42,413 bases of DNA, taken from IMG/VR virus record IMGVR_UViG_3300042861_001014, positions 1 to 42,413 of that record. One strand, given 5' to 3'. The notes beneath the pieces were generated by a model that searched no databases, was not told where the DNA came from, and was given only the letters and a program-made list of their open reading frames with translations. Source of the DNA: a virus. Made by a program: the position numbers and the translations under genes. This document shows positions 1 to 42,413 of the stretch, piece by piece (position 1 is the first letter of the stretch; every line of letters starts with the position of its first letter).

Positions 1-1
1 T

Positions 2-310
2 ATTCCTACAATTGATTACTTACAAAACTATCATTTATTATGGGAGTTTTCTCAGAAAGCAGAACGTTATATGTATCATTTTAATAGAGATAAAGATGTA
101 CAGTATTGGTTACAACAATCAAACTTCAATAAATTCTCTAGAAAAAGTGCACATGATATGATTCTTTGGTTAGAACAAGAAGAAAAACTTAATAAAGTAA
201 ACTTTAAATATTTAGAACCAATTGTAAGGAAAGAAATTCACATTAGTAACAGAGACTTGTATGTATTTAAAGTACAGGTAAAACCGGAATATTTAAAATA
301 TGTAAAATAA
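2..310 (+). CDS. Partial gene, C-terminal part of an unrecognised protein
   Basis: The reading frame is open from base 2 and reaches a stop at 310. The gene is therefore truncated by the window edge, and the first in-frame ATG (71) is probably internal. The visible 102 residues are mixed alpha/beta, rich in Lys, Tyr and Asn, with no signal peptide or membrane segment. It ends one base before the next start codon, so it belongs to the same plus-strand transcription unit as the replication genes. I do not recognise a family. Position beside a nuclease and DNA polymerase suggests a replication-block gene, which is inference only. Confidence 0.7.
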   Translation: MPTIDYLQNYHLLWEFSQKAERYMYHFNRDKDVQYWLQQSNFNKFSRKSAHDMILWLEQEEKLNKVNFKYLEPIVRKEIHISNRDLYVFKVQVKPEYLKYVK

Positions 311-311
311 C

Positions 312-1463
312 ATGAAAAAACATTATAAATTAGAAATAACAGTTTCAGCTGAAAATTCAATCTGGTCAAACGGAAAAGAAAGACTTCATATTAGTTCTTT
401 TAGTTTAAAAGAAGATGGTTATTATTTTGGTAGAGCTAAAAGTTGGTATCCTGATGCAGATGAGCTTGATTTACTGGGTGTAATCACTTCAGATAAAGCA
501 ATTGATTTGCAAGATAAAAAAATATATAGATATCCAAATCTAGAATTACCAAGACAAAAAGTTGACTTGCTTAAAACAAAATTTAATGTAAAAATCATTA
601 GAGATGCTGAGTTAGCAGATATTCACATTGTGTCAGATAAATTAATTACTAATTTGCTTACACTTGATTGGGGTAAATCAATAACATATCCTCAGATGTT
701 TGAAGTATTTAATATGCTAAAACAAAATGATCAGTTAACTGAATCAGGATTAGATAAATGTAAAGAATTTTTATCTACAGTAGAAAAAGAAGCTTACATA
801 CGTATAAATGTTGTTAAAGATTACAGATATACATCACCTGTAGCAGATGATATTGCCACTAAATTATCAGAATATGATTATAATGGTAATAGAGATATAG
901 TTGTCAGAGATGGTAATGTAACTTTATATAATCAGTTAAAGAATGCAACAGCATTAATTGTAAAAGATGTAGAGATCAACAAGATTATATCAGAAGATTT
1001 AGCAATAATAAGTGAAGATCAATTTAATCAAGTATCTAAGATGATTCAAAGTCAAGATAAAGACAACAGAACTTTGGCCGTAGAAATGCTAGCCAATTGT
1101 AATGTTGAAGAATCTTTTGATATTGTTAGCTTCTTATTCTTTTGGTACTATGATTGGTTCAAAGACACTAACAACTGGAATAACATCAATGTAAAAACAT
1201 TACGTAAAAGACTTGAGAAGTTTTCAGGTAGTAAAGACAATAACCGTCAGTGGCCCTATGATCAATATGTAACATTATTATCTGAAGAAAATAAGTTAAC
1301 AGATTTTATTGTTAAAAAAACAATTAAAAAGATGTATGATTCTGTAATCAAAAATACTTTTGGTTGTAAAAACAATGTGTTTGCAATAGATCTAGAATCT
1401 ATTTACTTAGTAGATAAATACAAAAACTCAATAATAAATAAAAAAGAATGTATAGAGATTTAA
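312..1463 (+). CDS. Conserved-looking hypothetical protein of the replication block
   Basis: This encodes 383 residues without a motif I recognise. The N-terminal ~130 residues look beta-rich. The middle and C-terminal parts are helical and charged, with an aromatic stretch (FLFFWYYDWF) near residues 275-285 that looks like a buried helix rather than a membrane segment. The ATG lies directly after the preceding stop, and the end overlaps the next gene by 16 nt, so the two are probably translationally coupled. Sitting immediately upstream of a RecB-like nuclease, it may work with it in DNA replication or recombination. That is inference from position only. Confidence 0.8.
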   Translation: MKKHYKLEITVSAENSIWSNGKERLHISSFSLKEDGYYFGRAKSWYPDADELDLLGVITSDKAIDLQDKKIYRYPNLELPRQKVDLLKTKFNVKIIRDAELADIHIVSDKLITNLLTLDWGKSITYPQMFEVFNMLKQNDQLTESGLDKCKEFLSTVEKEAYIRINVVKDYRYTSPVADDIATKLSEYDYNGNRDIVVRDGNVTLYNQLKNATALIVKDVEINKIISEDLAIISEDQFNQVSKMIQSQDKDNRTLAVEMLANCNVEESFDIVSFLFFWYYDWFKDTNNWNNINVKTLRKRLEKFSGSKDNNRQWPYDQYVTLLSEENKLTDFIVKKTIKKMYDSVIKNTFGCKNNVFAIDLESIYLVDKYKNSIINKKECIEI

Positions 1464-2452
1464 CAAAAGAAGAAAAGTTTTATGCAAATAAAGACTTTAG
1501 GTTTAGTTATTCATCATTGAATAAACTATTATTTTCACCATCCTTGTTTTATAAGGATTATATTTTAGAAGACCGTGAGATCAGAACTGATAAGCACTTG
1601 GTTGAAGGTAAGTTAATTCACTGTCTCCTATTTGAAGAAGATAAACTTAATGATAAGTTTAATATCTTACCAGGTAAGCTTCCTGCAGAAAGTAATATTA
1701 AAGTACTGAATGCTTTGTATAATACTACAAGCAACCGTGAATTAAGTTTATTAAGTCAAGATCCTGCATTTCAACAAGAAATACTGCAGGTATTGATTGA
1801 TCAGAACTTATATCAGTCATTGAAGTTAGATGATGCTAGGTTAGAAAAAATTCAAAATGCAGACAATGAGTCTTATTGGGACTATTTAAAAAACAGCAGT
1901 AAAGATGCAATTGATGGTGATACATTGGCTAAATGTAAAGATCAGGCTGAGAACATTAAAAGTAACAAAGATGTTATGGCCTTATTTGAAGATGTGCAAA
2001 CTGACTTTGAATTGGATCCTATTGAAACACATGCAGAAAAATACTTGAAATCTGATTTATTAGAGAAACCTTTTGGTCTACATGGATATCTGGATTATTA
2101 CAAAATTAATCACTCTACAAAAACAGTTACAATCTGTGATCTTAAAACTACAAGTAAAACAATTGCAGACTTTAAAGAAACAATTGATTTTTATAACTAT
2201 TGGTTACAAGCAGCTATATATTGTAAACTAGTATTTGCAAATTTAGCTGAAAATGAACAAGAGTATAATATTTTGTTTAAATTTGTAGTAGTAGATAAGT
2301 ATAATCAAGTTTATGTTTTTGATGTTACTGATGAAACATTAAATGGTTGGGCTAGTGCACTAGAAGATGTTATTGAAAGAGCCAACTATCATTATACAGA
2401 AAAGAATTATTCATTACCATATGATTTTCTTTTAGGAAATATTAAATTATAA
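1448..2452 (+). CDS. PD-(D/E)XK (RecB/exonuclease VIII-like) nuclease
   Basis: A 334-residue single-domain nuclease. The N-terminus has the typical opening of this fold (S-Y-S-S-L-N-K ... S-P-S-L-F-Y-K), followed by EGKLIHCLLFE, which matches the usual 'G...H..l' helix. The catalytic core is visible as D216 (in LDYY), then D231-x-K233 (in CDLKTTSK), followed by the helix Y-N-Y-W-L-Q-A-A-I-Y, which carries the QxxxY signature of RecB-like enzymes. Such proteins process DNA ends during phage replication and recombination. It overlaps the upstream gene by 16 nt and lies just before the polymerase block, fitting a recombination or replication role. Substrate polarity cannot be read from sequence. 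Confidence 0.9.
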   Translation: MYRDLTKEEKFYANKDFRFSYSSLNKLLFSPSLFYKDYILEDREIRTDKHLVEGKLIHCLLFEEDKLNDKFNILPGKLPAESNIKVLNALYNTTSNRELSLLSQDPAFQQEILQVLIDQNLYQSLKLDDARLEKIQNADNESYWDYLKNSSKDAIDGDTLAKCKDQAENIKSNKDVMALFEDVQTDFELDPIETHAEKYLKSDLLEKPFGLHGYLDYYKINHSTKTVTICDLKTTSKTIADFKETIDFYNYWLQAAIYCKLVFANLAENEQEYNILFKFVVVDKYNQVYVFDVTDETLNGWASALEDVIERANYHYTEKNYSLPYDFLLGNIKL

Positions 2453-2454
2453 GC

Positions 2455-3036
2455 ATGAAAAGTGTATACACTGATTATTTTCAAAAAAGCAAAGTATTTC
2501 TATATCCTTTATTAAGATTTAGATCAGGCTTACCATTTGTTCCTGTGCAGACGTATGTCTGCTGGGAACATATGATTAGCATTAATGAAAATAAATTTTT
2601 GTGTGAGTACAATGTAGGTACAACTGAAAAGTTTGAATCATTTTCTAATTCATATCTTAAAAAACACCCATTGTTTTATGAATATATAAAACTTGATGAA
2701 GATAGACATTTATTTATTTTTGATTTTACTAAATATAAATTTGATTTTCAAAACTTTATTCATGGAAAATATTCTAAATTTAGTTTAAATACAAAAATTA
2801 TAATTTTAAATTTTTTTGGAAATAAAGGTAATATTTCAAAACATGTAAGTTTGTTTTTGTCTCCTAATTCAGGGCATAAACTTTATGCAGAAGCTTTAGG
2901 TGTTTCAATAAAACAAATTGAAGAAGTTTTTGAAGTTTGTAGTATCCCTAATTTAGAAAAAGAAACTTTGTACTTTAAAAAAAATGAAGCATTATATGAA
3001 AAAATTAAAAATAGTTCAATATCTTTGAAAAATTAA
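2455..3036 (+). CDS. Conserved phage hypothetical protein
   Basis: A 193-residue soluble protein starting 2 nt after the nuclease stop. The opening (MKSVYTDYFQKSKVFLYPLL) and the stretches HGKYSKFS and PNLEKETLYF match a pattern I remember from uncharacterised proteins of other tailed phages, but no function is known to me. No catalytic motif, metal-binding cluster or membrane segment is evident. Its place between the nuclease and the DNA polymerase suggests a replication accessory role (inference). Confidence 0.8.
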   Translation: MKSVYTDYFQKSKVFLYPLLRFRSGLPFVPVQTYVCWEHMISINENKFLCEYNVGTTEKFESFSNSYLKKHPLFYEYIKLDEDRHLFIFDFTKYKFDFQNFIHGKYSKFSLNTKIIILNFFGNKGNISKHVSLFLSPNSGHKLYAEALGVSIKQIEEVFEVCSIPNLEKETLYFKKNEALYEKIKNSSISLKN

Positions 3037-3046
3037 AATTAAAAAT

Positions 3047-3463
3047 ATGTCACAATTAATTGGGCAAAACATGATGTTGGTAATATCAAGTTTTAGAAAT
3101 GCCAAATCTTTTACCATGATTCCTGTGAGTAATGACTCACCATATGTTGAAGCTATGTATGACCCTGCGTCAGGCATTTTAGCTGTAATTAGTAAAGTAA
3201 TGAAACAATCTTATCATATGATTGCAAAATTAGATGATGATGGACAACCAATTAAATTAAAAAATCCTAATCCACAAACTGGTAAAACAGTTAAAGAAGA
3301 AAGAAGATTAGTTGATACTTTTTCAGAATTTTATTTATCTGATCCTTTAGATATTGAGCAATTTATACATTTATTTGCAATTAATGCAGCAACATTTGAT
3401 TATAAAGCTTTTTTTGTTAATATCACTGAAACAAAAAAATCTAATATCATTTTACAAGCATAA
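3047..3463 (+). CDS. Small conserved phage protein next to DNA polymerase
   Basis: This 138-residue protein opens with alternating hydrophobic residues (QNMMLVISSFRNAKSF) followed by DPASGILAVISK, which suggests a compact beta-sheet N-terminal half. The C-terminal half is acidic and helical. I recall similar uncharacterised proteins in other phages, but no function. It has the size and acidic tail often seen in phage single-strand DNA-binding proteins and lies beside the polymerase, yet I see no clear OB-fold signature, so I do not name it SSB. It is the last gene before a terminator-like hairpin. Confidence 0.75.
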   Translation: MSQLIGQNMMLVISSFRNAKSFTMIPVSNDSPYVEAMYDPASGILAVISKVMKQSYHMIAKLDDDGQPIKLKNPNPQTGKTVKEERRLVDTFSEFYLSDPLDIEQFIHLFAINAATFDYKAFFVNITETKKSNIILQA

Positions 3464-3487
3464 CTAATCAATTATTAATTAAAAAAG

Positions 3488-3517
3488 AAAAGATGTATTA
3501 TATATGTCTTTTTTTTT
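3488..3517 (+). terminator. Probable intrinsic terminator before the polymerase gene
   Basis: AAAAGATGTA (3488-3497) pairs with TATGTCTTTT (3503-3512) through a 5-nt loop, with two G-T wobbles, and is followed by more T residues to 3517. The stem is AT-rich and therefore weak, but hairpin plus U-tract sits in one of the few spacers of this block. It may only partly attenuate transcription into the polymerase gene. Confidence 0.5.
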
Positions 3518-3534
3518 GCTCTAAACAATAAAAT

Positions 3535-5526
3535 ATGAAGCATTGGGTAATGGACTATGAAACGTTATCTAATTGTTTTACAGGTGTATTTGAAAACTAT
3601 AAGACTTTGGAAACTAAGGTCTTTGTTGTCCATGACTTGCAAAATGATTTAGGTGAGTTTGTGAGTTTTTTAAATGAAAACATAACCAATAAAGAATGGC
3701 ATATATCTTATAATGGTTTAGCATTTGATTCTCAAATAACACAATTTGTATTAGATAACCATAATGATTGGCTTGATCTTACAGGTTGTGAGATTGCAAA
3801 TATTATTTATAGATATGCTCAAAGAACTATAGAAAAAAGCAACAAGAAAGAGTTTGCTGATTATCCTCAATGGAAATTAGCAATTGGTCAAATAGACATC
3901 TTTAAAATGCATCACTGGGATAACCCGGCCAAGCGTTCTAGTTTGAAATGGATTCAATATAGCATGGATTGGGATAACATTCTTGAAATGCCTATTCATC
4001 ATGGTTCAGCAATAACTACAAAAGAAGAGATTGCTACAATATTAGAATACTGTATTAATGATGTGAAGTCAACTAAAGAAATATATAATAGATCAAAATC
4101 ACAGATAGGATTAAGAAAAGAATTGACTAAAACATATGGTATTAATCTGTTTAGTGCTTCTGAACCAAGGATTAGCAAAGAACTATTTGGATACTATTTG
4201 TCTGAAAAACTAAATATTCCTAAAAAAGAATTAAAGGATTTAAGAACTCATAGAGATATAATTAAAATCAAAGATATTATATTACCTTACATTAGATTTA
4301 CTTCTAGTGAGTTTGATACTTTATTGCAAAGATTTAAAGCATTGGAGGTAAATGGAAGAAACTTAAAAGGTAGTTTTAAATATAGTTTAAACTATAAAGA
4401 TGTTAAAACTGACTTTGGTTTAGGTGGTGTGCATGGTGCAAGAAAAAAAGGTGTTTATGAAAGCAATGAAGATATGATTATAATGTCTTCAGATGTTACC
4501 AGTTTTTATCCTAATCTTGCAATCAGAAATAGATGGTCTCCGGGACATTTCCCTGTTGATGCATTTTGTGATCAATATGAATGGTTCTTTGAAGAACGTA
4601 AGAAGATCCCTAAGAGCAATCCAATGAACTATGTATACAAGATTATACTTAACTCAACTTTTGGTCTTAGCAATGATGAAAATAGCTTCTTTTATGATCC
4701 TGAGTTATGTATGAAAATTACAATTAATGGTCAACTTACTTTGATGATGCTTTATGAACAAATCATGGAAAGAATCCCTGGTGCAATAGCATTATTACAT
4801 AATACAGATGGTGTTGAAACAATAATACCTAGAAAATATTATGATGAGTATATGCTTATTTGTAAAGAATGGGAAGAAACTACAAATTTGTCTTTGGAAC
4901 ATGATCAATATCAAAAGTTAGTATTAGGAGATGTAAACAATTACATTGGTGTCAATAACTATAAAGAAGTTGACATTACCAAATGGAGAGAAATTAAACA
5001 ATCAGAACCACATTATTTATTTAAAGTAGAGAATGATAAGTTTAGTTATGCTGCAGTCAAACTTAAAGGTAGATTTGATTTTCATAATTTGCAATTACAC
5101 AAAAATAAATCCAAGTTAGTTATACCTAAAGCAATACATCAGTATTTTGTACATAATGTTCTTCCTGAAGAATACTTAGAACAAAATAAAAACATACTTG
5201 ATTATTGTATTGGTAGTAAATCAAATGGTGATTGGAAGTGTGTGGCCAGATCTATTAAACAAGGTGTTTTTGTAGAAGATGATCTTCAAAAAATTAATAG
5301 GTATTATATATCTAAAAGTGGAGTTAAAATTATAAAAGTTAACCGTGTTGATAAAAGAGAAATACAGTTAGAAGCAGGAAAATGGATACAAGCAATCTTT
5401 AATAAAATGAAGATGGAACCTAAATGGGACTCATACAATATTGATAAAGGTTATTATCTACAAGCTATAGAAAATGAAATAAATAGCATCTTGACTGTAT
5501 CATCAAATCAATTAAGATTATTCTAA
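3535..5526 (+). CDS. DNA polymerase, family B, with 3'-5' proofreading exonuclease
   Basis: The 663-residue replicative polymerase has a proofreading domain at the N-terminus: ExoI D7-Y-E9, ExoII N60...F64-D65 (YNGLAFD), ExoIII Y172...D176 (YCIND). The polymerase domain has motif A at D320-V-T-S-F-Y-P326, motif B at K369...N373-S-T-F-G377, and motif C at N423-T-D425-G. Motif C replaces the canonical first Asp by Asn and the usual Ser by Gly, but the catalytic Asp is kept. Only about 45-50 residues separate motifs A and B, and the protein is shorter than cellular or T4-type family-B enzymes, so fingers and thumb are reduced. The start (ATG 3535) places ExoI within ten residues of the N-terminus. 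Some crAss-like lineages use family B rather than family A polymerases, so this fits. Confidence 0.93.
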   Translation: MKHWVMDYETLSNCFTGVFENYKTLETKVFVVHDLQNDLGEFVSFLNENITNKEWHISYNGLAFDSQITQFVLDNHNDWLDLTGCEIANIIYRYAQRTIEKSNKKEFADYPQWKLAIGQIDIFKMHHWDNPAKRSSLKWIQYSMDWDNILEMPIHHGSAITTKEEIATILEYCINDVKSTKEIYNRSKSQIGLRKELTKTYGINLFSASEPRISKELFGYYLSEKLNIPKKELKDLRTHRDIIKIKDIILPYIRFTSSEFDTLLQRFKALEVNGRNLKGSFKYSLNYKDVKTDFGLGGVHGARKKGVYESNEDMIIMSSDVTSFYPNLAIRNRWSPGHFPVDAFCDQYEWFFEERKKIPKSNPMNYVYKIILNSTFGLSNDENSFFYDPELCMKITINGQLTLMMLYEQIMERIPGAIALLHNTDGVETIIPRKYYDEYMLICKEWEETTNLSLEHDQYQKLVLGDVNNYIGVNNYKEVDITKWREIKQSEPHYLFKVENDKFSYAAVKLKGRFDFHNLQLHKNKSKLVIPKAIHQYFVHNVLPEEYLEQNKNILDYCIGSKSNGDWKCVARSIKQGVFVEDDLQKINRYYISKSGVKIIKVNRVDKREIQLEAGKWIQAIFNKMKMEPKWDSYNIDKGYYLQAIENEINSILTVSSNQLRLF

Positions 5527-5529
5527 ATT

Positions 5530-5823
5530 ATGACTAACGCATTAGAAAAAAAAATAAATGATGTTATGACCAGCATATATACAGAATTGTATGCTGCGTC
5601 AGAACCATCTGTAAGTTGGAATTACTTAGTTGAATCTGCTGAATTAAATGAACAGGGACAAAAAATAATTCCATACAATGATTATCAAATTGATGAATCA
5701 CTATATAATGAAATTGTCAATAGACATTTAAAGGAATCTAAGTTACCTAAATGGCGTAAAGAAGCTGTATCAATAGGTATATTATTAGGTTGTAGTCCAA
5801 AATTTAAAAAACCATCATTATGA
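5530..5823 (+). CDS. Small hypothetical protein, coupled to the original dNMP kinase start
   Basis: A 97-residue mostly helical protein beginning 3 nt after the polymerase stop. It has no recognised motif. The C-terminal segment (LPKWRKEAVSIGILLGCSPKF) is amphipathic and ends in a basic tail. Its stop codon overlaps, as ATGA, an ATG at 5820 that opens the amputated 5' end of a dNMP kinase gene. This protein and the kinase were therefore probably consecutive, translationally coupled genes before the endonuclease gene arrived. Confidence 0.8.
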   Translation: MTNALEKKINDVMTSIYTELYAASEPSVSWNYLVESAELNEQGQKIIPYNDYQIDESLYNEIVNRHLKESKLPKWRKEAVSIGILLGCSPKFKKPSL

Positions 5824-5870
5824 TTATAGGAATATCAGGCCGTATGGGATCTGGTAAGTTTGCACATTAA
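5820..5870 (+). pseudogene. Amputated 5' end (P-loop) of the dNMP kinase gene
   Basis: A 16-codon frame starting in an ATGA overlap with the preceding gene encodes MIIGISGRMGSGK, a complete P-loop, then FAH and a stop. This closely matches the first residues of the intact kinase 760 bp downstream (MALIGISGKIGVGK). The reading breaks exactly after the P-loop Lys codon. The GIY-YIG gene and its promoter begin there. The simplest reading is that the endonuclease cassette inserted within the P-loop codons and supplied a replacement 5' end for the kinase. Confidence 0.75.
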
Positions 5871-5890
5871 ATATATAATGTATACTTTTG
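5859..5890 (+). promoter_or_regulatory. Bacteroidota-type promoter for the GIY-YIG gene
   Basis: TTTG at 5859-5862 and TACTTTTG at 5883-5890 are separated by 20 nt. This matches the primary sigma consensus of Bacteroidota (-33 TTTG, -7 TAnnTTTG, spacer about 19-21). The predicted start is only a few bases before the ATG at 5903, giving a very short leader. It suggests host RNA polymerase can express the endonuclease, and perhaps the dNMP kinase behind it, independently of the phage polymerase. Confidence 0.6.
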
Positions 5891-5902
5891 TAAAAAAATA
5901 TT

Positions 5903-6592
5903 ATGAAAGTATACATTTATACATTAGAACACCCTGTAACCAAAGAAGTTAGATATATAGGTAAGACTAAAAATCCAAAAGAAAGATTTCATAATCATTG
6001 TAATAGATTACATAATCAATATTCTCATAAAAGAAATTGGATAAATAGTTTAAGAAACCAAGGTTTAAAACCTGTAATGAACATTCTTGATGAAATAGAA
6101 GAATCAGAATGGAAATATTGGGAGAAGTTTTGGATAGAGCAATTTAGACAATGGGGATTTGATCTTGTTAATCATACTTCTGGTGGAGATGGTTTAACTG
6201 TAGGTAATCAAACATCTTTTAAAAAAGGACAAAAACCTTGGAATTATGGAAAAGCTAAACCTAAAATATTAAAAGGTAATGTAGGTAAAACTGAAAATTC
6301 TATAAAAAATCAATTTAAACCAGGATTTATTCCTTGGAATAAAGGATCAAAAGGATATAGTACTAGTAAAAAAGGACAATTCTTATCACAAACTACTAAA
6401 ATTAAAATAAGTAATAGTTTAAAAGGAAAAGAGTCTAACAAAAAAAGAATTATTAAACAATATAATAAAAATATGGAATTAGTAAAAGAATATCCCTCTA
6501 TAACAGAGGCGGTTTTAAAAACAGGAATAAAATCAATTAGTAACGCTCTTACAGGTAGAGCAAAAACAGCAGGAGGTTACATATGGCTTTAA
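5903..6592 (+). CDS. GIY-YIG homing-type endonuclease
   Basis: The 229-residue protein has an N-terminal GIY-YIG domain: YIY at residues 4-6, RYIGKT at 17-22, conserved Arg near 28, and a Glu in YWEKFWIEQ (about E74) in the position of the catalytic acid. The C-terminal half carries the modular DNA-binding repeats usual for homing endonucleases: two F-K-x-G-x-x-P-W-N-x-G motifs (near 100 and 140), a NUMOD3-like KISNSLKGK segment, and a NUMOD1-like helix-turn-helix ending GGYIWL. The last ten bases overlap the dNMP kinase start. It is a selfish element gene inserted in the kinase; no intron structure is needed because the kinase downstream is complete. Confidence 0.9.
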   Translation: MKVYIYTLEHPVTKEVRYIGKTKNPKERFHNHCNRLHNQYSHKRNWINSLRNQGLKPVMNILDEIEESEWKYWEKFWIEQFRQWGFDLVNHTSGGDGLTVGNQTSFKKGQKPWNYGKAKPKILKGNVGKTENSIKNQFKPGFIPWNKGSKGYSTSKKGQFLSQTTKIKISNSLKGKESNKKRIIKQYNKNMELVKEYPSITEAVLKTGIKSISNALTGRAKTAGGYIWL

Positions 6593-7272
6593 TTGGGATT
6601 TCAGGAAAAATAGGTGTTGGAAAAGATACTATTGGTACAATTATTCAGGGATTGCTTTTAACAAACAAAAACCAATCTTCTGAAATTAAAAAGTTTGCAG
6701 GCAAACTAAAACAAATTGCTTCAATACTTACAGGTATTCGTGTAGAAAAGTTTGAAGACCAAGAATTTAAAAAAAATTATTTGGATTCTGAATGGGGAAC
6801 AGTACAAAACATACCACTTAATTCAATACCACCATTTGCTGACATTCAGTTTAATACATTAATGACTGTAAGGGAGTTTCTTCAAAAACTTGGTACAGAA
6901 GCAATGCGTGATGGATTGCATACAAATGTATGGGTGAATGCTTTATTTGCTGATTATAAAGCAAAATGGGTTGCTACGGGAGATGCTATTGAAGAAGATG
7001 AAGTTTCTCTTAACAAAGAATATCCTAACTGGATTATTACAGATATGAGGTTTCCTAATGAAATGGAAGCTGTTGAAAAAAAACATGGTATTACTATTAG
7101 AGTAACAAGACCTTCTTTTATGGTTAATGGTAAAGTTATTACTAAAGATGTTCACCCTAGTGAAACAGCTCTTGATGATGCTAAGTTTGATTATGAAATC
7201 ATCAATGATGGCACTATGGAAGAACTTGTAAAAAAAGTTAGAGAAATTTTAGTTAATGAAGAATTGATATGA
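6583..7272 (+). CDS. Deoxynucleoside monophosphate kinase
   Basis: The 229-residue kinase has a P-loop at GKIGVGKDT (8-16) for ATP binding, the segment LGTEAMRDGLHTNVWVNAL in the middle, IITDMRFPNE (a Walker-B-like strand with Asp), and an R-x-x-RP ... HPSETALDD ... FDYEIINDGT C-terminus. This order is typical of T4 gp1-like phage dNMP kinases, which convert dNMPs to dNDPs for replication. The first ~14 codons overlap the end of the endonuclease gene and differ from the amputated P-loop at 5820, so the present N-terminus probably arrived with the endonuclease. The end overlaps the next gene through ATGA. Confidence 0.9.
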   Translation: MALIGISGKIGVGKDTIGTIIQGLLLTNKNQSSEIKKFAGKLKQIASILTGIRVEKFEDQEFKKNYLDSEWGTVQNIPLNSIPPFADIQFNTLMTVREFLQKLGTEAMRDGLHTNVWVNALFADYKAKWVATGDAIEEDEVSLNKEYPNWIITDMRFPNEMEAVEKKHGITIRVTRPSFMVNGKVITKDVHPSETALDDAKFDYEIINDGTMEELVKKVREILVNEELI

Positions 7273-7691
7273 GTTTAGACGTAACATTATATAGAAATTA
7301 TCACGTAAGTTATGATGGTGGTAAAACATTAGAACCACAAAGAGAAGCTTTGTATAGTTCAAACATAACCCATAATCTTGGGAAGATGGCTAAAGAAGCT
7401 GGAATATATGAAGCACTGTGGAGACCTTATCTATTAAAAGAAGGATATAATATTCCTGAAGATGATTATCAAGCTGAATATAAGTTTGAAGAAGAGAATC
7501 CAGTAAGAGGATATGAAATAATCCCTGTTATTGAAAAGGGTTTAGAAGATATGATAGCCAGACCGGCACATTATAAAACCTTTGATTCACCAAATGGATG
7601 GGGGTTATATAAGCACTTTGTTCCTTTTATAGAGAAATACCTTGAAGCATTAAAAGAGTATCCAGAATCATTTGTTGAATGTAGTAGATAA
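7269..7691 (+). CDS. Conserved hypothetical protein (ANITHN/LWRP type)
   Basis: A 140-residue soluble protein with the conserved patterns MSLDVTLY at the N-terminus, SSNITHNLGKMAKEAGIYEALWRP in the first half and NGWGLYKHFVPFIEKYLEA...YPES near the end. I recall this combination in uncharacterised proteins of many phages and bacteria. It starts in an ATGA overlap with the dNMP kinase gene, so it is co-translated with it, but no enzymatic motif is evident. Confidence 0.8.
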   Translation: MSLDVTLYRNYHVSYDGGKTLEPQREALYSSNITHNLGKMAKEAGIYEALWRPYLLKEGYNIPEDDYQAEYKFEEENPVRGYEIIPVIEKGLEDMIARPAHYKTFDSPNGWGLYKHFVPFIEKYLEALKEYPESFVECSR

Positions 7692-7694
7692 GTT

Positions 7695-7898
7695 ATGTTA
7701 AGTCCTAAAGCACAAAGAAATTTAAAAAGGTTAAATTACATGATAGATGAAAACATGAAAAATAAACCTATAAAAATAATACCTTGTGATGAAAACTCTC
7801 AAGTATTTAATTGGCAAAGAACTTATAAAAAAGCAGCTATTAAACCTCTTGTTTTTGAAGACAAAAAAAAGAAAAAAAAGAAGAAACCCAATGGATAA
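7695..7898 (+). CDS. Small basic hypothetical protein with poly-lysine tail
   Basis: A 67-residue protein starting 3 nt after the previous stop. The C-terminus is a run of eight lysines followed by PNG, encoded by A-runs interrupted by single Gs (about 7862-7885). The tail could bind nucleic acid or could be a place where polymerase or ribosome slips. The stop lies 8 nt inside the next gene. No family recognised. Confidence 0.6.
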   Translation: MLSPKAQRNLKRLNYMIDENMKNKPIKIIPCDENSQVFNWQRTYKKAAIKPLVFEDKKKKKKKKPNG

Positions 7899-8091
7899 AT
7901 TAATATTTAAAGGAAAAGAGTTTGAACTTATAGAAGTTCCTCCATATTCAAAATTTAAAATTTATGGGAAAGAATATGAAGATATAGGCTTTACTCAAGC
8001 AGATCCAATGATGAAAAATATACCTGAATATGATTGTTTTACTTTAAAAATAAAAGATAAATGTTATGGTTTAAAATTAATAGAAATATGA
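7891..8091 (+). CDS. Small hypothetical protein
   Basis: 66 residues from the ATG at 7891 (MDKLIFKGKEFELIEVPP). The frame is open further upstream, but that part only re-reads the lysine-rich end of the preceding gene, so the internal ATG is preferred. The protein looks like a small beta-rich fold (alternating K/E/F/I), with no motif. The stop overlaps the next start as ATGA. Confidence 0.65.
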   Translation: MDKLIFKGKEFELIEVPPYSKFKIYGKEYEDIGFTQADPMMKNIPEYDCFTLKIKDKCYGLKLIEI

Positions 8092-8246
8092 TAAAAAATT
8101 TTATAAGTAGATGGACAATGGTTAGAACAACCAGAGAAGGATTTTGGGATAGTATAGCAAGACAAAAAATATATTATTGGCAAGATTGTTATTTTGACAC
8201 ATATATGGCTGCATCAAAATGGGGCTTTAGAATTAAAATAGATTAA
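8088..8246 (+). CDS. Small conserved phage protein rich in W/R
   Basis: 52 residues from the ATG at 8088, in ATGA overlap with the preceding stop. An upstream ATG at 8061 is less likely because it would overlap the neighbour by 31 nt. The sequence (RWTMVRTTREGFWDSIARQK ... YYWQDCYFDTYMAASKWGFRIKID) has several Trp and Arg and resembles small uncharacterised proteins I remember from other phages. Function unknown. Confidence 0.65.
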   Translation: MIKNFISRWTMVRTTREGFWDSIARQKIYYWQDCYFDTYMAASKWGFRIKID

Positions 8247-8248
8247 TC

Positions 8249-8662
8249 ATGAGTGAAACAAAACAAATAATACTCAATAGAGTACAGTGTAGAGAATGTG
8301 GAGAAGTGCTAACATCATATCATAGACATGATTATAAAACATGTGGATGTACTAATGAAACAATGGTAGATGGTGGTACAAATTATCAACGCTATGGAGG
8401 ATTAAATCTTGATTTAGTTGATACTAGTCTTACTGTATATCTATCAGATGATCATGAAATGAACAGAGTATCTGCACATTGGGGTAATAGAGGTAAAGAT
8501 GGTAAATCACCATTATCATACAAATCTGTAGCAGATATGTCAAATAAACATATAGCTAATATTCTTAGAGATATGGCTGGAAAAATTGAAATATGGATGG
8601 AGAATATTTTAATGGATGAATTTGAACATCGTATAACCAATAATATAACAATAGATGACTAA
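8249..8662 (+). CDS. Zinc-ribbon-like conserved phage protein
   Basis: A 137-residue protein with an N-terminal cluster NRVQCRECGEVLTSYHRHDYKTCGC (C14, C17, C33, C35 with nearby His) that looks like a zinc ribbon. This is followed by MVDGGTNYQRYGG and a helical C-terminus. I have seen this N-terminal pattern in uncharacterised proteins of many phages. It may bind nucleic acid or a protein through the metal site (inference). Confidence 0.75.
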   Translation: MSETKQIILNRVQCRECGEVLTSYHRHDYKTCGCTNETMVDGGTNYQRYGGLNLDLVDTSLTVYLSDDHEMNRVSAHWGNRGKDGKSPLSYKSVADMSNKHIANILRDMAGKIEIWMENILMDEFEHRITNNITIDD

Positions 8663-8679
8663 CGCAATAACAATCAACT

Positions 8680-8859
8680 ATGAAGAAAATAATAATATTA
8701 GATTTTAGTACAGCAGAAGTTTTTATATTTCCTTATGATGAAAATATATATGATAATGCAGAAGATTTCTTTGAAAGTGCTTATTGTGAAGAAAAAGGAA
8801 TAAGAGAAACAAATTGTCAGTATATGGTAACAGATGATTTAAAATTACAAATATATTAA
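8680..8859 (+). CDS. Small conserved hypothetical protein (KKIIILDFSTAEV type)
   Basis: A 59-residue gene: ATG at 8680, stop TAA 8857-8859. The N-terminus (MKKIIILDFSTAEVFIFPYDE) is a beta-alpha opening that recurs in short phage proteins I remember, and the C-terminus ends in a beta strand (DDLKLQIY). It is 17 nt after the previous stop and 2 nt before the next start, so it fits the operon spacing. Function unknown. Confidence 0.65.
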   Translation: MKKIIILDFSTAEVFIFPYDENIYDNAEDFFESAYCEEKGIRETNCQYMVTDDLKLQIY

Positions 8860-8861
8860 TC

Positions 8862-9254
8862 ATGAACGTATTTAAAATAATACCATTAGAAGTATTTGGA
8901 CATGATATAGTTGTGTCCATTGAACAAACAGATGAGGATCTTTATGAAGCAATCAAAGAAAACATATCTAGAAAAGATTTTGATAAACATATGGCTAATC
9001 AAAAATCTATAGCCACTACACATAAACTTAGAACTGGATCTATTCTTATAAGATTTAAAGATGATATAAATGATCCAGGTATTGTAGCTCATGAAGCTTT
9101 TCATGCTATTGTGTTCTTATTTAAGAAAATAGGAATAGATTTTTGTTATGAATCAGAAGAAGCTTATGCATATTCATTAGAATATTTAACTAATCAAATT
9201 TTAAAAATAAAAATGGATGAAAACAATAATTCATGTGAATCAACATGTAATTAA
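8862..9254 (+). CDS. Stand-alone zincin-like metallopeptidase protein
   Basis: A 130-residue protein with a zinc-binding HEAFH (H77, E78, H81) inside a hydrophobic helix (GIVAHEAFHAIVFLF), followed 18 residues later by EEAYAYSLEYL (E99/E100), which can give the third ligand of a gluzincin. This is a minimal metallopeptidase domain without signal peptide, as found in uncharacterised phage proteins. It may cut a host or phage protein in the cytoplasm. The same HEAFH motif is found in the giant virion protein of this window. The end overlaps the next gene by 38 nt. Confidence 0.75.
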   Translation: MNVFKIIPLEVFGHDIVVSIEQTDEDLYEAIKENISRKDFDKHMANQKSIATTHKLRTGSILIRFKDDINDPGIVAHEAFHAIVFLFKKIGIDFCYESEEAYAYSLEYLTNQILKIKMDENNNSCESTCN

Positions 9255-9438
9255 GAGTAACAAAAAGAATGGTGTAGAAGATCCTGTTCTAACTGTTAAG
9301 ACTTACAAAGATAATAGATATGCTCATGAAGTTGAGGTGCTAGGTCCTAGTAAGGTGGTATATAGTCCAGACAAACCATTAAGTTGTGGAGCACATGTTT
9401 GGCTTGAAACACAAGCAGAAGTAATAATAATTAAATAA
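9217..9438 (+). CDS. Small conserved phage protein (VYSPDKPLSCGA type)
   Basis: A 73-residue beta-rich protein beginning MKTIIHVNQHVIKSNKKNGVEDPVLTVKTYK and containing VVYSPDKPLSCGAHVW. I recall this pattern in uncharacterised proteins of unrelated tailed phages, so it is a widely shared small gene. Its start lies 38 nt inside the zincin gene, but the similarity begins right at this methionine, which supports the start. Function unknown. Confidence 0.75.
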   Translation: MKTIIHVNQHVIKSNKKNGVEDPVLTVKTYKDNRYAHEVEVLGPSKVVYSPDKPLSCGAHVWLETQAEVIIIK

Positions 9439-9439
9439 T

Positions 9440-9805
9440 ATGAATAAAAAACTTATACTTAGTGTTGACTTTGATGGCACAATAGCTGAGTTATCTTGGC
9501 CTGAAGTAGGTGCATTAAGAAAAGATGCAGATATATACATTAATCTTCTCTATAATGAAGGACACACTATAATCATTAATACTTGCAGAACTGGCAAGTA
9601 TGAAGGAATGGCACAAGATTTTTTAGAAGACCATGGTATCAAATACCACTATATAAACAGCAATTGCCCTGAACTTATCAAACTATATAAACAAGACTGT
9701 AGAAAGATTTCTGCAGATATCTATATAGATGACAAGTGTTTAATGGGATTACCCAAAACTTGGGAAGAAATTTATTATTTAATACAAAAAAAGAACAATG
9801 TCTAA
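9440..9805 (+). CDS. HAD-superfamily phosphatase-like protein
   Basis: The 121-residue protein has HAD motif I, DFDGT (D10, D12), followed by motif II with Thr48 in INTCRTGKYEG, and the acidic motif IV in DIYIDDK (93-99). The short form lacks a large cap domain, as in small phage and bacterial HAD hydrolases of unknown substrate. Located directly before thyX, with the stop of this gene overlapping thyX by 8 nt, it may act on nucleotides (inference). Motif III Lys is likely supplied around K84-K89. Confidence 0.85.
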   Translation: MNKKLILSVDFDGTIAELSWPEVGALRKDADIYINLLYNEGHTIIINTCRTGKYEGMAQDFLEDHGIKYHYINSNCPELIKLYKQDCRKISADIYIDDKCLMGLPKTWEEIYYLIQKKNNV

Positions 9806-10454
9806 CACAGTAGAATTAATTGGTTACTATGGAGATGATAAAATTCATGCTAGTTCAGCTTGGACATCAACATCCAGAGATATTACACCTGAAAAAGAGA
9901 TAAGAATACCTAATTTATTAGAGATGCTAGCTACAGAAGGTCATCATACACCATTTGAAAAAAGCTCTTTACATTTTTTAGTTAATGTTGATCAAGCTAC
10001 ACACATTCATTTACTTAAACACCGTATTGGTGTAAGTATTAATGGTGAGTCTGCTAGATACAAAGAGTTAAAAGAAGATAAAACGTATATTCCTGAAGAT
10101 TGGAAAATGGGTCATGAATCTTCTACAGAAAATGGAATATTAACATATTGGACAGATGTGATAAAAGCACATTCAACAGCTTCTAATGGGTTATATCATA
10201 AATGTCTAGAAGATTTATCACCAATATTAGGAAGAAAAAGAGCTAAAGAATCTGCTAGATTTTTTAAAACTATGAATAGTCAAATTACTATGGATGTAAT
10301 GTTTAACTGGAGAAGCTTTGCACATTTTCAAGGATTGAGAAACTCAGAACATTCACAATTAGAAGTTAGGGAATTAGCACAACAAATGCTAGAATTAGTT
10401 AAAAATATTGAAGGAAACCCTTTTAAACACACAATTAAATCATTTAAATTATAA
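9798..10454 (+). CDS. thyX: FAD-dependent thymidylate synthase ThyX
   Basis: A 218-residue ThyX that makes dTMP from dUMP using methylene-tetrahydrofolate, NADPH and FAD. The ThyX motif RHRxxSxNExSxRY is present as KHRIGVSINGESARY (74-88), with Lys for the first Arg and Gly for the usual Glu. EGHHTPFEKSSLHF (47-60) is the typical N-terminal substrate segment, and the C-terminal FRNSEHSQLEVRELA-like region (GLRNSEHSQLEVREL) matches the dUMP-binding part. It is grouped with dNMP kinase, HAD-like and MazG-like genes as a nucleotide-pool module. Confidence 0.93.
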   Translation: MSNTVELIGYYGDDKIHASSAWTSTSRDITPEKEIRIPNLLEMLATEGHHTPFEKSSLHFLVNVDQATHIHLLKHRIGVSINGESARYKELKEDKTYIPEDWKMGHESSTENGILTYWTDVIKAHSTASNGLYHKCLEDLSPILGRKRAKESARFFKTMNSQITMDVMFNWRSFAHFQGLRNSEHSQLEVRELAQQMLELVKNIEGNPFKHTIKSFKL

Positions 10455-10458
10455 TAAT

Positions 10459-10761
10459 ATGGACTATTTTGAATTAGAAGCCGTTGTAGAACAATGGGCT
10501 GCAGACAAAGGAATTTTAGAAAAAGCTACACCAATGGCTCAAGCACTAAAAACATTAGAAGAATGTACAGAATTATGTACAGCAATCAACAAGAATGATA
10601 GACCTGAGATCATTGATGCTATTGGAGATATTGTAGTTACATTAATTATTCAATGTAAAATGCAAGGTTTATCTTTAGAAGAATGTCTTGAGTCAGCATA
10701 CAATGTAATTGCTAAACGTACAGGTAAGATGATTGATGGTCAATTTGTAAAAGATAAGTAA
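10459..10761 (+). CDS. MazG-like nucleotide pyrophosphohydrolase
   Basis: 100 residues from the ATG at 10459, five nt after the thyX stop; the longer frame from 10408 would overlap thyX. It is an all-alpha NTP-PPase type protein: ALKTLEECTELCTAI supplies the ExxE helix and EIIDAIGDIVVTLII the second metal-binding E..D helix, followed by an AYNVIAKRTGKMIDGQFVK tail typical of the family. These enzymes hydrolyse (d)NTPs to (d)NMPs and may clear non-canonical nucleotides or alarmones in phage infection. The stop overlaps the phoH start (TAATG). Confidence 0.88.
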   Translation: MDYFELEAVVEQWAADKGILEKATPMAQALKTLEECTELCTAINKNDRPEIIDAIGDIVVTLIIQCKMQGLSLEECLESAYNVIAKRTGKMIDGQFVKDK

Positions 10762-11411
10762 TGAAAGAACCTAACAGAGCTAGAAAAAGTGAAATTAAGT
10801 ATAATGTAGTGCTTAATGATGAACAAAAACAAGCTAAACAATTAATAATAGATAATCAAATTGTTATCATTACAGGAAGAGCGGGAAGTGGTAAATCATT
10901 AGTTGGGGCTATTACAGCATTAGATTTCTTAAATACTAAACAATGTGAAAAAGTATTAGTTGCTAGAAGTGCTATTGAGGTAGGTAAATCATTAGGATTT
11001 CTACCTGGAGATCTAAAAGAGAAGTTTAATCCATATATGGAAGCATTGCTTGAGAATTTGTATAAATGTACAGATAAACTTAAAGTAGATGAATTTGTAA
11101 AGAATGGAAAAATACAAGCTCTTCCTATACAGTTTATTAGAGGTAAAACTATAGATGATATTCTTGTTGTAGAAGAAGCTCAAAACTTAACTAAAGGAGA
11201 AATGGAAGCTATATTAACTAGACTTGGTACTACAGGTAAAATAGTTATTAATGGTGATAGTTCTCAAAGAGATACAAATGAGTCTTATACAGGATTAGAT
11301 TTTGCTATAGAGCTTTCTAAAAATATTGAAGGTATAAAATGGATCAAATTACAAGCTAATCATAGAAGTGGTTTAGTTGGAGAAATATTAGATTATATAT
11401 ACGGAAAATAA
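10761..11411 (+). CDS. phoH: PhoH-like ATPase
   Basis: A 216-residue P-loop ATPase of the PhoH family. Walker A is GRAGSGKS (39-46) and Walker B is ILVVEEAQN (134-142). The segments VARSAIEVGKSLGFLPGDLKEKFNPYM and INGDSSQRD (sensor region) are characteristic. The family is related to helicase cores and is very common in phages, where its role (RNA metabolism or phosphate stress) is not settled. It starts by overlapping the preceding stop by one base. There is no second domain such as PIN. Confidence 0.92.
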   Translation: MKEPNRARKSEIKYNVVLNDEQKQAKQLIIDNQIVIITGRAGSGKSLVGAITALDFLNTKQCEKVLVARSAIEVGKSLGFLPGDLKEKFNPYMEALLENLYKCTDKLKVDEFVKNGKIQALPIQFIRGKTIDDILVVEEAQNLTKGEMEAILTRLGTTGKIVINGDSSQRDTNESYTGLDFAIELSKNIEGIKWIKLQANHRSGLVGEILDYIYGK

Positions 11412-11425
11412 TTAAAGTTTATATA

Positions 11426-11641
11426 ATGACAGAAGAAAGAAAAAAAGAATGGTATTCTAAAATTAAAAAAGCATCTGCTATTTGGTTTAAAGAAAATCCT
11501 GATTATCATCCTGCATTTAATTATTATGATTCAGGTGAAGTTGCTATCCCTAATGATGCTAACTATTATAGAATACCTATACCAATGTTGGAAGAATATT
11601 ATAAAGAATTATATAATAATAAAATTAACTTAAATAATTAA
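11426..11641 (+). CDS. Small hypothetical protein
   Basis: 71 residues, strongly charged helix at the N-terminus (MTEERKKEWYSKIKKASAIWFKENP), Pro/Tyr-rich middle and an Asn-rich end. No motif recognised. It lies 14 nt after phoH and is the last gene before a 60-nt AT-rich spacer that precedes the DUF932-like gene, so it may end a sub-operon. Confidence 0.7.
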   Translation: MTEERKKEWYSKIKKASAIWFKENPDYHPAFNYYDSGEVAIPNDANYYRIPIPMLEEYYKELYNNKINLNN

Positions 11642-11701
11642 AGTTTATATTTTATTTATCTAAACATTTTTTGTACATTTACACTTTAAAAGTTTAATAC
11701 T

Positions 11702-12610
11702 ATGGGTTATAATAAACCAAAAGAAACCACTAGGAATTACCTAGAAAATGCACCTTTACCAAATCATGGTAAAAGTTATACAGTTATATCACATAAACAA
11801 GTGATAGATAACACAATACAACTACTAACAGATAGTGGTTTTGTTATTCAAAAAGAATTATATAGAGCAAATATGAATGCCAATGTAGCACAAGGCATAT
11901 ATCATATCTTACCAATCAACACTGTTGATCCTACTATTATAGAGGAAAAAGAGTTAGGGATGATGTTTGCCTGGACAAACTCTTATGATAAGAGTACACG
12001 TTTTCAATGCGCAATAGGAGCTTATGTTATGGTTTGCCATAATGGTATGGTAGCTGGTGACATGATGAACTTTAGAAGAAAGCATACTGGATCTGCTGAT
12101 CATGATATTAGAATGCAAATTTCTAATCAAATCAAGAATGGTGAGAAGTATTACAAACGTATCCTTAATGATAGAGATGCAATGAGAAATACTGAGTTAT
12201 CATTACAGGAACAAGCTGAGATTGCAGGAAGACTTTATATCAATGAAGATATACTAGACGCTGCTCAAATGTCTTGTGTTAAAGCTGAATTAGAAAAACC
12301 AACATATGATTATGAATGTGATCAAGAAAATGCTTGGACATTTTATAATCATGTTACACATGCGTTGAAAAAAGCTCATCCAAGAGATTGGTTATCTGAT
12401 AGCCAAAATTTTCATGACTTTATGACGGCTAAAGTTTTATCAAAAATGAATATCACAATAAATGATACATTAGATTTGTCTAAGTTTGATACAACTCAAG
12501 ATAAAGATTTGGATATTACCATGGAAGAATGGAATGAAAATGCTATTGAGATAGATGAAGATATTACACAATCTAGATTAGTGCAAGATGTATATTTAAT
12601 GAAAGATTAA
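11702..12610 (+). CDS. DUF932-like phage/plasmid protein
   Basis: A 302-residue soluble protein of the phage/plasmid-like DUF932 type. The recognisable parts are the SHKQVIDNTIQLLTDSGF start, the core GMMFAWTNSYDKSTRFQCAIGAYVMVCHNGMVAGD with the conserved CHNGM, the FRRKHTGSADHDI stretch, and a C-terminal helical half. The family is widespread in phages and mobile elements and its role is unknown. A DNA-related role in replication is often guessed. It is preceded by one of the longer spacers of the region, so it may have its own promoter. Confidence 0.8.
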   Translation: MGYNKPKETTRNYLENAPLPNHGKSYTVISHKQVIDNTIQLLTDSGFVIQKELYRANMNANVAQGIYHILPINTVDPTIIEEKELGMMFAWTNSYDKSTRFQCAIGAYVMVCHNGMVAGDMMNFRRKHTGSADHDIRMQISNQIKNGEKYYKRILNDRDAMRNTELSLQEQAEIAGRLYINEDILDAAQMSCVKAELEKPTYDYECDQENAWTFYNHVTHALKKAHPRDWLSDSQNFHDFMTAKVLSKMNITINDTLDLSKFDTTQDKDLDITMEEWNENAIEIDEDITQSRLVQDVYLMKD

Positions 12611-12612
12611 TT

Positions 12613-12684
12613 ATGTGGATTTTGTTAGCAGTTATATTTGCTTTTATATGCTTTTATTTGTGCATAACAAATGATCCAAAATAA
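12613..12684 (+). CDS. Candidate 23-residue single-TM microprotein
   Basis: A short frame 2 nt after the DUF932 stop encodes MWILLAVIFAFICFYLCITNDPK, almost entirely one transmembrane helix with a short polar tail. It ends just before a strong terminator. Its placement and composition suggest a real membrane microprotein, but it is too short to be certain. Confidence 0.45.
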   Translation: MWILLAVIFAFICFYLCITNDPK

Positions 12685-12702
12685 TTATATAGGTAAACTA
12701 AT

Positions 12703-12735
12703 AAGGGATAAGTAAAATTATCCCTTTTACTTTTT
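12703..12735 (+). terminator. Intrinsic terminator
   Basis: AAGGGATAA (12703-12711) and TTATCCCTT (12718-12726) form a perfect 9-bp stem with a 6-nt loop, followed by TTACTTTTT. It ends the unit containing the DUF932-like gene. The next ATG is at 12742, so the gene behind it needs read-through or a promoter hidden in the preceding region. Confidence 0.8.
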
Positions 12736-12741
12736 AAAAAA

Positions 12742-12915
12742 ATGAGTGTAACAACAGAAGAAAAAGCCCAACAAATTTTTATCAGACTTGGAGAGTTTGA
12801 TGGAGAAAAACATATATTACAATGCTTATATTTAGTAATTTTTGATTTAAATCTTTATGAATACTGGAATAATGTTTTAACTGCTTTTCATGCATTAAAA
12901 AATAAAATAAATTAA
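12742..12915 (+). CDS. Small hypothetical protein
   Basis: 57 residues: N-terminal acidic/polar helix (MSVTTEEKAQQIFIRLGEFDGEKH) followed by a hydrophobic, aromatic helix and ending in KNKIN. The ATG lies only 7 nt after the T-tract of the terminator, so the leader is minimal. No family recognised; small size and good spacing to neighbours (4 nt to the next start) support a genuine gene. Confidence 0.55.
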   Translation: MSVTTEEKAQQIFIRLGEFDGEKHILQCLYLVIFDLNLYEYWNNVLTAFHALKNKIN

Positions 12916-12919
12916 AAAG

Positions 12920-13066
12920 ATGATAATGCTTATTATTTTATTGATTACTGGATCATTAATCTCTTTATTTTTAATAATTTTAGATAAATTTGTAATACAG
13001 TTATTTAAGTTATCTAAATTTAAAAAATGGTGGGAACAAAATATTATAGGATATGAAAATAAGTGA
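12920..13066 (+). CDS. Small membrane protein, 48 residues
   Basis: It encodes a single long N-terminal transmembrane helix (MIMLIILLITGSLISLFLII) followed by an amphipathic basic tail ending KFKKWWEQNIIGYENK. Its stop lies 14 nt inside the next gene. The N-in/C-out orientation cannot be decided. Together with the 23-residue frame at 12613 it makes a small cluster of membrane peptides in the early region, as often seen for phage superinfection-exclusion or host-takeover genes (inference). Confidence 0.55.
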   Translation: MIMLIILLITGSLISLFLIILDKFVIQLFKLSKFKKWWEQNIIGYENK

Positions 13067-13616
13067 TTTAAAAGGTGTATTTGTACCACCTGTAAAAAAG
13101 TACTACTTAGGAAAAATAGTCTATGGCACACCGTATTTCTGGCCTAGAGGCTTTAATAAGAATATAATTAGTGTCCGTAGATTAATACCCAAAACTCAAC
13201 AAGAGTTAGAAAAAGAAATTTTAGATTATCCTCATTACCGCAATAGGGAAAAATTTAAAAATATGCCTGTGGTTAGGCGTGCTAAAGATTGGATAGTACC
13301 AATTTTTGGTAATTATTATTGGATTGAAATAGGTTGGCCTTGGTGTATTAAAAGAAATGAATTAGGTTGGAAAGACAAATATGATTCACCTAGATTTGAA
13401 TGGGCTCCTGCATTTTATATATTCTTTTTTCATTGGCAATTTGTAATACATTGGCATGCGCCAGATGGTGATGATGATAGATATTGGGAAATGGTACTGT
13501 GGTGGAAAAACTATTCAGATAAAAACTTGCATAAAGCAAGAATGACATGGCCATGGAAGAATGCTAAAACTAAACTATCAACATGGAATAATAAATATAT
13601 AATTAAAAATAAATGA
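13053..13616 (+). CDS. Conserved Trp-rich phage hypothetical protein
   Basis: The 187-residue protein has an unusually high content of Trp and Tyr, especially in the C-terminal two thirds (NELGWKDKYDSPRFEWAP, FFFHWQFVIHWHAP, YWEMVLWW, MTWPWKNAKTKLSTWN). I remember this ladder of W-containing motifs from uncharacterised phage proteins. No catalytic signature is clear and no signal peptide is present. The start overlaps the small membrane-protein gene by 14 nt and the end overlaps the next gene by 4 nt (ATGA). Confidence 0.75.
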   Translation: MKISDLKGVFVPPVKKYYLGKIVYGTPYFWPRGFNKNIISVRRLIPKTQQELEKEILDYPHYRNREKFKNMPVVRRAKDWIVPIFGNYYWIEIGWPWCIKRNELGWKDKYDSPRFEWAPAFYIFFFHWQFVIHWHAPDGDDDRYWEMVLWWKNYSDKNLHKARMTWPWKNAKTKLSTWNNKYIIKNK

Positions 13617-13888
13617 AACCTATACACAAATTTAATAATGGTGCAGGTGCAACTTTGTGTCATAATTGTAGTGTAATTATATCTACAGGATTAACAGAAG
13701 ACTTATATTGTGATAAATGTAAACCAAGAGGTTTAGAAACAACTTTTATTCTTCCTAAAGTAACAAGATTAGAAGTAATACAACATTCTCCACCGCATAA
13801 TGGTAGAGCATATACAAACTACAACGCTAAAGATGTAGAACTACAGTACCAAGATGATGGTAAAACTCTTAAAATATTTTTGAAATAA
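13613..13888 (+). CDS. Small zinc-finger protein
   Basis: A 91-residue protein with an N-terminal four-cysteine cluster, C16-H-N-C19 and C33-D-K-C36 (ATLCHNCSVIIS ... LYCDKCK), forming a treble-clef or ribbon-type zinc site. The C-terminus is a beta-rich tail. It starts in an ATGA overlap with the Trp-rich gene. It may bind nucleic acid or protein; the N-terminal part (FNNGAGATLCHNC) resembles short phage zinc proteins I recall. Confidence 0.7.
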   Translation: MKPIHKFNNGAGATLCHNCSVIISTGLTEDLYCDKCKPRGLETTFILPKVTRLEVIQHSPPHNGRAYTNYNAKDVELQYQDDGKTLKIFLK

Positions 13889-14116
13889 ATGACAAATTAT
13901 CTTAATAATGTACTAATTAAGTTAAGAAGGGACTACTCAAAAGATGAACTTGTAACATATCTTTTCAATAAGATATCAAGTTTAGAAATTGAGAATGGTA
14001 AACTAAAATCTTATATTTATGAATTAGAACACAAAGAAGAATCAAAAACAAAATTAAAAAAAGAAGTTATAAGACTTCATAAAGAAATAAGTAATATGCA
14101 TTTACAAAAAATTTAA
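13889..14116 (+). CDS. Small coiled-coil protein
   Basis: 75 residues starting immediately after the previous stop. From residue ~20 on, heptad-like spacing of I/L with K/E (NKISSLEIENGKLKSYIYELEHKEESKTKLKKEV...) predicts one long coiled coil, so the protein is probably an oligomer or binding partner. No other motif. Confidence 0.65.
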   Translation: MTNYLNNVLIKLRRDYSKDELVTYLFNKISSLEIENGKLKSYIYELEHKEESKTKLKKEVIRLHKEISNMHLQKI

Positions 14117-14128
14117 AAAAAAAGAACT

Positions 14129-14326
14129 ATGACATTAAGAGAAAAATTTGAAGATGGTTATAATGATTACAAAGAAAATGCTAAATACTGTGAAACAATA
14201 GCAGATGAATTTGCTATTAATTTCGCTAATTGGTATCACTTTATGATAGAACAAGTTGATAACTTAAACAGTAAATTCACTCCAAAAGAATTAATAGAAA
14301 TGTTCAAAAAAGAAAAAGGATTATGA
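14129..14326 (+). CDS. Small helical hypothetical protein
   Basis: 65 residues, all-helical and acidic (MTLREKFEDGYNDYKENAKYCETIADEFAINFANWYHF), ending KKEKGL. No family motif. Its stop overlaps the next start by ATGA, which supports both genes. Confidence 0.65.
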   Translation: MTLREKFEDGYNDYKENAKYCETIADEFAINFANWYHFMIEQVDNLNSKFTPKELIEMFKKEKGL

Positions 14327-14502
14327 AATCAGTAGGAAAAGACAGAGAAGGTAATGACTTGTATCCAGGAGATACAGTTCTTAGAGATGGAGATATAGAG
14401 GAGACAATTGAGTATGGTACATACCGTGAGAAGTTTGACTGTGGATATGTTGTTGGATACTATATCCCTGATTATTGTTTAAAAATAAATAAAGAAGAAT
14501 GA
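14323..14502 (+). CDS. Small hypothetical protein, 59 residues
   Basis: Starts in an ATGA overlap with the preceding gene. The sequence (MKSVGKDREGNDLYPGDTVL ... EYGTYREKFDCGYVVGYYIPD) is Gly/Asp/Tyr-rich and likely a small beta barrel. The 'GDxVxxxxG' opening is reminiscent of SH3/KOW-like folds (weak inference). Stop at 14500-14502 overlaps a further short frame. Confidence 0.6.
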   Translation: MKSVGKDREGNDLYPGDTVLRDGDIEETIEYGTYREKFDCGYVVGYYIPDYCLKINKEE

Positions 14503-14591
14503 AGTACATATTAATATGGGCAGCTTATGAATTTATAAGACCTAGAATAATTTGGTTATGGCATTATTTAATAAGAAAAGCAAATGAGTAG
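14499..14591 (+). CDS. Candidate 30-residue peptide
   Basis: A short frame in ATGA overlap with the upstream gene and 8-nt overlap with the downstream one encodes MKYILIWAAYEFIRPRIIWL... ending KANE and TAG. It is hydrophobic and basic and could be membrane-associated. The double overlap is the usual arrangement here, but 30 codons is little evidence. Confidence 0.4.
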   Translation: MKYILIWAAYEFIRPRIIWLWHYLIRKANE

Positions 14592-14793
14592 AATTATTAT
14601 AGATGTCAGAGATGACATAGATCCTGCAGCAGCACTATTGTATGTGGGAAATGTTATTAGTCTAGGAAGAATTTCCAAAGATAATACTCAATATTGTTAT
14701 ATAACTACATTTGAGGATGGAGTTGTAGTAGCTGTTAGAGATGAAAGAAAGAGTGATTGCTTTGTAGTTTATCAGAGCAAAAAAAAGACCTGA
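14584..14793 (+). CDS. Small conserved phage protein (RIIIDVRDDI type)
   Basis: 69 residues; MSRIIIDVRDDIDPAAALLYV at the start and ERKSDCFVVYQSKKK at the end, a layout I recall from short uncharacterised proteins of other phages. It looks like a small alpha/beta fold. It is the last plus-strand gene of the early block, and its TGA stop sits inside the stem of the minus-strand terminator at 14779-14822. Confidence 0.7.
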   Translation: MSRIIIDVRDDIDPAAALLYVGNVISLGRISKDNTQYCYITTFEDGVVVAVRDERKSDCFVVYQSKKKT

Positions 14794-14822
14794 GTGCTGT
14801 TCTTATGGTAAGCAACTCAGGT
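14779..14822 (-). terminator. Terminator ending the minus-strand late operon
   Basis: ACCTGAGT (14788-14795) pairs perfectly with ACTCAGGT (14815-14822), extended by GCT/AGC after one bulged base. Read on the minus strand the hairpin is followed by C and eight T residues (complement of 14786-14779), a classical intrinsic terminator. It would stop late transcription about 160 nt after the HNH gene and just as it enters the 3' end of the convergent plus-strand gene. Confidence 0.8.
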
Positions 14823-14982
14823 ACATTTATATTAAAATTATACAATTTGTATAACACATTTTGTATTATACTTAGCTAAAACTCACTTTTTTTAGTAGTT
14901 TCCGCTACTTATAATGTGTTATATAATGTACAAAATTAGTTGTTTTGTGTATAATAATATACATTAACAGTTCCATTTTAAT
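14794..14982. other. Convergent intergenic region with inverted repeats
   Basis: Spacer between the plus-strand early block and the minus-strand late block. Besides the terminator it holds an 11-bp perfect inverted repeat, TATAACACATT (14850-14860) and AATGTGTTATA (14913-14923). Inside it is a small hairpin, AGTAG/CTACT (14894-14898 with 14905-14909), next to a run of seven T. No open frame or tRNA-like fold was seen. Confidence 0.6.
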
Positions 14983-15561
14983 TTATGAATAATTTTTCAT
15001 ATATTGTGTATATTCATTTTTATCCTCTTTATTTTCACTAAAACGTTGAATATATATTTTTGCAAATTCTAATAACATTGGGTCATCTCTAAAATGTCCT
15101 AATCCTCTGTTACAATGATTACATAACATTCCTCTAACAAAATTTCCTTTATGACAATGATCTACTACTAATTTTTCTTTTGAACCACATATTGTACAAC
15201 TTTTAGTTTTCAATAAATCAACTAATTCATTATCAGAAATCATATCTCTATAAAGACCTCTTCTAAGTTCATTTCTATAAGTAGACCTACACGGTTTACA
15301 CCAACTATCAAATTGGTCTAATGTTTTAAAATGTTTAGAAAAAAACTCAAATGTTCTGGGTTTTTCTATATTACATTTAGTACAAACTTTATTTTCTGAA
15401 AATCCTTGTTCTAATATTTTTTTGTTTTTGTATTGCTTTCCACAGGTTATACTGCAAAACACAGCTCCAGAATTTTTAAGAGTTCTATTTATATCATACT
15501 TACCTCTTTCAAATTCTTTATCACAATAATAACAATTTGCTTTTATTTTAACTGATGCCAT
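14983..15561 (-). CDS. HNH endonuclease, recombination endonuclease VII type
   Basis: The 192-residue protein has an N-terminal zinc site (C10, C13, C36, C40) and a second CxxC pair region at C60-T-K-C63 and C88-x-x-C91. These are followed by the endonuclease VII/HNH core: C122-T-I-C125, V-D134-H135-C136-H137, R-G-M-L-C147-N-H-C150-N151, and the typical GLGHFRDDPMLL tail. It cuts branched or specific DNA. With extra zinc modules and location at the end of an operon it looks like a mobile, homing-type nuclease rather than a packaging resolvase, though a Holliday-junction role cannot be excluded. It starts one base after the DUF6321-like stop. Confidence 0.88.
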   Translation of the reverse strand: MASVKIKANCYYCDKEFERGKYDINRTLKNSGAVFCSITCGKQYKNKKILEQGFSENKVCTKCNIEKPRTFEFFSKHFKTLDQFDSWCKPCRSTYRNELRRGLYRDMISDNELVDLLKTKSCTICGSKEKLVVDHCHKGNFVRGMLCNHCNRGLGHFRDDPMLLEFAKIYIQRFSENKEDKNEYTQYMKNYS

Positions 15562-15562
15562 A

Positions 15563-15835
15563 TCAACAATTCCATTTTTTCCTTGCTAATCTTAATCTAC
15601 TATTTGGATCTTTAGCGGCTTTTGGAAATTTATCCATTTGACCTGCAGATCTAGCACAAAAAGATTTACGTCTTTTTGCATCTTTACTACCGGGTTTTAA
15701 TTCAGATGGCTTCTTAGTTACAGCAGTTTGTAATTTACTTCCTGGATTTTCTTTTCTATAAGAAGCAACACCTTTAGCATTTAATCCTCCTTTAGGATCT
15801 TTACCTTCTTTGCGTGTCCATGCAGCTGTTTTCAT
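15563..15835 (-). CDS. Small basic DUF6321-like protein
   Basis: 90 residues, very rich in Lys, Arg, Gly and Ser, with the pattern MKTAAWTRKEGKDPKGGLNAKG...SYRKENPGSKLQ..VTKKPSELKPGSKDAKRRKSFCAR..G and a conserved KKWNC C-terminus. This is the DUF6321 layout, which I recall from diverse phages including cyanophages. The function is not known. The charge (strongly positive) and placement among late genes suggest an internal virion or DNA-binding protein (inference). Confidence 0.8.
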   Translation of the reverse strand: MKTAAWTRKEGKDPKGGLNAKGVASYRKENPGSKLQTAVTKKPSELKPGSKDAKRRKSFCARSAGQMDKFPKAAKDPNSRLRLARKKWNC

Positions 15836-15851
15836 TTTAAGTATATTTAAA

Positions 15852-16013
15852 TTAACACTTTTTAGATTTCATTTGTCCACCTTTTTTCATTTGACTCATT
15901 GCACCAGATGGAATAAATCCAGGATTAGGTGCAATTGGAGTTTTAATTTTATAAGGATTTAATTCATCACTTGTTCTTGATTCAGTGCTTCCGCCTATTT
16001 GATATTTTTTCAT
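15852..16013 (-). CDS. Tiny basic virion-region protein, 53 residues
   Basis: Reading on the minus strand from the ATG at 16013 to a TAA at 15854-15852 gives MKKYQIGGSTESRTSDELNP...PNPGFIPSGAMSQ...KKGGQMKSKKC. It is Gly/Lys/Pro-rich with a Cys at the end, resembling the other short basic proteins of this operon. Spacing to both neighbours (18 and 16 nt) fits. I recall similar MKKYQ-GG proteins in Bacteroidota phages, without known function. Confidence 0.65.
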   Translation of the reverse strand: MKKYQIGGSTESRTSDELNPYKIKTPIAPNPGFIPSGAMSQMKKGGQMKSKKC

Positions 16014-16031
16014 TTTAATTATTTTTAAATA

Positions 16032-17927
16032 TTAGGGATATACTTCAATTTTTATTGTTGCTTTATCTAAAGCAGCGTTAATACTTTGTCCAGTTGTATC
16101 AAAAGTATTAATAACTACTCTTTCAGGATCTAATCTTTCAACAGAAGCACAATAAGGTTTACCTGGATTTACATCTGGTGTAATATATACTGCTGTCAAA
16201 TTATTAGTTAAAACACCATTATTAAAATTTAAATGATATAATCCTACATCTACATAAGAAAAAGAAATTGTTGTTCCAGTAAAAGTATTTTGTATTACTT
16301 GTATTGTTGGTGCTGATCCACCTGATTGACTGATTAATCCCACAAATATTTTAGGTTGATTACCACTTCCACCACCAATTGAAGATGCACTTCTCCATCT
16401 AACAACATTATCTGTATCTATAACAAGGACTTTATTTTGTGTATCATCTTGAATAGTACCATCCAATTTTACTGTAGTAGAAGAACTACCAATAGCAATT
16501 TGATTAGGTACATCTGTTTTAGATAATCTACCTATAGCAATTGCACCTTCTCCTTTACAAGCAGCTGCAAAACCAAGTGCAATTGCACTTTGATTATCTC
16601 CTCTTTCTGGAACAGCTTCTTCTATTGCAACAGCTTCACCACTATTTACTGAAATAGCAGTTGCTATGGTAATTGTATTTAATCCTATACCTCCTGTCCC
16701 AGAAAGAGTTAAAATTTCATATCTGGTTGATGGATCTACAACATAAAGTTCAATATTAGGTATTATATAGTTACCAACAGCAATTGTTCCACTAAGAACA
16801 TTTATAACTAATGTTGTAGAATTAACTGTAGTATTAAATAATCCAAAACCATGGTTACCTGCTCCACAATTATATCCAGCAGCAAGTGAACCGTGCCCTC
16901 CAGCATAAGCTCTGTGACCTGCTGCAAATGAATCATTACCTAAAGCTAAAGATCTAAAGTTAAATGCGGCAGAAGCATCTCCACCTGCATAATTTCCATC
17001 TCCTAATGCAATATCAGTAGTTGTTCTAACTTGACATCTTTCACTAGCCAAACCACCTTTAATAAATATTTTAGTAGCTGGTGTTGAGTTATTTCCATTT
17101 TGATAAATAAGAGAACAACCTAATGTACTTGAATTTGGAGTCCATAATGGAATGCTATTTACAGTACATACTTCACCAACAAGAGCAATGTTTTTCCAAA
17201 TAGCTACACCACCGCCTGTACCAACTAATGCTTGATTAACTGCTGCACTATTATCATTATTATCTAATAATGTTCCCTTTAAATAAATTTGATCTGCTTG
17301 TGCATTACCTAAAATAACACTTCCATTTAAATAAGTATCACCACAAACATGTAAATTTTTAGCAATTCCAACACCACCATTAACTCTGAATGCACCGGTT
17401 GTACATGAAGTACTATCTTGTGTACCATTTATTGATACAACACTTGTAGCACTTAGACCACCTATAAGTATAGTTTGTGAATTAAACCCAAAATTTATAT
17501 TTGTAGATTGGTGTAAAAGATTAAAGTTACTAGCAGTTGAAGTTAAGTCACCACCATTAATTGCAGCATCTCCTTCTACAACTAATGAACCTGCAATATT
17601 AATAATAGTATTAAGTGCATTCTGTGTAATAATAGAATCTTTTAATGTATCCCAATTACAACTACCAGATGGATCTGTATATACAGGAACATAGCCAAGT
17701 TTACCTTCACCGGGTAATGTTCTAGTCATATCTTCAGTAGCTTGACAAATAAAATCACCCCATTTAATTACAAAAGGGTCCATTTTAGGAGTATAACTAG
17801 ATTTATTATTTAAACTACTACTTTGATATAGTTTACCAAATTCAAACCAATCTTTAGATTTATCTAAAGTTACTTTTTTTTGATTTCTTTTTAGTAAACC
17901 TAATACTTCTTGTATAAAAATGCTCAT
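16032..17927 (-). CDS. Tail fibre / receptor-binding protein with YadA-like repeats
   Basis: 631 residues from the ATG at 17927. A further in-frame ATG at 17978 would overlap the upstream gene and add 17 unlikely residues, so it is rejected. Order: an N-terminal helix (MSIFIQEVLGLLKRN) shared with the protein at 19038; a mixed region; then beta-helical repeats with xALGxxSxAxG-type units (SLALGNDSFAAGHRAYAGGHGSLAAGYN and SAIALGFAAACKGEGAIAIG) like the YadA head beta-roll; then a linker (VLVIDTDNVVRWRSASSIGGGSG); and a ~100-residue C-terminal beta domain. This is the architecture of a trimeric fibre that binds the host surface. Confidence 0.82.
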   Translation of the reverse strand: MSIFIQEVLGLLKRNQKKVTLDKSKDWFEFGKLYQSSSLNNKSSYTPKMDPFVIKWGDFICQATEDMTRTLPGEGKLGYVPVYTDPSGSCNWDTLKDSIITQNALNTIINIAGSLVVEGDAAINGGDLTSTASNFNLLHQSTNINFGFNSQTILIGGLSATSVVSINGTQDSTSCTTGAFRVNGGVGIAKNLHVCGDTYLNGSVILGNAQADQIYLKGTLLDNNDNSAAVNQALVGTGGGVAIWKNIALVGEVCTVNSIPLWTPNSSTLGCSLIYQNGNNSTPATKIFIKGGLASERCQVRTTTDIALGDGNYAGGDASAAFNFRSLALGNDSFAAGHRAYAGGHGSLAAGYNCGAGNHGFGLFNTTVNSTTLVINVLSGTIAVGNYIIPNIELYVVDPSTRYEILTLSGTGGIGLNTITIATAISVNSGEAVAIEEAVPERGDNQSAIALGFAAACKGEGAIAIGRLSKTDVPNQIAIGSSSTTVKLDGTIQDDTQNKVLVIDTDNVVRWRSASSIGGGSGNQPKIFVGLISQSGGSAPTIQVIQNTFTGTTISFSYVDVGLYHLNFNNGVLTNNLTAVYITPDVNPGKPYCASVERLDPERVVINTFDTTGQSINAALDKATIKIEVYP

Positions 17928-17932
17928 AATAT

Positions 17933-18277
17933 TTATATATAAAGTGCAGCTACAGTAACTGAAGGAGTAGCTGAACATGTTATTGTAATATACCCTTGCG
18001 TATCATTAAAGGCACCTGTTTCAAACGGACCTAAAAATCCTGATTGACCTGCAGGTAATGTTAACGTTGCAGTTTCTTTTACTAATCTTCCTAATACAGG
18101 ATCTATGTATACTGTTACTACTGGAACTACACTTGCAGTTATAGTAGCACCACTAGCATTTTTAACATGGAAATATTGTATCCCTGTATTAATAAGTTTA
18201 TCTCCACCAGCTGATGCTGCAGAGTAAGTAGGAATTAATCCTGACTGTAATATTTTTTGTGCTACTATAGTTGCCAT
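17933..18277 (-). CDS. Beta-sandwich virion protein (decoration or fibre-associated)
   Basis: 114 residues of Thr/Val/Ala/Gly-rich beta structure: LIPTYSAASAGGDKLINTGIQYFHVKNASGATITASVVP ... LTLPAGQSGFLGPFETGAFND. Short proteins with this 'GGDK..N.G...HVKN.SG..IT' pattern occur in structural regions of many phages, often as capsid decoration or tail accessory proteins. I infer a virion role from this and from its position 5 nt before the fibre gene. No signal peptide or membrane segment. Confidence 0.65.
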   Translation of the reverse strand: MATIVAQKILQSGLIPTYSAASAGGDKLINTGIQYFHVKNASGATITASVVPVVTVYIDPVLGRLVKETATLTLPAGQSGFLGPFETGAFNDTQGYITITCSATPSVTVAALYI

Positions 18278-18282
18278 ATTAT

Positions 18283-18531
18283 TTATTTTTTATATCCGCA
18301 CTTACCGCTTTTAAAAGCAGCTGATTGAACAGGTTCTTTTGCTCTTGTACTTGATCTTGGAATGTTAATTCCATCTTTTGCTTTCTTAATGCTTCTTAAT
18401 ACTTTGGCTTGATTCTTTTTTTGTTGAATTGCCGCAGGTATAGATGTAGGATCATAATATCCGTTTGTTGTTTCTCTTTGATATACTCTACCTTGTTCAG
18501 GAAAAGAAATGCCTTTTTTAGGAGTTCCCAT
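18283..18531 (-). CDS. Small basic hypothetical protein
   Basis: 82 residues, Lys/Arg/Gly/Pro-rich and low in hydrophobics (MGTPKKGISFPEQGRVYQRETTNGYY ... SAAFKSGKCGYKK), probably without a stable globular core. Ends in a Cys-containing basic motif like its neighbours. No family recognised. It is one of the late basic mini-proteins. Confidence 0.65.
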   Translation of the reverse strand: MGTPKKGISFPEQGRVYQRETTNGYYDPTSIPAAIQQKKNQAKVLRSIKKAKDGINIPRSSTRAKEPVQSAAFKSGKCGYKK

Positions 18532-18537
18532 TTTGTA

Positions 18538-18774
18538 TTATTTTTTTTTAGTTATTACTTTTTTAACAGGTGCTTTTCTTGGTGTTGACATTACACTTCC
18601 ACCATTAGCTAATGTTTGTAATCTTTTAGCTTCCATACTAGCAGCTTTTTTAACATCCTTCATTAAAGATGCATCATTTTTGATTTCTTCAGCTCTTTGT
18701 AGAGTACTTAATGCAGATTGAATTTGCCATTTGCGTTCTTCTGCTTTGTTTTCTTTACTAATCATAATGTTCAT
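18538..18774 (-). CDS. Small helical basic protein
   Basis: 78 residues; helical first half (WQIQSALSTLQRAEEIKNDASLMKDVKKAASMEAKRLQTLA), then GGSVMSTPRKAPVKKVITKKK, a flexible Lys-rich tail. The middle (SALSTLQRAEEIKND) is a pattern I have seen in short proteins of other phages. Start may be at 18774 or at the second ATG, 18765. Six nt separate it from the next gene. Confidence 0.65.
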   Translation of the reverse strand: MNIMISKENKAEERKWQIQSALSTLQRAEEIKNDASLMKDVKKAASMEAKRLQTLANGGSVMSTPRKAPVKKVITKKK

Positions 18775-18784
18775 TTTTATTGGT

Positions 18785-19036
18785 TTAACTTTCTGTATTT
18801 TTTTTACCCCAAATTTTATCTATAGATGCTAATCCTAAACATCCAAATGCTAACATTGCAACTGCATTAACTAATACAGGAGATGGATCCGTTAACTTTG
18901 GAGTAAACTGATTTACAATAAGTGTAAAAGATAAAACAAGACCTGCTATAATACCAACAAATCTTTTTGATGATGGAATGCCTCTTTCATCTTGAAGTAA
19001 ACCTTTAATCCAACTTGTTTTTTTTACATTTTCCAT
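18785..19036 (-). CDS. Two-TM membrane protein, candidate holin
   Basis: 83 residues with two predicted transmembrane helices, about residues 25-45 (RFVGIIAGLVLSFTLIVNQF) and 55-75 (LVNAVAMLAFGCLGLASIDKIW), a short loop and a charged C-terminus (GKKNTES). The N-terminal cytoplasmic part contains DERGIPSSKRFVG. Size and topology are those of class II holins, and I recall this family as phage membrane proteins of that type. No endolysin gene is recognisable in the window, so the lysis assignment rests on topology alone. Confidence 0.6.
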   Translation of the reverse strand: MENVKKTSWIKGLLQDERGIPSSKRFVGIIAGLVLSFTLIVNQFTPKLTDPSPVLVNAVAMLAFGCLGLASIDKIWGKKNTES

Positions 19037-19037
19037 T

Positions 19038-19637
19038 TTATCCTACTGATACTGTTTGAAGAGTTCCGTTATTAGCTACAGTAATTTGCCATAATCCACC
19101 ATTAGGTGCAGTTAGTATAACTTTTGTAGCATGATTTAAAGTGACTTCAGTTGCTGATTGAGTTAATGATACACCTGTTCCTTTTAATGATTTAAAGTTA
19201 AGTGTCTCACCAGTTTTATTAGCATATAAACCTTCACCTGTACCAAGATTACTTGCTAGATTAGGTTCACCTGTAGTAGTAAATTCAATATAGTCATCAT
19301 CTATTGATTCATTAATAGTTAAGTTAGTACTTAATGACTTTAAAGATCTAAAATAATTTGTACAAACATTAGTTACTGGATCAATAATTTGTTCTTTAAA
19401 TACTTGACCTGTTCCTGCTGCCGGTGTAACTGGAGTATTTTCATTATCACAAAATGCAGGTGCAATCTTAAGATCTTTAACTTTAATAAGCTTAATAGAT
19501 TTATACGGTATTGGTGAAGCAACACCAGTCATTTCAGGTTGTTCATTTACACCAAGTATAATAACATCTTCAGGGTTTGCCACCTTAGTGAAAACCCCGC
19601 GTCTTATTAAACTTAATACGTCAGTTAAAATATTCAT
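19038..19637 (-). CDS. Fibre-like virion protein sharing an N-terminal module with the tail fibre
   Basis: 199 residues. The first 20 residues (MNILTDVLSLIRRGVFTKV) align with the start of the fibre at 17927 (MSIFIQEVLGLLKRNQKKV), suggesting a common attachment helix. The rest is Thr/Asn/Gly/Ser-rich beta structure: DDDYIEFTTTGEPNLASNLGTGEGLYANKTGETLNFKSLKGTG ... and the C-terminal ILTAPNGGLWQITVANNGTLQTVSVG, which looks like a small knob. I infer a fibre, baseplate or head-fibre component. One nt separates it from the putative holin gene. Confidence 0.65.
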   Translation of the reverse strand: MNILTDVLSLIRRGVFTKVANPEDVIILGVNEQPEMTGVASPIPYKSIKLIKVKDLKIAPAFCDNENTPVTPAAGTGQVFKEQIIDPVTNVCTNYFRSLKSLSTNLTINESIDDDYIEFTTTGEPNLASNLGTGEGLYANKTGETLNFKSLKGTGVSLTQSATEVTLNHATKVILTAPNGGLWQITVANNGTLQTVSVG

Positions 19638-19642
19638 ATCTT

Positions 19643-19927
19643 TTATTTTTTAGATGGACCTGAGTATATAAATGATGTAGGTACTCCACCCCCTTTAAAT
19701 TTTTTCTTATTTGAGTTTCCATATTCATCAATCCAACCACCCATTTTATATGCTTGTTTTTTTGTTGTACCATCAGCACTTTTTGCATATCTCATAGCAT
19801 CACCACCTTTTCTCATTTTTTCAATTATAGATGCATACATAGCATCATCTAATTCTCCTCCCTCTCTACACAAAAGTTTTATTTTTTGTTTAGATATTTT
19901 ACCTTGTTGTAAACCTTGAGCTTTCAT
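19643..19927 (-). CDS. Small Gly/Lys-rich hypothetical protein
   Basis: 94 residues: short helices in the first half (MKAQGLQQGKISKQKIKLLCREGGELDDAMYASIIEKMRKGGDAMRYAKS), then GGWIDEYGNSNKKKFKGGGVPTSF, strongly positive overall. No motif recognised. Part of the late run of small basic genes. Confidence 0.65.
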   Translation of the reverse strand: MKAQGLQQGKISKQKIKLLCREGGELDDAMYASIIEKMRKGGDAMRYAKSADGTTKKQAYKMGGWIDEYGNSNKKKFKGGGVPTSFIYSGPSKK

Positions 19928-19938
19928 AGTTTTAATTT

Positions 19939-20085
19939 TTAATAATCTATTGTAATTGTAATAAATAAAAGATATAACTTTGAAGTACTATACTCAAAAG
20001 TTTCATCAGGGTCTATATGCTCCCATCCTAATGCAAATCTATCATTAGGCCAGTGAAATTCTATTGTTAATTCATAATTTTCCAT
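19939..20085 (-). CDS. Small hypothetical protein, 48 residues
   Basis: From the ATG at 20085: MENYELTIEFHWPNDRFALGWEHIDPDETFEYSTSKLYLLFITITIDY, an acidic beta-rich mini-protein. An in-frame ATG at 20166 is rejected because the added N-terminus only re-reads the basic gene at 20087-20224. With the shorter start the two genes are one nt apart. Confidence 0.65.
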   Translation of the reverse strand: MENYELTIEFHWPNDRFALGWEHIDPDETFEYSTSKLYLLFITITIDY

Positions 20086-20086
20086 A

Positions 20087-20224
20087 TTATTTACCTTGTC
20101 CTTTATATTTTTTTTTATATAACTTTGATGTCTTAATCTTAGATGTTTTTGTCTTAGCATGTACACCAGGTCTTTTTACTTTTACCGTAGTCTTTAACGT
20201 TGTTGTTTGTGTTTTTGCTGCCAT
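20087..20224 (-). CDS. Tiny very basic protein (RPGVHAKTKTSK type), 45 residues
   Basis: Minus-strand frame from the ATG at 20224 to a TAA at 20089-20087: MAAKTQTTTLKTTVKVKRPGVHAKTKTSKIKTSKLYKKKYKGQGK. About one third of the residues are Lys or Arg and there is no hydrophobic core, so it is likely disordered until bound to nucleic acid. I recall the RPGVHAKTKTSK motif from phages of Bacteroidota and cyanobacteria. A related GVHTKPKKKYYKPKPK tail is found in the gene at 20961. Confidence 0.75.
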   Translation of the reverse strand: MAAKTQTTTLKTTVKVKRPGVHAKTKTSKIKTSKLYKKKYKGQGK

Positions 20225-20228
20225 TAAT

Positions 20229-20705
20229 TTAAAACAATTTATATTCTACAAATAGTCCATATTGATTATTAACTCTTGGTATTCCTATATATTGAATACC
20301 ATAATTTACTTTTTTATATTCTAAAAGTAATCTTCCAGAAAGTAAAGGTGTATTAACTGTAAAACCTGCACTTTGTACTCCAAAATAACCATGTAATTGT
20401 GGTTTAGGTTTTATGTTTAAGACTTTATTTTGTGCATCAATATAATCTTTTTGGTAAAATATGATACTGTCTTTTATACTTATTATGTTTTCTAATTTTA
20501 TAATGGTTTTTTCAAAGTTTACAATTCTTTTTTCTTGTTCTTTTGAAATATTTTTTAAATGCTCATATCTTACTAAATCAGCAGCAACTGCTCTAGCTTG
20601 TTTTTCAGAAAGAATAACAACAGAATCTTTACTTTGGATAGCGTTTTGTGAAATAGCTTTGAAGCCCACTAACAGGAAGAGAATCAATAATACGTATTTC
20701 TTCAT
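20229..20705 (-). CDS. Exported coiled-coil protein with C-terminal beta strands (o-spanin-like candidate)
   Basis: 158 residues: a Sec signal peptide (MKKYVLLILFLLVGFKAISQ, cleavage near residue 20), a coiled coil (about 38-95), and ~55 C-terminal residues of alternating strands (HGYFGVQSAGF..., SGRLLLEYKKVNYGIQYIGI, NQYGLFVEYKLF) ending in Phe, the usual signature of outer-membrane barrel strands. There is no lipobox Cys. Its 5' end overlaps the preceding gene by 77 nt in another frame, as Rz1-type genes do with Rz. It may be an outer-membrane spanin partner anchored by a (trimeric?) barrel instead of a lipid. Confidence 0.55.
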   Translation of the reverse strand: MKKYVLLILFLLVGFKAISQNAIQSKDSVVILSEKQARAVAADLVRYEHLKNISKEQEKRIVNFEKTIIKLENIISIKDSIIFYQKDYIDAQNKVLNIKPKPQLHGYFGVQSAGFTVNTPLLSGRLLLEYKKVNYGIQYIGIPRVNNQYGLFVEYKLF

Positions 20706-20958
20706 ATTCTTTTTGTTTAATTATTTTAATTCTAGTTACTATAAGTGTATCAATAGTTTTTAAACTATCTACATTTTTTAATTCAGTATTTGCTTTTTTT
20801 TCTAACTCTTTAACTTTAGCTTCTAGTATATATGCTTTATTAAGGAGCTCATTTTTTTTATATTGATATACAAGTGCAGATATTAACCAAACTATAATTA
20901 ATATACCACTTAACCATTGTTCTTTAAAAAACTTATATAATTTATATAAATCAACCAT
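20629..20958 (-). CDS. Inner-membrane coiled-coil protein (i-spanin-like candidate)
   Basis: 109 residues with an N-terminal transmembrane helix (about 16-32, LSGILIIVWLISALVYQY) followed by a long coiled coil (KNELLNKAYILEAKVKELEKKANTEL...) and a short C-terminus (SLPVSGLQSYFTKRYPK). This is the topology of Rz-like i-spanins: anchored in the inner membrane with a periplasmic coiled coil. The overlapping exported partner gene strengthens the assignment. Spanins of this host group are poorly described, so the call is tentative. Confidence 0.6.
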   Translation of the reverse strand: MVDLYKLYKFFKEQWLSGILIIVWLISALVYQYKKNELLNKAYILEAKVKELEKKANTELKNVDSLKTIDTLIVTRIKIIKQKEYEEIRIIDSLPVSGLQSYFTKRYPK

Positions 20959-20960
20959 AA

Positions 20961-21197
20961 TTATTTTTTGTTATCTGCTTTTGGTTTTGGCTTGTAATAT
21001 TTTTTTTTAGGTTTAGTGTGAACACCTTTAGCTGCATCTACTACATCTTTAAGTTCTGCTTTAACCAATACACTTCTTACTTGAATTTCATCAATTACTT
21101 CAATTGCTTTTTCATCAACTTTGGTTTTAGACCAGATCCAATTCCATGTTTTTTCTAATGAAAAAGTCCATATTGCGTGTAATAATTTTTTAAACAT
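20961..21197 (-). CDS. Small protein with amphipathic N-terminus and Lys-rich tail
   Basis: 78 residues: MFKKLLHAIWTFSLEKTWNWIWSKTKVDEKA forms an aromatic, amphipathic helix; the middle is helical; the tail AAKGVHTKPKKKYYKPKPKADNKK is nearly all Lys/Pro/Tyr and resembles the GVHAKTKTSK...YKKKYKG part of the 45-residue protein at 20087. It could sit at a membrane or bind DNA. The stop is 2 nt before the i-spanin-like start. A 76-nt AT-rich spacer lies upstream. Confidence 0.65.
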   Translation of the reverse strand: MFKKLLHAIWTFSLEKTWNWIWSKTKVDEKAIEVIDEIQVRSVLVKAELKDVVDAAKGVHTKPKKKYYKPKPKADNKK

Positions 21198-21273
21198 AGT
21201 TTTAATTTTAGTTAGTATTACTTATATATAATATACAAATTCTAATTTATATAGACAAATATATGATTTTTAC

Positions 21274-21588
21274 TTAAATATTCTTAAGTCTTTGATTTTC
21301 TTTTTCTAAATATTCAACCTTTACATGCAGCGCACTTACCTCTTTTGTGAGTGAAAGAATTTGATCTCTCATTTCATCTTTTTCTAATGCACTATCTGTT
21401 AATAGTTGCTCAAGTCTTCTGACTCTATCTCTTAAATCATCTCTATACATATTCTGATCAGTTCTATCTTCCCGTTCTAACTCAGTTTTTAGCTTTATTC
21501 TTTTTTCATAAAATTTCCATGCTCCTGCAGAGAACAGAACGGTCATCATTGTGACCAATACGGTTGTTACATTATCATATGATGTCAT
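21274..21588 (-). CDS. Membrane-anchored coiled-coil protein
   Basis: 104 residues: one N-terminal transmembrane helix (about 9-26, TVLVTMMTVLFSAGAWKF), then a basic/acidic linker and a coiled coil for the rest (RDDLRDRVRRLEQLL ... KEVSALHVKVEYLEKENQRLKNI). Phage genes of this layout are often placed in lysis modules (holin-like or spanin-like) or are baseplate or tail accessory proteins. The start overlaps the preceding membrane-protein gene by 14 nt. Confidence 0.65.
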   Translation of the reverse strand: MTSYDNVTTVLVTMMTVLFSAGAWKFYEKRIKLKTELEREDRTDQNMYRDDLRDRVRRLEQLLTDSALEKDEMRDQILSLTKEVSALHVKVEYLEKENQRLKNI

Positions 21589-21961
21589 TACTACTTTGTT
21601 TTTGTTTTCTATAAAATTTTGATGTCATTGATGTCAGATTTAAAAAAGATATAATTGATGGTAAAAACCATAACCAATGCGTAGGATTATGCATTACATC
21701 TTTAAATGTAAATGCTAAAATTATAAAAATGGAAAAAATAAATGACCCGTAAGCTAAAGTTTTTCTTACTTTAATTGGATGAGAACAAGTTGCTTTAATC
21801 ATAGTTAAACCCAATAAAATACTTGGGATTATGATAAATAAATTACAAGAAAATTCAAAGCACCATATAACTGGTAGCATTATAAACCATATTAAACCAA
21901 TAAGTATTTCCATTGGTTCAGTATCATAATAACTGAAAATATTAATTATTCTGGTCTTCAT
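21575..21961 (-). CDS. Polytopic membrane protein
   Basis: 128 residues with about four hydrophobic segments (LIGLIWFIMLPVIW, LFIIIPSILLGLTMI, AYGSFIFSIFIILAF, HWLWFLPSIISFLNL) and a basic C-terminus. First gene of the minus-strand late operon, preceded by the divergent AT-rich region. No family recognised; a role in lysis or in membrane modification is inference from neighbours. Confidence 0.65.
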   Translation of the reverse strand: MKTRIINIFSYYDTEPMEILIGLIWFIMLPVIWCFEFSCNLFIIIPSILLGLTMIKATCSHPIKVRKTLAYGSFIFSIFIILAFTFKDVMHNPTHWLWFLPSIISFLNLTSMTSKFYRKQKQSSNDII

Positions 21962-22064
21962 TATAAATATATATATATTATATTTGTCAAGTTATTCCCT
22001 GAACTATACACTTATAATATACAAAAATAATTTTATTAATCAACCTTTTAAATTAAAATTCATT
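21962..22064. promoter_or_regulatory. Divergent promoter region
   Basis: This 103-nt AT-rich spacer separates the minus-strand late operon from the plus-strand island, so it must hold start signals for both directions. On the minus strand TTTGTATATTATA (22025-22013) and further down TTGACA (21989-21984) are visible. The 13-mer recurs upstream of the gene at 21197. No perfect TTTG / TAnnTTTG pair was found. The exact start points cannot be given. Confidence 0.45.
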
Positions 22065-22256
22065 ATGAATAAAATCAACCCTTTAATTTTTAGAAACAGG
22101 TTCAATGTAGAAATTCTACCAGCAGAACCATTATTTGGCATTAAGTTTATAAACTGTGATGTGCTATGTGAAGATGATGAATACCGTCTAGTTAGTGGTA
22201 TAGAAATTGGCTTTATTTTTTTTACAATCAGTTATGCAAATATGCATAATAATTAA
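22065..22256 (+). CDS. Small hypothetical protein
   Basis: 63 residues from the ATG at 22065 (MNKINPLIFRNRFNVEILPAEPLFGIKFINCDVLCEDDEYRL...). The frame is open back to 21984, but that would cover the divergent promoter region, so the later ATG is preferred. Beta-rich, no motif. First gene of a three-gene plus-strand island between two minus-strand blocks. Confidence 0.55.
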   Translation: MNKINPLIFRNRFNVEILPAEPLFGIKFINCDVLCEDDEYRLVSGIEIGFIFFTISYANMHNN

Positions 22257-22265
22257 ATATAAAAT

Positions 22266-22511
22266 ATGAAACAAATATTTGAAAAATATAAAAATATGCA
22301 AGTAGTGCATGATAAATATAAAGGAGTTGTATGTGGATACAATGATTCTCATATAATTTTAGCTGTAGAAACAAAAGATGATAAAAACTTTTGGAGAAAG
22401 CTAGAAAATCCATGGATCATGGAAGAATATAAAGATGTAAAATATAGATACATTTTTGAAGATGAAAGAGAATTAATAAAACAATTTAAAAATGAAAGAA
22501 GTAAAAACTGA
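22266..22511 (+). CDS. Small hypothetical protein
   Basis: 81 residues; an N-terminal beta-rich part (MQVVHDKYKGVVCGYNDSHIILAVETKDDKNFW) that resembles a small SH3/Sm-like barrel, and a charged helical end. No confident family. Its end overlaps the helix-turn-helix gene by 20 nt, so the two are probably translated together. Confidence 0.65.
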   Translation: MKQIFEKYKNMQVVHDKYKGVVCGYNDSHIILAVETKDDKNFWRKLENPWIMEEYKDVKYRYIFEDERELIKQFKNERSKN

Positions 22512-22782
22512 TAATAATCTTTTAACCATCCAGATGATGTCAGATAAAACAGGTTTATCAAAAAAAATATTTTATTCTACAATAAAAAAATTAGAAATAC
22601 CTGTAAAAAGAATTACTGGTATAAATGGTTATATATTTACTAATGAACAATTTAAAATGATGTGTACTGATGATTTTATTTTTGAAAAAATGTATGATTA
22701 TAATTTAAGAGATTACAATAAACCACCTGTAATAATAACTTATCATGTATATGAATCTAAGATGAATTATATGGATATATAA
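22492..22782 (+). CDS. Helix-turn-helix DNA-binding protein
   Basis: 96 residues; residues ~11-58 (LTIQMMSDKTGLSKKIFYSTIKKLEIPVKRITGINGYIFTNEQFKMM) have the layout of a MerR/excisionase-type winged helix-turn-helix, with TGLS as the turn, a recognition helix, and a GYIFTNEQF wing and strand. The rest is short and polar. It is likely a small transcription regulator, and the dyad repeats directly downstream (22853-22918) are one possible target (inference). Confidence 0.65.
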   Translation: MKEVKTDNNLLTIQMMSDKTGLSKKIFYSTIKKLEIPVKRITGINGYIFTNEQFKMMCTDDFIFEKMYDYNLRDYNKPPVIITYHVYESKMNYMDI

Positions 22783-22800
22783 ATTTATTTAATGTATAGA

Positions 22801-22845
22801 AAAACCATCACTAAGTCCTTTTTTAAGGTTTAATGATGGTTTTTT
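22801..22845. terminator. Bidirectional intrinsic terminator
   Basis: AAAACCATCA (22801-22810) pairs with TGATGGTTTT (22834-22843). The stem continues through TAA/TTA and an inner CCTT/AAGG, with T-runs after the hairpin and A-runs before it. It works in either direction, ending the plus-strand island and acting as a stop for the giant-gene operon arriving on the minus strand. Confidence 0.85.
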
Positions 22846-22852
22846 CACATAC

Positions 22853-22918
22853 TATAATATGTTTTTACATATAATTATAGTCAAATTTATATTATAATAT
22901 GTATTTGCATATAATTAT
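22853..22918. repeat. Two 26-bp direct repeats, each a dyad
   Basis: TATAATATG-N6-CATATAATTAT occurs at 22853-22878 and 22893-22918, 24 of 26 positions identical, spaced 40 bp start to start. Each copy holds the perfect inverted repeat ATATG-N6-CATAT. The second copy covers the stop codon of the 1,925-residue gene. The arrangement looks like a pair of operator or protein-binding sites. Confidence 0.7.
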
Positions 22919-25900
22919 TTAATGTAGAAATCTTGTGCTTTAATCATGTTGTCCCATTTTTGTATAGAATATAAAATAGGAACTACATCCGCCCAGTTTT
23001 TATATACTTTTAATTGACCTTTATTAGGTTTATTTTGATATACATATTCTGTATTAGCATAAAACTCCTCATCACTTTGATATAAATAAGCTAACGGTGT
23101 CATATAACTTAATGATATAGCTTCACCTAATTCACCTAATGTTCTGGTAGTTGCAATTGGTGATTTCATCAATGCATACTGTTGTTTTAAACCTTCAGGT
23201 AATGGTGTAAATGTTAATAATTCTTTATAAGTTCTATCTCCCTGTAGTCTTATAACATTTTTTAATCTTTTTGTTAATTCATCATCATCATCATCATTAG
23301 CTAATACACCGGCTAATATTGAATTTAATATGAAAACACTTAACATAATACCAATTTCACCAGTTGTTCTATAAAAACCTCTAAGTTTATCTTCAGCTCT
23401 TTGATCTAAATTTCCACCTTGTCCTGTAAATCCATAAGCTTCTTTAAAACTTTCATTATACTTAGCCGGATTAATACTTACATTACCTCTGACCATTTCA
23501 CCTTTAACATGGTTTAAAAATTTAAAGAAAGTTCTATAACGGCCTTCTACCCATCCTAAATTTTGATCAAAGTATTCTCTTCTAAATCTAGCTCTAATTG
23601 CAGGTGCAACCCACTTGTGAAATTGTGTTGCTAAGTTACCAAGAGTGTGACCTTGAATAACCATTCTATCTTCTTTAGCATAGTTACCGTGAATTTGTTT
23701 ATTCACCTCTCTGATTTGATTTCTTAAATCATATCTAAATTGATCAGTGTATGGTTGCTCACTACCATTTTTATTTACAATAGTATCATACCCAGGTATT
23801 AATTCATTCTTATGTGTTTCTGCATTATATTGGAATGCATCATAAAGAGATAATGTTTCTCCAGTTGCACTGTTTTTAATTGTAACATCCATAAGCATGG
23901 CCATACCAACTTTACTTTGTACATTATATTCAGCAGCATCTTGTATTACATAACCCCATTCTTTAAATCTAGACCAAATAGATTTGCTATCAAACTCAGA
24001 TGAATTTTCACGTATATCTGTAGCTTTATCCATCATTCTAAACATATCAACAAAAGCCTCATATTTAGAGTTAGGTTTATCAGCATTATAATCTGATTTT
24101 TTTAATCCTGCTTTTCCTAATGTAGCAATATCAGCAATATCAGTTAAGGCAGCACTTGTTCTATTTAATAATCCAGGGATACCTTGAACATTATATTCTT
24201 TAGTTGCTCTAGCATAATTTTGTTTACTAAAGTATCTACTACCTAACATTTCAATACCATTATTGATTCTACCCATAACGTAGTTGTTAAGGTTACCAAA
24301 TGGGTTAAATGCTACATAAGATAATGAAGATAGACCAATAAGCTCATCAGCAAGTTTATCAATCATTCCTTTTGTTGCAAGCTCATTGTCATAGTAAATC
24401 ATTGACATATATTTCTTAGCTCTTCTTAAAGCATTAGAATCAGAACCTTTAATTGTTCCTACTTTTTTAAATTTATTGTCAACTCTTGTTCCTGTAACTA
24501 TTAAAGGATCTGCTGGAGTATAAGTTCTATTTTCAATAACTTTTACCATAGCAGTAAGAGTATCTTCAATTTCACCCATTACTTCATAGTGTTCAGCCAT
24601 TGCACTAAACTTAAGTAAAGCATTAGTCATATCTTTGTTAAGTTCTCCTAATGAAGGTTGACTTCTAAGTTGAGCAGCTTTACCATTAAGTATTGCCAAT
24701 TCTGCTTTATATGCTTCCGGTCCAATTAATCCTTTTTTCTTTTTGTCTTGCAATGCTGTTATTTCTGTTTCAACATTTTTAAGATCTTCATCTACTCTTA
24801 ATTTACCTGTATAAAATATAGGAAGTGAGTCAACAAAATTACCTTGCTCATCAAGTAAAACATTTTTTTGTGTTGCAGTCTCTTGTGTAAAGTTTTTAAT
24901 AGATCTAACAGTATTAGCATACATTTTAGTTACAATGTTTGGTTGATCTTTTAATGTATCTAAAATATTATTTTTAACAATAGGAACACGTCCTGCCATT
25001 TGATCTTTAATACCTTGTGGTAATTTGTTTAATAATTCAGTTTCATAATAAGTAATAAATAAATTATAGAAGTTTCTTTGAGCAATACTTAATGCATCTG
25101 TTTTAGTGGTATCCATTAATGCAGCATACTTCTTACTACGCATATCTTGGCCAGATTCTGATATTTCTCTAGCTACTCTATATTGAACTTTTGGAGAACG
25201 TAATACTTGCTCTTTTGCAATTGCACCTGTTGGTTCACCATTAGTTCTTAATGCTTTAGTGTATGTACCAAAGTTATAATACTTAGCTTCATATATAGCA
25301 TAATCTCTATCTGAGATTCTTGGCTTTCTATACCAAGTTCCGTATTGTTTATTTTTAGATGGTACCCAAAATTCATATCTAGCTCTAGCATTTTTAAACT
25401 CATCAGTATATCTATGATATTCACCATCAATCAATTCTCCTTTATCATTTGATCCTTCAGCTTGAAAGAATTTGCTAAATGCAGCTTTCTTTTTAGCTAA
25501 TTCAATATTGTATTTAATATCTTCTGGTTTTGCTTTATCTAGATTACTTACATCTCTGTATTCATAGGGATTACCATTATCATCATAAAGTTGACTTCTT
25601 AATGATTGTTGCATAGCATAATATTGTTGTCCAATTTTTTGAGTATAAAACCCTGTAAATTGTCCATCTTTATCATACTCTAACATAAAATCATAAAGAC
25701 TTTGAAGATCTTTATTCCCTGAAAGTTTTAGTAACTCATTACCTGCAGTTCTAATTGCAATTTCTCTTTCAGCTATTTTATCTAATAATTTTTGTTTTTG
25801 GCTTTTATATATTTTATCCATTACTGCAAGTATGGTATCTTTTTGAGTAGCCATATCTTGCACATTTAATGCATCCATTGCAATATCCGGAGCCATAATT

Positions 25901-28692
25901 AAAAGATCATCTAGCATATCTTCTGTAAACATACTTCCTTGACCACCCCAATCATTAGTTGATCTAGTTCTAATTACCTCTTTTACATAATTAATAATTG
26001 CATCATTGATTAAACCATCATTGTTATTTGTACCAATAAGTTTATTTTGTTCAAGTTGCATTTGAAGAACCAATGTTCTTTGTGTAGCATTAAGTTCTTT
26101 AGAATCTTTAATGGAATACAAAGCCTCAAATGTACTTAAGAATCTATTGAAGTTTAAAGCATATGTAATATACTCAGGTTTATTTACATTAGCTGGATCT
26201 AAAACATATGCAGTAAATTTTTGCATTTGATTTAAAGAAGCTCTTAGTAAGTTAGTGTAAGTTTGAGATCTAGCAATTGGTCCTGTATTAATATTGCTAG
26301 CAATGTAAGCTAATGTACTTGCAATATCATCACGTGTTTGTTCTTTAGTTTTATCTCTATAAACATTAGTCTTAAGTCTATCCAATGCTTTATCTTGCTC
26401 TACTAAAGCCATACTATAGTTTTGTAGTGCATCAAAAATAGTATTATACTCTGGATATTGTTGAGCATCAATTGTATCAGCAATTTTTTCTAATGCTTCT
26501 ATATCTTGATCACCACGGTAGATAGCATCTTCTGCATTACCAATTGCTCTATCAAGACTTTCTTTTTCTGTATTATTCATTACAGATGGGACAAGCATAT
26601 CAACATATAATAAGTTTTCAGATAGTGGATGTTCAACTCTACCATCTAATTTAAAATTACCATTAAATACTTGTTCTTTTCCTACACCAGTTATATCTAC
26701 TTGTATATGAAATGTAATAGCACCACCGTCACCTTCATAAACAGTATAACCCATGTTTTCAAACATACGTCTGTAAAGATTTACTTGAAGATTATGTTGA
26801 GCTATAGTTGATAGTTTATCAACTCCATATAATTTTTTAAGATCACTACCAAGAAATATTTTTGGTGTACCATCAGGATTTAAAATAGGTTTTCCTTTTG
26901 CATCTAAAGCAGGCATATCTTCTTTTAATTCATATTCTTTTAACTCATATTTAGTACCTTGAGTTCTACCTGGTATTTTATTTTTTACTGCGTCAACAAA
27001 AGTTCTATCATAAATAGAATTTTTACTTGTCTTTAAATCTACAATTCTAATTTTACCATTCTTATCAATAACAACTAAGTCAGCTGTACCAGCAAGCTTT
27101 GTTGCTTCATCAAACACAACTACTTGAGAAATACCAACAGCACCTTGTGGAATTAACTGTGTAAGTTGTTCTTCCAACATGTTAAACATTTTTGCAGCTA
27201 GTTCTTCATCTAAAACTTTCATATTAGGAAACACTTCCTCAAATGATTGCTCTGATATAATTGCATCTAATAAAGCATCTACGTCATTACCAATGGCTAA
27301 GTTAAGTTGAACATCTTCTTCATTAGCAAGTTGACCTTTGATTGCTGTAGTAACTGATTTATAAATTTCTCTATTAGTAATATCTACATAGGTATGATCT
27401 TCTTTATTAAGAACTACAATTGTATTAGCAGAAGCAGTGTCACTTAAGTTTGCAGATAATGAATCTATTTCTTCTTTTGAACTAATAGCAACATGAAATA
27501 ACTTTTTGATTATTTCTTGTTGAATATTATTAGATTTATCCAATGCTTTGTTTACTATCTTTTGTTTTTCAGGAGACAGTGAATATCTTACTTTACCATT
27601 TGCTTTACTCTCAAGTTTAAACTGTATTCCCTCAGTATTTAAAAGTTTAGCAATGTCACTAAATGTAGTTTTATTATTTATGTCTTTTACAGATAAAGGT
27701 TTACCTGTAATATATTCATTTAAGTTATTAATAACATTTGCAAACCACTCCAGTGCTTGTTTAATTTTATCTAAAAACTTTTTAGTTGGAGTATTTTCAT
27801 ATTCTTTATTGAAATGTCTAGATAATGCTTGAGTTACTATTTCAAGATCTCTTTCTAATTGAGTAAAGTTTCTATTATCATCATAAGCTTCTGTAATAGA
27901 TTGAACCATTTCAGGAAAATTAATCTTAGCTTCTGCTAACAAACTATTAAACAGTTCTATATTATCTACTTTGATTGCATCAATAAAAGGGTGTAACATT
28001 TCTTCAATAGCAGTCTCATCTGTTACTCTTCCTTTAACTAAGTAAGCAATCCCGTCAACATAAAATGAATTTACTTCTTTAAAATTGACTTTACTTTTTT
28101 GCCATTTAGGTAATGAATTATAAAGAATTTCTGCGTCAGCAACACTAAGCATTTTAACTTGTATTTGTGGAAACATTCTTTTTAAATGCATTACAACAGC
28201 TCTAGATCTTGGTGTATCCCATGATCTAGATGATGGTAATATATCTTTAGGAGTAAATACATTTTGATTTACTTCTATTCTATATGTATTTTTAGTTGGT
28301 ATAATTGAAACAGCTTCTAAAGGAATATTGTTTATCTTTAGATATTGAATAATTTTATCACGGTTACTTTCTACTACTGCAGGATCAGCAACTCTATTAG
28401 CATAAAATACATTTGGATCAGAGACATTGATTAAGTTTAATCCAAATTCATTATGGATTAATTTTTGGTCTCTTAAATTATTTAATAAACTCTCAGCAAA
28501 ACTTTTTTGTTTTAATGCAAAAGCAACCTTATTATATTTAACAAACTGTTGTGCCTCAACTACAGTAGGAATAACATCTGTATTGTTTGCATCTTGCCAA
28601 CTATTAATAATATTATTTGTTGCAATTTCACTTTTATAAACTTCTTGTAAAGCTTTATACTCCGGTGTGTTTTTATTGGGACATCTTGCCAT
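22915..28692 (-). CDS. Giant virion/ejection protein with degenerate zincin and PD-(D/E)XK nuclease domains
   Basis: 1,925 residues. Around 225-300 lies a zincin-like domain in which the expected HExxH reads E230-E-M-L-H234, followed by helices with ERDLEIVTQAL, so the first His ligand is missing. Around 430-680 lies a RecB-like PD-(D/E)XK domain: D538 in AGTADLVVID, D552-L-K554 in IVDLKTSK, and a QxNLYRRMFE helix. The middle is long helical and coiled-coil sequence. Near 1770-1800 a hydrophobic segment (GIMLSVFILNSILAGVLA) is followed by a DDDDDE run. Starts 6 nt after the giant RNA polymerase gene stop. Comparable crAss-like proteins are packaged and injected with the genome, which I infer here. 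Confidence 0.8.
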   Translation of the reverse strand: MARCPNKNTPEYKALQEVYKSEIATNNIINSWQDANNTDVIPTVVEAQQFVKYNKVAFALKQKSFAESLLNNLRDQKLIHNEFGLNLINVSDPNVFYANRVADPAVVESNRDKIIQYLKINNIPLEAVSIIPTKNTYRIEVNQNVFTPKDILPSSRSWDTPRSRAVVMHLKRMFPQIQVKMLSVADAEILYNSLPKWQKSKVNFKEVNSFYVDGIAYLVKGRVTDETAIEEMLHPFIDAIKVDNIELFNSLLAEAKINFPEMVQSITEAYDDNRNFTQLERDLEIVTQALSRHFNKEYENTPTKKFLDKIKQALEWFANVINNLNEYITGKPLSVKDINNKTTFSDIAKLLNTEGIQFKLESKANGKVRYSLSPEKQKIVNKALDKSNNIQQEIIKKLFHVAISSKEEIDSLSANLSDTASANTIVVLNKEDHTYVDITNREIYKSVTTAIKGQLANEEDVQLNLAIGNDVDALLDAIISEQSFEEVFPNMKVLDEELAAKMFNMLEEQLTQLIPQGAVGISQVVVFDEATKLAGTADLVVIDKNGKIRIVDLKTSKNSIYDRTFVDAVKNKIPGRTQGTKYELKEYELKEDMPALDAKGKPILNPDGTPKIFLGSDLKKLYGVDKLSTIAQHNLQVNLYRRMFENMGYTVYEGDGGAITFHIQVDITGVGKEQVFNGNFKLDGRVEHPLSENLLYVDMLVPSVMNNTEKESLDRAIGNAEDAIYRGDQDIEALEKIADTIDAQQYPEYNTIFDALQNYSMALVEQDKALDRLKTNVYRDKTKEQTRDDIASTLAYIASNINTGPIARSQTYTNLLRASLNQMQKFTAYVLDPANVNKPEYITYALNFNRFLSTFEALYSIKDSKELNATQRTLVLQMQLEQNKLIGTNNNDGLINDAIINYVKEVIRTRSTNDWGGQGSMFTEDMLDDLLIMAPDIAMDALNVQDMATQKDTILAVMDKIYKSQKQKLLDKIAEREIAIRTAGNELLKLSGNKDLQSLYDFMLEYDKDGQFTGFYTQKIGQQYYAMQQSLRSQLYDDNGNPYEYRDVSNLDKAKPEDIKYNIELAKKKAAFSKFFQAEGSNDKGELIDGEYHRYTDEFKNARARYEFWVPSKNKQYGTWYRKPRISDRDYAIYEAKYYNFGTYTKALRTNGEPTGAIAKEQVLRSPKVQYRVAREISESGQDMRSKKYAALMDTTKTDALSIAQRNFYNLFITYYETELLNKLPQGIKDQMAGRVPIVKNNILDTLKDQPNIVTKMYANTVRSIKNFTQETATQKNVLLDEQGNFVDSLPIFYTGKLRVDEDLKNVETEITALQDKKKKGLIGPEAYKAELAILNGKAAQLRSQPSLGELNKDMTNALLKFSAMAEHYEVMGEIEDTLTAMVKVIENRTYTPADPLIVTGTRVDNKFKKVGTIKGSDSNALRRAKKYMSMIYYDNELATKGMIDKLADELIGLSSLSYVAFNPFGNLNNYVMGRINNGIEMLGSRYFSKQNYARATKEYNVQGIPGLLNRTSAALTDIADIATLGKAGLKKSDYNADKPNSKYEAFVDMFRMMDKATDIRENSSEFDSKSIWSRFKEWGYVIQDAAEYNVQSKVGMAMLMDVTIKNSATGETLSLYDAFQYNAETHKNELIPGYDTIVNKNGSEQPYTDQFRYDLRNQIREVNKQIHGNYAKEDRMVIQGHTLGNLATQFHKWVAPAIRARFRREYFDQNLGWVEGRYRTFFKFLNHVKGEMVRGNVSINPAKYNESFKEAYGFTGQGGNLDQRAEDKLRGFYRTTGEIGIMLSVFILNSILAGVLANDDDDDELTKRLKNVIRLQGDRTYKELLTFTPLPEGLKQQYALMKSPIATTRTLGELGEAISLSYMTPLAYLYQSDEEFYANTEYVYQNKPNKGQLKVYKNWADVVPILYSIQKWDNMIKAQDFYIK

Positions 28693-28698
28693 AGCTTA

Positions 28699-31600
28699 TT
28701 ATAAATTACATTGTTTTATTTGTTCAATAAATTCTTCTTGACTTGTGTATATACCTTTGTTATACATATCTATAAGATCTTCCAAAGATAATACATTATT
28801 ATTTAGTCTCAAGTTTTCTTTAGCTTGTGGATTTTTTTGAATATTAGTATCCCAAAAATTTTCAATTGCTGAATAATCACTTTCCATTTCAGCTGCAAAC
28901 TCTTCATACAATTCTCTTTCAAGATCACTCATTGAATCAAGTAAGGTAGTTTCATCAACACCAGTAGATGGTTGAGTAGATTTACTCCAAGTACCAATAA
29001 CCTGACCGTCAACTGTTACTTCAGAATAGTTATATCCTTTAGCTTCCATATTAGTATAAAGTCTTTTCTCTCCAGTATTATAACTACTAGCGTCAGTATA
29101 AGCTTTATTATCAGTAAGAATTGTTGCTCCTGCCTCTACAGCTTTAATAGCTTCCTTTATTGTTTTGTCTTGTTCTCTTTTTGCTATTTCAGCATTGCCT
29201 CTTAGTCCTGGAATAGATACAAATATTATATCATTACTAGAATAGTTACCGGTATTTGCTAACTTACCAGCTTGTTTTTTGTATGCCTCCGTTGAACTCC
29301 CTGTAATACCTTCTCCAAAACCTATAAACTGTGTAGCAATACTTGCTTTTATTTTAGCTTTCTTATCAGCTGTCTGTATAGGAGTTACTTCAAATAAGTT
29401 TTTCTTATCAAAGTTTTTAACACTAGTAGATGGTTGAGTAGGTTGTTTTGGTTCAGCATTAAGCATTGCTTCTAATGCGCTAATGTTTGCAATGTTATTA
29501 CCATTAATATTAACACCAAATTCATTTGCTTCAATATTAGCACTTTCATCATTTAAAGCTTCTAACTGAACCATTTCAGCAGCTGATAATGCATAATTTT
29601 CTTCTGCTCCAAAGTTTACACTATCTACATATCTATCTTGAGCTGTTGTTGTATTTTTAGTTTTAATTGAGTCTCTTACTTTTTTATATGTAGGTCTTTC
29701 ACCGAACATAAATCCAATTGGAGTTTGTTGATTAGAACCTTTTGTTTCTATTTCTTCATATACTTTTGTAGTTGACTCATCCTGAGTTGTAGACATATAT
29801 GTTTTATAAGAAATATAACCTGTTTGAAGATCTTCAATTTTATACCTTACAAAATCTTTAGGAGATGCTTTACCCATATCATCCCATTTGATTGTAACTT
29901 TATTTTTTTCAACAGTTACACCTTTAGGTAATAAACCAGTTTTGTTATTTATACTAAAAGTATATAGTAAAGGACCATTAATATTTGATTGTAAATAATT
30001 ATTAATAAAATCAGATTCTAATTCAGCTCTATTTAAACCAAATACTTTTTTGATATTTGTATCATCATCAGTTCTTAATGCTTTATTAGCAGTTTCAATT
30101 TGACTTAAATATGAATCCATGGTAAATGGACTAATAGCTTCTAATAAAGATGCATAACCAAGTTGTAACCCATCTTTAACCATTATGTAATTAATTATAG
30201 ATATTGCATCATTCTTAGTTTCTAATGAACCATATAGTTTAGCAAATGAATTTTGTAAGTCAACTTTTTGACCAGCATTCAAACTTCTAAATGTATTAGC
30301 ATTAAGCAAGTTCAAACCAGATTGATTTTTATCATCATCTGCTTTTTCACTTATTGCAAAGTTATCTAAGAAAAAGTTATTTTGACCTGCTTCTGTTGTA
30401 CGCATTCTATCAACTATATCATTAATTGATTCATATCCACCACCAGGGTAAATTAAATTATTATTTAATGTTGCTACAGATTGTGGATCATTATTTAATT
30501 TGTTTTGCTCATATGCTTTTATAGTTAAATATGATAACAAGTCTCTAGAAATTTTTGCTCTAGTTTCTTGTGTAAATTCAGTTGCATCAGAGTTTACATT
30601 CTCTAATACTTTAGTAAGTATTGCTTGAAAGTTTTCACTTGCTGATAAAAATGTTACTGGTAACAAATCATTTTTTATTTGATTGAATATCTCAAGATAT
30701 TTTGATTGCCATGTTTTACTTTTATATATTGGATTTAAATCCATAATAGCATCTTTAGCAAATAACTTATCTATTTGTTCAGCTTTTTCATTTACTGATG
30801 CAATATCTTTACCTAAGCCATTTGTTAATCCGGCTACAGCAGACATGTTACTTGTAAAGTCTTTAATCTCTACAGCATTAGAAAATAAGTTTAATATTGC
30901 AATTTTTTCTTTATCAGTTACTTCATTAGGATTATTAAATGCATCTATCAAAAGATTATCATTAACTTTAACAACTTCTGTAACTACAGTTTTATCTTTT
31001 TCATTTGCTTTTACACTATCAATTAAACCCGATAATATATTTTTAGTTATGGAAAGAACTCCAGGATCTAATTTATCTTTTTTGTTTAATGCTTGAGAAT
31101 AGATATCTTGTATTATTGGATTATTAATCAACAATAAAGATGTTTTAATAGGTACACCTAAAGCAGTTAAGTTACCTACAACTCCAAGAGCATGTTTATT
31201 TAAACCAAGTTTAGCAACAAGACGTTCTTTAGCATTATCCGTAACCATTGTAATTAATGATGATATAATATCTTGCTTACGTAATCCTTCTGTACCATTT
31301 GCTAATTGTTCTCTGGTTACTCCAAAGTTATCATAAGTAATTCCATTAACACTAATTACTGGACCCTTATCATTTATTGTAACACCATATTCAGTTAATA
31401 AACTTAAGTATACGTTAGGTAATACAATTGCTCCAATAGCAGCACCTTTATTATTTGTAAATGCTTTTATCTTACCAATAATGTTATTGATGTCAATGTT
31501 ATCTTCTCTTGAACGCTCAAGTAAACCTGGCAATAAACCTTTTGTTTCTTTTGTTCCTGCTAATTCATCTAATGCATCTTGTAATATTTTTAAACTAGCA

Positions 31601-34600
31601 GATGTATATGAAATTGGTGTTTCATTCTTATTTGTTGTTTCTGTTACACCAGTATTACCCATCAATGCATACTTATAATCTAGTATAGTATTATTCATTG
31701 GAGCTTCATATGGTTCACGGAATTTCTTTTTATAATCTAAATATTGTTCTTTAGTAATAGGCAATCCTAAAATTTGTAAAGCTTTAATACCATTTTTTGA
31801 TAGTCCCGCATCTAAAGCTGTTTTTTGTTCTGCATCTGTAATAGAATTTGCAATACTTGCAGCTTGAAGATTATTTTTATATAACTCTAATGCTTCAGCA
31901 TATGTTGTTCCAGGTTGAGCAACTTTTTCAGATACATACTTTAAGTAATCTGTGTATTTACCTTGATCTGTAGTTTGTTTACCATACTCATAGAACTGAC
32001 CTTTGCTTTCATAAAAGTCTTTAATCTGCATGTAAACTTTATCAATATCAAAATCCGCTCCTGATATCTCAATAAGCTCTTGAGCAAACATTGCAGATGA
32101 ACCATAGAATCCAGGTAAGAAGTCAACATGTTTAATATTTATTGTTGAATGATTATCTTGAGATGGAATACGTACACCAAACATTTTTGATAACACATCT
32201 GGAAATGCTCCATTAGTATTTTCAACTAAATCCATTACAGATTTAAAGTGAGCTGGCATAAGCATCTCAGTATATCTTTGACCTGTAAATTTACCGTCTT
32301 TATCATATTCTTTTACACCAGATCTTAAACGGTCAAGTATAACAACACCTTCTTTGTTATCTTTAAGTGTAACTGATAATGTATCATATTCACCTAATAC
32401 AGGTTTGTTGACCATACTATTCCAAACATTCTCTCTGATAATTTCAGATCTATCAGGAACGCCATTTTCATCTACACTAAATACTCTTCTATAAACTTTA
32501 GTACCAAAATCAGATACTAAAGCTACAGCATGACCTGGTGCTTTTTCAGCAAGTGCACCTTTACTTAAATAACTTAAGAACAATTGCTCAAATTTATTTA
32601 ACGTAATAGGGTTATTCAAATCATATTTTTGTTCTCCATCTTGAGTTGAAAAGAACTCTAGTAAATTACTACTTGCTTGAGATGCTTTAAGACCCTCAGT
32701 AGCATATCTTAAGAATGCTGTTAAGTTAGGGGTTAATTTATTGTTTTGTTTTGAGATTGCAAGTTCTTGCATTCCTTTTTCAAAACTAAAGATTAAGTTT
32801 CTTTTGTTCTTAAATTTCAACTCAACTTTAGCTGAGGTAGCAAGGTTATATGCAGTTCTAATTTGACCAACAGTCATTCCTAATGCCTCTACATATACAT
32901 TATCATTTTGCTCAGAAGTAACAATATTCTTTACTTGTGTTGGATCAATAACTTCTGTTTTATTTGAAGGTGTTAATACCTGAAGACCTATGTATTTAGC
33001 ACTTAATGTAGTGTATCCATTTGTAAATGAATCAGTATTTTCTAAATCACTAAGTGGATTTGCACGTTGTTTTAACATTTTAAGTGCAGATAATGGTGTA
33101 GCTATACTAATTGTATCTTTGGTTTTTTCAATAGCTTCAAGTTTAACTCTTAAATTGTGAAGTTCAACTTTATTTTCTTTAGCAACCCAAGTTATATTAC
33201 CATTCTCATCTACTACTTTATTAGATGTAAGTTGTGGAGTTAATACAAAAGCAGACATTTTAATGAATGTTTTACCATCACCGTATACTAACTTTTTAGA
33301 GTTAAGCATACTACCCATATCAACATAACCATCTTGACCAAATAATTCTTCAGAAGATATATCTTCACCAGCTTCAATCTTATCAATAAGTTTTGCTTGA
33401 GCAGGATTAAGTTTACCAAATCCAAACCACATATATCTAAATGCTTTTGTAGTCATCCATAACTGACCATCAGATCTATCAATATTTTTTCCAGTTAAAG
33501 CAGATACTCCTGTAGGTTCTTCTAAAGCAACTAAGCTAATATCATCAACAGTATGCATTACACCCATATCTTCTGCAGATATAGAAGTATAAGCACTATA
33601 GTATGCAGCATTCTGCATTTTAGCTCTTTTAACAGCATCAACTCCATCTTTTAATGTAACAGCTTGGTCACCTAAAAGAACTTCATTTATAGATGATGTA
33701 TTAATCCAGTCATTAAAGAATATTTGTTTTAAGTTATATTCTTTATCATAAGTAAGATTAAGTAATTCAGCTGACTCAATTAAATTCTGATTAGCTTTTG
33801 TTGTTGCTGCTAAACCTTCTGTTATACTTTTGCCTAATTGATCTTCTATTTTTAAGTCTATTAAACCTTCAGAAAATTTAGTATACTGACTTTCTAACTG
33901 CGCATTAACAATAGTTTTAAATGCATTATCAGTTATGTTTAATTCTTTCAAAGCTTCTTTCAATGAAGGAGCATCTTCACGTTTTGCAATTTCTTCTAAA
34001 CTAGCTTTTAATTCTGGAGTAAGTAATAAACCGGTATTTGTTAATTTAAATGCTCTACCTTTTTCATTATTGTTATATCCAAGTTGAGTTTCTTGATCAG
34101 CAGTTAAAAGGTTTGACTCTCGTATAACTCTAGCAGATTCTTCTCTTCTAATTCTATCATATTCACTTTCAATTCTATCAACAAAAATGTTTACAGTTTC
34201 ATCTGTCAATACAACTTTACCACCACCCGGTTTTTCAAACTTAACAGCTTTAACCACAGGTAGATACATTAAATCCCCAGTATTAGATGCTTCTAAAACT
34301 CTAATAAGGATTGGAGCTAATGCCGCTTTAACATTTTTTTCAAGTACATTATCATAATATTCTACAACATCAACTTTATTACTTTTAGTATTTAATAAAG
34401 CAGTATATGTATTAAGTATACTTAAAGCAAATTCTTGTGGTGTATAATTACCGTAAGATGCTTTATTAGATACACCTGATATTTTATCATTAAGTTCTTC
34501 TTCAGTACTATTAATTTTACCAACACTACTTCCAGCTACTCTTAATACTCTTTGTCTATTTTCTGCAGACATTTTTAAAAATGCTTCACTATTTAACAAA

Positions 34601-37600
34601 AAGTTATTTGCTAAGTATGGATCAGATTCTTTAAGACGCTCAAGTTCTGCTACATCATTTAATTCTTGTATTCTTTTTAAATGGAATGTAGGTAGTTGAT
34701 GTGCATATACTAAGTTACCTTCAGGATTTTTAAATACAGATGCTCCAATTGTTTCATCAAATTGTCCATTTTGAATTGCTAATGTTCTAAGTCTGGAAGC
34801 AGCTCCATCTTTTCCTTCACTAAAAGGATCATTACCGGATTGAATTATTAAACTTAACTCTGTAATATCACTATACATCATAGGTGTTTGTTCAGAGTTG
34901 GCATTTAATAATGCTGCCTGCATTGGTGTAGGATTATTTCTTGATGATGCAATACTAAATGCAATAAATTGTTTACTTAATTTAATACCTGTAAGTCTAA
35001 AAATATCTTGTGAATATTTAGAAGATAGTTCAGATAATTTTGGATCAGTAATTTCTGTATTACTTTTAATTAATTTACCATTTAAATCAACTCTAGTTAA
35101 ATAACTTGCAAAATCTTCTAATGTTCTTACAGTTTCATTTTTAACTTTTACATCAGATTTAATTTTCTTTTCAGCTTGACCCCAAGCTTGAGACCATGAT
35201 TCTAATTGTGAATTAATATCATCTCTTTGTGCAGCAGAATAAATTAATACTGCACCAGCATCATCTCTTTGTACAAATAAGTAGTCTACTCTGAAAGTTG
35301 TAAATCCTTTTACAACAGATGTAAATAAAGCACTATTTTTAATCTCAGTAGGTAATGGACCTGCCTCTAACAATGTTTCTACAGATATACCAAAGTCTTG
35401 TAATAATCTTGTTACAACTGCTCCAGTCTGAGGATTATCTAATCCAAAGAAGTACATATTCTGTAACATCTTTTTAGGATCATCAATATTCTTAACAGCT
35501 TTTAATAATCCATTATATGCAGATATAAAATTAATAGGAACAATTAGTTTTACTCCAGGCTTCAATTCTTTGTTACCAAAGTAATCTGTTTCTTCTATAG
35601 TTGTTGTAGCTAAGTAACTTCTCAATCCTTCAGATAAAGAACCAAAACCACCAATCATAGAAGCATCCATACTGTACTGTTCTACATTTCTTAAACCAAC
35701 TTCTTCTTCAAAATATTCATTATTATATTCTTCTTCTTGAGTTTGTTTAGTAATAATGTTTAATACTTTATATACTTCAGATTTTAATTCATCAGAGAAA
35801 TTATAAAACACCTCACTAATCTGAGGTAAGAATTTTTTCTGTTCATCAGATAATTTTTGATTTGCTTCAGTTTCTTCATCATATAAAGCAGCAAAATCAT
35901 TAATTACATTTTCAAGTATGTCCCCGCGTTTAACATTTGGATCTCTTACTTTTGAAACTTCTTGTATGTACATAGCAGCTATACTTGAAACCAAAGGTTC
36001 AGCAATAGCACTATCTAAGAAATAGTATCCAACTTTACCATTAGCATTCTGTTCTGTATCATATGGTATTAATGCATTAGCTTCTAATGTTACACCAGTC
36101 ATCATACTGGTAACAAATTGATTTTGACTTACTCCCGCGTTTTTAAACTTACCTGCATCAATGTTTTCATATAAAGTAAGTAATTGATTCCTAGTAAAAG
36201 ATTTGAATACAGACTGAATCCAATCCATAATTCTACTGAATAAAGACTTAACAGAAGAATCTGTTTGAGTTGATTTTGCATTTGTTTTGAATTTCTCAAA
36301 TTCATCCGCCAGGTATTCTTCATAATATTCTTGTTCTAATCTTTCACGGCTCATATTAGAGTAAGTATTAGCTGAATTTCTGAATCTTTCTAATTCAGCT
36401 TCAAAGCTTTTACCTTCTGCTCTCAGTTTTGCTCTTACTTCTTTTCTAGCAATTGCTAAATATTTTTTGATTTCTGCATCAGTTAATAACATTCTGAATA
36501 CACCATGAAATGCTTCATGATATTTAAATGGAGATTTAGCTCCAGTAAATAAAGTTCCATTAACAGTTAATCCACCACCAATATTACTAAGACCTAAAAC
36601 AAATGCACCAACACGTACACCTCCTGCTTTAAGATTATCACCTAAAGTTTCAATATCTTCTATTGTAATATAATCTGGAAGACTTAAACTAGCCCATACT
36701 TTAAATGCCTCAATGTCTTCAATATCTTCAGTAACTGTATTTAAATCAATAATTTTATTAGCTTCATTTTCTAATTTTTTTCTTTCAGCTAAAAGATCTG
36801 CATACTCTTGACTATCTTTTACAGCTTTAATCTTAGCTGCTCCAACTAGTCCTTCAGTAAGTTGTGCTTTAAGTAATTCAAGTTGTTGTTTAACAGCTTC
36901 TAATTTATTTAATCTAACACCATTTCTTAATGCAGCAATATCATCTATATTAATATCTTCAGGATTAATATTGTCTATATTAACCGCATCTGCTCTTTCT
37001 TCTGGAGTTACTATTACTTCTTCAGTACTTTCTAAAGCAGCTACTTCAGCATTAACAAAATTATAAAGGTCTTGTGGTTGAGTTTTTATAAGATGATTAA
37101 TCCATTTAGCTTTAGTTAATACAGGTTTAATTAATGCGTTTCCTGTTTTAACCAACTTTAATATTTCATGTTGCTGACCATCTTTAGTTACTACAAAATA
37201 TGTAGAACCTTTATCATTGGCTACAACATCACTGTATGGTAATCCAATCTTATCTAATTCTGCCTTTATCTGTGAAACTACTTCCTCAGAAGTTTGTTCC
37301 ATTTTACCAGATGCATCTGTTGTTACATTAATAGATACAGGTTGTTTTTCTATTTCCTGCATTCTATTTTTAACTGTTTGTGCATCAGCTTTAGCAGTTG
37401 AAACTTCTTCTGATGCAACAAAAGCAGTTCTTTGAACTACGGGAATATTTCTAGCAGCTTGTATAGCTGAAGAGTCTGCAGACAATTGAATTGCATTAGG
37501 AGATACCACTTGTGGAGCAACTTGTGTTGTTGTCTTATTAAGGATTTCTTGAACACCAGCCTCTCTTGAAAATTTCTTTTTAAAATTTGATTTAGATAAT

Positions 37601-40600
37601 GTAAATCCAACTTTGTTAGTTACAGAACTTACTGCATTTTTTAATAGATCTGTTTCATTAGCTTGATCAAATAGAATTTGTATTTTTTGATCAACAGTAA
37701 GATTTTTATTATTAGCAGTTTTTCTATCTAATTGTAATTTAATACTTGTATTATTATACTTAATAGATAATTGAAGTTTACCATATTCATTTACTTCAAG
37801 AGCAAAATTATATCCAGAATAACCTGAAAGATATACCTTACTATTTATATTTGAATTAAATTCTGAGTTAAAATCATTTCTATTATTTTTATTTTCAGCA
37901 ACATTTTTATCTATTTGATTAAAATAACTTAAAAGTAATTCATCTACTACTTCAGATTCTACTGTTTCAGATTTTAAATTAACTAAAGCATATGTACCAT
38001 TAGGTAATAATACTGCAGCCACATAAGTATCTGTTAAACTTGTAATACCATCTAACAATCCTTGCTTAGTTAGACTCTCTTCAACTCTATCTATAAGTTG
38101 TCTTCTTTCTTCACCTTCAAGATTTGATATAGCAATTTTAGTTCTTGGACCCGTTTCAGTTTTTTCTAATTGATAAATTAAATAATTACCATTTTCATCA
38201 GCAGCACTAAATTGTAAATCTGTTAATGGTTTTGGTGACTTATCATACATCATTACTCCTAGTTTAGAAATAAAAGATAAACCATTTGGTAATTTTGAAA
38301 TAGCAATAACCCCATCAGGATTAAGTGCTACTAATTCAGGTAACACAGAACTTAATAAATTATTCAATGCAAAATTATCTTGAGCACGTTTTAAATCTTC
38401 TTCAGGATTTATATCCATACCCTCTGGTGTATATATTATATTTTTATATTCATCTGCGGTCATGGTAGCTGGGTTGATAACAGTACCTTGAGAGTTAGTG
38501 ATTATAAAATTAGTATTTTGCATATAACCAAAAATACCATTTGTAGAATTGTTTTTATTTAAACCTTTTTCTGCTATAGCTTTATCAACTTTAGCTTGTA
38601 CATCTGGATTAGAAATTCTTATACCTACAGAATATTTTGCTCTTATTGTTTGAATATACGGATTTGCTTCTTTAAAACCTGGTATAATTAAATTTCCATT
38701 ATTCATACCACCTTGTGGATCAGCTATAATTACCAATTCTAATTCAGCTAATTCTTCAGGTGTTAGTATAGATAGAACTAAGTTATATCTTGCTATTGCT
38801 TGTTCTGGACTTTCTGTCCATTGATCAGTAGTGGTATCTTTATTTCTATATGGATAAGGTTGAATAGGTTCAAGTACATTTAATCTACTAACACTTTGTG
38901 GTAGTACTTTAAGTTCTAAATCTTGAATGCTAAATGATGCTTTAAATTCACCAGGCTTAACAGGGATTGTAGCTCTTTTAGTATCTTCTACTGAAGGACT
39001 AATTGCATCAGATGGTATTAATAATAACTTACGTTGACTATTTACTTGTTTAGGTTCACTTAATACAATAAATTCTTTACCTGTTTGATCATATACAAGT
39101 TGACCATAATTTAATTCAACATCATCAAATGTAAATTTTGTAGTATCTGGTGCCGCATTATCAAGAGTTTTTTGCATTAATAATGCTTTTGCTTTATCTC
39201 CTTCAACATAAATACCAAAGGAAGCAATACCATATCTATTTAAAGTTTCTTCATCTAATGGTTGTTTATATTGATCAACTAATTGATATGAAGTATTTAT
39301 ATTACCTTGTGAGTCAACTGTTTTTAATTCAATTAATGAAACACTATTACCTTTCTTAATTATTGTTACATTTTTATTTCCTTCTACATTTTCTCCTTTA
39401 TTAGGTAACAATTCTGTCTGACCTGTAACATCATCAATAGTTAACCCTAATGCATTAACAACATTCTGTACTAAGTCATTTGTTTTACCTTCTTGACTTT
39501 GCAACCAAGTTATTAATCCAGTTTCATTATTAATTTCTTCTTCAGTAAGTGGGTTATTAGGATTTATTAATGTATCATTATCAATCCAAATTTTCTTAAC
39601 AGCAATGAATGCAGCTCTATGATTTTTACCATCTTCACTATTAATCCATTTATCTAAAGTGATTGGTTTTTTACCAGCTGCTGTTTGTTTAGCTGCATAC
39701 TTAGCATAAGCTTTTTGCATTGTGTTTTCTAACACAACTGAATCTTTAACTGAAACTTCAATATTTATACCATCTAGTATATCATCAACTTCAGTTCTAG
39801 CTTCTTCAGCTACAGCTTCATCTGTTTTAACCTCTTCTACTTTCTTATCTGGTCTAATTTGTTCATAATCCTTTAGTAATGTTTGTATTTCTTCTAAATC
39901 TGATTTATCAAAAGCACCTAATTGTTCACCTTTTTGATTATAAAATGTTTTTAAATATTTACTGTCTCCAGTTTCTAAAAACTTTTTCATTTCCTCATTA
40001 TTAGGAATAAATCCTGCTTTTGCAATTTGATTAGCTAATTCATTTCTTTGAATTACACCAACATAATCACGTACTTGTTGTTCAAATATTTTTTTTCTGT
40101 TTTTATATTGTTCTTGTAATACTTCAGCAGTTCTTTGAAATACAAGATCAAACTTTTGAGGATCATTTAAATACTCAATTGTTTTATCATATACTTTAGC
40201 TCTACCCTGTAATGCATTATAATCAATTATTTGTTTTAATGCAGCATCAATATTTTGTTTATTTACAAAAGAACCTGTTTGTTTGGCCATGTATTGAACA
40301 TACTTTTCAAATTCTTTTCTAAGTGCACCTATTTTTCTTTTATCAAAAGAACCATCTTTAGCTTGATTTTCTGCATTCATTAGAATATTTTTAAATGCTG
40401 CTAATCTTTCTATTTTTTCTGTTTTTTCTTTTACTTTTTTCTCATTTGTCTTATCAGCAGATAAAACAATAGCTTCTTCAGTTAACATTTGTATTTCTTT
40501 ATCAATAGAATCTTGATCTAATAATACAGTTAAATCATTAGCTGCCATTTTATCAAATAAAGGATCAGATGCTAAATTTTGATATATACTATTTGATCTT

Positions 40601-42413
40601 TCTAATGCTCTAGTAAATCCATCTTGTGTAAACATGTAAAGATATCTTGCATGTTCAAATGCAATTTTCTTTATTGTTTCTTCCGTCCATTGTCTTGAAC
40701 CTTTTTCATAAGCTTCAGGCATAAATGGATTTGGATTTCTATCTTTTGATTCTTCATATACTTCTTGAGTTTTATCAATTTGATTAACCATACTTTGAAG
40801 ACGCTCTCTAATCTTTCCATTCTTAATATCTTTTTTACTAGAAGGAAAAGCTGTTGCCAAATCTTCATCAGACATCTTCATATAATCAAGCAATTGATCT
40901 TGAAATAAAGCCGCACCACCTGTACTTAATACAGTATGTATTTGTTGGAACTTAGCAAAATCTGTTTCATCAATAAAATCAAATTGATCATTAGCAATAG
41001 AAGCTAATGTCTTTCCTTGAGCTGCAGCTTTTTGCATTAAGAAATTATATCTTTTAGGATCAAAAATTGAATTTGGATCTTCAGCTTGTGCATTCCAAAC
41101 AGCATTATATGTATCAACTACAGATTTAATATAGTTTTCTTTATTTTGTTTGTACTCAGCATATTTTTCTGGATTAGCAACTCTTTGATATAGAGCAGGT
41201 ACACCTTGGAAGAATAACTTTTGAGGTCCAGATACTACACCACCCATTAAAAATCCTGACATAAACACATCAAAACCTTGAGCTGAAAATTGTTCACCTA
41301 ATCCAGCTTTAACAGATGCATTAAATAATTCAGGTCCACCATTCATTGGATCCTTTAATAGACTGGTATAATAATTTTTAGTACCTGCAGAAATAGCTTC
41401 TTGAGAAAGTTCTTGAACACCTTCTCCTAAGTTTGCAGCAAAATATCTTAATGAACCTTGACCTAATTTTGTTAAGTTACCTTTAACTCCTGCATTAGCA
41501 ATTGTTGTAGCTAATCCTTTAAGTCCTGTACCAGCATCTTTAAATGGACTTGTTTTAGCTCCTGTTTTAATAATTCTACTACCAATACCTTTTGCTTGCT
41601 CATTAAATATTCTACCTAATGATTTATTAAATCCACCTAATGAATTACCTAAAACTAATTTATTAGTTAAATATATTACAGGCATGTTTGTCATTGTAGT
41701 TGCAAATGCAGCTTTATGTGCATTGTTTTGAATATCAGCAACTTGCTCTGTAGTAACAGGACTACCACCATTTTCACTAAACTTAATATCCATACCATCT
41801 TTAATCAATTGATTATAGACCATACCTCCTTCAAGTTTACTTTCTGATAATGCTAAATTTAAAGCTCTTACGTCTCTATAAAATGAACCAGCATACTCAG
41901 ATGCTTTGGCCATGTTAGTTAAATTTTGTGCAACTACCTCTGTAGTTTTTAATCTTTTAATAGCAGCCATTGTCTCAGGTGCAAATAATCCAGCAGTCAT
42001 TTTACCACCAGTTGTGGCAATAGACCAAAAATCTTTTGCTGCATCAACATTTTTTAAGGTAGTCATCATACCTCTTCCTGCACTATATAATCTACCAACA
42101 GTAGTAGCTTGACCAACAGCTCTTGTTAATCTTGCTGCATTAGCTGTAGTTCTTGCAGCTACTAATGGAGTTGCACCACCAAATGTCCCTACTTCTAAAG
42201 CAGCTAAAGCAACTTCTTCTAAAGCAATAGATCCTATAATACCTACAGTATATGCTGAATTTAATAATAAATTATTTGACCAAGCTAAAGCACCACCTCT
42301 ACTTGAATTACCAATTGCCATAGCATCTTCAAACTCAGTAGCTGATTTTAAATCTGTTGTCATTGACTCACCAGTAAACATAGATCCAATAGATCTATAA
42401 CCACCCATAAACC
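28699..42413 (-). CDS. Giant virion RNA polymerase polyprotein (5' end outside window)
   Basis: At least 4,569 residues without a stop; the frame stays open past the first in-window ATG (42408) to the window edge, so the N-terminus is missing or uncertain. Order: Ala/Gly-rich hydrophobic segments (1-~420) typical of ejection proteins; long charged coiled coils; a zincin domain with H1964-E-A-F-H1968 and a downstream EEYLADEF (E2030/2031); more helical sequence; the RNA polymerase core with SGADFDIDK, D3452/D3454/D3456 being the DxDxD Mg-binding motif of double-psi beta-barrel polymerases; and a C-terminal Rossmann-like domain (~4350-4475, DIIFVSIPG ... AGATILTDNKAY). In crAss-like phages this polymerase is delivered with the DNA and transcribes early genes. 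Confidence 0.88.
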   Translation of the reverse strand, partial: FMGGYRSIGSMFTGESMTTDLKSATEFEDAMAIGNSSRGGALAWSNNLLLNSAYTVGIIGSIALEEVALAALEVGTFGGATPLVAARTTANAARLTRAVGQATTVGRLYSAGRGMMTTLKNVDAAKDFWSIATTGGKMTAGLFAPETMAAIKRLKTTEVVAQNLTNMAKASEYAGSFYRDVRALNLALSESKLEGGMVYNQLIKDGMDIKFSENGGSPVTTEQVADIQNNAHKAAFATTMTNMPVIYLTNKLVLGNSLGGFNKSLGRIFNEQAKGIGSRIIKTGAKTSPFKDAGTGLKGLATTIANAGVKGNLTKLGQGSLRYFAANLGEGVQELSQEAISAGTKNYYTSLLKDPMNGGPELFNASVKAGLGEQFSAQGFDVFMSGFLMGGVVSGPQKLFFQGVPALYQRVANPEKYAEYKQNKENYIKSVVDTYNAVWNAQAEDPNSIFDPKRYNFLMQKAAAQGKTLASIANDQFDFIDETDFAKFQQIHTVLSTGGAALFQDQLLDYMKMSDEDLATAFPSSKKDIKNGKIRERLQSMVNQIDKTQEVYEESKDRNPNPFMPEAYEKGSRQWTEETIKKIAFEHARYLYMFTQDGFTRALERSNSIYQNLASDPLFDKMAANDLTVLLDQDSIDKEIQMLTEEAIVLSADKTNEKKVKEKTEKIERLAAFKNILMNAENQAKDGSFDKRKIGALRKEFEKYVQYMAKQTGSFVNKQNIDAALKQIIDYNALQGRAKVYDKTIEYLNDPQKFDLVFQRTAEVLQEQYKNRKKIFEQQVRDYVGVIQRNELANQIAKAGFIPNNEEMKKFLETGDSKYLKTFYNQKGEQLGAFDKSDLEEIQTLLKDYEQIRPDKKVEEVKTDEAVAEEARTEVDDILDGINIEVSVKDSVVLENTMQKAYAKYAAKQTAAGKKPITLDKWINSEDGKNHRAAFIAVKKIWIDNDTLINPNNPLTEEEINNETGLITWLQSQEGKTNDLVQNVVNALGLTIDDVTGQTELLPNKGENVEGNKNVTIIKKGNSVSLIELKTVDSQGNINTSYQLVDQYKQPLDEETLNRYGIASFGIYVEGDKAKALLMQKTLDNAAPDTTKFTFDDVELNYGQLVYDQTGKEFIVLSEPKQVNSQRKLLLIPSDAISPSVEDTKRATIPVKPGEFKASFSIQDLELKVLPQSVSRLNVLEPIQPYPYRNKDTTTDQWTESPEQAIARYNLVLSILTPEELAELELVIIADPQGGMNNGNLIIPGFKEANPYIQTIRAKYSVGIRISNPDVQAKVDKAIAEKGLNKNNSTNGIFGYMQNTNFIITNSQGTVINPATMTADEYKNIIYTPEGMDINPEEDLKRAQDNFALNNLLSSVLPELVALNPDGVIAISKLPNGLSFISKLGVMMYDKSPKPLTDLQFSAADENGNYLIYQLEKTETGPRTKIAISNLEGEERRQLIDRVEESLTKQGLLDGITSLTDTYVAAVLLPNGTYALVNLKSETVESEVVDELLLSYFNQIDKNVAENKNNRNDFNSEFNSNINSKVYLSGYSGYNFALEVNEYGKLQLSIKYNNTSIKLQLDRKTANNKNLTVDQKIQILFDQANETDLLKNAVSSVTNKVGFTLSKSNFKKKFSREAGVQEILNKTTTQVAPQVVSPNAIQLSADSSAIQAARNIPVVQRTAFVASEEVSTAKADAQTVKNRMQEIEKQPVSINVTTDASGKMEQTSEEVVSQIKAELDKIGLPYSDVVANDKGSTYFVVTKDGQQHEILKLVKTGNALIKPVLTKAKWINHLIKTQPQDLYNFVNAEVAALESTEEVIVTPEERADAVNIDNINPEDINIDDIAALRNGVRLNKLEAVKQQLELLKAQLTEGLVGAAKIKAVKDSQEYADLLAERKKLENEANKIIDLNTVTEDIEDIEAFKVWASLSLPDYITIEDIETLGDNLKAGGVRVGAFVLGLSNIGGGLTVNGTLFTGAKSPFKYHEAFHGVFRMLLTDAEIKKYLAIARKEVRAKLRAEGKSFEAELERFRNSANTYSNMSRERLEQEYYEEYLADEFEKFKTNAKSTQTDSSVKSLFSRIMDWIQSVFKSFTRNQLLTLYENIDAGKFKNAGVSQNQFVTSMMTGVTLEANALIPYDTEQNANGKVGYYFLDSAIAEPLVSSIAAMYIQEVSKVRDPNVKRGDILENVINDFAALYDEETEANQKLSDEQKKFLPQISEVFYNFSDELKSEVYKVLNIITKQTQEEEYNNEYFEEEVGLRNVEQYSMDASMIGGFGSLSEGLRSYLATTTIEETDYFGNKELKPGVKLIVPINFISAYNGLLKAVKNIDDPKKMLQNMYFFGLDNPQTGAVVTRLLQDFGISVETLLEAGPLPTEIKNSALFTSVVKGFTTFRVDYLFVQRDDAGAVLIYSAAQRDDINSQLESWSQAWGQAEKKIKSDVKVKNETVRTLEDFASYLTRVDLNGKLIKSNTEITDPKLSELSSKYSQDIFRLTGIKLSKQFIAFSIASSRNNPTPMQAALLNANSEQTPMMYSDITELSLIIQSGNDPFSEGKDGAASRLRTLAIQNGQFDETIGASVFKNPEGNLVYAHQLPTFHLKRIQELNDVAELERLKESDPYLANNFLLNSEAFLKMSAENRQRVLRVAGSSVGKINSTEEELNDKISGVSNKASYGNYTPQEFALSILNTYTALLNTKSNKVDVVEYYDNVLEKNVKAALAPILIRVLEASNTGDLMYLPVVKAVKFEKPGGGKVVLTDETVNIFVDRIESEYDRIRREESARVIRESNLLTADQETQLGYNNNEKGRAFKLTNTGLLLTPELKASLEEIAKREDAPSLKEALKELNITDNAFKTIVNAQLESQYTKFSEGLIDLKIEDQLGKSITEGLAATTKANQNLIESAELLNLTYDKEYNLKQIFFNDWINTSSINEVLLGDQAVTLKDGVDAVKRAKMQNAAYYSAYTSISAEDMGVMHTVDDISLVALEEPTGVSALTGKNIDRSDGQLWMTTKAFRYMWFGFGKLNPAQAKLIDKIEAGEDISSEELFGQDGYVDMGSMLNSKKLVYGDGKTFIKMSAFVLTPQLTSNKVVDENGNITWVAKENKVELHNLRVKLEAIEKTKDTISIATPLSALKMLKQRANPLSDLENTDSFTNGYTTLSAKYIGLQVLTPSNKTEVIDPTQVKNIVTSEQNDNVYVEALGMTVGQIRTAYNLATSAKVELKFKNKRNLIFSFEKGMQELAISKQNNKLTPNLTAFLRYATEGLKASQASSNLLEFFSTQDGEQKYDLNNPITLNKFEQLFLSYLSKGALAEKAPGHAVALVSDFGTKVYRRVFSVDENGVPDRSEIIRENVWNSMVNKPVLGEYDTLSVTLKDNKEGVVILDRLRSGVKEYDKDGKFTGQRYTEMLMPAHFKSVMDLVENTNGAFPDVLSKMFGVRIPSQDNHSTINIKHVDFLPGFYGSSAMFAQELIEISGADFDIDKVYMQIKDFYESKGQFYEYGKQTTDQGKYTDYLKYVSEKVAQPGTTYAEALELYKNNLQAASIANSITDAEQKTALDAGLSKNGIKALQILGLPITKEQYLDYKKKFREPYEAPMNNTILDYKYALMGNTGVTETTNKNETPISYTSASLKILQDALDELAGTKETKGLLPGLLERSREDNIDINNIIGKIKAFTNNKGAAIGAIVLPNVYLSLLTEYGVTINDKGPVISVNGITYDNFGVTREQLANGTEGLRKQDIISSLITMVTDNAKERLVAKLGLNKHALGVVGNLTALGVPIKTSLLLINNPIIQDIYSQALNKKDKLDPGVLSITKNILSGLIDSVKANEKDKTVVTEVVKVNDNLLIDAFNNPNEVTDKEKIAILNLFSNAVEIKDFTSNMSAVAGLTNGLGKDIASVNEKAEQIDKLFAKDAIMDLNPIYKSKTWQSKYLEIFNQIKNDLLPVTFLSASENFQAILTKVLENVNSDATEFTQETRAKISRDLLSYLTIKAYEQNKLNNDPQSVATLNNNLIYPGGGYESINDIVDRMRTTEAGQNNFFLDNFAISEKADDDKNQSGLNLLNANTFRSLNAGQKVDLQNSFAKLYGSLETKNDAISIINYIMVKDGLQLGYASLLEAISPFTMDSYLSQIETANKALRTDDDTNIKKVFGLNRAELESDFINNYLQSNINGPLLYTFSINNKTGLLPKGVTVEKNKVTIKWDDMGKASPKDFVRYKIEDLQTGYISYKTYMSTTQDESTTKVYEEIETKGSNQQTPIGFMFGERPTYKKVRDSIKTKNTTTAQDRYVDSVNFGAEENYALSAAEMVQLEALNDESANIEANEFGVNINGNNIANISALEAMLNAEPKQPTQPSTSVKNFDKKNLFEVTPIQTADKKAKIKASIATQFIGFGEGITGSSTEAYKKQAGKLANTGNYSSNDIIFVSIPGLRGNAEIAKREQDKTIKEAIKAVEAGATILTDNKAYTDASSYNTGEKRLYTNMEAKGYNYSEVTVDGQVIGTWSKSTQPSTGVDETTLLDSMSDLERELYEEFAAEMESDYSAIENFWDTNIQKNPQAKENLRLNNNVLSLEDLIDMYNKGIYTSQEEFIEQIKQCNL

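Follow-up and report, generated by a model that had tools for sequence, protein, structure and literature searches.

A probable virion RNA polymerase of about 4,760 residues, joined end to end to a cargo-type module, in an undescribed and mostly aquatic lineage of crAss-like phages

An informative characteristic of crAss-like phages is that related cargo and virion RNA polymerase (vRNAP) modules are divided among genes differently in different families. In the Steigviridae (phi14:2, crAss001 and cr128_1) there are three genes. The polymerase of Cellulophaga phage phi14:2, gp66 (gp077 in KC821624; solved structure 6VR4), is a stand-alone protein of 2,180 aa with separate neighbouring genes, gp078 and gp076. 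In Bacteroides phage crAss001 the three modules are gp47, gp50 and gp49, with gp47 on the opposite strand; all three are virion proteins by mass spectrometry, and an ejection model with partial unfolding has been published for this phage (PMC10172136). The Intestiviridae (p-crAssphage, 'jaberico' and cr271_1) have the reciprocal partition: polymerase and C-module form one protein, and the zincin is encoded on its own. In p-crAssphage (Carjivirus communis) the content falls into two genes, gp45 and gp44, with the polymerase and C-module recognised by profile and the zincin protein by annotation and an HExxH motif. According to a review, crAss vRNAP genes can encode up to ~6,000 aa (PMC10136315). 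Outside this group, giant virion polymerases that do comparable work are gp96 of Thermus phage P23-45, a clamp-less enzyme fused to the tape-measure protein (TMP) (PMC10770324), and the vRNAP of coliphage N4, a giant single chain with a T7-type fold (PMC12633501).

Here we describe a further polymerase giant, encoded in a 42,413-base IMG/VR fragment (IMGVR_UViG_3300042861_001014) whose whole length is called the window below. An ORF scan gives 4,570 codons without a stop at 28699..42411 on the minus strand, reaching the contig edge, in agreement with the original prediction of a single polypeptide of more than 4,500 residues that is still open there. All features below lie on the same strand, and residue numbers start at the open end. 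Given the local base composition, an open frame of this length has a chance probability of ~10^-174, and the longest open run in the other frames of the region is 137 codons. An ARAGORN tRNA-Leu call inside the coding frame (42155-42229) is absent in four relatives and is probably false. The complete protein is estimated at ~4,760 aa, with ~190 N-terminal residues beyond the contig end, because in the complete relatives L003 and L007 (79-87% identical) the start lies 191 residues upstream of the first residue of the window. A search of IMG/VR, first with the catalytic piece and afterwards with an alignment, yielded 265 relatives; 80 of them were retained and read. Counting frames uncut at the 3' end, 67 of these carry a DFDID-containing frame of >3,800 codons and three are broken, two by apparent frameshifts (L033 and L059; L034 of the same group is intact) and one, L027, by a different N-terminal half. 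As stop-to-stop lengths, closed frames inside the relatives' loci range from ~4,500 to 4,875 codons, and frames on whole contigs reach 5,084-5,447.

The giant and its pieces have no match in Pfam, PHROGs or NCBIfam, and phmmer against PDB sequences gave a chance hit only. Against phage records, the core and N-terminal pieces had no blastn or tblastn match, or only crAss matches at ~35%, and we therefore relied on profiles and folds. The catalytic DFDID motif is at residues 3453-3457 (32041..32055; 3452-3456 when counted from the first ATG), and its context, RIPSQDNHS...FLPGFYGSS...SGADFDIDK, is present exactly as the original prediction had quoted it. RIP, HS and SGADFDID are invariant in 39 non-redundant family members, as are all DxDxD residues and the surrounding core. 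By hhalign, residues 2729-3939 match phi14:2 gp077 residues 686-1835 (probability 99.0), the product of a gene that RefSeq names 'g066 catalytic RNA polymerase subunit', and residues 2976-4225 match crAss001 gp50 (probability 99.3); the latter match runs from the core into the C-terminal part of the polymerase (residues 3931-4325; 29437..30621). An AlphaFold2 model of the core (residues 2735-3930; 30622..34209), built with 35 sequences, has a pLDDT of 82.0 and a pTM of 0.78. Its best Foldseek match is 6VR4 (E 3.5e-28), with a Z of 19.0 and an rmsd of 4.0 A over 918 aligned residues, spanning 6VR4 692-1826. QDE-1 and RDR2 follow at Z ~12, and gp96 of P23-45 is a weaker structural match (Z 8.7). 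The reading of DFDID as a catalytic loop of phi14:2 type is borne out by these comparisons, and the double-psi beta-barrel fold around it, which the original prediction had named as the test, is what the model predicts. The core is accordingly best described as a predicted two-barrel RNA polymerase of the phi14:2 gp66 type, with both barrels assigned through the whole-fold match to 6VR4.

A second AlphaFold2 model, of residues 1850-2850 (pLDDT 75), shows where the polymerase starts. Residues 2133-2850 align with 6VR4 106-814 (Foldseek E 7.3e-12, Z 7.3, 572 residues aligned), so that residues 2133-2735 (34207..36015) correspond to the domain with which phi14:2 gp66 begins, its N-terminal one. 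Beyond sharing the polymerase fold and DFDID, gp66 is collinear with the giant from gp66 residue ~106 to ~1826. As the 6VR4 match sets in at residue 2133, the polymerase begins directly after a zincin-like metallopeptidase domain (residues ~1935-2092; 36136..36609). In that domain the motif YHEAFH (HEAFH at residues 1965-1969; 36505..36519) and E2031-E2032 are invariant in 39 family sequences, and hhalign aligns residues 1964-2092 with the zincin at the C-terminal end of crAss001 gp47 (probability 95.5, E 1.3e-8). The domain has no Pfam match, and no known zincin fold is among the matches listed for the model, which is no argument against one; we call it zincin-like on the basis of motif and profile. 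The joint between the two (residues ~2087-2130; 36022..36153) includes a low-confidence linker in the model (residues 2087-2111). When the window is compared with four relatives, dN/dS is 0.15-0.63 across every conserved section, all <1, with 0.17-0.30 for the polymerase core and 0.27-0.42 for the joint, which indicates that the joint, too, is under purifying selection.

Upstream of the zincin-like domain, a fast-evolving linker region with few invariant positions (residues ~775-1880; 36772..40089) follows an N-module (residues ~39-774; 40090..42297) that is homologous to the N-terminal part of cargo proteins of the crAss001 gp47 type. Residues 39-563 match the separate N gene of Spirosoma elements (hhalign probability 97.2), and residues 51-774 match the N-terminal part of the gp47-type protein of a bajarodcaudo virus (probability 95.8). 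The module has only one marginal hydrophobic segment, and homology to crass cargo proteins supports an ejection role only indirectly. The predicted order from N- to C-terminus is thus an N-module of cargo type, the zincin-like domain and a complete two-barrel RNA polymerase of the phi14:2 gp66 type; the protein joins a gp47-like module to a gp66-like polymerase, end to end and collinearly. Of the other fused parts in the original prediction, the metallopeptidase stands as a zincin-like domain and the ejection-like segments are recognisable by homology; what had been called a Rossmann-like domain appears instead to be a recent insertion (residues ~4330-4475; 28987..29424). This window-specific segment is absent from relatives that are 79-87% identical over the rest of the giant, and among phages it matches only proteins of Vibrio phages that are annotated as hypothetical. 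Separately, in the broken frame of L027 (L027:3899-13783) a polymerase half, corresponding to window residues 2827-4570, is preceded by a different N-terminal half. This half, ~1,728 aa long, contains the motif HEYQH and weakly matches the inserted domain of the window.

The C-module is encoded by a gene of its own (1,925 aa; 22915..28692), 6 bases downstream of the giant ORF. Its product is linked by hhalign and tblastn to crAss001 gp49 (hhalign probability 99.9), phi14:2 gp76 (97.9) and the C-terminal part of p-crAssphage gp44 (98.7); gp076 is accordingly the C-module counterpart in phi14:2, and gp078 of that phage has no profile match to the window proteins. Within the C-module gene lies a PD-(D/E)XK nuclease domain (27007..27285; Pfam PF12705, E 3.3e-5; PHROG 298), which matches crAss001 gp47 1713-1851 (hhalign probability 92.1). 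This nuclease domain seems to have been rearranged, being part of the C-module gene in the window lineage and of gp47 in crAss001.

The original prediction had stated that other genomes split this content into two or three genes, and the Intestiviridae (two) and Steigviridae (three) agree with it. It had also suggested an extreme fusion particular to this lineage, an idea that does not survive comparison with the Suoliviridae (delta crAss). Deposited members of this family, with giants of 4,328-4,946 aa, have the same two-gene partition as the window, in which a giant with HEAFH and then DFDID is followed by a separate C-module gene, and the upper size given for crAss vRNAP genes is larger still. 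In cr118_1 (MT774379) the two proteins have 4,946 aa (annotated 'DNA helicase') and 1,667 aa, with HEAFH at 1737 and DFDID at 3212; residues 1725-3416 match 1953-3761 of the window family with a probability of 99.9, a similarity at profile level only. The corresponding lengths are 4,551 and 2,007 aa in cr1_1, 4,400 and 1,561 aa in cr6_1, 4,645 and 1,709 aa in cr53_1, and 4,328 and 1,381 aa in cr109_1. HEAFH and DFDID/DFDVD were confirmed in the sequences of cr118_1 and cr1_1; for cr6_1, cr53_1 and cr109_1, whose frames are interrupted when read with the standard code, annotated gene lengths were used. Suoliviridae giants (L110, L114, L115 and others) carry the names 'DNA helicase', 'exonuclease V', 'DprA-like' and 'nuclear pore complex-like' in RefSeq/GenBank, which are misleading for RNA polymerases. 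In bajarodcaudo virus 1 (L113:5386-13605) the catalytic motif is where the polymerase gene breaks into two parts, and an endonuclease gene lies between them, an arrangement that an intron would produce. The Suoliviridae differ from the window lineage in habitat, gut versus aquatic. What appears to be new is a large, undescribed and mostly environmental clade with this layout; the layout itself was already present in deposited Suoliviridae.

The crAss-like affiliation of this clade was assessed with TerL, portal and major capsid protein (MCP) in relatives, as the window fragment does not include those regions. TerL (E<=8e-16) and portal (E<=1.5e-16) of crAss001 have matches in 10/10 larger relatives (~90-120 kb), and the crAss001 MCP has a direct match in 2/13 records. 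Reciprocal TerL and portal searches return crAss-like records, with the portal nearest to Leptolyngbya phage Lbo-JY46 and the epsilon group. In an unrooted tree of the RNAP core a branch (98) sets off the aquatic clade, which with the Spirosoma elements forms one side of the tree (SH-aLRT 100), separate from Steigviridae, Intestiviridae and Suoliviridae; because of the long branches the deeper order is unsafe. The Suoliviridae fall among the known crAss families, on a branch separate from the aquatic clade. These data point to a lineage of undescribed, mostly aquatic or environmental crAss-like phages, where 'aquatic' is our reading of some IMG sample numbers and of near relatives that include no gut records.

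Two groups of relatives deserve separate mention. The cyanophage Lbo-JY46 (L015) stands nearest by its portal (32.6%, 5e-103). It has retained relatives of the C-module (2,748 aa) and, as a weak match, of the N-module (1,552 aa), and the polymerase core was not detected in the stretch read. Large ORFs of epsilon crAss phages gave no match to either module in the stretches read, and their RNA polymerase may lie elsewhere (PMC11054128). In the isolate genomes of Spirosoma oryzae DSM 28354 and S. terrae KCTC 52035 (L094, L096, L118-L127), a crAss-type portal is found ~50 kb from a split version of the polymerase cassette on contigs of 229 kb and 574 kb. Tyrosine integrase genes are nearby, beside a MacB/FtsX gene in S. 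oryzae and tRNA-Arg in S. terrae, and no att repeat was seen in the stretches read. These elements look like integrated crAss-related prophages; a review describes crAss-like phages as strictly lytic.

Taken together, the giant is very probably the virion RNA polymerase of this lineage, made as one chain of ~4,760 residues with the C-module gene adjoining. By extension from characterised crassviruses, the chain would be packed in the capsid near the portal and would pass the tail partly unfolded, with the N-module leading. It may then refold in the host cytoplasm and transcribe early phage genes, as has been shown for phi14:2, and the product of the second gene would be the remaining cargo or polymerase-associated protein, with its PDDEXK domain. 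A single chain would in this way do the job of the separate gp47 and gp50 of the Steigviridae, and the fusion would tie packaging and ejection of the polymerase covalently to the front cargo module. The N- and C-modules of Lbo-JY46, with no detectable core between them, fit a picture of the polymerase as a passenger between delivery modules.

A rival reading, which we consider unlikely, is the polyprotein-style delivery of the original prediction, in which one chain is cleaved into gp47-like and gp66-like products before or during ejection, with its own zincin-like domain as a possible protease. The position of that domain directly before the joint and its low-confidence linker would suit such a cut, and the Steigviridae produce both parts as separate proteins; however, no cleavage motif was found. 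In addition, the vRNAP of N4 has an HExxH domain within a chain of 3,500 residues that is handled as one single-chain enzyme (PMC12633501). The narrower version, in which the zincin-like domain itself cuts the joint during or after ejection, is a shade less probable again. If it were true, proteolysis would time the release of the polymerase in the host cell. Self-cleavage is disfavoured because crAss001 gp47, an unfused protein that needs no such processing, has the zincin as well, at its C-terminal end, and because HExxH has been lost in Spirosoma although the zincin region remains fused to the polymerase.

A single uncut chain with an active polymerase is hence the reading that we prefer. 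It is quite improbable that the polymerase has decayed and is retained as non-catalytic, structural cargo; the flanking modules that persist in Lbo-JY46 could be taken that way, but the invariance of DxDxD and its surroundings and the low dN/dS of the core speak against it. An assembly or sequencing artefact joining separate genes, as might be suspected of a metagenomic fragment that ends inside a gene and has frameshifted relatives, can be dismissed for practical purposes, given that 67 relatives, which come from many independent samples, have the long frame and only three have a broken one, that RefSeq Suoliviridae have it too, and that purifying selection spans the joint.

For the biology of crAss-like phages, these comparisons show that a single cassette of three cargo and polymerase modules is divided among genes in at least three arrangements, 1+1+1, 1+(2+3) and (1+2)+3, the last of which gut Suoliviridae share with a large environmental clade that has no named members. 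In the giant, the joint lies at an end-to-end boundary between domains. The alternative partitions may serve as a natural experiment on whether the order of ejection is fixed, and on whether a covalent tether of the polymerase to the front cargo protein is required.
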